Shown: positions 1 through 40,072 of the stretch, one piece after another | Position numbering within the stretch: position 1 is the stretch's first letter | How the letters are laid out: each line of letters begins with the position of its first letter | From: an uncultured SAR116 cluster alpha proteobacterium | GTDB taxonomy: Bacteria > Pseudomonadota > Alphaproteobacteria > Puniceispirillales > Marisalimonadaceae | Reading direction: 5' to 3' | DNA length: 40,072 bases | NCBI GenBank assembly: GCA_902578805.1 | Contig: CACHEH010000009.1 | Span: 1 to 40,072 of the forward strand | The notes under the pieces: model-generated | Told to the model about the DNA's origin: nothing | Database searches by the model: none | Seen by the model: the letters and a program-made list of their open reading frames with translations, nothing else | Made by a program: the position numbers and the translations under genes

Positions 1-1172
1 GGAACCAAATCAAATCCTATTGTCTCTTTATCTGGATTAACTAAATTATTTGTAGGAGGAACAGTTTGATTTACTATTGATAAAATTGAAAATATAGCCT
101 CTATTGCACCTGCGGCACCTAATAAATGACCTGTTGCAGATTTTGTTGAGCTAATGCTTGTGTTTTGTATTTTTTGTTTTAATAGTCTATTTATTGCTTT
201 TAACTCAATTATATCACCTAGAGGTGTTGATGTTCCATGTGCATTTATATAATCCAAATCAGTACTCTTTATACCTGCGTCATTTATAGCAGATAACATA
301 GCCCTATATCCACCATCTCCATTCTCAGCAGGTGCTGTAATGTGATGAGCATCTCCAGACAATCCATAACCTTTTATCTCAGCATATATTTTTGCCCCTC
401 GTGAAATAGCATGTTCTTTTTCTTCAAGAACTACTACACCAGCACCTTCACCCATGACGAAACCATCTCTATCTTGATCCCAAGGTCTTGAACTGGATTT
501 AGGGTCATCATTGAAATTAGTACTTAATGCTCTAGCAGCAGCAAATCCAGCCATCCCTATCCTACAACATGCTGCCTCAGCTCCTCCCGCAATCATTACA
601 TCTGCATCACCATAACGAATGATTCTAGACGCATCGCCAATAGCATGCGCACCAGTGGAACAAGCTGTTACAACAGAATGATTGGGACCTTTAAAACCGT
701 ATTTTATACTTACTTGCCCAGATAATAAATTTATAAGTGCAGATGGTATAAAAAAAGGACTAACTTTTCTTGGACCTTTAGAATTTAATAGTTCGGTAGT
801 TTCAGAAATAGTTTCAAGACCACCAATGCCTGAACCAAGAATAACACCAGTCCTATTTTTTTCGTGATCTTTTTGTGGCTTCCATCCTGAATCCTCAACA
901 GCTAATGAAGATGAAATGAGGCCGTATGCTATGAATCTGTCTATTCTTTTATAGTCTCTAGGTTCTATCCAATCATCAATTTTTAATCCACCTTCTGTAT
1001 CATAATCTTTGGTAGGAATTTGTCCTGCAATTTTGCAGGGCAGATCAGTAACATCAAAATTTTTGATTTTGTTAATTCCGACAGTTCCAGCCACTAGTCT
1101 TTTCCAATTGACGTCAACACCTAATCCTAAAGGTGTTAGTAAACCTAGTCCCGTCACAACAACTCGACGCAT
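1..1172 (-). CDS. fabF: 3-oxoacyl-[ACP] synthase II (partial, C-terminus beyond window)
   Basis: Condensing enzyme that elongates acyl-ACP with malonyl-ACP in cytoplasmic fatty-acid synthesis. The frame begins MRRVVVTGLGLLTPLG and stays open to base 1, giving about 390 residues of a family usually near 415-420, so only the C-terminal tail is missing. The thiolase-fold triad is visible: Cys171 in TACSTGAH, His312 in NAHGTSTPLGD and His349 in SATGHLLGAAGA. The start at 1172 has AGGAG seven bases upstream. It follows acpP by about 40 bases on the same strand, the usual fabD-fabG-acpP-fabF order, so it is probably cotranscribed. The Cys-His-His set and the acpP neighbour make FabF rather than FabH or FabB the clear choice. 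Confidence 0.97.
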   Translation of the reverse strand, partial: MRRVVVTGLGLLTPLGLGVDVNWKRLVAGTVGINKIKNFDVTDLPCKIAGQIPTKDYDTEGGLKIDDWIEPRDYKRIDRFIAYGLISSSLAVEDSGWKPQKDHEKNRTGVILGSGIGGLETISETTELLNSKGPRKVSPFFIPSALINLLSGQVSIKYGFKGPNHSVVTACSTGAHAIGDASRIIRYGDADVMIAGGAEAACCRIGMAGFAAARALSTNFNDDPKSSSRPWDQDRDGFVMGEGAGVVVLEEKEHAISRGAKIYAEIKGYGLSGDAHHITAPAENGDGGYRAMLSAINDAGIKSTDLDYINAHGTSTPLGDIIELKAINRLLKQKIQNTSISSTKSATGHLLGAAGAIEAIFSILSIVNQTVPPTNNLVNPDKETIGFDLV

Positions 1173-1213
1173 AAATAACTCCTAATTATAACTCGAGCAA
1201 ATAATTGGGTATG

Positions 1214-1447
1214 TTAACTTTTTGATGATATAAAGTCTATTGCATCTTTAACTGTTTGGATTTTTTCAGCCGCATCATCAGGAATTTCGCATTCAAACTC
1301 TTCTTCAAAAGCCATAACTAGTTCTACAGTATCTAGACTATCAGCTCCTAGATCATCTATAAAACTAGCACTATCAATAACCTTAGACTCTTCAACACCT
1401 AAATGTTCAACTACAATTTTAGAAACTCTGCTAGCAATATCACTCAT
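1214..1447 (-). CDS. acpP: acyl carrier protein
   Basis: Small acidic carrier that holds growing acyl chains on a 4'-phosphopantetheine arm for the Fab enzymes. It is 77 residues long, the normal length, and predicted four-helix. The attachment serine is Ser37 in the motif GADSLDTVE at the start of helix II. AGGGG lies upstream of the ATG at 1447. It sits between fabG and fabF; the 97-base gap to fabG is the largest in this operon and may hold an extra promoter, which is common because ACP is needed in excess, but I could not define one. Confidence 0.98.
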
Positions 1448-1544
1448 TAAAACACCCCTTAAGTCAATATAAAAACTTTTCTGATTTCGAGTAACATAAA
1501 TATGTTATCCTGCCAAGCATATTATGTACTCAAAACAAAAAAAA

Positions 1545-2282
1545 CTAAAACATACTCATACCCCCATTTATATGAAGAGTAGTTCCAGTTATAAAACTAG
1601 CTTCATCACTTGCTAGGTAAATGCATCCATTGGAAATATCCTCAGCTTCCCCTAATCTATTAACAGGAATATTAATAATTATTTTGCTTTTTTGTTCGTT
1701 AGAGAGTTTATCAGTCATAGGAGTGGAAATGAAGCCTGGAGCAATTAAATTACACGTTATTCCTCTAGATGCTACTTCTAAGGCAATAGATTTTGTTAAA
1801 CCAACCAAAGCTGATTTAGATGCTGAATAGTTTGATTGACCAGCATTACCTGTAAACCCTACAACCGAACTTATAAAAATAATTCTTCCATATTTTCTTC
1901 TTAACATGCCTTTGATAACTTGCCTAGTTAATCTCATACCAGCTGATAAATTTATGTTTATAACTTTATCCCAATCTTCATCTTTCATTCTTAAAAACAG
2001 ATTATCTGCTGTTACGCCCGCATTATTTATTAGTACATCAATACGGCCGAAAATACTTTCAGCTTTCTTGGCCAAGTTTAAAATACTATCTTTTGAACTC
2101 AAATCAGTAACTATTGATTCAGTATCTCCACCTAATTCTAAAGCAATATCTTCAAGAACATTTTTCCTTGTACCAGAAAGAATTAATTTAGCTCCACTTT
2201 TTTTCATTTTAAGTGCTATTGACTTTCCAATTCCACCTGAAGCACCTGTTAATAATACAACTTTATTATTTAAATCAAACAT
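1545..2282 (-). CDS. fabG: 3-oxoacyl-[ACP] reductase
   Basis: NADPH-dependent short-chain dehydrogenase that reduces 3-oxoacyl-ACP in the fatty-acid cycle. It has 245 residues, with the nucleotide-binding motif TGASGGIG near residue 12, NNAG at 86-89 and the catalytic Ser139-Tyr152-Lys156 set (in NYSASKSA). A longer reading begins at a TTG at 2297, but GGAG sits seven bases before the ATG at 2282, and MFDLNNKVVLLTG matches the usual FabG N-terminus, so I chose 2282. It lies 17 bases after fabD. Context separates it from the many other SDR proteins. Confidence 0.96.
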   Translation of the reverse strand: MFDLNNKVVLLTGASGGIGKSIALKMKKSGAKLILSGTRKNVLEDIALELGGDTESIVTDLSSKDSILNLAKKAESIFGRIDVLINNAGVTADNLFLRMKDEDWDKVININLSAGMRLTRQVIKGMLRRKYGRIIFISSVVGFTGNAGQSNYSASKSALVGLTKSIALEVASRGITCNLIAPGFISTPMTDKLSNEQKSKIIINIPVNRLGEAEDISNGCIYLASDEASFITGTTLHINGGMSMF

Positions 2283-2299
2283 TAAATATCTCCACAAAT

Positions 2300-3229
2300 T
2301 TAAATCAAATTTTGATAATCTTCTGGATTTTCAAAACTTTTAGCTAAAACATTCTTTATCATCCTATTCGCAATTCCAGTGAGAACTTTACCACTACCAA
2401 ATTCAAATATTTGTTTTATTCCAAGATTTTTTGCGAATTGCATTGTTTCTCTCCATCTTACTGTTCTAGTAACTTGATCAATTAAATTTTGTTTTAAAAT
2501 TATTGGATCAGTTTCAGGTGAAGCTGTTACATTAGAAATAATTGGTATCATAGGAGTATTAAATTGAATATTATTCAACGCATTTTCCATTACTGAGCGT
2601 GCCGGCTCCATCAATTTACAATGAAAAGGAGCACTAACTGGAAGCAAGATAGCTCTTTTAACTCCATTTTGTTTAGATAACTCAATTACCTTTTCAACAG
2701 CTTTTAAATCTCCACTTATTACTATTTGGCCATCAGAATTATCATTTCCAATATCACAAACGCCATCATCTTTTACTTTTTCTATGATTTCCAAAATACT
2801 ACTGAAATTTTCACCAATCAAAGCTGCCATTGCTCCTTTTCCAACTGGAACTGCTTGCTGCATAGATTCCCCCCTTAGCCTAAGTAAAGTAGCGCATTTT
2901 TCTAATGAAAATACTCCTGCAACTGTCATTGCTGTGTATTCACCTAGTGAATGTCCACAAGTATAATTAGCAAGTTCTTTTATATTTTTATTTCTTAGTT
3001 TACTAAAAACTCGAAAAGCCGCAACTCCACAACCCATAAGCGCAGGTTGTGCGTTAGAAGTGAGTGAAATATCTCTATCTGAACCTTCCCACATAATTTT
3101 AGTTAAATTCAATTTCAAAGCATCGTTAATTTCTTCAAAAACTACTTTTGCTTCTGGATAATGCTCTGATAATTTCTTACCCATTCCAATTTTTTGAGAA
3201 CCTTGTCCAGGAAAAACTATAAAGTTCAT
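2300..3229 (-). CDS. fabD: malonyl-CoA:ACP transacylase
   Basis: Transfers malonyl from CoA to ACP, supplying the extender for fatty-acid synthesis. It has 309 residues, normal for the family. It begins with the typical VFPGQGSQ, has the nucleophile Ser94 in GHSLGEYTA, Arg119 in LRLRGESMQ, and the catalytic His203 in APFHCKLM. GAGG lies upstream of the ATG at 3229. It is the first gene of the leftward fab operon and is divergent from rpsF, so the 177-base intergenic region must carry promoters in both directions. Confidence 0.97.
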   Translation of the reverse strand: MNFIVFPGQGSQKIGMGKKLSEHYPEAKVVFEEINDALKLNLTKIMWEGSDRDISLTSNAQPALMGCGVAAFRVFSKLRNKNIKELANYTCGHSLGEYTAMTVAGVFSLEKCATLLRLRGESMQQAVPVGKGAMAALIGENFSSILEIIEKVKDDGVCDIGNDNSDGQIVISGDLKAVEKVIELSKQNGVKRAILLPVSAPFHCKLMEPARSVMENALNNIQFNTPMIPIISNVTASPETDPIILKQNLIDQVTRTVRWRETMQFAKNLGIKQIFEFGSGKVLTGIANRMIKNVLAKSFENPEDYQNLI

Positions 3230-3343
3230 TGTTATACCTCATTAGTTATAAATTTTTGTAATAATTTATTGCATAATTTTAATAAACATTTATGTTCCAC
3301 AAATAAATAAAATTAAAGCATAAAATTAATTTAATTAAATATG

Positions 3344-3400
3344 CTCCTTGCCAACAAATATGTTGGATAACCTGGGCGTAGCCCATATAGCCATAAGGAG
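3344..3400 (+). promoter_or_regulatory. foldable leader of rpsF that can mask its Shine-Dalgarno (candidate r-protein autoregulation element)
   Basis: CTCCTT at 3344-3349 is perfectly complementary to the rpsF Shine-Dalgarno AAGGAG at 3395-3400. The enclosed segment has two perfect hairpins: CCAACA/TGTTGG (3351-3356 with 3361-3366, loop AATA) and TGGGC/GCCCA (3373-3377 with 3381-3385, loop GTA). The result is a three-way-junction-like fold with the ribosome site in its closing stem. S6:S18 leaders that autoregulate rpsF operons are known in several bacterial groups. I infer a similar role; the conserved CCG box of that motif was not clearly identified. Confidence 0.6.
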
Positions 3401-3406
3401 ATCATA

Positions 3407-3790
3407 ATGGCACTATATGAGAGTGTAATAATTGGTAGACAAGATCTAACACCTAGCCAATTTGAGACAATTATTGAAAAATTTATATCAGTCATTGAAT
3501 CATTAAAAGGCAAAATTAAAAAAAAAGAAAACTGGGGTCTTAGAAGCCTTGCTTATAAAATAAATAAAAACAGAAAGGGCCACTATATCCTTCTCAACAT
3601 TGATGGTCCACCCGAAGCAATTGTTGAATATGAACGATTAATGAGACTTGACGAAGATATAATTAGATTTTTGACAGTCAAAATTAAATTTATTGATGAA
3701 AAACCATCACCATTAATGACAAATAAAACTGAGAAAAACGCGGCTTTTTCTTCAATCGAAGATGATAAATCAAAATCTAATACACAATAA
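3407..3790 (+). CDS. rpsF: 30S ribosomal protein S6
   Basis: Small-subunit protein that binds 16S rRNA as a heterodimer with S18 on the platform. It has 127 residues; the first ~95 form the S6 fold, starting ALYESVIIGRQDLTPSQ, with the conserved GLRSLAYKI and RLMRLDEDIIRFLTVK segments. A polar tail of about 25 residues follows, as in many S6 proteins. The Shine-Dalgarno AAGGAG ends six bases before the ATG. First gene of rpsF-rpsR-rplI, and its translation start is embedded in a foldable leader. Confidence 0.97.
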   Translation: MALYESVIIGRQDLTPSQFETIIEKFISVIESLKGKIKKKENWGLRSLAYKINKNRKGHYILLNIDGPPEAIVEYERLMRLDEDIIRFLTVKIKFIDEKPSPLMTNKTEKNAAFSSIEDDKSKSNTQ

Positions 3791-3812
3791 TAATTAATAT
3801 AGGAATTGTAAA

Positions 3813-4067
3813 ATGACCCAACTAAATATTACAAGAGAAGCATTAAGAAAGCCTAGTCTAAAAAAAAGAAAATCATGTCCTTTCGCTGCTCCTAATACAC
3901 CTGAGATTGATTATAAAGATTTGAAAGTTCTTACAAAATATGTGTCTGAAAGAGGAAAAATTATACCTTCTAGAATTTCCGCTGTTTCAGCTAAAAGACA
4001 GAGAGAACTGTCTAGAGCCATCAAAAGGGCCAGGTTTTTAGCTTTAATGCCTTATGTCGTCGGTTAA
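3813..4067 (+). CDS. rpsR: 30S ribosomal protein S18
   Basis: Small-subunit protein, partner of S6 on the 30S platform. It has 84 residues, within the usual 75-90. Conserved features are the CPF element near residue 22, the [19 protein letters not shown] segment and the basic C-terminal helix ending in [16 protein letters not shown] precedes the ATG at 3813. It lies 22 bases after rpsF and 13 before rplI, forming one transcription unit. Confidence 0.97.
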
Positions 4068-4080
4068 ATAGGAGATTTAA

Positions 4081-4761
4081 ATGAATATCATTTTATTAGA
4101 ACGTATTGAAAAATTAGGACAGATAGGTGATTTAGTTTCGGTAAAATCTGGATATGCTAGAAATTTTTTATTGCCTCAGGGCAAAGCTATTTTTGCATCT
4201 AAAGAAAATATAAAAATTTTTGAAGATAAAAAAGCTCAATTAGAGGGTGAAAATATAACTAGAAAGAAAGAAGCTCAAAATCTAGCTGATAACATAAATA
4301 TTCAAGAAATAGTTATTATAAGGGCCGCCAGTGAGTCAGGTCAGCTATATGGATCTGTCTCTGCTAAGGACATCGCAAATGAAATTACCAAGTCTGGAGT
4401 ATCAATTAATAAATCACAAGTTGTACTTAACAAAACCCTTAAAACTTTATCATTTGAGGATATATCAATCAAACTCCATCCTGAAGTATACGTAAAATTA
4501 AAGCTAAATATTGCTAGATCTGAAGAGGAAGCAAAAGAACAATCAAAATCTGGTAAAGCTATTATTTCAACAGAATTATCTGGTGGAGATATAAGATCAG
4601 ATAGAGCTCAAAAAGATGCAAGACGTTTTGAAAAAAATAAACCTGTGGATAAAGAAAATAAAATTGTTGAAGAAAAATCTGATGTAAATAAAACAAAAGA
4701 AAAAACACTAGAAAAAGAAAATACTATAGAAAAAACTGAGATAATGAATAAGAAAAATTAA
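4081..4761 (+). CDS. rplI: 50S ribosomal protein L9, long C-terminal tail
   Basis: Large-subunit protein bound near the L1 stalk base. Residues 1-50 are the classical N-terminal domain (NIILLERIEKLGQIGDLVSV, then KSGYARNFLLPQGKA); residues ~60-150 cover the linker helix and C-terminal domain. Typical L9 is near 150 residues, while alphaproteobacterial versions are often longer; this one has 226. The extra ~75 residues are a Lys/Glu-rich, low-complexity, probably disordered tail. GGAG precedes the ATG at 4081. Its identity is secure; the function of the tail is unknown. Confidence 0.96.
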   Translation: MNIILLERIEKLGQIGDLVSVKSGYARNFLLPQGKAIFASKENIKIFEDKKAQLEGENITRKKEAQNLADNINIQEIVIIRAASESGQLYGSVSAKDIANEITKSGVSINKSQVVLNKTLKTLSFEDISIKLHPEVYVKLKLNIARSEEEAKEQSKSGKAIISTELSGGDIRSDRAQKDARRFEKNKPVDKENKIVEEKSDVNKTKEKTLEKENTIEKTEIMNKKN

Positions 4762-4833
4762 TTCACTATAAGACTTGTTTTTTACAAATAGATTATTAAA
4801 AATATACCTCAACTCTCTATAGGAGAAGAGATT

Positions 4834-6327
4834 ATGGATGATAATATAATCAATGACTATGTTAAGTCTGACGAGATAGTTTCGAACCATAATGTTATGC
4901 CTCAAAATCTTGAAGCTGAACAAAGTCTTTTAGGATCTATACTTTATGACAACAAGATTTTAGAAGATCTACCTATAAGCTTTAATTCTAACTATTTTTT
5001 TGATCCATTACACTCGAATATTTTTGAAGCATGTATCTCCTTGATTGATAGTGGAAAATTAGCAGATCCATTAACTCTTAAAAGCTACCTTAATGACAAT
5101 AAATACAATTTAGATATAGATATTGAAAAATACCTAGTTGATTTAAGAAATGGTGTTTTATCGTTAACTAGAGCCAAGTTTTATGCTGTAGAGATACGTA
5201 ATTGTTATATGAGAAGATCACTTATAATTATAGCTGACGATTTAATACATAAATCAAAGTATCCAAGTGTAGATACAACACCAGATGAAGAGATTTCTAA
5301 TACTGAGGAAAAACTCTATAATCTTGCTGAAAAAGATCAAATAAATACAGGTCCTTCAGACTTTAATACTGTTCTTGTTAGTGCAACTAAACAAATAAAT
5401 GAAGCCTTTAACAGAAAGGGAAAATTGTCAGGTGTTGATACGGGTTTTTCAGGAATTAATCGTCAATTAGGAGGTTTGAATAAATCAGATCTTATTGTTT
5501 TAGCTGGCAGACCTGCTATGGGAAAAACTGCTCTAGCAACAAATATTGCTTTTAATGCAGCTAAGAGCAGTCATTTAGACCAAAAAGAGTCTATTCTGAT
5601 TTTTTCATTAGAGATGTCAGCCGAACAATTAGCACAAAGAATACTTGCAGAACAATCTTCAATTGATTCTCATAAATTGAGGAGTGGTGACATTGATGAT
5701 AAAGAGTTTTCAAAACTAGTTGTCACACAAAATGAAATACATAATTTACCTTTTTTTATTGACGACACACCAGCAATATCAGTTGGACAAATTTCATCAA
5801 GAGCAAGAAGGTTGAAAAGAACAAATGGATTAGGATTGATTGTTATTGACTATATACAGTTAATTCAAGCATCAAAAGTTAGCGAATATCAAGGTCGTGT
5901 TCAAGAAATATCTAATATCACTAGAGGTTTAAAATCATTAGCTAAAGAATTAAATGTTCCTATTCTAGCTTTATCACAGTTGAGTAGAGCTGTAGAACAA
6001 AGAGAAGACAAAAGACCAATATTAGCAGATTTAAGAGAATCTGGTTCTATTGAGCAAGATGCAGATGTTGTAATGTTTGTTTACAGAGAAGAATATTACC
6101 TTGACAAGGGTGAACCAAGTCAAAGGGAAAATGAAACACAAGAAAATTTTAATGAACGTTTCATTAGGTGGCAAGATAGAAGAAGTGCAGCCGAGGGCAA
6201 AGCTGAAATTATTGTTTCTAAACAAAGACATGGCCCAACAGGAGTGATTCAAGTGCAGTTTGAAGCAAAATTTACAAGATTTATGGATTTAGCTCAAAAT
6301 GAAAATTTGCCAGAACAAATCTATTAG
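4834..6327 (+). CDS. dnaB: replicative DNA helicase
   Basis: Hexameric 5'-3' helicase that unwinds DNA at the replication fork. It has 497 residues: N-terminal collar domain ~22-130 (PQNLEAEQSLLGSIL), linker, then a RecA-like domain with Walker A GRPAMGKT at 225-232, Walker B IVIDYIQLI at 336-344 and the conserved DLRESGSIEQDADVV segment. There is no intein; the ATPase motifs are uninterrupted. AGGAG sits eight bases before the ATG. The rplI-dnaB-alr order is conserved in Alphaproteobacteria. Confidence 0.97.
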   Translation: MDDNIINDYVKSDEIVSNHNVMPQNLEAEQSLLGSILYDNKILEDLPISFNSNYFFDPLHSNIFEACISLIDSGKLADPLTLKSYLNDNKYNLDIDIEKYLVDLRNGVLSLTRAKFYAVEIRNCYMRRSLIIIADDLIHKSKYPSVDTTPDEEISNTEEKLYNLAEKDQINTGPSDFNTVLVSATKQINEAFNRKGKLSGVDTGFSGINRQLGGLNKSDLIVLAGRPAMGKTALATNIAFNAAKSSHLDQKESILIFSLEMSAEQLAQRILAEQSSIDSHKLRSGDIDDKEFSKLVVTQNEIHNLPFFIDDTPAISVGQISSRARRLKRTNGLGLIVIDYIQLIQASKVSEYQGRVQEISNITRGLKSLAKELNVPILALSQLSRAVEQREDKRPILADLRESGSIEQDADVVMFVYREEYYLDKGEPSQRENETQENFNERFIRWQDRRSAAEGKAEIIVSKQRHGPTGVIQVQFEAKFTRFMDLAQNENLPEQIY

Positions 6328-6359
6328 TAAAATTATATTAAATTGTATATTATTAAACT

Positions 6360-7442
6360 ATGCATCCCATTCTAAAAATATCTTTAGAAAATATAAAATC
6401 AAATTGGAAATCACTAAATAATTGCTCTAATGGAAAAGCTGCTGCAGTAATTAAAGCTAATGCATATGGTATGGGTATGTTAAAAGTGGCTGGAGCTTTA
6501 TTAGAAGCTGGTTGTAATTATTTTTATGTTGCAAATATCAATGAAGGTATAGAATTAAGAAAAAAATATAACTCACATAAAATCTTTATTGCTATTTTTG
6601 AAGGATATTTGGATGGGTTTCAAAAAACTTACAAAGAATATAATCTAATCCCCATAATTAACAACCTCGAACAACTAGAAAGATTAAATCAATATGCAAG
6701 ACAAGAAGATGGGCCTAGAGCAATACTAAATATTGATACAGGGATGAATAGGTTAGGATTAAATCAGGAAGAAACATATTATTTGATCAAAAATAAAGAT
6801 ATTTTAAATAATGTAAAATGGGATTACATAATGTCTCACCTTGCAAATGCTCAAGAAAAAGAAAATCAAAATAATTATATACAATTAAATAAAATTATAA
6901 AATTTTCTAAAAACTTTCCTAATATAAAAATAAGTTTTGCTAATACTGGTGGAATAAAATTGGGCAAGAGATTTTGTTTTGACCAAACAAGGCCAGGAAT
7001 TGGCTTATATGGAATTAATGAATTAGGTAAACAACTAGATTTAAATTCTAAATCTTTAAATTTACCTATAAGATTGAATGCTCCGATCATACAAATTAAA
7101 AATGTTAAAGGTGGAGAAGCAGTTTCATATGGAGGAATTGATATTTTAAAGAAAGATTCGATTTTAGCTACAATTGGAATTGGATATGCTGACGGTTTTT
7201 TAAGACTATTAAAACCAAATAGTATATTTTCAATTGGAAATGAAAAGTGTAAAATCGTTGGTAATATAACTATGGATAGTCTTATTCTAGATATTACTGA
7301 TATAAAAAATATGAAATTTAAGGAAGGTGATTACATAAGCTTATTGGATGATTCTAACATTGAGCAAATACTGTGTAGGAATGATATCATTAGTTATGAA
7401 CTTTTAACTCTTATGGGTGACCGTTTACATAGAGAATACTAA
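6360..7442 (+). CDS. alr: alanine racemase
   Basis: PLP-dependent enzyme making D-alanine for peptidoglycan. It has 360 residues, normal length. The PLP lysine is Lys32 in AVIKANAYGMG; the TIM barrel carries the NIDTGMNRLG and RPGIGLYG (211-218) motifs; the second catalytic base is Tyr257 in AVSYGG; it ends near the common MGDRLHREY. I see no clear Shine-Dalgarno before the ATG at 6360, but the N-terminus aligns with the family. It follows dnaB by about 30 bases. Confidence 0.95.
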   Translation: MHPILKISLENIKSNWKSLNNCSNGKAAAVIKANAYGMGMLKVAGALLEAGCNYFYVANINEGIELRKKYNSHKIFIAIFEGYLDGFQKTYKEYNLIPIINNLEQLERLNQYARQEDGPRAILNIDTGMNRLGLNQEETYYLIKNKDILNNVKWDYIMSHLANAQEKENQNNYIQLNKIIKFSKNFPNIKISFANTGGIKLGKRFCFDQTRPGIGLYGINELGKQLDLNSKSLNLPIRLNAPIIQIKNVKGGEAVSYGGIDILKKDSILATIGIGYADGFLRLLKPNSIFSIGNEKCKIVGNITMDSLILDITDIKNMKFKEGDYISLLDDSNIEQILCRNDIISYELLTLMGDRLHREY

Positions 7443-7472
7443 TTTTTTTCTAGTTTATGAGGATAATGAAAA

Positions 7473-8258
7473 TTGCTTTATTTTTTTTCAAATTTTCTAG
7501 GAGGTATAGGAAAAAAATTTTTAGACTTTGTTGCAAACATTGGACATTTTTTCATTTTTTTTGTAAGCGCGATCTCTTGGATGTTAAAACCACCGTGGTA
7601 TTTTAAAAAAATATTTCAACAGACCTTAGATATAGGATATTTTTCATTACCAGTTGTAGGTCTCACGACTTTTTTTTCTGGTATGGTTTTAGCTTTACAA
7701 ACTTATAATGGATTTACTGAGTTCAATTCAGAGACTACCGTAGCGAGAGTTGTTCTAACTTCAATCACAAGAGAGCTTGGTCCCGTATTGACTGGTTTGA
7801 TGGTTGCTGGTCGTGTAGGTGCAAAAATGGCTGCAGAAATAGCTACAATGAAAGTAACTGAACAAATCGATGCATTAGGAACATTAGGAACTAGGCCTAT
7901 GCAGTATTTAATAGCTCCAAAAATAATTGCTGCAATTATTTGTATTCCACTTTTAGTTCTTATAGGAAATACCATAGGAATTTTAGGTGGGTATGTTATA
8001 GCTATTTATAAGCTTAATTTCAATCCTAACCTATATCTATATGCTACAATTGAATATTTACAATTAATGGATATTATTCAAGGAATTGTTAAAGCAGCAA
8101 TATTTGGTTTAATAATTTCAATGGTAAGTTGTTATTTTGGGTATAATGCAACTAAAGGAGCTGAAGGTGTTGGTTTTGCAACTACCTCATCAGTAGTAAT
8201 TTCCTCTGTGTTGATTTTAACAAGTACTTACATAATAACAGCATTATTTTTTGGTTAA
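7473..8258 (+). CDS. mlaE: MlaE-family lipid ABC transporter permease
   Basis: Inner-membrane permease of an MCE/Mla-type system moving phospholipids between membranes. It has 261 residues and about five or six hydrophobic segments. The family signature is clear around residues 110-145: VGAKMAAEIATMKVTEQIDAL, then LGTRPMQYLIAPK. The start is a TTG at 7473, with GAGGA nine bases upstream and an in-frame stop just before it; an ATG at 7466 is in another frame. The ATPase gene begins two bases after it. MlaD and other components are absent here, so E. coli Mla equivalence is by family only. Confidence 0.85.
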   Translation: MLYFFSNFLGGIGKKFLDFVANIGHFFIFFVSAISWMLKPPWYFKKIFQQTLDIGYFSLPVVGLTTFFSGMVLALQTYNGFTEFNSETTVARVVLTSITRELGPVLTGLMVAGRVGAKMAAEIATMKVTEQIDALGTLGTRPMQYLIAPKIIAAIICIPLLVLIGNTIGILGGYVIAIYKLNFNPNLYLYATIEYLQLMDIIQGIVKAAIFGLIISMVSCYFGYNATKGAEGVGFATTSSVVISSVLILTSTYIITALFFG

Positions 8259-8260
8259 TT

Positions 8261-9034
8261 ATGAAAAAAAAAGTATACAGAAAATCTATAATTAAAGTTA
8301 GTGACCTTTATAAAAGTTTTAATAATAATATTGTCCTTAAAAATATCAATTTTGAATTATTAGAGGGAGAATCTCTAGCAATTATTGGTGAGTCTGGTTC
8401 AGGCAAATCTGTGTTATTAAAAAACATAATTGGATTACTAAAACCTGATAGAGGGTCAATTAAAATTGACAACACAGAAATGGTCAACTTGCAAAGAAAT
8501 TCTAAAGAAGAAATTCTTCTGAGACTTGGAATTACGTTTCAACATGGAGCATTATTTGATTCTCTTAAAAATTGGGAAAATATAATTTTCAAAATTGCTA
8601 ACCAAGATAAAATGAATAAAAAGGAAGGTAAAAAATTGGCATTTGCCATAATAAAACAGTTAGGACTTAAACCTGAAATTTTAGACCTATATCCTTCTGA
8701 AATTTCAGGTGGGATGCAAAAAAGAGTTGCAATTGCGAGAGCTATATGTGGGAATCCTAAGATTTTATTATTTGATGAACCAACATCAGGTTTAGACCCA
8801 GTAACAGGAAGTTTAATAGATAAGTTAATTAAAACAGCTGTAAAAACAATCGGTGGAAGCGCAATCACTATTACTCACGACATGGCTTCAGTATGTAGAA
8901 TCGCAGATAAAGTTATACTCATTGACAAGCAAACTATTTCTTGGTCAGGCACTCCTAGAGAAATGTTTGTATCTGAAAACACTAAAATTCAGGAATTTAT
9001 AAAACCAATTAATTCTGAAATATTTTTTAAATGA
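8261..9034 (+). CDS. mlaF: MlaF-type ABC transporter ATP-binding protein
   Basis: Cytoplasmic ATPase of the adjacent MlaE permease. It has 257 residues, with Walker A GESGSGKS at 43-50, signature ISGGMQ at 148-153, Walker B ILLFDEPTSGLDP from 168, and the H-loop histidine in ITITHDMAS. The FQHGALFDSL stretch after the Q-loop is typical of MlaF/TTG2A proteins and separates it from other ABC ATPases. It starts two bases after mlaE, and its end overlaps radA by four bases, indicating translational coupling. Confidence 0.88.
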   Translation: MKKKVYRKSIIKVSDLYKSFNNNIVLKNINFELLEGESLAIIGESGSGKSVLLKNIIGLLKPDRGSIKIDNTEMVNLQRNSKEEILLRLGITFQHGALFDSLKNWENIIFKIANQDKMNKKEGKKLAFAIIKQLGLKPEILDLYPSEISGGMQKRVAIARAICGNPKILLFDEPTSGLDPVTGSLIDKLIKTAVKTIGGSAITITHDMASVCRIADKVILIDKQTISWSGTPREMFVSENTKIQEFIKPINSEIFFK

Positions 9035-10398
9035 CTAAATCTATAAAACAATTTGTTTGTCAATCTTGTGGTAGTAACTATTCAAGATGGATTGGTAAAT
9101 GTAAACAATGTAATGAATGGAACACTTTGGTTGAAAATAATAACTATAGACCCTCAGGAGCTTTATCAAAATCAAAAGGAAAAAAGATTAACTTTGAAAA
9201 ACTTGATAATGTAAATTACGATTACTCACGAATAAAAACAAATATAAATGAGTTAGATAGAGTTCTTGGTGGTGGTTTTGTATTAGGCTCAGTTACTCTG
9301 ATTGGTGGAGATCCGGGAATAGGAAAATCTACTCTATTATTACAACTTGTTGGAAACCTAGCTTATCAAAAAGAAAAATGTATTTACATTTCAGGTGAAG
9401 AAAGTCTATCTCAAATAAAAATGCGAGCTGATAGATTGGGTATAAAAAGTAATGATATAGAATTTGCGTCAGTTACAAACGCTTCTGACATTGCCATCAC
9501 AATAAATTCAAATAGAAAAAAATGTATATTAGTGATTGATTCTATTCAAACTATGTATTTACCCGAATTAGACAGTTCACCTGGAACTGTTTCTCAAATA
9601 AGAGCTAGTGCACATGAATTAATAATAGCTGCAAAAAAAACAGACACGATATTAATTTTAGTTGGTCATCTAACAAAAGATGGGGCAATAGCTGGACCAA
9701 AAGTTTTAGAACATATGGTTGATGCAGTTTTATACTTTGAGGGTGATAATAATTTACAATATAGAATTTTAAGAAGTTTTAAAAATAGATTTGGTGCAAA
9801 TAATGAAATTGGTGTTTTTGAAATGATGAATAATGGTTTAAAAGAAATTGTCAATCCTTCTGCAATTTTTCTATCGGAAAGACAAAAAAATATATCAGGA
9901 ACCGCAATTTTTTCAGGACTGGAGGGCACTAGGCCAATTTTAGTTGAAATCCAGGCATTAGTAACACATTCTACATTAGGAACACCTAGAAGAATAATAG
10001 TAGGTTGGGACATTTCTAGGCTTTCGATGTTATGTGCTGTGTTAGAAGCAAGGTGTAAAATCCACCTTTCAAATATGGATATCTTTTTGAATGTTGCAGG
10101 AGGCATAAGATTATTTGAACCAGCAGCAGATTTAGCAGTTGCAGCTGCTATAATTTCATCAGTTAAGAATATTCCATTATCTTTTAATAGTATATTTTTT
10201 GGTGAAATTGGACTTTCAGGTGAAATTCGAAAAGTTACTCAACCAGAATTGAGAATTAGGGAGGCATCAAAATTAGGTTTTAATAAAATTTATCTCCCCA
10301 CTAAACAAAAAGTTATAATTAACAAAGATATGAGTTATAACACTTTAGCAGTGTTAAAAGATCTAGTTAATTTAATAATTAAAGATAATAAAGATTAA
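9031..10398 (+). CDS. radA: DNA repair protein RadA (Sms)
   Basis: RecA-like ATPase that promotes branch migration and processing of recombination intermediates. It has 455 residues: N-terminal zinc finger with Cys10, Cys13, Cys24 and Cys27; Walker A GGDPGIGKST at 92-101; the RadA-specific KNRFG at 251-255; and a C-terminal Lon-like domain from about residue 280. The start overlaps the mlaF stop (ATGA) and the stop shares a base with the cvpA start. All family motifs are intact. Confidence 0.96.
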   Translation: MTKSIKQFVCQSCGSNYSRWIGKCKQCNEWNTLVENNNYRPSGALSKSKGKKINFEKLDNVNYDYSRIKTNINELDRVLGGGFVLGSVTLIGGDPGIGKSTLLLQLVGNLAYQKEKCIYISGEESLSQIKMRADRLGIKSNDIEFASVTNASDIAITINSNRKKCILVIDSIQTMYLPELDSSPGTVSQIRASAHELIIAAKKTDTILILVGHLTKDGAIAGPKVLEHMVDAVLYFEGDNNLQYRILRSFKNRFGANNEIGVFEMMNNGLKEIVNPSAIFLSERQKNISGTAIFSGLEGTRPILVEIQALVTHSTLGTPRRIIVGWDISRLSMLCAVLEARCKIHLSNMDIFLNVAGGIRLFEPAADLAVAAAIISSVKNIPLSFNSIFFGEIGLSGEIRKVTQPELRIREASKLGFNKIYLPTKQKVIINKDMSYNTLAVLKDLVNLIIKDNKD

Positions 10399-10931
10399 TG
10401 GAATTTTTCAATAATTTATATTTTAATATAATTGATATACTGGTTTTTGGAATCATTCTAACTTCATGTATAGTAGCTACATTTAGAGGATTTGTTAAAG
10501 AACTATTTAGTATTATTTCTTGGATTTTGTCTTTAATTGTAGCATTTAGTTTCTACGAAAAGTTTAAAGTTAAGTTGTTAGAACACGTCTCACAAGAAAT
10601 AATTGTAGATTTTATTGCCTTCGGATTCCCTTTTTTAACGACATTAATAATGACTAATATTATCTCAACCTGGCTGTCCCCTAAATTCGACATGGATAGT
10701 GTATTGGTTTTTGATAAAATGTGTGGGTTTATTTTTGGTGCTTTAAGGGGGTTTTTACTAATAATCTTATTTTATTTAGGGTTCATATACTTAATTGGTA
10801 ATAATAAGAATTTACCAAATACTCTTCTAGAAGCGTATTCATTTAGATATATTGATTTTTCAGCTGAATTCTTAGTTGACTTTTTCAAAAAAAATGATCC
10901 TTTAAGTGAAATGAAAAAAAATGAATTATGA
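10398..10931 (+). CDS. cvpA: CvpA family membrane protein
   Basis: Small inner-membrane protein of 177 residues with four hydrophobic segments (about 11-30, 34-50, 68-90, 104-130) and the family motif RGFVKELFSIISWI following the first segment. The family is named for a role in colicin V production in E. coli; its biochemical activity is not settled. The start overlaps the radA stop by one base, and purF follows, a placement shared with many proteobacteria where cvpA precedes purF. Assignment is by motif, topology and context. Confidence 0.88.
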   Translation: MEFFNNLYFNIIDILVFGIILTSCIVATFRGFVKELFSIISWILSLIVAFSFYEKFKVKLLEHVSQEIIVDFIAFGFPFLTTLIMTNIISTWLSPKFDMDSVLVFDKMCGFIFGALRGFLLIILFYLGFIYLIGNNKNLPNTLLEAYSFRYIDFSAEFLVDFFKKNDPLSEMKKNEL

Positions 10932-10955
10932 AATAATAAGTATTAAGGAATATTC

Positions 10956-12380
10956 ATGTACTGTGAAAATACAGACAAGCTGAAAGAAGAATGTGGTGTG
11001 TTTGGTATATTTGGAACTGATGAAGCATCTGTCTTAACAACTCTAGGGTTGCACTCTCTTCAACATAGGGGCCAAGAAGGGGCAGGAATAGTAAGCTTTG
11101 ATGGAAACTCATTCCATTCAATTCGAAAACAAGGTTTAGTGGGTGATAATTTTAATGATAAAAATATTTTATCTCAGCTTCCTGGTAAAACGGCCATAGG
11201 TCACGTAAGATATTCTACAACTGGTGAGTCTAAACCTGAAAATCTTCAGCCTCTTTTTGCAAATTTGGCTATTGGGGGGTTTGCTTGCGCACATAATGGA
11301 AATTTAACTAATACTCACTCAATAAAAAAACAGTTGGTCGAAAGTGGTTCTATTTTTCAAACTTCATCGGATACTGAAATTATCCTACAATTAGTCGCAC
11401 GATCACAAAAGAAAAAAATAATTGATAAGCTTATTGACACACTTTCACAAATAAAAGGGGCTTATTCACTTGTAATTTTGACAAATAAAAAACTTATAGG
11501 TGTTAGAGATCCTTTTGGAATTCGTCCATTAGTTTTAGGTAATAAAAATGGATCTCCAGTTTTAGCTTCTGAGACTTGTGCTCTTGATATGATTGGAGCA
11601 AAGTATGTACGGGATATTGAAAATGGTGAGATTGTAGTTATAACTGAATATGGTATGGAGTCTATAAAACCATTTAAAAAAATCCCAGAAAGACCTTGTA
11701 TATTTGAAAGAATATACTTTGCAAGTCCAGATAGTTTAATAGGGAGTAAAACAGTATATACTTATAGAAAAGCTCTAGGTAAACAATTAGCTATTGAAAA
11801 TAATTTACTTGCAGATGTTGTCGTCCCAATACCAGATTCTGGTGTTTCAGCAGCTATTGGATTTTCACAAAAGTCAAGAATTCCATTTGAACTTGGTATA
11901 ATAAGAAGTCACTATGTCGGTCGCACTTTTATTGAGCCCTCTCAAAATATTAGACAATTTGGAGTAAAACTTAAACATAGTGTCAATAGATCATGTATTG
12001 AAAACAAAAAAGTTATTTTAATTGACGACTCAATAGTTAGAGGAACTACCGCAAGTAAAATAGTCAAAATGGTTTACGAAGCAGGAGCAAAGGAAGTTCA
12101 TCTGGGAATTTCATGTCCTCCAATTATACACCCAGATTTTTATGGTATTGATACACCAAGTTACAACCAATTGATCGCTTCTAAATCTAATTTAGGTGAA
12201 ATGACAGAATTAGTTGGTGCTAAGTCATTATTTTTTCTATCTTTGAATGGCACCTATAAAGCAATGGGATGTAAAAAAAGAAACACTAAGATACCTCAGT
12301 TCACTGATCACTGTTTTACAGGTGATTACCCAATAGATGTAACTGAAATTTTGAAACTTAATAGACAGACTAATGAGTAA
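10956..12380 (+). CDS. purF: amidophosphoribosyltransferase
   Basis: First committed enzyme of purine synthesis: glutamine plus PRPP gives 5-phosphoribosylamine. It has 474 residues. An N-terminal glutaminase starts at the nucleophile Cys13 (EECGVFGIFG), implying removal of a 12-residue propeptide. The phosphoribosyltransferase half has the PRPP loop VILIDDSIVRGTT at 353-365. Two of the four cysteines that bind the Fe-S cluster in Bacillus-type PurF appear replaced (HPDFYGID; TDHCFTG), so it probably lacks the cluster. AAGGAA precedes the ATG. The end overlaps the next gene by eight bases. Confidence 0.96.
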   Translation: MYCENTDKLKEECGVFGIFGTDEASVLTTLGLHSLQHRGQEGAGIVSFDGNSFHSIRKQGLVGDNFNDKNILSQLPGKTAIGHVRYSTTGESKPENLQPLFANLAIGGFACAHNGNLTNTHSIKKQLVESGSIFQTSSDTEIILQLVARSQKKKIIDKLIDTLSQIKGAYSLVILTNKKLIGVRDPFGIRPLVLGNKNGSPVLASETCALDMIGAKYVRDIENGEIVVITEYGMESIKPFKKIPERPCIFERIYFASPDSLIGSKTVYTYRKALGKQLAIENNLLADVVVPIPDSGVSAAIGFSQKSRIPFELGIIRSHYVGRTFIEPSQNIRQFGVKLKHSVNRSCIENKKVILIDDSIVRGTTASKIVKMVYEAGAKEVHLGISCPPIIHPDFYGIDTPSYNQLIASKSNLGEMTELVGAKSLFFLSLNGTYKAMGCKKRNTKIPQFTDHCFTGDYPIDVTEILKLNRQTNE

Positions 12381-13086
12381 TTATAAAAATGCTCTTATTA
12401 CTGGTGCAGGAAGTGGTATTGGAGCTGAAATAGCAATTGTGCTTGCAAAACAAAATTACCATACAATTATAACTGGAAAATCACTCTCTAATTTAGAAAA
12501 AACAGAAAAAACAATTGTTGATCAAGGTGGTTCATGTACTTTAGTTAAACTAGATATGATTGATTTTGTTGGTATTGACAAATTAGGTTTAGAAATATTT
12601 AAAAGATGGAAAAAATTAGATATATTGATCTCAAACGCCGCAATACTTGGAACTTTAGGACCTATACATCATCAAAGTAATGATGAGTTCATTGAAGTAC
12701 TAAACGTCAATTTAGTAAGTAACCATAGACTTATTCGTTCAGTAGAACCACTTTTGAAAAATAGTGTTCGACCAATTGCTTCTTTTCTGTCCTCTACAGT
12801 AGCTAATGAAGCTAGACCATTTTGGGGTGCTTATGCTATATCTAAAGCATCACTTCAACATATGGTTAAAATCTGGTCACTGGAGAACCAAAATAATAAT
12901 TTGTCTATTTCAATAATAAATCCTGGAAAAACAAATACAAAAATGAGAAAACAGGCTATGCCTGGTGAGAATAGTAATAATCTTCAAAATCCTAAAGAAG
13001 TAGCTGAGAAAATAAAGGATATTATTTTTTCAAAAAAAATTTATAAGGGTGAGATAATTGATTTAATTAAATTAAATTTAGATTAA
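12373..13086 (+). CDS. short-chain dehydrogenase/reductase (SDR), substrate unknown
   Basis: NAD(P)-dependent oxidoreductase of 237 residues. It has the cofactor motif TGAGSGIG near residue 10, SNAA (in place of NNAG) near residue 86, catalytic Ser in SFLSSTVAN, and YAISKAS carrying the Tyr and Lys. It overlaps purF by eight bases, so translation is probably coupled; an SDR gene directly after purF is a recurring arrangement in Alphaproteobacteria. It resembles YciK-like SDRs, but the substrate cannot be told from sequence. Its 3' end overlaps the convergent flagellar-side gene by four bases. Confidence 0.85.
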   Translation: MSNYKNALITGAGSGIGAEIAIVLAKQNYHTIITGKSLSNLEKTEKTIVDQGGSCTLVKLDMIDFVGIDKLGLEIFKRWKKLDILISNAAILGTLGPIHHQSNDEFIEVLNVNLVSNHRLIRSVEPLLKNSVRPIASFLSSTVANEARPFWGAYAISKASLQHMVKIWSLENQNNNLSISIINPGKTNTKMRKQAMPGENSNNLQNPKEVAEKIKDIIFSKKIYKGEIIDLIKLNLD

Positions 13087-13790
13087 TCTTCTATTATGAC
13101 TGGATCTAAATAGGAGAAATAAAAATCAATTTTTTTATCAAACTTTCTTGCAATTTCTTGAGCCTCTTTCTCGCTTCTCGCACAAAAACGTAAACTTAAC
13201 CTATAATTGCGCAGCCTATAAAAAAATCGTAGAAGATCTAACTGACTATTTCCTACATACCAAGATTTTAATACCCAACCTATGAAAAATAACCACGGTG
13301 AAATCATAAAGAGCATAAAGTAAAACACCATGGTAATGCAAAAAAAAGTCCATAACCTATTTTGTAACATCCATAGAGGTGGTGCAAAACTTGCAAGAAT
13401 TGATGGCATTGTATTAAGCAATATGGCAACACTTCCAGGTTTTTTGAAAACTTCAAATAAAAAATAAAATTCATCTTTTTGATAATAGGCATTTATATTT
13501 GGAATTTTTAATTCTGGTATATTTTCAGATGTTATATTTTCACAAATTACTCCTAAAGAACCATAAATAAAAGTATTGAAAAAAACTCCTTCTCTAAATA
13601 GGGTAAGAATTTTTTTTTCTTTTATTTCAGATAATTCCTTAGAAAATTCTTCATAACTTTTATGAACTAATTCTCCATCAAGTGCTATGATGACATCACC
13701 CTCTTTTAGTTTCATTAAAAACGCATTTGAAGAGGTTCTAATTGATTTAATCTGTAAAAAGGATTTTTCAGTTACAATGTCTTCATTCAT
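13083..13790 (-). CDS. uncharacterised membrane protein with N-terminal PDZ-like segment
   Basis: I do not recognise the family with certainty. The 235-residue protein has a PDZ-like segment at about 8-75 (LKEGDVIIALDGELVHKSYE, then LTLFREG), two hydrophobic segments around 140-180 and a C-terminal soluble part with the sequence LDLLRFFYRLRNYRLSLRF. The C-terminal half recalls DUF2628-type proteins, which is a weak impression. It is the last gene on the minus strand of the flagellar cluster, 33 bases after the coiled-coil gene, and its end overlaps the convergent SDR gene. Confidence 0.7.
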   Translation of the reverse strand: MNEDIVTEKSFLQIKSIRTSSNAFLMKLKEGDVIIALDGELVHKSYEEFSKELSEIKEKKILTLFREGVFFNTFIYGSLGVICENITSENIPELKIPNINAYYQKDEFYFLFEVFKKPGSVAILLNTMPSILASFAPPLWMLQNRLWTFFCITMVFYFMLFMISPWLFFIGWVLKSWYVGNSQLDLLRFFYRLRNYRLSLRFCARSEKEAQEIARKFDKKIDFYFSYLDPVIIED

Positions 13791-13823
13791 GTAATCAAAC
13801 TCACGATATAATTATGATATAAA

Positions 13824-14537
13824 TTATGGATATTTAATTCTGCTAGTTTTATTCGCAATCTTATTCAGGACATTGTTGTTTTGTTTTAAGAGCTTTGAAA
13901 TTTGTTGTGCTTGAATAGCTTGGTTAGCTACGATTTTTTTATAGATTGCTTTATTGCTGATTTGTTGAATAGCCTTGGACAGCGATTTGTTATTAGATTT
14001 GTTTAATCTTTGTATATCTGAGATAAGTTTTTTATTGTTATCAATGCTTGCTTTAGTATTTTTGCTCAACTCATTTACAAGAGTATTTGTAATTAACTGT
14101 AATTCTGCAACAGTATTTTCGTTTGATGTTTGCATTCTCTTCTCAATTTTATTGAGCGTGACAACCAATTTTTTATTAACATTTAATAAATCCCCTTGTT
14201 GTTTTATAGCATTATCTAAGTTTTTTAATGAAGCATTAACCCCATCAACGTTCTCAGCGAAAACTACAAGTGCTTCTCTACTTGTTTCTGTCATGTTAGT
14301 CAATTTATCAGAGGATTGCATGAATAAAAACGCACTAACAGTAATCACTACTAAACCTGATATAATTGACGATAAAAATACAATTGTTGTGTATTTATGA
14401 ATTTGTTTCACCTTTGCCTCCAATTTCTCATGTGCTTTTTTAACTTTATTATATTCTGAGGTAACGTCAGTTGCGGCATCTGCTGCGTCTAAAGCTAATT
14501 TTATACTTTCTTGAACAGCTTCCATTTTAGTATCCAT
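13824..14537 (-). CDS. uncharacterised single-pass membrane protein with long coiled coil
   Basis: A 237-residue protein without recognised family. Residues 1-47 are charged and helical, 48-72 form one transmembrane segment, and 75-237 are a long Asn/Lys/Ser-rich helical region with heptad-like spacing, probably a periplasmic coiled coil. AGGA sits eight bases before the ATG at 14537. It lies in the run of genes after flhB, so a role in flagellar assembly or placement is possible but is only inferred from position. Confidence 0.7.
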   Translation of the reverse strand: MDTKMEAVQESIKLALDAADAATDVTSEYNKVKKAHEKLEAKVKQIHKYTTIVFLSSIISGLVVITVSAFLFMQSSDKLTNMTETSREALVVFAENVDGVNASLKNLDNAIKQQGDLLNVNKKLVVTLNKIEKRMQTSNENTVAELQLITNTLVNELSKNTKASIDNNKKLISDIQRLNKSNNKSLSKAIQQISNKAIYKKIVANQAIQAQQISKLLKQNNNVLNKIANKTSRIKYP

Positions 14538-14579
14538 TTTATTTATCCTGTAGTTTTACAACAAACAAATATAAAATTG

Positions 14580-14768
14580 TTATTTTTTCTCTTTTTTATA
14601 TGCACATTCCATACCAGTTGTACTAAACACTTCTAAAGATGGTATAAATTTAGAAATAAAACCAAACTTTTTGCACCCCCATGGCCTTTGTTTTCTATAT
14701 GTAATGAAGAAATAGACGCATCCATGGCAAGTAACTATTTTACTATCATTTTTAAAATTCTTTATCAC
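14580..14768 (-). CDS. small four-cysteine protein
   Basis: A 62-residue protein with four Cys: CHGC at 14-17, Cys31 in PWGCKKFGF and Cys54 in TTGMEC. The pattern CxxC...GCK.FGF.S...PS...TG..C matches a small conserved family often annotated, probably wrongly, as uracil-DNA glycosylase; it may bind zinc. The start is a GTG at 14768 with no good Shine-Dalgarno, 11 bases after the preceding stop, so the exact start is uncertain. Known members of this size have no proven function that I can name. Confidence 0.65.
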   Translation of the reverse strand: MIKNFKNDSKIVTCHGCVYFFITYRKQRPWGCKKFGFISKFIPSLEVFSTTGMECAYKKEKK

Positions 14769-14779
14769 GACTAAAAACT

Positions 14780-15016
14780 TTATTCTTTATCTTTATTTTT
14801 ATTTTTATTTTTAAATTCAATTAATCCATATATTAATTCAGCAATTTTAAATCTAAAAGCACCTAAAACTGCTGTAAAACCAAAAAACCAATATAACGCA
14901 GCACTTGAAATATTACCTTTTTCACGTAGAGAACTTGCTTCAAAGTGACATAAAAGAGCAGACCATATAAACATTGCAGTTATGATTACTTGTCCGAACG
15001 TTTTTCTTTTTTTCAA
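14780..15016 (-). CDS. small membrane protein downstream of flhB, unknown
   Basis: A 78-residue protein with two hydrophobic segments (about 8-25 and 39-66) and a Lys/Asn tail encoded by three ATTTTT tandem units. The start is a TTG at 15016 with GGTGA just upstream, 15 bases after the flhB stop. I do not recognise it. Its tight spacing suggests cotranscription with flhB. Confidence 0.6.
   Translation of the reverse strand: MKKRKTFGQVIITAMFIWSALLCHFEASSLREKGNISSAALYWFFGFTAVLGAFRFKIAELIYGLIEFKNKNKNKDKE
14795..14812 (+). repeat. tandem hexamer (ATTTTT)x3
   Basis: Three exact copies of ATTTTT, read on the minus strand as the Asn-Lys dipeptides at the C-terminus of the 78-residue membrane protein. 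Each unit adds two codons, so slippage would keep the frame. Confidence 0.85.
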
Positions 15017-15031
15017 ATTATCACCATTATT

Positions 15032-16177
15032 TTATTTAATTGTTTTTCCATATTCATCAAAATTCATATTTTCAGGTATTTCAACTTCAGGATAGTCAGT
15101 TTCCTCTCCTCTTTCAATTTTAAAGATATATGCTAATACGGAAGCTACGGCTGAATAAAGATTTTCAGAAATTTCTTTTCCTATTTCTCCTGTAAAATAG
15201 AGAGCTCTAGCAAGTAAAGGACTTTGAAAAATTGTAACTTTATTTTCATCAGCTAATTTTATTATTTTTTCTGCTATCATTCCTCTTCCCATTGCTAAAA
15301 TTATAGGAGCACCTTCTGCACCAACTTCATATTTTATTGCAACTGCAAAATGTGTTGGATTGGTGATAATAGCTGATGCATCTTTTACATTATCTAGTGC
15401 AGCAGATTGGGTGGCAGCTCTATTAGAAATTTCATTTTGTAATTTTCTAATTTTTTGTTTAACTTCAGGTGATCCATCTGTGTCTTTATGCTCATCTTTT
15501 ACTTCTTTAATCGTCATTTTTAATTTTTCTAAATGTTGGTATTTCTGCCAAATAAAGTCAAAAATTGCTATAAATCCTAGAACTATTAAAAGTGCAATCG
15601 TAAGTTGAGGGAAGTTGTATAGAAGATTTGATAAAGCAGAATATAGATTACGTTCAGATAAATTTATTATATCTTTCATATTAAAGTATATCACTAGGAA
15701 TGTTATTCCACCTAATAAGCCAACTTTGAATAAAGACTTGATAAGTTCGAACAGACCTTTAGAAGAAAATATTCTTTTTAAACCTGATAATAAGTTAATC
15801 CTATTTGATTTGAATTGAAAAGATTTGGGAGCAAAATTAATACCTCCAATAGCCATTTGTGTTATTAAAATCACTAATATTAATGGAACACCAATAATTA
15901 GGGTTATATTAATTACATATTTAATCAATTTATTCATGCCATAAGCAGGAGAAATATTTGTTATGAAATCAAGATCAAAAAAGAAAAATGTCTTCCAAAT
16001 TGCCAGAAAATCTCTAGCAAAAAAAGGTATTGAAGACAAAACCATAAGACCCATTATCAGGGATGTAAAAACAAACATTTCTTTAGATGATAATACTTGA
16101 CCATCCTCAGCTGCTTTATCTAATTTTCTTTGGGACGGTTCTTCGGTTTTATCTTGTGAATTATCTTCTTCAGCCAT
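15032..16177 (-). CDS. flhB: flagellar export apparatus protein FlhB
   Basis: Inner-membrane component of the flagellar type III export gate; its self-cleavage controls the switch from rod/hook to filament substrates. It has 381 residues: four transmembrane segments between about 30 and 210, then the cytoplasmic domain with the autocleavage motif Asn273-Pro-Thr-His in AIITNPTHFAVAI. The start directly follows the fliR stop with AAGGAAG upstream, so it is the last core gene of fliOPQR-flhB. Confidence 0.97.
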   Translation of the reverse strand: MAEEDNSQDKTEEPSQRKLDKAAEDGQVLSSKEMFVFTSLIMGLMVLSSIPFFARDFLAIWKTFFFFDLDFITNISPAYGMNKLIKYVINITLIIGVPLILVILITQMAIGGINFAPKSFQFKSNRINLLSGLKRIFSSKGLFELIKSLFKVGLLGGITFLVIYFNMKDIINLSERNLYSALSNLLYNFPQLTIALLIVLGFIAIFDFIWQKYQHLEKLKMTIKEVKDEHKDTDGSPEVKQKIRKLQNEISNRAATQSAALDNVKDASAIITNPTHFAVAIKYEVGAEGAPIILAMGRGMIAEKIIKLADENKVTIFQSPLLARALYFTGEIGKEISENLYSAVASVLAYIFKIERGEETDYPEVEIPENMNFDEYGKTIK

Positions 16178-16993
16178 TTATGGGCTTCCTTCTTTGTAAG
16201 ATTGAAGTACATCGTTAATCAAATTAATCGCCATACCAGTTAAGTCAGAAAAAGCATCTGAAATTGGCCCAACCCCCAAATACAAAAAAATAAATACACT
16301 AATCAAAGTAATTGGGAAACCAAATGAAAAAAGATTTAATGATGGAGCAGATCGAGTAATTATACCAATCGAACACTGTATTAATAATAATCCACCAACA
16401 ATTGGTAAACTAATCAATGCAGCTAGATATAACATTTCCCCAAAAGTTTTTACGGCAACATTAGTCACTTCGGTAAAATCAAGAACAATACCAATTGGAA
16501 TGTATGCATAACTTTCTATGAGTAATTTTAATAAGTACAGATGACCGTCTAACGATAAAAAACAAGATATAAGAAATAAAGTTAAGACTGTACTTAAAAC
16601 AAGTGTTTGTCCTCCAGATTGGGGATCAATCATGCTTGACATTGAAAGTCCTGCTGTTGATGCTATTTTTTCACCTGCAACAGCTGCTGCGGAAAATATA
16701 ATATTTAAAATTAAACCTACTGAAAGTCCTATTCCGATTTCAGATAATATTATTAAAAATAAATTAAAACCCTGCATATTTTGAATTTCTGGGACTTTAA
16801 TGACGGGAAATAAAAATGCAGTTAAACTTATACTCACTATAATTCTTACCTGTAAAGGTATTCCTCCTAATGAAAAAAAAGGTGCGCTAATTAAAAAAGA
16901 GGAAATGCGGAGAGATGCTACAAAAAAAATTACTAAATATTGGTATAAGTTAAATAAATTAACACCCGGTAATGCAAATTCTATCCCATTCAT
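16178..16993 (-). CDS. fliR: flagellar export apparatus protein FliR
   Basis: Membrane component of the FliPQR export channel. It has 271 residues, about six hydrophobic segments and FliR-type conserved stretches: GEKIASTAGLSMSSMIDPQ near 110 and RSAPSLNLFSFGFP near 214. It lies between fliQ (18 bases upstream) and flhB (immediately downstream), the usual order. Length and motifs are normal. Confidence 0.95.
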   Translation of the reverse strand: MNGIEFALPGVNLFNLYQYLVIFFVASLRISSFLISAPFFSLGGIPLQVRIIVSISLTAFLFPVIKVPEIQNMQGFNLFLIILSEIGIGLSVGLILNIIFSAAAVAGEKIASTAGLSMSSMIDPQSGGQTLVLSTVLTLFLISCFLSLDGHLYLLKLLIESYAYIPIGIVLDFTEVTNVAVKTFGEMLYLAALISLPIVGGLLLIQCSIGIITRSAPSLNLFSFGFPITLISVFIFLYLGVGPISDAFSDLTGMAINLINDVLQSYKEGSP

Positions 16994-17011
16994 TATAAAC
17001 TTCTTCTGTAT

Positions 17012-17284
17012 TTAATTTTGACCCACACCAGCAACCTGATCAAAAATAAAATTAAAGTAATCAACAAGTCCCATCATAAAAAAATTACCTAATATTCCTA
17101 GACCTAACATTACTACAATAACTTTAGGTACAAAGCTAAGTGTCATCTCATTGATTGACGTTGCTGCTTGAATAATACCTATCAAAAGACCTATACCAAG
17201 TGCTAAAGCTAAAATAGGACCAGATACAAGCAAAACCTGATAAAAGGCCATACTTAGCATACTTATATTTTCATCAAAGTTCAT
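17012..17284 (-). CDS. fliQ: flagellar export apparatus protein FliQ
   Basis: Small two-helix membrane subunit of the FliPQR channel. It has 90 residues with transmembrane segments at about 15-40 and 50-75, and the typical GLLIGIIQAATSINEMTLSF and PK.IVV pattern between them. It is three bases from fliP. Normal length and place. Confidence 0.95.
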   Translation of the reverse strand: MNFDENISMLSMAFYQVLLVSGPILALALGIGLLIGIIQAATSINEMTLSFVPKVIVVMLGLGILGNFFMMGLVDYFNFIFDQVAGVGQN

Positions 17285-17287
17285 CTG

Positions 17288-18130
17288 TTATCCTGCCGAA
17301 AAAGTGCTTACTAATGAGCCAACTGTCATGCTCCATCCATCAACTAAAACAAATAGTAATAATTTAAATGGAAGTGCAACTAACATTGGAGATAACATCA
17401 TCATTCCAAGTGACATTAAAATGGATGAAATCACCATATCAATTACTAAAAAAGGTAAAAACAAAAGAAAACCTATTTGAAATGCAGTTTTAAGTTCACT
17501 TGTCATAAATGCAGGAAGAGCTATTCTAAAGGGTATATCGGAAACCTTATCAAATTTTTGTAATCCAGCTAATTCAGTAAACATTATTAAATCTGTTTTT
17601 CTTGTATTTTTTACCATAAATTGTTTCATTTCAGCACTCGCTGTTTCAATAGCTTGTTCTGCGGGTAAGTTTTTTTCCATATACGGAACAGCAGCATTTT
17701 CATAAACCTTAGTAAATGTTGGGGCCATAATAAAAAAGGTTAAAAATAGTGATATTGCTATTAATACCTGATTAGGGGGGGTTTGTTGAGTGCCTAGTGC
17801 TTGACGAAGAATTGACATCACAATTATAATCCTCGTAAAACTAGTCATCCCAAGCACAATAGACGGAAGAACCGTTAATGCTGTCATTAATAACAGAATT
17901 TGTAATGGAAACGAATACTCAGTTGTATTTCCATCAGTAGAAACATTCAGGGCAGGAAAACCAGTAGCAAGAGGTTCTCCTATTGCTTGAACAGGTAATA
18001 CAATTATTAATATTGAAATAATCAAAAAAAATAATTTTTTTAATGAATTAATTATAATTTTATAAATTTCTTCTTTTGATATTATAAAATACAAACTTTT
18101 CAAGGATTGTGAGAAAAAGGATTTACACAT
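17288..18130 (-). CDS. fliP: flagellar export apparatus protein FliP
   Basis: Pore-forming subunit of the flagellar export gate. An N-terminal hydrophobic segment near residues 30-50, likely a signal peptide, is followed by LLLMTALTVLPSIVLGMTSF, the RQALGTQQTPPNQ motif and three more membrane segments, ending GSLVSTF. I chose the ATG at 18130 (280 aa), because a GTG at 18139 lies within the Shine-Dalgarno (AAGGTG) of that ATG. The start overlaps the fliO end by eight bases. Confidence 0.95.
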   Translation of the reverse strand: MCKSFFSQSLKSLYFIISKEEIYKIIINSLKKLFFLIISILIIVLPVQAIGEPLATGFPALNVSTDGNTTEYSFPLQILLLMTALTVLPSIVLGMTSFTRIIIVMSILRQALGTQQTPPNQVLIAISLFLTFFIMAPTFTKVYENAAVPYMEKNLPAEQAIETASAEMKQFMVKNTRKTDLIMFTELAGLQKFDKVSDIPFRIALPAFMTSELKTAFQIGFLLFLPFLVIDMVISSILMSLGMMMLSPMLVALPFKLLLFVLVDGWSMTVGSLVSTFSAG

Positions 18131-18554
18131 CTCTATCACCTTTTTTATGTGCTGTTAATAAATCTGAAATGTTTACATGCTGAAGAGGTTTTGAAACCCT
18201 AGGCTTTGCTGATATTGATTTTTCTTTTTGAGAAATATCTTTGGATATTTTTTTGTCTGAACTTATGTTATTTGTATTTACTTTATAAAATTCTTGTATA
18301 TCAATTTGCGTAAGAGAACCTCTACCTGATTTATGACCCACAAAAAAAAATTTTTCTTCACCAACCTTAAATATATAAGCTAGAAATCCATTGTTTAAAG
18401 CTATTTGATTTATTACCTCAAGACTATTTTCTTTTTTAATAATTTTCTTAAGGTGACCACTCTTTTTCTTAATAATAAAAGCAATGATACCTAGGATAAG
18501 TAGAAATGACATTGTTACAATAAATGTAGTGAAATCTGGGATTGATTGTGACAT
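18123..18554 (-). CDS. fliO: flagellar biosynthesis protein FliO
   Basis: Small single-pass membrane protein that helps FliP assemble. It has 143 residues: a transmembrane segment at about 12-29, a basic stretch, then the FliO domain with SLEVINQIALNNGFLAYIFK and VGEEKFFFVGHKSG, ending in a polar tail. The sequence family is weakly conserved, but position directly before fliP supports the call. It is the first gene after a sigma-54 promoter at 18585-18600. Confidence 0.88.
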   Translation of the reverse strand: MSQSIPDFTTFIVTMSFLLILGIIAFIIKKKSGHLKKIIKKENSLEVINQIALNNGFLAYIFKVGEEKFFFVGHKSGRGSLTQIDIQEFYKVNTNNISSDKKISKDISQKEKSISAKPRVSKPLQHVNISDLLTAHKKGDRDV

Positions 18555-18584
18555 TTAAGCTTTCCTTAATTTTTAAGATAAGAA

Positions 18585-18600
18585 AGCAAGAATTATGCCA
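18585..18600 (-). promoter_or_regulatory. sigma-54 promoter for fliO-P-Q-R-flhB
   Basis: On the minus strand the site reads TGGCAT-AATTC-TTGCT, matching the -24/-12 consensus TGGCAC-N5-TTGCW with one change and exact spacing. Transcription would begin near 18574, about 20 bases before the fliO ATG. It lies in the 108-base gap between fliN and fliO, the widest in the cluster, and divides it into two transcription units. Confidence 0.82.
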
Positions 18601-18646
18601 TTAATAAAAAGTTATTTAAGCTATTGTTTTTAAATAATTTTTTTAT

Positions 18647-18660
18647 GTCAAATTTTTGTA
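18647..18660 (+). promoter_or_regulatory. weak FleQ-box-like site upstream of fliO promoter
   Basis: The sequence GTCA-AATTTT-TGTA has one full arm of the Pseudomonas-type FleQ box (GTCA-N6-TGAC) and a degenerate second arm. It lies about 50-60 bases upstream of the fliO sigma-54 promoter, overlapping the fliN 5' to 3' junction. It is a candidate only, since AT-rich DNA gives such matches by chance. Confidence 0.25.
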
Positions 18661-18662
18661 AA

Positions 18663-18977
18663 CTATAATTTTTGTACTCGATTTTCAGGATTTGTAACTT
18701 CAGTGAATCTTATACCAAATCGTTCACCTACCATGACTACTTCACCTTTAGCAATTTTAACACCATTTGCGAGAATATCTAATGGGTCACCAGCTAATCT
18801 TTCTAATTCTACCACCGATCCTTCATTAAGCCTTAGAAGATCTCTAATTTTTAGCTCAGTTGAACCAACTTCAACAGTAAGTTTGACTTCAATATTTTCT
18901 AAAACTTTAATATTGTCTAACCCTGCATCATCTGTTGTTGTTTCTTCGACTTTAGCTTCGGCTTCATTTTCTGTCAT
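18663..18977 (-). CDS. fliN: flagellar motor switch protein FliN
   Basis: C-ring subunit that, with FliM and FliG, sets rotation direction and helps dock export substrates. It has 104 residues: an acidic N-terminal ~25 residues, then the SpoA domain with VELTVEVG-like KLTVEVGSTELKIRDLLRL, GSVVELERLAGDPLDILANG and GEVVMVGERFGIRFTEV. Normal for a short FliN. It is 18 bases after fliM. Confidence 0.96.
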   Translation of the reverse strand: MTENEAEAKVEETTTDDAGLDNIKVLENIEVKLTVEVGSTELKIRDLLRLNEGSVVELERLAGDPLDILANGVKIAKGEVVMVGERFGIRFTEVTNPENRVQKL

Positions 18978-18995
18978 AATATTACTCCTAAGAAA

Positions 18996-19964
18996 TTATA
19001 ATCTATTTTTTAAACTAACTGCAACTTGACCATTTGTTTCACCAATTTCAGCTTTAAAAAATAATTTGTCATTTACAAAAAAATCCACACCATCAATTGG
19101 TGGTAAATTCATTATGTCCCCCTCTTTAAATTTAACTAGATTGGATAATGAAACATGTGGTTCACTTAAAATTGCTGAAATAGGAAGTGGTATATTCAAT
19201 ACTGATTTTTCTAGACGTTCTCTCCAACTAGAGTCGTCGTTGATAATGTCAGATTGTACTCTTGAACGTAAAAGAGAAGCAATTGGTTTTAGAGTTTGCA
19301 AAGGATAAATTATATCAAATGATGCAGAATCAACGTTAGGTAACTGTACTACAAAAGAACATATAATAACTGAGTCAGATGATTCAACTAAAGTTGCAAA
19401 TTGTGGATTAATTTCTCTACTTTGATGCTTTATTGTTATTGGCATTAGATCTTTCCAAGCAGCTTCAAGACATTGAGATATTCCATCTGATACTATTTCA
19501 ATTATTCTATCTTCTGTGGCTGTGAATTCTGCCTTTGCAGACGGAAAATTTGCTAATTTTCCTCCATAATAGCAATTTGTTAAAACACTTATAAAAGAAG
19601 GTTCAAGAACAAGTAGCATTGATCCTCTAAGTTCATCAATTCTACTTGTACTTAAACTCATAAAACTATTAAGACCCGCACTATATTCGTCATAAGTTTT
19701 TACTTCAGGAGGAAATGGATTTATTTTTGGCTGCAATCTTATCATAGGTAAAAAAATACTTCTAACTAGTCGGGCAAATCTCTCATTAATTAATCTCAAA
19801 GCGTAGTAATCACCAAGAAGTTCTAAATTATCTGAACCAAATGCAAATTCAGTTACTTCAACATCATTATTTAAACCTGAATTTGCAGTTATTTCTCCAG
19901 ACTGCAGACCTTCCATTAAAGCTGATACTTCATCAGAAGACAATTTACGAGATGTATTAGACAT
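18996..19964 (-). CDS. fliM: flagellar motor switch protein FliM
   Basis: C-ring subunit that receives phosphorylated CheY. It has 322 residues: an N-terminal CheY-binding-like segment (LSSDEVSALMEGL), a CheC-like middle domain (~50-230) and a C-terminal SpoA domain (~245-322, with VSLSNLVKFKEGDIMNL). Length and domain order are normal. It lies between fliL and fliN. Confidence 0.95.
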   Translation of the reverse strand: MSNTSRKLSSDEVSALMEGLQSGEITANSGLNNDVEVTEFAFGSDNLELLGDYYALRLINERFARLVRSIFLPMIRLQPKINPFPPEVKTYDEYSAGLNSFMSLSTSRIDELRGSMLLVLEPSFISVLTNCYYGGKLANFPSAKAEFTATEDRIIEIVSDGISQCLEAAWKDLMPITIKHQSREINPQFATLVESSDSVIICSFVVQLPNVDSASFDIIYPLQTLKPIASLLRSRVQSDIINDDSSWRERLEKSVLNIPLPISAILSEPHVSLSNLVKFKEGDIMNLPPIDGVDFFVNDKLFFKAEIGETNGQVAVSLKNRL

Positions 19965-19982
19965 TATGATTAAAATCCTTAT

Positions 19983-20579
19983 TTATTGTAAAATAAACGC
20001 TGTAAAATATACATCTTCTATACCTGGAAATTCGTCTAGAGATTCTAATTTTTTATTTAAGACAACCATTAACCTCTCTGATAACTTTTTCTTACCATCA
20101 CTCCCAGATATATCTTCCTCTGTAAAATCACTTATGGTTGATAAAATTTCTGAGCGAAGAGCTAATTGATGAGAATCAACAACTTCCATAACTTTTTCAT
20201 CATATTGAGTAGAAACTCCTACACTCACTTGCAAAAATTTCCTACTACCTTTTAAATTAGTTGTAAAATCACCTGGGAATTCAAAATACGTAGTTTCATA
20301 ACTATCCACTTCTGGGATAGCTTTGACATTTTTTTTGATAATTCCATCTTCACCTTCTTCACCTTCTTTGTTTTCAACATCGTCGGTTTTTTTCTTTTCA
20401 GCTTCTTTACCTTCGATTATTTGGTTAACTTCAGCTGACGGGTCAGGTTCAGGTTCACCTCCAAATATAAAATAACCAATGCCTAGACCAACAACTATTA
20501 ACAAAATGCCGCCTACAAGAAAAATAATTATTTTCAACAAATTACTTTTTTTTGGTTCTTCTTCTACTTCTTCTGCCAT
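19983..20579 (-). CDS. fliL: flagellar basal body-associated protein FliL
   Basis: Inner-membrane protein that surrounds the stator units and supports motor torque. It has 198 residues: a transmembrane segment at ~15-36, a long acidic/Lys linker (~40-90), and the periplasmic FliL domain from about 95 (FTTNLKGSRKFLQVSVGV, HQLALRSEILSTIS) ending VYFTAFILQ. The linker is longer than in many FliL proteins. It lies between fliK and fliM. Confidence 0.92.
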   Translation of the reverse strand: MAEEVEEEPKKSNLLKIIIFLVGGILLIVVGLGIGYFIFGGEPEPDPSAEVNQIIEGKEAEKKKTDDVENKEGEEGEDGIIKKNVKAIPEVDSYETTYFEFPGDFTTNLKGSRKFLQVSVGVSTQYDEKVMEVVDSHQLALRSEILSTISDFTEEDISGSDGKKKLSERLMVVLNKKLESLDEFPGIEDVYFTAFILQ

Positions 20580-20604
20580 TTCTTTCTCACTATTCAGTTA
20601 TTGA

Positions 20605-21936
20605 TTATGCTATTACGTTTACAATATGTCTAGATGAAACATTATCTTCCAAATCAGTTAAATTATTTTGTTTTTTTTGCTCATTATCAGATTTTAGAAA
20701 GTTATTTTGATCGTCATTATTTGGATTTTTGTTGAAACTATTTTTTGAACCAAAATATTTTGCGTTATCGTGAGCTGAAAATTCTAAATTTATACCTTGG
20801 TCATTAAAAAGTTTCTGAAGAAAATTTTCATTTTGAGTTAATGCACTAGTAACAAAATTGTTTTCTGTAATTATTCTTACATTGCCTATTGCATTTTTTA
20901 AACTTATGGACACTTTAAGCTTACCTAAATTTTTGGGTTTTAGATTAAACTCAATATCTTCACCACCATTTTTTAGGGCATTTTCTATTCTAGAGACAAG
21001 TTTTGTTGTCCAACCTTTCTGACTTAAATCAAGAGTATCTAATAACCCTTCTAAGATGGAATTCACTCCACCATTTGTGAAAGAGGTGTTATTTTGCTGG
21101 GTAAATTGATTCCCCTTACTATTAGACCCAGAAGCATTTTGTATATTAAATGCTTTATCATTAGCTTTAATTTCATTCATCTTATTTTTTCTTATTTCAT
21201 CACTAATTTGATTATTGATAAAATTTAAATTTGTATTTTTAGATAATTTTGAATCTGTTATTGATGTTTGATCAATTTTTTCTTTGTATTTTAAAGAATT
21301 AGAATTTGGTATCTGATATAATTTATTAGGGTGAACATTTTTGTTAATTTTTTTTACAAAATTTATCTTTTGATCACTTGTATTGAATTTTTTTTGATTT
21401 TTCAAAGAATTTTCAAATTCTATTTCGCTTGAATTTTTAGTGATTAAGTTTGATTTTATAGAGTTTTTTATACTTTGATCAACACCTTGTCTCATACTTT
21501 TTATAGCTGATGGTAAAGCTTTTAAACTTTGGTTTTTAATAATAGTGTTACCCTTATAATCAAGTAACTTAAAGAACAAATTTTTATTAAAATTCTTTGC
21601 TGTTTCTAAAACTCTTAATAATTTATCTTTTATTTCATTTTTTATACTTTGGTTTGTTTCGATCTCACTTTTGACTCTTTTAAAATCAGAAGAATTTAAA
21701 TTAGTGATGTTTACATTAGGTAAGATATTTGATAAATGATTTATAATATCTATATCTTCTTTTTTAAAAACAAATTCAAAATTATCAAAGTCATCATCTG
21801 TTTTTACATCATTACTAGTTAAGTTTATAGAAAACATAGATCCTAATAGAGAAGATTCTTCGTCTCCTTTATTTGAAACAGACAAAAGGTCAGAATTATT
21901 ATTTAAATCATTTACAATTTTCATTTCAAATTCCAT
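20605..21936 (-). CDS. fliK: flagellar hook-length control protein FliK
   Basis: Secreted ruler that measures hook length and signals FlhB to switch substrate. It has 443 residues: a long Asn/Lys/Ser-rich, low-complexity N-terminal and middle region (1-295), then the conserved C-terminal domain with LKPKNLGKLKVSI at 332-344. The sequence is poorly conserved outside that domain, as usual for FliK. An internal ATG at 21924 has a better Shine-Dalgarno (GGAA, six bases away) and may be the real start, shortening it by four residues. It lies between fliJ and fliL. Confidence 0.88.
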   Translation of the reverse strand: MEFEMKIVNDLNNNSDLLSVSNKGDEESSLLGSMFSINLTSNDVKTDDDFDNFEFVFKKEDIDIINHLSNILPNVNITNLNSSDFKRVKSEIETNQSIKNEIKDKLLRVLETAKNFNKNLFFKLLDYKGNTIIKNQSLKALPSAIKSMRQGVDQSIKNSIKSNLITKNSSEIEFENSLKNQKKFNTSDQKINFVKKINKNVHPNKLYQIPNSNSLKYKEKIDQTSITDSKLSKNTNLNFINNQISDEIRKNKMNEIKANDKAFNIQNASGSNSKGNQFTQQNNTSFTNGGVNSILEGLLDTLDLSQKGWTTKLVSRIENALKNGGEDIEFNLKPKNLGKLKVSISLKNAIGNVRIITENNFVTSALTQNENFLQKLFNDQGINLEFSAHDNAKYFGSKNSFNKNPNNDDQNNFLKSDNEQKKQNNLTDLEDNVSSRHIVNVIA

Positions 21937-21994
21937 ATTTCAAAACTAAATGCAAATACAGTGCCATTATTAAATTATGAAATTTAAAAATATG

Positions 21995-22387
21995 TTATTG
22001 AAAATTTTTGTTTTCTAATTCACTAATAAAATGTTTTTTATAATCTGTAGCTTTTTCTTCAGCCTTAATTTTTTTTAAATTATTTTCAATAATTTTTTTT
22101 CTTATGGTTTCTTTTTCAGCGTGCAAATATTTGTTTCTATTTGATGCAATATTTTTTTGACTTTGTAGAGTTGTTAATAGTTGAGCATTATTTTTAAAAA
22201 ATCCTGAATTAATTATTTTTTTAGAAGAATTATTTTTATTACTCTCCATTATGGTGTTTATTTGCTCTATTAGACTTTCATTTTTAGTAATTTCCTTTTG
22301 GACTAAATTAGAATTATTAATTTCTCTTGAAATATCTTTTTTTCTAATTGTAGCAAGTCGCTGAAATCTTTTAATTTTTTTTTTCAA
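21995..22387 (-). CDS. fliJ: flagellar export chaperone FliJ
   Basis: Coiled-coil protein of the export ATPase complex, linking FliI to FlhA. It has 130 residues, almost wholly helical and charged. The sequence is Lys/Asn-rich and the family is weakly conserved, so the call rests on length, coiled coil, the KRFQRLATIRKK start and position between fliI and fliK. The start is a TTG at 22387 with AGGT upstream, just after the fliI stop. Confidence 0.8.
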   Translation of the reverse strand: MKKKIKRFQRLATIRKKDISREINNSNLVQKEITKNESLIEQINTIMESNKNNSSKKIINSGFFKNNAQLLTTLQSQKNIASNRNKYLHAEKETIRKKIIENNLKKIKAEEKATDYKKHFISELENKNFQ

Positions 22388-22395
22388 ATATCTAC

Positions 22396-23715
22396 CTATT
22401 CATATAGTTTTAATAATGCTATTTTTGAACTTTCAAAACTTGCTTTTTCAGAACTGCTCTGGGATATAAAATCAATTAACTTTGGCCACATATCTATGGC
22501 ATTATCAAGATCTTTATCTTGACCATGTGTATACCCGCCCATTAATAGTAAATCTTTATTTTCTATGTAAGCACTTACATGTTTTCTGAAAAGTTTTGAT
22601 GCGTTCAAGTGATCATTTGTAATTAGATCATCCATAACCCTACTAATCGAATTTGGAATATCGACAGCTGGATAAACACCCATCTGAGCGTTAAATCTGC
22701 TTAATAAAATATGACCATCAAGTATTGCTCTTGCGGTATCAACAACTGGATCATTATTGTCATCTCCATCAGCTAAAATTGTGTAAAATGAAGTAATACT
22801 TCCATCTCCTTGGTCACTCGTTCCTGACCTTTCTATCAGATTAGGTATCATAGAAATTACAGATGGAGGATAACCTTTAGAGGTAGCAGCTTCTCCTAAT
22901 GACAATCCAATTTCTCTTTTAGCATGTGCAATTCTGGTTAAACTGTCCATTATTAATAATACATTTTTACCTTGATCTCTAAAATATTCTGCTATAGCCG
23001 TTGCCCTGTTAGCACCCCTAATTCTCATTAACGGCGATCTATCTGCTGGTACAGCAACAACAGTAATTTTTTGAGCTGCTTCATCTTTAAATAGTTCATT
23101 GACCATTGTTCCGACTTCTCTGGCTCTTTCACCTATTAAAGCAATTACCACAACATCTGCCTCGGTATATTTACTCATCATTCCTAACAACACTGATTTA
23201 CCTACTCCCGAACCAGCAATTATTCCAAGCCTTTGACCCTGCCCTACAGTTAATAAAGAATTTATAATTCTTACACCTACATCTAATGGCTTTGTGATCA
23301 AACTCCTTTTGAGGGGGTTCATAACTTTACCCATAAGAGGCCATTTATTTTTAATTTTTCCTAAGGGTTTTTCATCTAATGGTTTTCCAAAGGCATCAGT
23401 AACCCGTCCCAATAAAGTATTATCTACTTCTATGTATCTTCCATCATCTTGTAATGTAACCTCGCATCCTGAGACTATATGTGAGGAATTTTCTAAAATA
23501 GCTAACATGTTATACTTTTCATTAAAGCGAATAACTTCTGCGAGAATTTCTTTACCCATTTGATCTTTTACAACGCAAAGACTTCCTATGGGAACTGGAA
23601 ACGGATCACAGTAAATTATATTGCCATCAAAATGATTAACTCTTCCAGAACTAAAAATGAATTTAGGTCTTTTTATTTGGGAAATGTTGTCAATTAGTTT
23701 TTTCTCAAAGTTCAT
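22396..23715 (-). CDS. fliI: flagellum-specific ATP synthase FliI
   Basis: Hexameric ATPase that powers or primes flagellar type III export. It has 439 residues, with Walker A AGSGVGKS at 167-174, and further conserved ALIGERAREV, LLIMDSLTRIAHAKREIGL and DGHILLSRFNAQMGVYPAVD. A TTG at 23718 is immediately before the ATG; I used the ATG at 23715, with GGAAG upstream. It lies between fliH and fliJ. Confidence 0.96.
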   Translation of the reverse strand: MNFEKKLIDNISQIKRPKFIFSSGRVNHFDGNIIYCDPFPVPIGSLCVVKDQMGKEILAEVIRFNEKYNMLAILENSSHIVSGCEVTLQDDGRYIEVDNTLLGRVTDAFGKPLDEKPLGKIKNKWPLMGKVMNPLKRSLITKPLDVGVRIINSLLTVGQGQRLGIIAGSGVGKSVLLGMMSKYTEADVVVIALIGERAREVGTMVNELFKDEAAQKITVVAVPADRSPLMRIRGANRATAIAEYFRDQGKNVLLIMDSLTRIAHAKREIGLSLGEAATSKGYPPSVISMIPNLIERSGTSDQGDGSITSFYTILADGDDNNDPVVDTARAILDGHILLSRFNAQMGVYPAVDIPNSISRVMDDLITNDHLNASKLFRKHVSAYIENKDLLLMGGYTHGQDKDLDNAIDMWPKLIDFISQSSSEKASFESSKIALLKLYE

Positions 23716-23733
23716 CAATTACTTCCAGCAGCT

Positions 23734-24765
23734 TTAAGCATTATAATTGCTTTTTTCTGAATAACGCATTCCATCACAATTTAGAATTATGTCACCTCTT
23801 GAGAGTTCTTTGTTAGAAATAAAAAACTTTTTGTCTTCATTTTCATTAAAATTTTTTATTTTTGAAAGTGCTTCAAAATCTTTTTCATTAACTTCAATTG
23901 TGATTTTATCACGATAACAATTTATATTTTTTATAAATGACTTAATTTTCTTTTCATATTTTTCTGGCATTTTATCTATTTGATAACCAGCAAGTTCATA
24001 TGAAATTTCAAGGATTTTATTTTTAAAAATTTCATAGATTGCCTCCTCAGCTAATGATGTTAACGATGTTAAAATATTTTTGAAATCTTCAAAATCTTTA
24101 TTAATTGTTTCTGAAATATTGTTTGTCAATTTACTATTATCTTCAGAACTTTTAGCAGATTCATTATCACTTTTATTTATTGATTGAGAAACAGCATTTC
24201 TAACAGAATTTAAAGCTTGTTGAGTTTCATCGTCAGGCTTGTCTAATTCAGTAAACTTTAATTCATTTTCCCCATTATTTTCACTTATTTCGTTGTTACT
24301 TTCTTCATCATTAAGGATTTCTTCTTTAATCATTTTTTCAGATTGGTCATGTTCTTCATATGCCTTTTCTGTATCTTCATCACTTTTTTCATTATTGGTT
24401 TTATTGTCTAACTGTGAAGTTTCTAAAGAAATATCCTTTACTTTGCTAGCTTCATTATTGTTATCTATCTCTGTTTGTTCTGATTTTTGCCCCTCTTTAA
24501 TTAAGTCATTATTTTCTTCTAAATTTTTAATTTCCTCAGTTGTATTATTATTTACAGCATCTTCCTGAAAATTTTCTTTAGATTTAAAATCAAGAGCGAT
24601 CTCAATTAATGATTTTTTTACAAAATTAGAATTATTAGAAATATTTTTATTTTCAAAACGAGACTCAGATTGCAATTTTAAAATTGATTTTATTTCATCA
24701 CCACTTAAAGGAGCAATTTTTTGCGTATTATGATTATCCTGATCTTGTTTCATTTTTAGTTTCAT
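23734..24765 (-). CDS. fliH: flagellar assembly protein FliH, long acidic N-terminus
   Basis: Regulator of the FliI ATPase at the export gate. It has 343 residues against roughly 220-250 in most FliH proteins. Residues ~60-210 are an extremely Glu/Asn/Ser-rich, probably disordered stretch; residues ~225-343 form the helical and FliH C-terminal region (FKNILTSLTSLAEEAIYEIF, RGDIILNCDGM). The call rests on that region and position between fliG and fliI. The acidic insertion is odd and may be lineage-specific. Confidence 0.85.
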   Translation of the reverse strand: MKLKMKQDQDNHNTQKIAPLSGDEIKSILKLQSESRFENKNISNNSNFVKKSLIEIALDFKSKENFQEDAVNNNTTEEIKNLEENNDLIKEGQKSEQTEIDNNNEASKVKDISLETSQLDNKTNNEKSDEDTEKAYEEHDQSEKMIKEEILNDEESNNEISENNGENELKFTELDKPDDETQQALNSVRNAVSQSINKSDNESAKSSEDNSKLTNNISETINKDFEDFKNILTSLTSLAEEAIYEIFKNKILEISYELAGYQIDKMPEKYEKKIKSFIKNINCYRDKITIEVNEKDFEALSKIKNFNENEDKKFFISNKELSRGDIILNCDGMRYSEKSNYNA

Positions 24766-24776
24766 TTTTAAAAAAA

Positions 24777-25814
24777 TTATACATAATCATCGCCGCCGCG
24801 ACCCGCTAACACTATAGAACCTTCGTCAGACATTCTTCTGGCTACAGCAATGATTTGTTTTTGTGCTTCTTGTACTTCTGTTAATCTAACCGGTCCAAGT
24901 GCTTCCATCTCATCTTGTATATTAGCTGCGGCACGTTGCGACATACATCCAAAAAGTTTTGTCTTCAATTCTTCGTCAGCACCTTTGAGTGCAAGTATTA
25001 TCAAATCATCCTCAACAGCTCTAAGAAGGGTTTGAAGAGACTTATCATCGGATAACAATAATGTTTCAAATACAAACATACTGTCCTGAATATCTTGCAT
25101 TAATTGTTTATCGTCCTTTAAGATTTCCTTCATTATCTTTGCTTCACCGTCTTGGCTTAAGAAATTCATTATTTTAGCTGCTGCTGGTACTCCTCCAACT
25201 TTACTAGCTCTTAAACTAGCATTAGATGAAAAAACTTTTTGCATAACCCTATCTAATTCCTTTAGTGCTTCAGGCTGTACTGTTTCTAAAGTTGCTATCC
25301 TTTTGATTATGTCTGATTGACTTTTTTCAGGCATAAAGGTCAAAACATCTGACGCAGTAGATGGTTCTAAGTAAGAAATAATTAATGCTATAATTTGAGG
25401 ATGTTCTTCAATAATCAAGTCAGCAATTGATCTTGCATCAAGCCAATCAAGTATTTCAATTGCTTTATTACTATCTGATGGTGTAATTTTTCCTAAGACA
25501 GTTTGTGCTTTATCTTCACCTAACGATTTAGTTAATACGTTTTTAATATAGCCTCCGCCAGATATACCTAAACTAGTTTGAGCTTTAATAATTGCTAAAA
25601 ATTCGTCTAAAACTAAATTAACTGTGTCTTGTCCCAAACCTTGAACAGAATACATTGCCGAACCAAGAACTTGAACCTCTTTTGGTGAAAGATTACCCAT
25701 TATTTCTGCAGCTTCATCTTCACCGATTAACATCATCAAGATTGCACATTTTTGTGTTCCTGTTAATCCCTGGTAAACTTCGTCTGCACTCGGTTTTTTT
25801 GCTGCCTCTGCCAT
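24777..25814 (-). CDS. fliG: flagellar motor switch protein FliG
   Basis: C-ring component facing the stator, where torque is generated. It has 345 residues, with the FliG N domain (TGTQKCAILMMLIGEDEAAE), the middle EHPQ motif at 137-140 followed by IIALIISYL, and the C-terminal domain with charged helix (LFGCMSQRAAANIQDEMEAL). Normal length. It is about 20 bases after fliF. Confidence 0.97.
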   Translation of the reverse strand: MAEAAKKPSADEVYQGLTGTQKCAILMMLIGEDEAAEIMGNLSPKEVQVLGSAMYSVQGLGQDTVNLVLDEFLAIIKAQTSLGISGGGYIKNVLTKSLGEDKAQTVLGKITPSDSNKAIEILDWLDARSIADLIIEEHPQIIALIISYLEPSTASDVLTFMPEKSQSDIIKRIATLETVQPEALKELDRVMQKVFSSNASLRASKVGGVPAAAKIMNFLSQDGEAKIMKEILKDDKQLMQDIQDSMFVFETLLLSDDKSLQTLLRAVEDDLIILALKGADEELKTKLFGCMSQRAAANIQDEMEALGPVRLTEVQEAQKQIIAVARRMSDEGSIVLAGRGGDDYV

Positions 25815-25835
25815 TTTAATATCCTACTCTCTCAT

Positions 25836-27548
25836 TTATTCTTTTTCCATCATGTTTTTAAACACACTGGAAACCCGACCTGCTTCATCACCAACAATCA
25901 TTCTAATTACAGCAACTTTGTCATCATAAGTGTTAGCTGTATCAAGCATTTCTGCTGATATAGCGGCCTTCTTTGGTTTTAACTTTGCTTTTATGTCTTC
26001 AAGAGATTCCCCTTCCTGAACTTCAATTTTATCGTCTACGTCATCTTCGTCATCGGATGTCATTACAGCAGCTCCAGACGTATAACCTGCTGGAACTAGA
26101 ACTCTTTTTAGCAAAGGATGCAATGCACCAAATATAACAATTGCAAAAATTAAAACTGTTGCTAATTGTTTAGCCAGTTCTTTTACAGACTCATTTTCAT
26201 ACCATGGAACCTCTACTGCCTCAAGAATATCTACAAAAGGACTACTTGTAACTGTAACGCTATCACCTCTTGCTTCGTCAAAACCAAGAGCTTCTTGAAC
26301 AAGTGATTTTATCTCTAATAGTTTTTCGTCAGTAAATTTTTCATATGTTACAACACCTTCAGCTGTAATTATTTTATTTTCTCGAATTATTACAGCTGCT
26401 TTAATTTTCTTAATCTCTCCATATTGAGCTTTGGTAGTTTCCACTTTTCTACTAACTTCATAATTTTTTACAGATGTTTGACTTCTTTGTTTCAAACTTC
26501 CACCTACGTCTTTTCCTTCTGGAACTTGTGTTTTTAAATCAGGGGCCAAAGGTGGTGCATTTGATAACGCACCTGGGATACCTCTAGCTTCGGGATTTGC
26601 GCTTTCGTCTAATGTACTTTGTTCACTCCTAAGAGCATTACCTTTAGGGTCTACAGACTCTTCTGTAATTTCTCTTTGCGTAAAATTCATATCTACATTT
26701 ATTTCAGCCTTTAAATTACCGGCTCCTACTATAGGTGTTAATAAAGAAATAATTCTAGATTTATATATTTCACCTAATCTCATTGTTTGTGACATTTGTT
26801 CACTAGAAATTGAAGCAGAGACATCATTAGAGGGTTTAGACAAAAGTTCTCCAAATTGATCAACTACTGTTATATTTTCTGATGGAAGATTTGGTACAGA
26901 GGATGCAACAAGATGGACTATTGATTGAACTTGTTGCCTTCCCAGAGTTCTACCATTTGCTAATTTAACAAATACTGATGCTGAAGGAAGAGCAATTTCT
27001 CTTGCAAAAACTGTTTTTTCAGGAATAGCTAGATGTACTCTAGCAGAACTTACTCCAGATATATGATTTATTGAACGTGATAATTCAGCTTCCAAAGACT
27101 GCTTAATTTTTATAGCTTCCACAGACCTGCTGGTTCCCATAGGCATGTCACCCAAGCTATCATATCCATCTGGTACTGAGGATGGTAGACCTTCTCCAGC
27201 TAGTAACATTCTAGATTCATGATAATCTTTTACTGGGACTGTTACTTCTCCAGTGGATGGATTAAGGGATGCATTAACACCATTGGATTTCAATGTCTGT
27301 ATAACTAAAGATTTTTCACTTTCTGGAAGTGTTGCAAATAAAGTTGTCATGTCAGATTTTTGCATTGTAAAAAATACTATTAAACCTACAAAAGCAACAA
27401 TGACTCCAAAAATTAATGGAACTGATTTTTGCACGGCAGGATCAGATGTCATTTTTCTAACATTTGAAATTGAATTAGAAATCCTGCTAATAATACCTGT
27501 ACTTTGGTTTATACCTGTTAGATCATTTCCTGTTGTTGCTTCTGCCAT
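25836..27548 (-). CDS. fliF: flagellar M-ring protein FliF
   Basis: Forms the MS-ring of the basal body in the inner membrane. It has 570 residues: first transmembrane segment at about 42-62, ring-building domains (SVEAIKIKQSLEAELSRSI, SSARVHLAIPE), a variable periplasmic loop, second transmembrane segment at about 455-475 (ATVLIFAIVIFGALHPLLKR), and a cytoplasmic FliG-binding tail near 520-570 ending VSSVFKNMMEKE. Normal length. It lies between fliE and fliG. Confidence 0.96.
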   Translation of the reverse strand: MAEATTGNDLTGINQSTGIISRISNSISNVRKMTSDPAVQKSVPLIFGVIVAFVGLIVFFTMQKSDMTTLFATLPESEKSLVIQTLKSNGVNASLNPSTGEVTVPVKDYHESRMLLAGEGLPSSVPDGYDSLGDMPMGTSRSVEAIKIKQSLEAELSRSINHISGVSSARVHLAIPEKTVFAREIALPSASVFVKLANGRTLGRQQVQSIVHLVASSVPNLPSENITVVDQFGELLSKPSNDVSASISSEQMSQTMRLGEIYKSRIISLLTPIVGAGNLKAEINVDMNFTQREITEESVDPKGNALRSEQSTLDESANPEARGIPGALSNAPPLAPDLKTQVPEGKDVGGSLKQRSQTSVKNYEVSRKVETTKAQYGEIKKIKAAVIIRENKIITAEGVVTYEKFTDEKLLEIKSLVQEALGFDEARGDSVTVTSSPFVDILEAVEVPWYENESVKELAKQLATVLIFAIVIFGALHPLLKRVLVPAGYTSGAAVMTSDDEDDVDDKIEVQEGESLEDIKAKLKPKKAAISAEMLDTANTYDDKVAVIRMIVGDEAGRVSSVFKNMMEKE

Positions 27549-27570
27549 ATTCTTTTCCTAACATTTCTAA

Positions 27571-27882
27571 TTAAACGGGCATATTCATTATATCTTTATA
27601 TGAACTCAAAACTTTATTTCTAACATTTAAAGTCATTTGAAATGCAATATTAGAAATTTGTTGTTGCATAATAACTTTTGTAAGGTCAGTTTCTTTTCCA
27701 AGTTCATATTCTTTAGTAATTTTTGAAGCCTTATTCTGACTCTCAGCTACAGAGTTTAAAGCGTCATTTATTTTTTTTGAAAATTCTTCGGGTTTTTTAT
27801 TTTCTGAAAACGCCTCATTTGCTTTTTCCAAAATATTTTGTCTTAGAACATTTGTACTTATATTTTGATTTGAAATCTTCAT
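27571..27882 (-). CDS. fliE: flagellar hook-basal body protein FliE
   Basis: Rod-base protein joining the MS-ring to the rod. It has 103 residues, and ends with the characteristic KVIMQQQISNIAFQMTLNVRNKVLSSYKDIMNMPV-type region (DLTKVIMQQQISNIAFQ, YKDIMNMPV). It lies 15 bases after the flbD-like gene and 22 before fliF. Normal length and order. Confidence 0.95.
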   Translation of the reverse strand: MKISNQNISTNVLRQNILEKANEAFSENKKPEEFSKKINDALNSVAESQNKASKITKEYELGKETDLTKVIMQQQISNIAFQMTLNVRNKVLSSYKDIMNMPV

Positions 27883-27897
27883 TAACTATTTTTCCCT

Positions 27898-29094
27898 TTA
27901 AGTTACTTTCGCGAAAGCCAATTGATCTGCAAATGAATCTACTGATGAATTTTCATTAATTTTTGACAATGATTTATCAATCATGATTGATTTCTCATTA
28001 ATGATGTTTTGATTACATAATACAAGAGCTCTCTGAAGAGTGTTTTCGAGTTCTCTTACATTCCCTGGCCAATTATGATTTAATAATAATTCTCTTGCCT
28101 TACTGGTTAAATAAGGCGCAGATTTATTTTCATGATTATGTTTATCTAAAATTTTGATTGCAATTGGTAAAATATCATCTTTTCTAGAAGATAAATTACG
28201 AGTTTGAAGTGGAAACACATTAAGCCTATAATATAGATCCTCTCTAAATCTTGATTGGTTAACTTCATTAGCCATATCTCTATTTGATGTCGCTAAAACC
28301 CTTACATCAACGTCAATATCTCTCTGTCCACCAACAGGGGTTACTTTTCTTTCCTGCAAAACTCTCAGTAATTTTGCTTGCAAAGATAGAGGCATTTCAG
28401 AAATTTCGTCTAATAGTAATGTTCCCTTGTCAGCTGCACGGAAAATACCTTTGTTTGCATTTGATGCTCCAGTAAAAGCTCCCTTTTCGTGACCAAAAAG
28501 AATAGCCTCTAACATATTTTCTGGTATAGCAGCACAATTAACAGCAACAAATGGTTCATCTTTCCTTTTAGAATTTTCATGCAAATAATTTGCAAGCACT
28601 TCTTTACCTGATCCTGTTGGACCATTTATAAATACTGTTACATCAGTGCTTGCAACCTTTCTTGCTAATGACAATAAATCATAAGTTTTTGCGTCACCTG
28701 CTGAAAATGATACATTTGGACAGCAAGCATTAAATATTAATTCTAGAGAATATTGATCTTTATAGTCTGCAACATTAATTCTTTTTACAGCACCACCTAG
28801 CTCATCTTTAATTTCTATACCATCGCTATTGCAGTCACTAGTAATAATGATAATTTTTGTCAGTTTGGCCTGTCTTGCAATTGAAATTAATTTTGATGAA
28901 CCCCCAATTTCTTTCTCAAAAACATCTGAACAAACTATAGTTTCCGCTTGGTAACCAACAAGATCAATACCAAAAAAATCAGGTTTTGAACTACCAATAC
29001 CCGCCTTTATAACAGTAATGTCTCTATTTTCAAAGATATCACATAGATTGTTCGCAATCTTTAAACTATTATTAACTACAATAACTTGGCTCAT
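27898..29094 (-). CDS. flbD: FlbD-like sigma-54 activator lacking a DNA-binding domain
   Basis: AAA+ activator of sigma-54 RNA polymerase. It has 398 residues: an N-terminal receiver-like domain (1-~130) without an obvious phospho-acceptor motif, then the AAA+ domain with Walker A GPTGSGKE (158-165), GAFTGA (205-210) and Walker B LLLDE (226-230). It resembles Caulobacter FlbD. It ends ~30 residues after the AAA+ domain, and fliE begins 15 bases later, so the Fis-type helix-turn-helix is truly absent rather than frameshifted away. Helicobacter FlgR is a known activator without it. A sigma-54 promoter and an AGGAG precede it; it is the first gene of the fliE-N unit. Confidence 0.85.
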   Translation of the reverse strand: MSQVIVVNNSLKIANNLCDIFENRDITVIKAGIGSSKPDFFGIDLVGYQAETIVCSDVFEKEIGGSSKLISIARQAKLTKIIIITSDCNSDGIEIKDELGGAVKRINVADYKDQYSLELIFNACCPNVSFSAGDAKTYDLLSLARKVASTDVTVFINGPTGSGKEVLANYLHENSKRKDEPFVAVNCAAIPENMLEAILFGHEKGAFTGASNANKGIFRAADKGTLLLDEISEMPLSLQAKLLRVLQERKVTPVGGQRDIDVDVRVLATSNRDMANEVNQSRFREDLYYRLNVFPLQTRNLSSRKDDILPIAIKILDKHNHENKSAPYLTSKARELLLNHNWPGNVRELENTLQRALVLCNQNIINEKSIMIDKSLSKINENSSVDSFADQLAFAKVT

Positions 29095-29126
29095 AAAACA
29101 CTCCTAAAATTATCAGAAATGTTAAA

Positions 29127-29142
29127 AGCAAGAAGCTTGCCA
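29127..29142 (-). promoter_or_regulatory. sigma-54 promoter for flbD-like/fliE-N operon
   Basis: On the minus strand the site reads TGGCAA-GCTTC-TTGCT, matching TGGCAC-N5-TTGCW with one change and exact spacing. Transcription would start near 29116, about 20 bases before the flbD-like ATG at 29094. Candidate activator boxes lie 85-145 bases upstream, the usual enhancer range. Confidence 0.85.
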
Positions 29143-29201
29143 AACTACAAATTGAAAGAAGCTTATTGGCATTTTTAATTAAAACATAGCAATTTTTTAT
29201 T

Positions 29202-29207
29202 TATAAT
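29202..29207 (+). promoter_or_regulatory. candidate -10 box for the FleQ-like gene
   Basis: A perfect TATAAT at 29202-29207 with TTAAAA 17 bases upstream (29179-29184) could start a transcript near 29214. A rival pair, TTGATT at 29209 with TATTAT at 29233, overlaps FleQ-like box 1. AT-rich DNA makes these weak calls. Confidence 0.35.
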
Positions 29208-29227
29208 ATTGATTTATTGGTAAAAAA

Positions 29228-29241
29228 GTCATTATTATGAC
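29228..29241 (+). promoter_or_regulatory. FleQ-box-like palindrome 1
   Basis: GTCA-TTATTA-TGAC has both exact arms and the spacer length of the Pseudomonas FleQ box GTCA-N6-TGAC. It lies 40 bases upstream of the FleQ-like start codon and about 100 upstream of the divergent sigma-54 promoter. It could serve in both autoregulation and enhancer function. Confidence 0.55.
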
Positions 29242-29257
29242 AAATGTTATAAATTTT

Positions 29258-29271
29258 TTCAATTATTTGAC
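29258..29271 (+). promoter_or_regulatory. FleQ-box-like palindrome 2
   Basis: TTCA-ATTATT-TGAC has one mismatch in the arms of GTCA-N6-TGAC. It starts exactly 30 bases after box 1, about three helical turns, placing both on one DNA face. It lies in the 5' leader of the FleQ-like gene, ending just before its ribosome-binding region. Confidence 0.5.
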
Positions 29272-29280
29272 GGATTTTAA

Positions 29281-30423
29281 ATGAATGTTGTCGATAAATT
29301 AACAACCCCATCTAAACAAAATAAGTCTATATTAGACAAACTTAATGAATTGATTGATGGCGAAAGTCCTGAAACTAAATCAATGAAGAACTTAATTGCA
29401 ATGGTATCTCAAACAGATAGTACTGCATTAATTTTAGGTGAAACTGGAACTGGTAAAGATATTGTTGCTCAAGCTATTCACAAGTGTTCAAACAAAAAAG
29501 GACCCTTCATAACAGTAAATTGTGCTGCAATTCCGTCTGAATTACTAGAGTCAGAACTTTTTGGACATGAAAAAGGTTCATTTACTGGTGCAGATAAACA
29601 AAGAAAAGGGAGGTTTGAACAATCTAGTGGCGGGTCTCTTTTTCTTGACGAAATTGGTGATATGCCCTTACCACTTCAAGCCAAACTATTAAGAGCTATT
29701 GAAAGTAAGACCATACAGAGAGTTGGTGGTTCACAAGACATTAAAATAGATTTAAGGTTGATTTGCGCAACACACAGAGATCTTGAAAAAAAAGTTGAAA
29801 ATGGCGAATTCAGAGCAGATTTGTTTTTTAGAATAAATGTTCTGCCAATAAATGTGCCTTCACTAGCTGAGAGAAGAACTGACATACCAAGTCTGCAAAA
29901 AACTCTATTAACACTTCTAAAAGTGGATGACTCCATGAAACCAATCTTTACACCAGATGCTATAACAGCACTTTGTAAACATAATTGGCCAGGCAATGTT
30001 CGTGAGTTAAAAAATGTAATTGAAAGAGCTTGCATAATCTTTCCAGGAAAAGAAATTACAAGCACTAATGTTTACGAAAATTTACTAAGATTGAAAGTCC
30101 CAACAGTTGCCGAAGAGCAAGAAGCACTATGGGAAATGACATCAGATTTAAGTGGAATAGATAACCTTGAAGAAAATGAGCTCAAAAATAATCTTGAAGA
30201 TTACTTACCGCATCCTAAAAATTATAAAAATTGGTTTTCTTTTTATGATGAAATAGACTTAAGAAGACATCTTCAAGATGTTGAAATTGTTCTAATAGAA
30301 GAGGCCCTTGAAAAAACAAACAATAAGGTAGCTCTTGCAGCAGATAAGCTAAAGCTTAGAAGAACTACCTTAATTGAAAAAATGAAAAAATATTCAATAA
30401 ATGTAAATCAAAATATTAATTAA
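29281..30423 (+). CDS. FleQ-like sigma-54 activator without N-terminal domain
   Basis: AAA+ enhancer-binding protein of 380 residues. The N-terminal regulatory domain of FleQ/FlrA is absent: Walker A GETGTGKD is already at 53-60. The sigma-54 contact loop reads GSFTGA (99-104) instead of GAFTGA; Walker B is SLFLDE near 120. The C-terminal Fis-type helix-turn-helix (~335-378) includes RRTTLIEKMKKYSI, close to that of Pseudomonas FleQ. It is divergent from the flbD-like gene, across two FleQ-box-like palindromes. CGGA precedes the ATG at 29281. Its end overlaps the convergent 664-aa flagellin by eight bases. Confidence 0.85.
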   Translation: MNVVDKLTTPSKQNKSILDKLNELIDGESPETKSMKNLIAMVSQTDSTALILGETGTGKDIVAQAIHKCSNKKGPFITVNCAAIPSELLESELFGHEKGSFTGADKQRKGRFEQSSGGSLFLDEIGDMPLPLQAKLLRAIESKTIQRVGGSQDIKIDLRLICATHRDLEKKVENGEFRADLFFRINVLPINVPSLAERRTDIPSLQKTLLTLLKVDDSMKPIFTPDAITALCKHNWPGNVRELKNVIERACIIFPGKEITSTNVYENLLRLKVPTVAEEQEALWEMTSDLSGIDNLEENELKNNLEDYLPHPKNYKNWFSFYDEIDLRRHLQDVEIVLIEEALEKTNNKVALAADKLKLRRTTLIEKMKKYSINVNQNIN

Positions 30424-32410
30424 TTAATCTTAAAAAAACTTCACCACTCGCGTTAGCTTGAGCAAGCATAGAAGAGGCTGCTTTAGACATAATTTGAGCT
30501 TTTGTTAGCCTAGCTGTTTCTAGAGCAAAATCAGCATCTTCTATTTTAGATAATCTTGAGGAAGAATTATTCTTTACGTCAAGAAGATAACTTAATCTAT
30601 GATCAATTGCATTTTCACTAGCACCAAATTTTGCTCTTGTGTTTGATATTGTATCAATTGCAGTATCGATATTAGTAAGAGCATTTGTAGCATTAGAAGA
30701 ACTAGATACAGAGATTATGGATCCTGGAGCTGACGCGCTACTTGAAGCCTGAGCTTGAAATCCTAGCTCTCCTACATCATCTCCAGAAATTTTGATTACA
30801 TCACCAGCGTCATGAGTTAATAATATTTGTCCCTTAAATGTAACAGAACTGTTCACAGAAATAGTGGCTCCTGTTGCATCAGTATGACCGTCAAAAAAAA
30901 CACCCGGTGTACCATTATGGGAAATTACAATATCAGCACCACTTGCACTGGCAAGTTGAACTTCTCCACTTGAGTTAGCTGAGGCAACAATATCCCCTAT
31001 TGACGCATTATTAATTGCAGTAATGGTTTCAGTTTCATTAGTAACACTTCCAAAATTAATTGTATTTCCATTAATACTTATATTTGAAGCAGCTGTTGAG
31101 GCTTCTGAAAAATTCAAATCTAGTGTTACTAAATTATCCCCAGAAGCGGTTACATTAGTTGATGAAGAAACTGCATTAATAGCAATAGCTTTAGCAGCTG
31201 CAGACGCGCTGTCGGACGCTCCAATTTCAATGTCATTAATTTTAATATCATGAGATGCCGTAAGTGCATTTGTTGATACTAAGTCAGATCTAATAATTGT
31301 GCTTGAATCAACTTCATTAAATCCAAATCTTGCCAAATCATCAATATTTCCACTATTAGACGCATATCCATTAGCTTTTGTCATGGCTTCAATTTTCACA
31401 AATGTACCGTCAACATTTTCTAATTTTATATATCCTAAATAAGTGCCCGCAGTAAAGCCAGCATCAGTTGGTGCATTTCCTCCAATAACTATATCATTAC
31501 CAGTAGTATTTGATAATGTAATTGTGTTATCAGAATTGAGTGTTGCTATTACACCCCCAGCTTGCTCATTAATTCCATCTACTAAGTTTGCAAGACTCGT
31601 TTGTGTGGAGATTATATTTGTATTAATTGTAAAAGTATCACTCATACTCAAAGAATTCTTTGCAGCTGATGTTACTTTATTAAAACCAGTAGCTGTTGCG
31701 CCATGAGAATTTGAATTTGCATTAATAGCTGTCACAAGTGCCGCTGCAGTATTATTTCCTGATGATAAGTTATCAGTTAAGTTTGCTGCTAAAGCGTTTT
31801 GTGAGTTAATTTTGATATCACTTGCTGCAAGATTACTACTATTGTAAGTAAATCCCGTTACTCGTCCACTGGTAAACTCTTTTACTCCAGATGATCCAGA
31901 CAAACCTAAACCTGTACTATCAGATTTAACAAGATCGATAGAAACTATATCATCCTTAGTTTCTCCAACTAAAAAACTTACCTTATCTTTAGTTCCATCT
32001 AACAATTTGATAGTATTAAATTTTATTAATTTAGTTAAAGCATCTATTTCTGTTAAGTAGGAATCTATTTCAACCTGTAGTGTGTTTCTATCAGCTGTTG
32101 TTAAAGTTGAACTGCCTCCTTGGACAGCCAATTCTCTTATTCTAGCAAGTATGTTATTTATTGAACTAAGACCACTATCAGCAGTTTGAGTAAGTATTTT
32201 TCCCTCAGCACCATTCGAAATTGCTTCACCTAAGGATAAAACTTGAGCATTTAACCTTGAAATAGGGCCTAAAGATGCTGGATCATCAGATGCACGATTA
32301 ATTCTTTTACCAGAAGATAACCTTTCTGTACTTTCAGTCATCTCCTTTATTTGATTAGTCATATTTCTTTGAATAAATTGAGACGTAGTCAAATTACCAA
32401 TATTAAGCAT
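30416..32410 (-). CDS. flagellin, 664 aa
   Basis: Filament subunit exported by the flagellar type III system. N-terminal D0/D1 (1-~140) has MTESTERLSSGKRINRASDD and IRELAVQGG; the C-terminal D1/D0 (~575-664) has SKIEDADFALETARLTKAQI. The central region (~180-545) includes flagellin IN-type units (NNITLSNTTGNDIVIGG-like) homologous to the 1010-aa flagellin. The extreme C-terminus, GEVFLRLIN, departs from the usual VLQLLQ/LLALLQ ending, suggesting a minor or specialised subunit. GGAGG precedes the ATG. No sigma-54 site was found upstream. Confidence 0.93.
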   Translation of the reverse strand: MLNIGNLTTSQFIQRNMTNQIKEMTESTERLSSGKRINRASDDPASLGPISRLNAQVLSLGEAISNGAEGKILTQTADSGLSSINNILARIRELAVQGGSSTLTTADRNTLQVEIDSYLTEIDALTKLIKFNTIKLLDGTKDKVSFLVGETKDDIVSIDLVKSDSTGLGLSGSSGVKEFTSGRVTGFTYNSSNLAASDIKINSQNALAANLTDNLSSGNNTAAALVTAINANSNSHGATATGFNKVTSAAKNSLSMSDTFTINTNIISTQTSLANLVDGINEQAGGVIATLNSDNTITLSNTTGNDIVIGGNAPTDAGFTAGTYLGYIKLENVDGTFVKIEAMTKANGYASNSGNIDDLARFGFNEVDSSTIIRSDLVSTNALTASHDIKINDIEIGASDSASAAAKAIAINAVSSSTNVTASGDNLVTLDLNFSEASTAASNISINGNTINFGSVTNETETITAINNASIGDIVASANSSGEVQLASASGADIVISHNGTPGVFFDGHTDATGATISVNSSVTFKGQILLTHDAGDVIKISGDDVGELGFQAQASSSASAPGSIISVSSSSNATNALTNIDTAIDTISNTRAKFGASENAIDHRLSYLLDVKNNSSSRLSKIEDADFALETARLTKAQIMSKAASSMLAQANASGEVFLRLIN

Positions 32411-32438
32411 AAATAAATTCCTCCACGAATTTTATTGA

Positions 32439-32454
32439 AATTACGGCAGTAATT
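32439..32454. repeat. inverted repeat upstream of 664-aa flagellin
   Basis: AATTAC-GGCA-GTAATT is a perfect six-base inverted repeat 29 bases before the flagellin ATG at 32410. It may be a regulator site or an mRNA leader hairpin; the sequence alone does not decide. Confidence 0.5.
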
Positions 32455-32506
32455 ACGACTGAAATTTAAATTTGTTTAATTTTTTTTAAAAAAAATTAAA
32501 ATACTA

Positions 32507-32803
32507 TTATTTCTTGCTCATGGAATATGCTTTTAGTCTTTTACTAAATTGACTTTGATTTTTGGATAAGTTTTCTAATTTTTTTTCTGTAGCTTTTATA
32601 TTTTCAAGATTATTTTCAATAAGCTTACCTATTCTTTTTTTAATCTGATTTTTCTTAATTTGTCTATCTTTAATCTTTTCTATTAGTAATCTTCTTTTTG
32701 TATCAAGAAGTGAAATTTGAGAAAATTCGTTATTATATATTAAATCAGAAATTTTTTTGGATAGATTTTCTAGCATTTCTAAGTCAGTGTTTAGAGTATC
32801 CAT
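32507..32803 (-). CDS. fliT: FliT-like small coiled-coil protein
   Basis: A 98-residue charged helical protein, two bases after fliS. FliT, the export chaperone for the filament cap, normally follows fliS (fliD-fliS-fliT) and has this size and helical character, but the sequence match is too weak to prove it. A longer GTG start at 32836 overlaps fliS; I chose the ATG at 32803 with AGAG upstream. It could equally be an unrelated flagellar protein. Confidence 0.55.
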   Translation of the reverse strand: MDTLNTDLEMLENLSKKISDLIYNNEFSQISLLDTKRRLLIEKIKDRQIKKNQIKKRIGKLIENNLENIKATEKKLENLSKNQSQFSKRLKAYSMSKK

Positions 32804-32805
32804 TT

Positions 32806-33243
32806 TTATTTCTCTAAAGATGGTATTTCTTCCCACCCTTCCATGATTTGTTTAACAACATCAATAGCTTTTAAAATTCCATCTTCAATTTTTTGACTGA
32901 ACCCTCTAATTATTTCGTAACGGCAATATTCGTATAACTGGAAAAGATTATTAGCAATTTCTAAAGCTTTATCAAAATCTAAGCTAGTTTGAAGACCATA
33001 AATTATGGATAGTGATTTACTAAGATTTTTAGCTTTATGGCGAACATTTTTTTCTTCAAAAGCTTTATCGACTAGATACTGATTTTGTTTTCTTTTTCTT
33101 TCATCTTGAATGTCTAAGACAATTTTTTGCATTGAATTGACCAACTCTTTCATCAATGCTCTAACTATTTCATGTGAAGATGTAACAGCATTGGAAGATT
33201 GTTGCGTCTTTTTATATGCATTTAATTGTTCGTTATTTACCAT
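32806..33243 (-). CDS. fliS: flagellar export chaperone FliS
   Basis: Cytoplasmic chaperone that binds the flagellin C-terminus and prevents early polymerisation. It has 145 residues: NAYKKTQQSS start, SKSLSIIYGLQTSLDFDKAL, EIANNLFQLYEYCRYEI and the ending VKQIMEGWEEIP are typical FliS. No good Shine-Dalgarno precedes the ATG. It sits among the flagellin genes, as expected. FliD, which usually precedes it, is absent here. Confidence 0.92.
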   Translation of the reverse strand: MVNNEQLNAYKKTQQSSNAVTSSHEIVRALMKELVNSMQKIVLDIQDERKRKQNQYLVDKAFEEKNVRHKAKNLSKSLSIIYGLQTSLDFDKALEIANNLFQLYEYCRYEIIRGFSQKIEDGILKAIDVVKQIMEGWEEIPSLEK

Positions 33244-33271
33244 AATAATAAATCAACATTGTTATATATAA

Positions 33272-33316
33272 GTGTCAAAAATTTGATTTTTTATAATTTT
33301 TATGTTTTATTGACAC
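33272..33316. promoter_or_regulatory. divergent fliS / 118-aa ORF control region with inverted half-sites
   Basis: GTGTCAA (33272-33278) and TTGACAC (33310-33316) form a perfect inverted pair 31 bases apart. The first also begins GTCA-AAAATT-TGAT (33274-33287), one base off the arms of a FleQ-like box. The pair lies between fliS and the divergent ORF, one arm adjacent to each gene. TTGACA could instead be -35 elements, but I see no good matching -10 on either strand. Confidence 0.4.
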
Positions 33317-33317
33317 C

Positions 33318-33674
33318 ATGATTGTTAATAATTTACAAAACCCATATGCTATAAATGAGATTAATGCTTCTAAACCGCTTAGGAATGAAAGCTCTAGTTT
33401 ATCTGCAAACAGTATGCCAACTAGTGATAGAATAGTTTCTGAAACTAGTGTTACAAAAAGACCTTTAAATAACACCCCTCCTAATTTCGTTAGGCATGTT
33501 TATGTAAACACTCAGACAGTTAGTAATGGATCATTAACTGAGAGCTTTATAAGATCAAGAGCTTCTCTATCTCCATCATATTTTTATAATGAGATTGTTA
33601 CTCGTTATAATATGATCAGTGCGATTCCCAAAGATTTAACTCATTTAAAAAAATCAGTTGAAAAATACGCGTAA
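33318..33674 (+). CDS. unknown 118-aa protein upstream of the plus-strand flagellin
   Basis: No family recognised. The first ~70 residues are Asn/Ser/Pro-rich and likely flexible (SLSANSMPTSDRIVSE); the last ~40 look structured (PSYFYNEIVTRYNMI). There is no Shine-Dalgarno before the ATG at 33318, so it may be leaderless or start elsewhere. It is divergent from fliS and directly precedes the sigma-54 promoter of the 754-aa flagellin. The composition looks coding. Confidence 0.55.
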   Translation: MIVNNLQNPYAINEINASKPLRNESSSLSANSMPTSDRIVSETSVTKRPLNNTPPNFVRHVYVNTQTVSNGSLTESFIRSRASLSPSYFYNEIVTRYNMISAIPKDLTHLKKSVEKYA

Positions 33675-33693
33675 GTAAAATTACCTAAACTTT

Positions 33694-33709
33694 TGGCATA
33701 ACAATTGCA
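33694..33709 (+). promoter_or_regulatory. sigma-54 promoter of the 754-aa flagellin
   Basis: The site reads TGGCAT-AACAA-TTGCA, matching TGGCAC-N5-TTGCW with one change and exact spacing. Transcription would start near 33720, giving a ~24-base leader to the ATG at 33743. This rules out the upstream ATG at 33710 as the start codon, as it would precede the transcript. Confidence 0.87.
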
Positions 33710-33742
33710 ATGTTTCCCTACGAAATTAATTTGGAGATTGAT

Positions 33743-36007
33743 ATGCCAACAGTAAATTCCAATACTGCAGCTCAGTTTGCATTAAATAAAATGAATGCAA
33801 CAGAGCGTGAAATGACAACGGCAATGGAACGTTTATCGTCTGGAAAACGAATAAATCATGCAGGTGATGACGCAGCTGGCGCAGCAATTGCTGACAGAAT
33901 GACTGCACAAATAAAAGGTTTATATCAATCAGTACGAAATGCAGCTGATGTTATTTCAATGGCACAAGTTACTGAAGGTGCCTTAGACGAATCTTCTTCA
34001 ATAATTCAAAGAATAAGAGAATTAGCAATTCAATCAGCATCAGATGTTATGAACGCAGAAGAACGTTCTTATTTGGACGCAGAAGTTGTTCAAATGTTAG
34101 CAGAATTAGATCGCGTAACTAGAGATACTACTTTTAATGAAATAGCAGTTTTAGACGGGTCATTTGCAGATAGACGTTTTCAAATTGGAACACATGAACG
34201 TGAATTCGCCCAATTATCAATATCATCAATGAGATTAGACAGCTTAGGAGCGTACAAGGCTAAATCTCAAGGAACAGAGACAACTGATGACGCTGGTGGC
34301 CCAGTTGACAATGATAATTTAGCATTGAATGCTTATGCTGTTGCTGATACCTCAGAAACCAATCTGGTACAGGCTGAATCTTTTACTATTCACGGTATTT
34401 TAGGGAGTTCGTCTGTTACAGCTGCAGAAGGATCAACTGTTAGAGATATAGCTACTTCTGTTAATGCAGTTTTTGACTCTACAGGTGTTACAGCTATAGC
34501 TTCTACTCAACTTAAAATTCAGGCAAAAACTTTAGATGCTCTTTTTAATGGTCAAACAAGTGTTTCATTCAGCATTCAAGGCAAAAACACTACAGCAACT
34601 ACAATAGCTGCAAACGTTACATTAAGTAACAATGAAGGAAGTTCAGTACTTTCAGAACTAAGAGATTCAATTAATAATTATACAACAACCACTGGGGTTA
34701 CAGCTACACTTTCAACAGATAAATCATCAATCATAATGGTACAGAATGAAGGTTATGACATAAAACTAGGAGACGTTAATTTTGCTGGCGATACTAGTAC
34801 TGACGGGGCTCAAAGAACTTTGTTAGTAACAAGCTTAGATAATGACGAAGTTGTGGCTGGAGACGCAGTATCTTTAGGTGACACAAATGTAACAACAACA
34901 GATCAAGATGGTATATTTTCAGGTGACACTGGTGGCAGTATAACTATTGGAAAATTAACAACAGGAAATGGTACGGGTGGTACAGCTTTCACATCAACAG
35001 GTCCTCGCAAACATGCAACAAGCGCTACTTTAGTGGTTGCACAACAACAAATTAGACAAACTCAGGAAGGTATTAATGGTACTGCGTCCATGACTATTGC
35101 TAACTCCGCTACCATTCTTAATTCTTTTATAACAATTACCTCAGATGCTGCAACAACAACTACTGGCCAACCTGATACAACTTTTAAGATAGTTGGAACT
35201 GATGTACATGGTAATGCTCAAGAAGAAACAATTCCAGTATTTAGCGGTGCTGCAACTCAAACATCTACTAAAGTATTTGGTACAGTTACATCTGTAGTAC
35301 CCTCAAGAGAACACGCAACTGCTAAAGTTAATGTAGGAGTTTTGCAAACAATCGCTAAGCAAGCAGCACTTGTTACCGTTACAAGCTCAACTGGTGACGA
35401 AAGTGATAAAACAATTACAGTAACTGGTGTTGGAATGGACGGTACATCACTATCTGAAGTAATAACTGGACCAGCAGTAGGTAAAACAGTTACAGGCAGA
35501 AGAATTTTTACAGAAATACACACAGTTGTGGTATCTGGTGATACAGCTGCGTCAATTGATATTGGATTAAAAGCAGCAGATTCTGTAATTATTACTGGAC
35601 AACTTGAAATGTCCTCTAGTAACAGTTTTACAGTTGTTGGCGAAGATGGAAAAGGTTTATTTGAAGCATCACCCGGTGCGGCATCATTAGATAAATTATC
35701 TGGCGTGAATGTTAAGACAAGACAATCATCAATAGATGCCTTACGTGTTTTAGACAGATCCCTTGATAGAATTCATAAAGAAAGAGCAAAACTTGGAGCT
35801 CTAATGAGTAGAATGGAAAAAGCAATTGATAACTTATCAAATGTTGCTTTAAACACAGATGCTTCGAGAGGAAGAATAGAAGACGCTGATTTTGCAAAAG
35901 AGTCAGCCAGATTAACAAAAGCACAAATTTTACAACAATCTGCAATGGCCATGATAGCTCAAGCAGGAAAAGCACAACAAAATGTGCTTCAATTATTACA
36001 AAATTAA
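33743..36007 (+). CDS. flagellin, 754 aa, with two phage-like repeats
   Basis: Filament subunit. N-terminal D0/D1 has MPTVNSNTAAQFALNK and RLSSGKRINHAGDDAAG; the C-terminal part has RIEDADFAKESARLTKAQI and ends NVLQLLQN. The start at 33743 follows GGAG by six bases and lies downstream of a sigma-54 promoter; the longer frame from 33710 is excluded. Standard flagellins are 270-500 residues; the excess is a central domain including two units (about residues 446-534 and 535-609) with the pattern GTDxxGxxxxE. It is richer in G and C than its neighbours. It is probably a major filament protein. Confidence 0.95.
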   Translation: MPTVNSNTAAQFALNKMNATEREMTTAMERLSSGKRINHAGDDAAGAAIADRMTAQIKGLYQSVRNAADVISMAQVTEGALDESSSIIQRIRELAIQSASDVMNAEERSYLDAEVVQMLAELDRVTRDTTFNEIAVLDGSFADRRFQIGTHEREFAQLSISSMRLDSLGAYKAKSQGTETTDDAGGPVDNDNLALNAYAVADTSETNLVQAESFTIHGILGSSSVTAAEGSTVRDIATSVNAVFDSTGVTAIASTQLKIQAKTLDALFNGQTSVSFSIQGKNTTATTIAANVTLSNNEGSSVLSELRDSINNYTTTTGVTATLSTDKSSIIMVQNEGYDIKLGDVNFAGDTSTDGAQRTLLVTSLDNDEVVAGDAVSLGDTNVTTTDQDGIFSGDTGGSITIGKLTTGNGTGGTAFTSTGPRKHATSATLVVAQQQIRQTQEGINGTASMTIANSATILNSFITITSDAATTTTGQPDTTFKIVGTDVHGNAQEETIPVFSGAATQTSTKVFGTVTSVVPSREHATAKVNVGVLQTIAKQAALVTVTSSTGDESDKTITVTGVGMDGTSLSEVITGPAVGKTVTGRRIFTEIHTVVVSGDTAASIDIGLKAADSVIITGQLEMSSSNSFTVVGEDGKGLFEASPGAASLDKLSGVNVKTRQSSIDALRVLDRSLDRIHKERAKLGALMSRMEKAIDNLSNVALNTDASRGRIEDADFAKESARLTKAQILQQSAMAMIAQAGKAQQNVLQLLQN
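35078..35569 (+). repeat. two GTD-G-E type repeat units in the 754-aa flagellin
   Basis: Unit A (35078-35344) contains FKIVGTDVHGNAQEETI and KVFGTVTSV; unit B (35345-35569) contains ITVTGVGMDGTSLSEVITGP and RRIFTEIHTV. Both follow the scheme: beta-rich lead, GTD/G-x-G, TE-I, aromatic-TV-x-I/V, ending V/I-x-I/V-G. The repeats are divergent at DNA level. Confidence 0.7.
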
Positions 36008-36032
36008 ATCCTCCAATTAATAAATAAAAAAA

Positions 36033-36054
36033 AAGGCCACCCTAGGGTGGCCTT
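36033..36054. terminator. bidirectional terminator between convergent flagellins
   Basis: AAGGCCACC-CTAG-GGTGGCCTT is a perfect palindrome (nine-base stem). On the minus strand it is followed by nine T residues, a strong intrinsic terminator for the 1010-aa flagellin. On the plus strand the following tract is only CCTTCCTTTAT, so termination of the 754-aa flagellin is weaker. Confidence 0.92.
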
Positions 36055-36074
36055 CCTTCCTTTATCTCTCCAAA

Positions 36075-39000
36075 TTATCCTTGAAGAAGAGCTAGTAAGT
36101 TTTGCTTAGATGCGTTTGCCTGAGCTAACATTGATGTTGCAGCTTGTGACAAAATCTGAGCTTTCGTTAGATTAGATGTCTCCTGAGCAAAATCAGCATC
36201 CTGAATTCTAGATTGAGCAGCTTCTGTATTAACTTTCAAAGTTGTTAAGTTACTTATAGAAGCATCAATTCTATTTTCAATGGCACCAAAAGATGATCTA
36301 AACTTAGATACTTGTTCTATTGCTTTATCGATCAATTCTAGGGAAGCATTTGCTCCAGCCATAGTCTCAACTGACACTTTTGTACCAGAAACTTCAAACT
36401 CTGCACTTTGACCCTGAATACCTAACTTTTGAAGAATGGTTTCAGTTGAGCCAAATGTACCGTCAACACCAGTCCTCATATTTGTATTCGAGTCTGCAGC
36501 AACAGTTTCAACTTTTATTGGGGTACCTGTTGAGTTAGAAAGTTCTAATTTACCACGAGAAGTAAAATCATCTCCTATACTTGCAGTATATCCAATTTTA
36601 ACAGCGTTTGATGTAAAATCAACATCAAGGTCAATTCTTGATACGGTTGCAAAAGCTTTAGTACCAGTAGAAGTACCACTCTGAGCAGGACCAACTATTA
36701 CTTCGGTTAAACTATTACCAAGCATGTCAGTACCATGAACAGTGATTGTACCATTGGCTGCTGTAGCATTGTTTCCTTCAGTTATTGTAATCAATGCACC
36801 ACCAAGATTTAAACTTGTAGCACCGGAAACTAATGTCAATGCAGTAGCAGCACCATGGTCACCAGAAGCGACTAATCCATCATCATCTGCTACCTTATTA
36901 CCATGATTGGCTGCGTTAGTTCCACCAGCATTAGTGTTACCAATTGTACTTGCATTGGTATCAGCTTGTGAGGCAGTTATAGAAGTAACAGACTCGTACA
37001 CATTTTTACTTAAAGCTTCAAGTGTACCACCAGCTCCTCTTACAACCTCAGTAACTGTATTACCAAAAACATCTGTACCTGTTATAGTATAGTTTTGGTC
37101 AGCTTGACCAGTTATTGAACCAATGTCAAAAGTAAGTGTAGAAGTTTGATCAGCTACGATTTCAGTGACAGTATTAAAAGTTTTAATACCATCAACAGTA
37201 CCATTTTGTGTTGCACCAGCAATAACCTCAGTTTGGACGTTTCCATCCATATCTGTACCAGTAATAGTAAAGTTTATACCAGATGCATCACCGTTATTTA
37301 GTTCTGTAATCCTGACCATTCTACCTTTTGGTGTTGCGCTTGTAGCTGTTGAAGTTAATGTCATTGCAGATGTAGAAGCTGTCTGACCATCAGACAATTC
37401 ATCAGTATCTGTTACCGCACCAGCAGAAGTAAAAACAACTTGGCTATTAAAGTTTGATGGGCTCAACAATGTCAAGCTTGTATCTGTGATTGCAGCACTT
37501 GCACGTAGTGAATCAACGTCTTCATCACTACCTCCAATAATACCACTAACACTTACTGTTCCATTAACATCTTTAAATGCCCTTATGAAATCAGTATCAC
37601 CCTGATGAGTTACTCTAATGTCCACACCAGATGCACTTGATAATGTAACAGCACCATCAGAATTAGCTTTAGCTCTTATGTCACCTACTGATGCATTATT
37701 GATTGCAGTAACAACACCTTCAATGCCATTAGCAGATGTTACATTAATTGAAGTACTATTAACAAAAAATTCAGTTGTACCACCAGGCATTGCACCAAAA
37801 TTTAAAGCTAGCTGAACTTCGTTACTTGCTTTAGCAGTTACGCCTGACTCAGTAGATACTGCATTAATAGCTTCAGCTATAGAAGAAGCTTGACCTGTAG
37901 CTGAGGCTCCAATTAATACATCGTTAATTTTGATCTCATTAGCAGATAGAGCTGTACCACTTACAGTATCAGTTTCTAATATTGAACCAGATGAGGTTTC
38001 ATTAAAACCTAGAGCATTAACATCACCAATAGTACCTAGACCATCAGTATATCCGTTGACTTCACTTCCTGCTTCAATTCTAACAGCGGAACCATCTAAG
38101 TTTTTAAGACTTACAAAACCTGTATATGTTCCTGCTGTGAAACCAACATCTGAGGCAGCTGAACCTGCAATAACAATAGCTTCACCAGTTTTATTTGACA
38201 ATGTTATTGTATTATCAGCATTTAATGCAGCGTTTATACCAGACACAGCTTCGTTAATGTTGGCTGTCAATTTTGAATATGATGTGGCAAGAGCGACAGT
38301 GTCACCATTAATTGTAAAAGTAGCAGATTGTGAAAAAGTACCTTTAGCAGTTGATTGAACAGAATTAAAAGCGTCTGCTTCTGCACCATGTATACCAGTA
38401 TTAGCGTTTATTGCATCTGCTAATAACTTAGCTTCATTAGCTCCAGAAGCTGAAGTGTCCTGATTAAAGTCAGTTGCAAAAGCATTAAACCCATTTATCT
38501 TTACATCGGCAGCTGCAATAGTATTAGCAGTGTTACTAAAATCTTTTTCATCAATTCTTTCACTTGTTAATGTAGTAACACCAATAGCACCACTTAACCC
38601 TAATGAAATTGAATCAGAACTTTCTAAATCTACTTTCAATGTATCAGAGGCATTAATACCGATTTGGAATTTAACATCTACATTACTACCATCTAGTAAT
38701 TTAACATTATTAAAATGAGTGTTTGCAGATATTTTATCAATTTCTTCAATGAGTTGATCAACTTCAGATTGTATCATGCTTCTGTCAGAGTCACTTAAAG
38801 TGCTGTTTCCAGCTTGAACTGAAAGTTCTCTTACTCTCTGCAACATATTTTCAACTTCACCCAAAGCGCCTTCAGCTGTTTGTGTCATTGAAATTGCATC
38901 ATATGAGTTTCTGATTGCGACACCAAGACTTTTAACTTGGGATTCCATTTTAGAAGCGATGGCTGAACCAGCAGCATCGTCAGCGGCAGAATTGATTCTG

Positions 39001-39107
39001 AAACCAGATGATAGTCTATTCATTGCATCATCTAAATCTGCATTCAATTTAACCATATTTTTTTGGGCTGTTAAAGCACCAATGTTTGTATTTATACTAT
39101 TAGCCAT
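36075..39107 (-). CDS. giant flagellin, 1010 aa
   Basis: Filament subunit roughly twice the usual size. N-terminal D0/D1 has MANSINTNIGALTAQKNM and RLSSGFRINSAADDAAG; the C-terminus has RIQDADFAQETSNLTKAQI and ends NLLALLQG. Residues ~195-510 are homologous to the 664-aa flagellin, with flagellin IN-type units (ADNTITLSNKTGEAIVIAG). Residues ~575-840 hold three units GTDMDG, GTDVFG and GTDMLG that the 664-aa protein lacks. GGAG precedes the ATG, and a hairpin lies in the leader. The adjacent glycosyltransferase may modify it. No sigma-54 site was found upstream. Confidence 0.95.
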   Translation of the reverse strand: MANSINTNIGALTAQKNMVKLNADLDDAMNRLSSGFRINSAADDAAGSAIASKMESQVKSLGVAIRNSYDAISMTQTAEGALGEVENMLQRVRELSVQAGNSTLSDSDRSMIQSEVDQLIEEIDKISANTHFNNVKLLDGSNVDVKFQIGINASDTLKVDLESSDSISLGLSGAIGVTTLTSERIDEKDFSNTANTIAAADVKINGFNAFATDFNQDTSASGANEAKLLADAINANTGIHGAEADAFNSVQSTAKGTFSQSATFTINGDTVALATSYSKLTANINEAVSGINAALNADNTITLSNKTGEAIVIAGSAASDVGFTAGTYTGFVSLKNLDGSAVRIEAGSEVNGYTDGLGTIGDVNALGFNETSSGSILETDTVSGTALSANEIKINDVLIGASATGQASSIAEAINAVSTESGVTAKASNEVQLALNFGAMPGGTTEFFVNSTSINVTSANGIEGVVTAINNASVGDIRAKANSDGAVTLSSASGVDIRVTHQGDTDFIRAFKDVNGTVSVSGIIGGSDEDVDSLRASAAITDTSLTLLSPSNFNSQVVFTSAGAVTDTDELSDGQTASTSAMTLTSTATSATPKGRMVRITELNNGDASGINFTITGTDMDGNVQTEVIAGATQNGTVDGIKTFNTVTEIVADQTSTLTFDIGSITGQADQNYTITGTDVFGNTVTEVVRGAGGTLEALSKNVYESVTSITASQADTNASTIGNTNAGGTNAANHGNKVADDDGLVASGDHGAATALTLVSGATSLNLGGALITITEGNNATAANGTITVHGTDMLGNSLTEVIVGPAQSGTSTGTKAFATVSRIDLDVDFTSNAVKIGYTASIGDDFTSRGKLELSNSTGTPIKVETVAADSNTNMRTGVDGTFGSTETILQKLGIQGQSAEFEVSGTKVSVETMAGANASLELIDKAIEQVSKFRSSFGAIENRIDASISNLTTLKVNTEAAQSRIQDADFAQETSNLTKAQILSQAATSMLAQANASKQNLLALLQG
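36588..37385 (-). repeat. three GTD-G-E type repeat units in the 1010-aa flagellin
   Basis: Unit 1 (37116-37385) has FTITGTDMDGNVQTEVIAG and KTFNTVTEI; unit 2 (36936-37106, shorter) has YTITGTDVFGNTVTEVVRG and ESVTSI; unit 3 (36588-36875) has ITVHGTDMLGNSLTEVIVGP and KAFATVSRI. The scheme is the same as in the 754-aa flagellin. The whole insert lies between regions shared with the 664-aa flagellin. Confidence 0.75.
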
Positions 39108-39124
39108 ATTATCGTCTCCAAGGT

Positions 39125-39144
39125 TTGTTAGTATTTTCTAACAA
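39125..39144 (-). promoter_or_regulatory. leader hairpin of the 1010-aa flagellin
   Basis: TTGTTAG-AAAATA-CTAACAA on the minus strand is a perfect seven-base stem with a six-base loop, immediately before the GGAG of the flagellin. It may control translation or mRNA stability, or be a DNA operator. Flagellin leaders are known control points in Caulobacter (FlbT). Confidence 0.55.
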
Positions 39145-39191
39145 TAGAAACGACAAGATAAAGAAATGTTTAGTTTTTTATATAAGTAAAA

Positions 39192-40072
39192 TTATTTTAT
39201 ATAAATATCATTTTTTGGTAAAGATGTTCTAAAATTTTGTGAGACTTTAATAAGTCCCTTTTCAAATTTTTTAATATAGTGCTGAGTATTTAATAACTGA
39301 TTATTATCTTTTTTATTTTTTAGTATATTTTTTAATTTATCAATTTCCTTTTTATTTTTTCCCAATAATATACCTTTTTTTATATATTCTTCTTCTGATA
39401 AAGTTATCAAAGTTTCAAGATGTAATGATGTTAATACACTTCCAGCAACTCTTGAAGGGAAACTGTTTCCTAACAAAGTTAAGATTGGCAAACAACCATT
39501 AACTGCATCTATTGCTGTTGTATGGGCATTATAATTAGACGTGTCTAAAAACAAATCTGCTAACTTGTGTCTTGCTAAATGTTGAGAAATTGAAACTCTT
39601 TTTGCAAAGATTATTCTCTCACTATCAACACCGTTTATTTTAAATTTTTTCAAAAGTTTTGCTTTTAGAAGATCAGATTGGTGGGCTAACCATAAAATAC
39701 TCTCTTTTACTTCTAATAAAATTCTACTCCAATGATCTAAATCCTGATCTGAAATCTTATAACCATTGTTAAAACAACAAAATATAAATTTATCTTCAGG
39801 GAGTTCTTCAATAGTTTTGTTTGTTTGAAAATCGTAATTTTTACTATCGTCTGATATCAAATATGTGTCTGGCATATAAATTATTTTTTCTGAAAAAAAT
39901 TGTTTTTTATTTTCAGGTATTACAATTTTATCACCTACAATGTAGTCCATACAATCAGAGCCAAAAGTTCCTGGATAACCGAGATAATTAACTTGAATTG
40001 GAGCTAAGCGATTAACGAATAATGAGGGTCTTGAATATTGTGTATAACCCATCAAATCCACAGCAATCTCTA
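39192..40072 (-). CDS. SPINDLY/O-GlcNAc transferase-like glycosyltransferase (partial, N-terminus beyond window)
   Basis: C-terminal catalytic part (~293 residues) of a family-41-type glycosyltransferase. Visible motifs: EIAVDLMGYTQYSRP, RLAPIQVNYLGYPGTFG followed by MDYIVGD, FCCFNNGYKISDQ, and LFLDTSNYNAHTTAIDAVNGCLP. These proteins carry TPR repeats upstream and transfer GlcNAc-type sugars to Ser/Thr in the cytoplasm. The frame is open to base 40072, so the gene continues beyond the window. It lies 84 bases upstream of the 1010-aa flagellin on the same strand, suggesting flagellin O-glycosylation. Confidence 0.9.
   Translation of the reverse strand, partial: EIAVDLMGYTQYSRPSLFVNRLAPIQVNYLGYPGTFGSDCMDYIVGDKIVIPENKKQFFSEKIIYMPDTYLISDDSKNYDFQTNKTIEELPEDKFIFCCFNNGYKISDQDLDHWSRILLEVKESILWLAHQSDLLKAKLLKKFKINGVDSERIIFAKRVSISQHLARHKLADLFLDTSNYNAHTTAIDAVNGCLPILTLLGNSFPSRVAGSVLTSLHLETLITLSEEEYIKKGILLGKNKKEIDKLKNILKNKKDNNQLLNTQHYIKKFEKGLIKVSQNFRTSLPKNDIYIK

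Follow-up and report, generated by a model that had tools for sequence, protein, structure and literature searches.

In the Fla1 system of Cereibacter (Rhodobacter) sphaeroides, a short FleQ with a helix-turn-helix (HTH) works with a FleT that lacks one, and the published passages describe the two proteins as a hetero-oligomer in which FleT has no DNA-binding domain and which accounts for the switch from class II to class III genes. Within the passages of the open literature on which our comparisons draw (PMC7277832, PMC9542535, PMC11999139, PMC3162934, PMC8125075, and PMC11655674), FleQ/FleT is described from C. sphaeroides only and is treated as an uncommon case of activators forming mixed rings. 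The same literature describes Helicobacter FlgR and Chlamydia CtcC as sigma-54 activators that likewise lack a DNA-binding domain; in contrast to FleT, the published passage mentions no FleQ-like partner for them. In Pseudomonas, fleQ and fleR lie directly before fliEFGH with the gene for the kinase FleS between them, and in P. aeruginosa FleQ retains its N-terminal domain while FleR retains a receiver and an HTH. The Vibrio FlrA-FlrBC system is related through AAA+ homology, and our comparison with it was confined to solved AAA+ domains. HrpR and HrpS of Pseudomonas syringae both have a DNA-binding domain and differ from the flagellar activators in serving another regulon. They are named beside FleQ/FleT in the published passages and resemble them by description as co-dependent activators without N-terminal regulatory domains.

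The window analyzed here (the whole stretch of 40,072 nucleotides) contains two adjacent divergent genes that we refer to as fleT and fleQ. As in the Pseudomonas FleQ-FleS-FleR cascade, with which they share AAA+ homology, they lie directly before fliEFGH; unlike in Pseudomonas, there is no gene between them. A first-pass annotation held that the pair, if acting as a mixed oligomer, would be an unusual way to run a flagellar cascade. The published FleQ/FleT of C. sphaeroides speaks against such novelty, and the window pair adds to a system that is already known.

Domain content of FleT and FleQ

fleT (positions 27898 to 29094, minus strand) encodes a 398-residue HTH-less sigma-54 activator and fleQ (29281 to 30423, plus strand) a 380-residue short form of FleQ with AAA+ and HTH_8 domains; both assignments are based on Pfam, sequence identity, the phylogenetic tree, and an AF2 model (mean pLDDT of 83 for each protein). 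The strands, coordinates, lengths, and loops (GAFTGA in FleT and GSFTGA in FleQ) previously given for the two genes were confirmed. FleT has a receiver-like N-terminal domain (approximately residues 1 to 125) followed by an AAA+ domain (approximately residues 130 to 375), with matches to Sigma54_activat (E value of 4e-68) and to the AAA+ lid, while neither HTH nor Response_reg families were matched in Pfam even at E values up to 1. Among the 73 FleT sequences scanned, there was no HTH match (E value up to 0.01) and no receiver match (E value of 0.01). The N-terminal domain of the window protein looks receiver-like in the AF2 model, so this part of the first-pass annotation holds as a predicted fold but not as a Pfam assignment. 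The presumed phospho-acceptor site, D57 in the window, is an Asp in 11 of the 73 sequences, and judged from this alignment a conserved phospho-acceptor is absent from the FleT N-domain. On this point we rejected assignment of FleT to the phosphorylation-controlled response regulators (FleR/FlbD/NtrC), which have a receiver with a conserved phospho-acceptor Asp. The earlier description of the protein as an AAA+ protein without an HTH stands, but "FlbD-like" is imprecise: the FlbD model is the top NCBIfam scorer, yet reaches only 303.5 bits against a cut-off of 750. By sequence, the closest solved structure is that of FlrC. Because fliE begins 15 nt past the stop codon and no frame at the 3' end reads by eye as an HTH, we do not regard fleT as frameshifted. 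A viral endonuclease family matched 1 of the 73 sequences (E value of 0.008), which we take for a chance match.

FleQ matched Sigma54_activat (E value of 7e-69) and HTH_8 (1.8e-10). The AAA+ match begins at residue 27 and therefore leaves no space for an N-terminal regulatory domain, in agreement with the first-pass annotation. HTH_8 is present in all 53 FleQ sequences, and their Pfam matches include no N-terminal domain family.

Apparent orthology to C. sphaeroides FleQ/FleT

Window FleT and FleQ share 53% identity over 333 residues and 49% identity over 355 residues, respectively, with the putative Cereibacter proteins. In a tree of 77 hand-picked rows, a single branch (92/86) has all 31 HTH-less rows on the same side; support for the T group (92/86) and the Q group (89/65) is moderate and comes with a long-branch warning. 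FleQ from six loci (L155, L160, L161, L163, L164, and L165) and six full-length proteins, for which the search pattern failed, are missing from this tree. Among the named references, which do not include Caulobacter FlbD, P. aeruginosa FleR is nearest to FleT. On this basis, the window pair appears to be orthologous to C. sphaeroides FleQ/FleT, with the reference genome (G416) being Cereibacter by inference.

The window and the putative Cereibacter genome have in common the order fleT-fliE-fliF and a promoter-like site before fleT. They differ in that fleQ adjoins fleT divergently in the window, whereas it lies approximately 20 kb away in the putative Cereibacter genome, which has four rpoN genes, one of them in the same region as fleT. 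Although the published passages describe FleT as lacking both domains, a reading of the putative Cereibacter gene that includes an N-terminal stretch like that of the window protein is possible.

Occurrence and divergence of the pair

Of 496 confirmed loci, 80 named loci were retained, comprising 72 with a complete HTH-less FleT, 3 with a tail of HTH length, and 4 cut by contig ends; at L139, 1 of the 80, the search pattern missed FleT. The two genes are divergent in all 51 named loci in which both are complete. By script, 21 of the 72 FleT loci have no complete neighboring FleQ, and 19 of these were searched as genomes; at L094 and L112, FleQ is cut by a contig end. In the order to which the window belongs, 38 of 61 genomes have a FleQ ortholog. 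In 36 of these 38, the neighboring gene on the same contig is of the FleT type and runs on the opposite strand; in the remaining two (G024 and G025), FleQ sits at the end of a contig. The pair is sparse in two wider samples, with at least 7 of 289 and at least 26 of 394 genomes, counts that are possibly low because at most four or at most six candidates per genome were scored. Of the 26 FleT-bearing genomes in the sample of the family of the Gemmobacter record, 23 yielded in addition a FleQ match extending into the HTH. Thus, the pair is common in the order of the window and scattered through other alphaproteobacteria. The first-pass annotation had named co-occurrence of the two truncated forms in relatives as a check, and we found it, mostly with divergent genes, in the order and beyond.

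FleT was present without a recognizable FleQ in six genomes (G348 [a Thalassovita autumnalis record], G364, G395, G588, G755, and G031), and no FleQ lies within the fetched flank of G164; some of these exceptions are draft or contig-end cases. G348 is also without an rpoN match.

Predicted promoter and FleQ-box-like elements between the genes

A consensus scan identified a −24/−12-like sigma-54 promoter (TGGCAAGCTTCTTGCT; 29127 to 29142, minus strand) aimed at fleT. Among 53 loci, a site of this kind points toward fleT in 39 (0.22 expected) and toward fleQ in none; at the threshold used, 14 of the 53 intergenic regions lack it, and the 53 loci are not independent because near relatives are among them. 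Where the site is present, it extends in 6 of 39 cases into the initial codons of the predicted fleT. The promoter-like site was also examined in an alignment of 12 intergenic regions.

Approximately 100 bp upstream of the predicted fleT promoter is an exact GTC-N8-GAC dyad (GTCATTATTATGAC; 29228 to 29241), a putative enhancer that we liken to the FleQ motif given in the published passages. The exact dyad occurs in 28 of the same 53 regions (0.33 expected), and in the window it is found only at fleT and is absent near the other promoter-like sites. A second FleQ-box-like element with one mismatch (29258 to 29271) adjoins the fleQ start, and this imperfect box recurs in 9 of 12 intergenic regions in the alignment, including that of the window. 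Expected counts are from single-base shuffles for the promoter scan and the alignment and from first-order shuffles for the dyad.

Downstream of fleT, fliE (27571 to 27882, minus strand; Pfam FliE, 5e-23) is followed by open reading frames for fliF, fliG, and fliH-, fliI-, and fliJ-like genes (21995 to 27548, minus strand), which would form the rest of the presumed fleT operon. The fliG product matches solved FliG, while the names of fliF and the fliH-, fliI-, and fliJ-like genes come from reading of the sequence and gene order. From their spacing, fleT and fliE are probably in one operon, and gene order and shared strand suggest that fleT heads a fliEFGHIJ operon.

Proposed mechanism and alternatives

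Domain content, apparent orthology, divergence with gene order, and promoter and box conservation, as computed here, lead us to consider it likely that together the products of fleT and fleQ form a hetero-oligomeric sigma-54 activator of the FleQ/FleT type that controls a flagellar hierarchy. By analogy with C. sphaeroides, we infer that the mechanism in this bacterium is the same. Short FleQ would be made from a promoter without a −24/−12-like site, bind the FleQ-box-like dyads between the genes, and turn on fleT-fliEFGHIJ together with sigma-54 RNA polymerase. FleT, a FleR/FlrC-type ATPase without an HTH or a conserved phospho-acceptor, would then enter mixed AAA+ rings with FleQ; FleQ would target these rings to DNA, and FleT would alter promoter choice and shift expression to later flagellar genes. 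FleT may also damp its own promoter. A 2005 study of C. sphaeroides, that of Poggio, reportedly found that FleT reduces transcription from its own promoter.

The idea of a mixed oligomer, already put forward in the first-pass annotation, is probably right, given the co-occurrence of the two proteins and the apparent orthology to a pair with published hetero-oligomers, but the division of roles by loop, with the GSFTGA partner anchoring to DNA and the GAFTGA partner contacting sigma-54, is not supported. Both partners have GAFTGA in 24 of 51 pairs, the pattern of the window is reversed in 6 of 51, and the loop Ser occurs in 10 of 72 FleT and 21 of 52 FleQ sequences; nearly all members of both sets also keep the ATPase motif patterns (below). 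Signal reception by FleT, likewise part of that annotation, is also unsupported; the FleT N-domain has no conserved phospho-acceptor Asp.

An alternative that we regard as unlikely is that FleT is an inhibitor or co-factor that poisons or retunes FleQ homo-rings and has no part in sigma-54 contact. The lack of a DNA-binding domain in Pfam and the reported effect of FleT on its own promoter fit this explanation, as does one paper that has FleT control FleQ by altering its affinity for binding sites. However, ATPase motif patterns are retained in nearly all FleT and FleQ sequences: Walker A in 73 of 73 FleT and 53 of 53 FleQ, and in FleT a GAFTGA or GSFTGA loop in 73 of 73, Walker B in 71 of 73, and the arginine finger in 72 of 73. 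A pure inhibitor would have no need of these patterns and is therefore disfavored; moreover, the published passages describe class III promoters of C. sphaeroides as recognized by FleQ/FleT. It is far less probable that each protein acts alone on different promoters, with HTH-less FleT working from solution and FleQ in a PspF-like manner. HTH-less activators are on record in CtcC and FlgR, and a few genomes have FleT without a visible FleQ, but pairing and divergence of the genes are frequent, six genomes in which a FleT sister protein kept the HTH have no recognizable FleQ ortholog, and C. sphaeroides FleT alone is described in the published passages as not activating flagellar promoters. That one gene is a decaying copy, the case that the first-pass annotation named as refuting its idea and one that the missing HTH and the lack of a conserved phospho-acceptor in FleT might suggest, is hardly credible, with the HTH-less form maintained across 73 aligned sequences (mean column identity of 47%, invariant ATPase residues) and confined to one side of a tree branch.

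Beyond the hetero-oligomeric activator itself, we offer tentatively, and with slightly more doubt than conviction, the reading that FleQ/FleT is not peculiar to Rhodobacter but serves as the usual sigma-54 switch for a single flagellar type, which recurs in records whose titles name SAR116, the PS1 clade, Rhodobacterales, and Rhizobiales. The pair would have its origin in a FleQ-FleS-FleR cascade from which the kinase and the FleQ N-domain disappeared and in which FleR, in a single event, gave up its HTH, merging two tiers into one mixed ring; the leftover receiver-like domain of FleT might serve as an assembly-checkpoint or partner-docking module. With the pair, the step from a two-tier cascade to a hetero-oligomer becomes open to testing, and the retention of the pair in many SAR116 genomes, together with its scattered occurrence in other alphaproteobacteria, provides a natural data set for the co-evolution of two AAA+ activators in one ring.

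Sigma-54-related genes in the genome

In this genome, fleT and fleQ probably act as the master switch of motility. PF00158 has three further weak matches in the genome, which is 70% complete (22 to 29 bits; cut-off of 20.2); these fall in frames of 786 and 859 residues, and we take them for other AAA+ proteins. The flagellin gene at 33743 carries a sigma-54-like site, whereas C. sphaeroides fliC is described in the published passages as being under sigma-28 control. rpoN was not found in this 70%-complete genome; of the relatives that carry the pair, 15 have a completeness of 90% or more, and every one of them has rpoN.

Two complementary truncated activators form a divergent pair

The window is a complete contig from a 70%-complete, 1.49-Mb assembly, and its flagellar block contains two divergent sigma-54 activator genes. 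On the minus strand, fleT (27898-29094) encodes a 398-aa protein with a strong Sigma54_activat match and an AAA+ lid; neither a helix-turn-helix (HTH) nor a receiver match was returned by Pfam. On the plus strand, fleQ (29281-30423) encodes a 380-aa protein with Sigma54_activat, lid, and HTH_8 matches, in which only ~25 residues precede the AAA+ match. fliE starts 15 nt past the fleT end, and none of the frames inspected at this junction reads as an HTH. Pfam domain content and coordinates thus confirm two complementary truncated activators side by side, as described in the first-pass annotation. Because the remaining PF00158 matches in the window's genome are weak and lie within long frames, the fleT and fleQ products are the sole clear sigma-54 activators of the assembled part.

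We looked for co-occurrence of both truncated forms in relatives and found it. A short FleQ ortholog is present in 38 of 61 genomes of the order, and in 36 of these 38, a FleT-type gene adjoins fleQ on the opposite strand of the same contig; in the other two (G024 and G025), fleQ is located at a contig end. FleT without FleQ was seen in a single genome of the 61 (G031, 66% complete). Among the 80 named loci kept, the nearest are SAR116 cluster records (FleT identity, 85-92%), and the window probably belongs to the SAR116 clade. A complete FleT without an HTH is encoded in 72 of the 80; wherever a complete neighboring FleQ is also present (51 loci), the two genes are divergent, separated by 50-303 nt. 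Counting the window in both sets, HTH_8 was matched by 53/53 FleQ versus 0/73 FleT. For 19 of the 21 loci at which a script found no complete neighboring FleQ, whole-genome searches were made, and these gave a FleQ-like match in 15 (in two pieces in G362), a contig-edge fragment of FleQ in G363 and G365, and no FleQ-like match in G348 and G364. G348 (L110/L221; a Thalassovita autumnalis record) has FleT but neither a short FleQ nor a PF04552 rpoN match, so that either its assembly is incomplete or it is a genuine exception.

Relation to FleQ/FleT of Cereibacter sphaeroides

The first-pass annotation had proposed a mixed oligomer, with FleQ anchoring to DNA and FleT contacting sigma-54. A mixed-oligomer arrangement is already published for the orthologous pair of C. 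sphaeroides. In the available text of the published work, FleT is without a DNA-binding domain and forms hetero-oligomers with FleQ, the fleT-fliEFGHIJ operon is switched on by FleQ with RpoN2, class III promoters are recognized by FleQ/FleT, and four rpoN genes set this species apart from others. G416, which we infer to be Cereibacter, has four rpoN copies, while the others among the 28 genomes searched have three at most. Its fleT, at L219:1547-2683 if an internal start is taken within the longest frame of 494 aa, is followed by fliE and then fliF. Window FleT and FleQ are 53% identical over 333 aa and 49% identical over 355 aa, respectively, to these putative Cereibacter counterparts. In contrast to the adjoining, divergent genes of the window, the short fleQ of G416 (L220) lies ~20 kb from fleT, with rpoN in between. 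By analogy with C. sphaeroides, a FleQ/FleT mixed oligomer is likely in the window's bacterium. Among the open papers searched, none was seen to describe FleQ/FleT in SAR116 or the spread of the pair.

The proposed division of roles had been read from the loops, GSFTGA in FleQ and GAFTGA in FleT, and this part is unsupported. Since the FleT/FleQ loop residues vary across the 51 complete pairs (Ala/Ser in 20, Ala/Ala in 24, Ser/Ala in 6, and Ser/Ser in 1) and one FleQ from the window's genus (L025) carries GAFTGA, the loop, judged from these sequences, has no role-defining value. Walker A is kept in all FleT (n = 73) and FleQ (n = 53), the Walker B pattern in 71/73 and 49/53, and the arginine-finger pattern in 72/73 and 53/53, respectively.

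In an AF2 model of window FleT (mean pLDDT, 83), residues 3-124 have a receiver-like strand-helix order, with ~31-50 poorly predicted, and whole-length alignments with LuxO and Pseudomonas aeruginosa FleQ extend over this domain. With positions assigned by us, the presumed phospho-acceptor D57 is Asp in 11/73 FleT, and the usual acidic pair of receivers is unconserved in the 73 sequences. The domain is probably a degenerate receiver used otherwise than for phosphorylation.

Regulatory DNA between and around the two genes

A consensus scan identified a -24/-12-like site directed at fleT at 29127-29142. Such a site was found in 39 of the 53 intergenic regions scanned versus 0.22 expected from a single-base shuffle, and none of the 53 has one toward fleQ. 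At six of the 39 positive loci, the predicted fleT start is probably set too early, since the site runs into the first codons. A FleQ-box-like dyad, GTC-N8-GAC, has a single exact match in the window, at 29228-29241 between fleT and fleQ; its half-sites and spacing are the same as in the FleQ motifs printed in the available text, GTCaNTAAAtTGAC and GTCAaAAAAtTGAC. The exact dyad is present in 28/53 regions versus 0.33 expected (first-order shuffle); the 53 loci include near relatives, and both the promoter and the dyad counts comprise non-independent events.

Across the window, the scan gave nine -24/-12-like sites versus 0.83 expected (single-base shuffle). They lie directly before a flagellin gene (33694-33709), a fliK-like gene (21951-21966), and a gene ending at 18123 (18585-18600), as well as upstream of fliS inside another ORF; apart from these and the fleT site, all are inside genes. 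No exact dyad occurs within 200 bp of the sites other than that of fleT. This pattern would loosely fit action of FleQ alone on the fleT promoter and of FleQ and FleT together on weaker sites.

Distribution beyond the order and possible origin of the split

In a class-wide sample of 289 genomes, FleT-type matches are clear in 7 (E at most 3e-101; next match, 6e-86): two are G000 and G042, and the other five lie outside the order. Of the latter, four (L037-L040) carry a short FleQ in divergent orientation within the fetched flank; none was found in the flank of L042 (G164). In the family of the Gemmobacter record, FleT was called in 26 of 394 genomes (E at most 3.7e-102; next match, 2.5e-72), 23 of which have a FleQ match reaching the HTH, in stop-to-stop frames of 352-475 aa; no such match was found in G395, G588, and G755. 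Both FleT counts may be low, with at most six and four candidates, respectively, scored per genome. Because of these counts in the wider samples, we describe the pair as common in the window's order and scattered elsewhere rather than widespread.

In a maximum-likelihood tree of AAA+ domains (77 picked rows, Caulobacter FlbD absent), one branch (92/86) has all 31 HTH-less FleT rows, including the window and putative Cereibacter, to one side of it, and a second branch (89/65) does so for all 26 short FleQ rows. These support values are moderate, and long-branch warnings were issued for Q_L107, P. aeruginosa FleQ, and the outgroup join. Sister to FleT are six longer proteins (L138, L141, L144, L043, L044, and L046; three titled Sphingomonadales) with HTH_8 and no receiver domain detected by Pfam, and P. 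aeruginosa FleR lies just outside. The best FleQ matches in the six corresponding genomes are longer frames (469-588 aa). Weaker, short AAA+-HTH proteins (346-372 aa; 39-41% where the HTH is reached), which are outside the tree, were taken for PspF-like, and no FleQ ortholog was recognized by genome search. This sister group may represent a one-protein version of the switch. The simplest reading is that FleT lost its HTH once and that this loss went together with dependence on a short FleQ. The same place ahead of fliEFGH is occupied by fleQ-fleS-fleR in P. aeruginosa; fleS separates fleQ from fleR there, whereas no gene lies between fleQ and fleT in the window.

Sigma-54, flagellins, and neighboring genes

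rpoN was not found in the window's 70%-complete genome. It is present in 47/61 genomes of the order, including 15/15 pair-bearing genomes that are at least 90% complete, and its absence here most likely reflects incompleteness. One family of the order has a second, diverged rpoN (~119-150 bits versus ~210 for the usual rpoN; G037, G040, G049, G052, G056, G058, and G060); in G043, G046, and G054 of the same family, only the diverged rpoN and no short FleQ were found.

Two small ORFs of the flagellar block, at 33318-33674 (plus strand) and 32507-32836 (minus strand), match no Pfam family above the cut-off. Three genes encode large flagellins with Flagellin_N and Flagellin_C ends and a long middle: 30416-32410 (minus strand, 664 aa), 33743-36007 (plus strand, 754 aa), and 36075-39107 (minus strand, 1010 aa). 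The likely start of the plus-strand gene is preceded by a -24/-12-like site at ~33 nt. Adjoining the flagellins, a minus-strand gene cut by the contig end (39192-40070) encodes the C-terminal part of a Glyco_transf_41 (O-GlcNAc-transferase-like) protein, possibly a flagellin glycosyltransferase.

Follow-up and report, generated by a model that had tools for sequence, protein, structure and literature searches.

A divergent pair of FleQ/FleT-type sigma-54 activators in a flagellar cluster of the SAR116 lineage

How can two neighboring sigma-54 activators, each lacking a domain that the other carries, run a flagellar cascade? This question is raised by two divergent genes that lie 186 bases apart inside a flagellar cluster of an uncultured SAR116 alphaproteobacterium, in a stretch of DNA of 40,072 nucleotides (hereafter, the window; coordinates in Table 1). 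The initial annotation had read their products as an FlbD-like and a FleQ-like protein that form a mixed oligomer, in which one partner anchors to DNA while the other contacts sigma-54 and receives signals. Our analysis indicates that the pair is real, conserved and functional-looking, and that the two proteins very probably form a FleQ/FleT hetero-oligomer.

Anatomy of the divergent pair

The limits and strands of both open reading frames (ORFs) agreed with the initial annotation, and the AAA+ and HTH layouts and loops that it had described were confirmed by Pfam searches and by reading the translations. The minus-strand protein, FleT, matched the sigma-54 AAA+ and lid domains, carries a GAFTGA loop and gave no Pfam match to a helix-turn-helix (HTH). 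The plus-strand protein, FleQ, has an AAA+ domain with a GSFTGA loop and an HTH, with only about 26 residues ahead of the AAA+ domain. A remnant of an HTH lost 3' of fleT was ruled out, because fliE begins 15 bases past the fleT stop codon and leaves no space for it. The ORF list of the window contains no ORF of at least 80 aa between fleQ and fleT, and no kinase gene adjoins fleT. Among 57 FleT-type proteins, an HTH is absent from the 25 domain families listed, and each of the other seven families matches at most two members; HTH_8 was present in 14 of 14 FleQ-type proteins, with no receiver family among the 15 listed.

No Pfam match was obtained for the N-terminus of FleT, and its predicted fold, from a model of modest confidence, resembles receivers. 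Sequence comparison revealed that the phospho-acceptor position is not conserved, so the proposed signal reception by FleT is not supported in its conventional form. A conserved N-terminal domain of about 120 residues is common to SAR116 FleT and R. sphaeroides-like FleT, and the published passages available on FleT describe it as lacking both outer domains. This domain is perhaps receiver-like, as the model suggests, and a new point with respect to those descriptions.

Control of FleQ by c-di-GMP appears unlikely: of the Pseudomonas aeruginosa FleQ positions taken from PMC10723142, R144, R151, E330 and R334 were kept in 0 of 8 alphaproteobacterial and 2 of 2 gammaproteobacterial rows, in an alignment that is uncertain around positions 330-334, and R185 was kept in 4 of the 8 alphaproteobacterial rows. 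Three large flagellin genes lie near the pair, at 30416-32410 (−), 33710-36007 (+) and 36075-39107 (−), encoding 664, 765 and 1010 aa; beyond them there is a match to family-41 glycosyltransferases (39192-40061).

Table 1. Features of the fleT/fleQ locus and sigma-54-type sites in the window
Feature	Position	Strand	Remarks
fleT	27898-29094	−	398 aa; sigma-54 activator of FleR/FlrC descent, without HTH
FleT N-terminal domain	28717-29094	−	Residues 1-126; predicted fold resembles receivers; phospho-acceptor position not conserved
FleT AAA+ and lid domain	27976-28713	−	Residues 128-373; Pfam
GAFTGA loop of FleT	28465-28482	−	Read in translation
fleQ	29281-30423	+	380 aa; FleQ-type activator without N-terminal domain
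FleQ AAA+ and lid domain	29359-30090	+	Residues 27-270; Pfam
GSFTGA loop of FleQ	29575-29592	+	Read in translation
FleQ HTH (HTH_8)	30271-30393	+	Residues 331-371; Pfam
fliE	27571-27882	−	First structural gene past fleT
fliF, fliG, fliH, fliI	22396-27548	−	Counted to the fleT operon from gene order
Sigma-54-type −24/−12 promoter of fleT, TGGCAAGCTTCTTGCT	29127-29142	−	About 32 bases before the start codon
FleQ-box-like palindrome, GTCATTATTATGAC	29228-29241		Between the genes; candidate enhancer for fleT
Second, imperfect FleQ-box-like site, TTCAATTATTTGAC	29258-29271		
Sigma-54-type site, no mismatch	21951-21966	−	Before fliK-like gene 20605-21936 (weak fliK match)
Sigma-54-type site	18585-18600	−	Before 143-aa gene 18123-18554 (fliO by position only)
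Sigma-54-type site	33694-33709	+	Before the 765-aa flagellin
Sigma-54-type site	33404-33419	−	Upstream of fliS (32806-33243)
Sigma-54-type site	33877-33892		Within a flagellin gene; one of six in the window

Descent and relation to the Rhodobacter sphaeroides system

In a maximum-likelihood tree, window FleT was placed within a clade of HTH-less proteins (support 100/96, and 99/98 when more rows were included). The columns of the HTH should have been removed from this tree by the 60% filling filter, because fewer than 60% of the rows have one. Together with its sister group, the FleT clade joined FleR/FlrC of Pseudomonas, Aeromonas and Vibrio (99/93, 98/95), and FlbD formed a separate clade (100/97). 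The best structural matches of the FleT AAA+ domain were to FlrC of V. cholerae (55-56% identical). Although FlbD of Caulobacter is likewise a flagellar sigma-54 activator of alphaproteobacteria, membership of window FleT in the FlbD family was ruled out by this tree, by the absence of an HTH and by a score of 303 bits against a cut-off of 750 for the NCBIfam FlbD model, whereas the majority of the FlbD-type relatives tested match this model almost as far as its C-terminus. The name FlbD-like was therefore wrong by phylogeny, and the minus-strand protein is of FleR/FlrC descent. The sister group comprises five proteins (L102 and L114-L117), among them one of Qipengyuania that keeps HTH_8; the latter has only about 64 residues ahead of the AAA+ domain, and the other four have about 100-143.

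The pair resembles the FleQ-FleS-FleR system of Pseudomonas, whose counterparts in Vibrio are FlrA-FlrB-FlrC. The gene order in P. aeruginosa is fleQ-fleS-fleR-fliE, so that fleR occupies the place that fleT has in the window. In Pseudomonas, however, both activators are full length and the kinase gene fleS lies between them, whereas window FleT has neither the receiver with a conserved phospho-acceptor, nor the HTH, nor the neighboring FleS kinase of a FleR/FlrC response regulator. The simplest history suggested by these sequences would be the loss of the kinase, of the N-terminal domain of FleQ and of the HTH of FleR, in an order that the tree does not specify. The N-terminal domain of FleQ may have been lost more than once, and FleQ_alpha needs two changes in the tree. 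Another likeness is to HrpR/HrpS of Pseudomonas syringae, a co-dependent hetero-hexamer of two sigma-54 activators (PMC4145663); these proteins serve type III secretion instead of flagella, the N-terminal domain is missing from both, and the passages available report no missing HTH for either of them (PMC3162934, PMC4145663).

The closest correspondence was with the Fla1 system of R. sphaeroides (also named Cereibacter sphaeroides). FleT of this species has no DNA-binding domain, fails to activate on its own and assembles with FleQ into hetero-oligomers; its production is controlled by FleQ and RpoN2, and FleQ serves class II promoters while FleQ/FleT serves class III promoters (PMC11999139). 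There, fleT forms one operon with fliEFGHIJ (PMC7277832), and FleQ alone serves fleT-fliEFGHIJ. The window agrees with this system in both domain layouts, in the position of fleT before fliEFGHI(J) as judged from gene order, in a sigma-54 flagellar cascade and in common descent. The comparison relied on genome G491, which we infer to be R. sphaeroides-like since its four rpoN matches fit the four rpoN reported for C. sphaeroides (PMC11999139). Its FleT belongs to the clade of window FleT (99/98), with 53% identity over 333 aligned columns and no HTH in a domain search; its FleQ, which has HTH_8 and no N-terminal domain, groups with window FleQ (100/98; 49% identical over 355 aligned columns). 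Two differences were noted: fleQ is divergent and adjoins fleT in the window but is separated from it by about 20 kb in the R. sphaeroides-like genome, and same-genus genomes have one rpoN each where it was found, as against four.

Because the window proteins fall in the R. sphaeroides FleQ and FleT groups, they are likely to form a mixed oligomer, which would be of a kind already known. This part of the initial proposal is supported by homology to the tested proteins (PMC11999139), and the view that it would be an unusual way to run a flagellar cascade did not hold, since the arrangement had already been published for R. sphaeroides. The cluster of this species has been classed as fla3-type, which accounts for 23 of 284 clusters in 306 Rhodobacterales; the available part of that classification does not mention FleQ or FleT (PMC11974857). 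In the open-licence literature, we found no paper on SAR116 that deals with FleQ; as far as that literature reaches, the system is newly recognised in this lineage.

The FleT clade extends to several other families. Rhodobacteraceae were represented by family f26, recognised by a Rhodobacterales 16S sequence from a Thioclava plasmid (93% identity to G388, the best of 385 genomes searched), and the search covered 394 genomes, nearly one per genus. A full-length FleT-type protein was found in 25 of them; FleT lies directly before fliE in 24 of these 25 loci, and a divergent FleQ adjoins it in only 8. The divergent pair also occurs in families f12 and f22 and, with fliEFGHI, on a plasmid of Octadecabacter arcticus; a plasmid search with FliI gave Octadecabacter as its best match (57.9%). 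The FleQ of O. arcticus (L101) has a very long branch, and its constraint may have changed. In family f108, FleT was present without FleQ beside it.

Occurrence, sigma-54 loops and selection

The initial annotation had suggested looking for both truncated forms in relatives. In a sample of 61 SAR116-order genomes (that of the window and 60 relatives), the two genes occur together in 37, more than expected by chance; from the matches listed (E 7e-111 or better for FleT-type, 4e-104 or better for FleQ-type), each type is present in 38 genomes and fliE in 39. Three half cases each stop at the end of a contig: G031 and G025 show one gene of the pair, truncated where its contig ends, and G034 shows only fliE, at base 101 of its contig. 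In G024 the genes are on two contigs, both cut. In the other 21 genomes the two genes and fliE are all absent, and the fliE-bearing genomes of other families in the order have both genes in 15 of 15 cases. No uncut locus with a single gene of the pair was found among the 61 genomes.

These counts bear on the possibility that the two proteins act independently, with homo-hexamers of FleQ bound to DNA and homo-hexamers of FleT acting from solution. Helicobacter FlgR and Chlamydia CtcC lack a DNA-binding domain and act from solution. The existence of activators without a DNA-binding domain is described in PMC3162934, and FleT keeps its ATPase residues and a sigma-54 loop. Furthermore, among 20 FleT-bearing genomes outside SAR116 (19 of f26 and one of f108), a FleQ-type match was obtained in 17; in the other three (G827, G470 and G661) no FleQ-type protein was found, the best matches being FleT itself or weaker, other activators. 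Six of the 17 FleQ-type matches end before the HTH, and their C-termini resemble the FleQ HTH by eye; in G661 (L246), FleT is also not beside fliE. The joint occurrence of the genes in SAR116 and the dependence of R. sphaeroides FleT on FleQ argue against this possibility, which we consider improbable.

The ring proposed initially, in which FleQ only anchors and FleT alone engages sigma-54, takes its support from the difference between GAFTGA and GSFTGA in the window genome. However, in match lists made up mostly of close relatives, 123 of 240 FleT-type proteins have GAFTGA and 117 have GSFTGA, and FleQ-type proteins divide into 104 with GSFTGA and 17 with GAFTGA; since both loops occur in both families, a division of labor based on the loop fails. 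P. aeruginosa FleR also has GSFTGA, and, as mentioned above, FleQ of R. sphaeroides serves the fleT operon by itself. Judging from these sequences, the loop difference is ordinary variation, and so strict a specialization of the ring seems very unlikely. A dead-partner model was also ruled out, as the Walker A lysine, the Walker B Asp-Glu and the equivalents of FleQ R300 and R363 were kept in 48 of 48 aligned proteins.

Both genes are under purifying selection and neither looks decayed. For 15 of the available loci, dN/dS against the window was 0.027-0.072 for the FleT AAA+ domain (15 genomes), 0.055-0.147 for the FleT N-terminal part (13 of the 15, two having saturated synonymous sites) and 0.028-0.056 for FleQ (14 genomes); these values are rough, with synonymous divergence near saturation. 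The absence of an HTH, of a kinase gene beside fleT and of a conserved phospho-acceptor might suggest that FleT is a FleR copy in decay, retained through linkage, and that FleQ does all the work, but this reading is largely refuted, and retains hardly any likelihood, given these ratios, the single FleT clade across several families and the absence of stop codons inside the FleT matches listed by the genome search.

Promoters and the proposed cascade

At a tolerance of one mismatch, the window contains six sigma-54-type sites against 1.08 expected, a number not attained in any of 200 shuffles; a tolerance of two mismatches gave no excess (19 against 14.6 expected). The whole genome has 48 such sites, compared with 7 for the reversed pattern. 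In G000 (contig C8, 28282-28297; L155), a perfect site lies 10 bases before a 230-aa ORF that resembles a lytic transglycosylase by eye. rpoN was not found in the window's own assembly, which is 70% complete, and was found in 47 of the 61 genomes. In one related family, seven genomes (G037, G040, G049, G052, G056, G058 and G060) have two rpoN matches each; because two of them lack the fleT/fleQ pair, the second rpoN is not tied to flagella.

The palindrome between the genes, GTCATTATTATGAC, resembles the proposed FleQ consensus GTCaNTAAAtTGAC (PMC6120874), which is disputed in Pseudomonas. Intergenic regions were compared in 19 sequences of the genus (the window and 18 loci) and 15 wider ones, the other fetched loci being left out; the sequences are related, and the counts are thus not independent. 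The sigma-54 site of fleT and the FleQ-box-like site are both present in 19 of 19 genus sequences, the box being exact in all of them. In the wider set, 7 sequences carry the exact box and the other 8 a version within one mismatch; a sigma-54 site within two mismatches was found in 10 and not in the remaining 5. Neither the window, with 8 boxes at up to one mismatch where 10.1 would be expected, nor the genome, with 5 sites where the reversed control gives 9, is enriched in the box. No exact box lies near the other sigma-54 sites of the window; the fliS site has one-mismatch boxes in its vicinity, at 32884 and 33274. The boxless later sites would suit a second mode of activation with FleT.

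We regard it as highly probable that the two genes represent, in SAR116, the FleQ/FleT hetero-oligomer system of R. sphaeroides Fla1, its behavior in SAR116 being deduced from that system. FleQ would bind DNA through its HTH and, as a homo-oligomer positioned at the 29228-29241 box, switch on the sigma-54 promoter ahead of fleT-fliEFGHI. FleT, with no DNA binding of its own, would then accumulate and join mixed AAA+ rings with FleQ, leading to the activation of later sigma-54 flagellar promoters; both partners retain their ATPase residues and a sigma-54 loop. The N-terminal domain of FleT would control assembly rather than receive phosphate. As a tentative extension, possible rather than probable, the FleT family, that of R. 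sphaeroides included, could have a hidden, conserved, phosphorylation-dead receiver-like domain through which protein-protein control replaces kinase control, with the entry of FleT into FleQ rings gated by a flagellum-assembly checkpoint.

These results indicate that the split activator of one laboratory species is an old, selected system in SAR116 and several other alphaproteobacterial families. They also suggest a route by which FleQ/FleT arose from FleQ-FleS-FleR, and they name a conserved FleT domain that the papers call absent.
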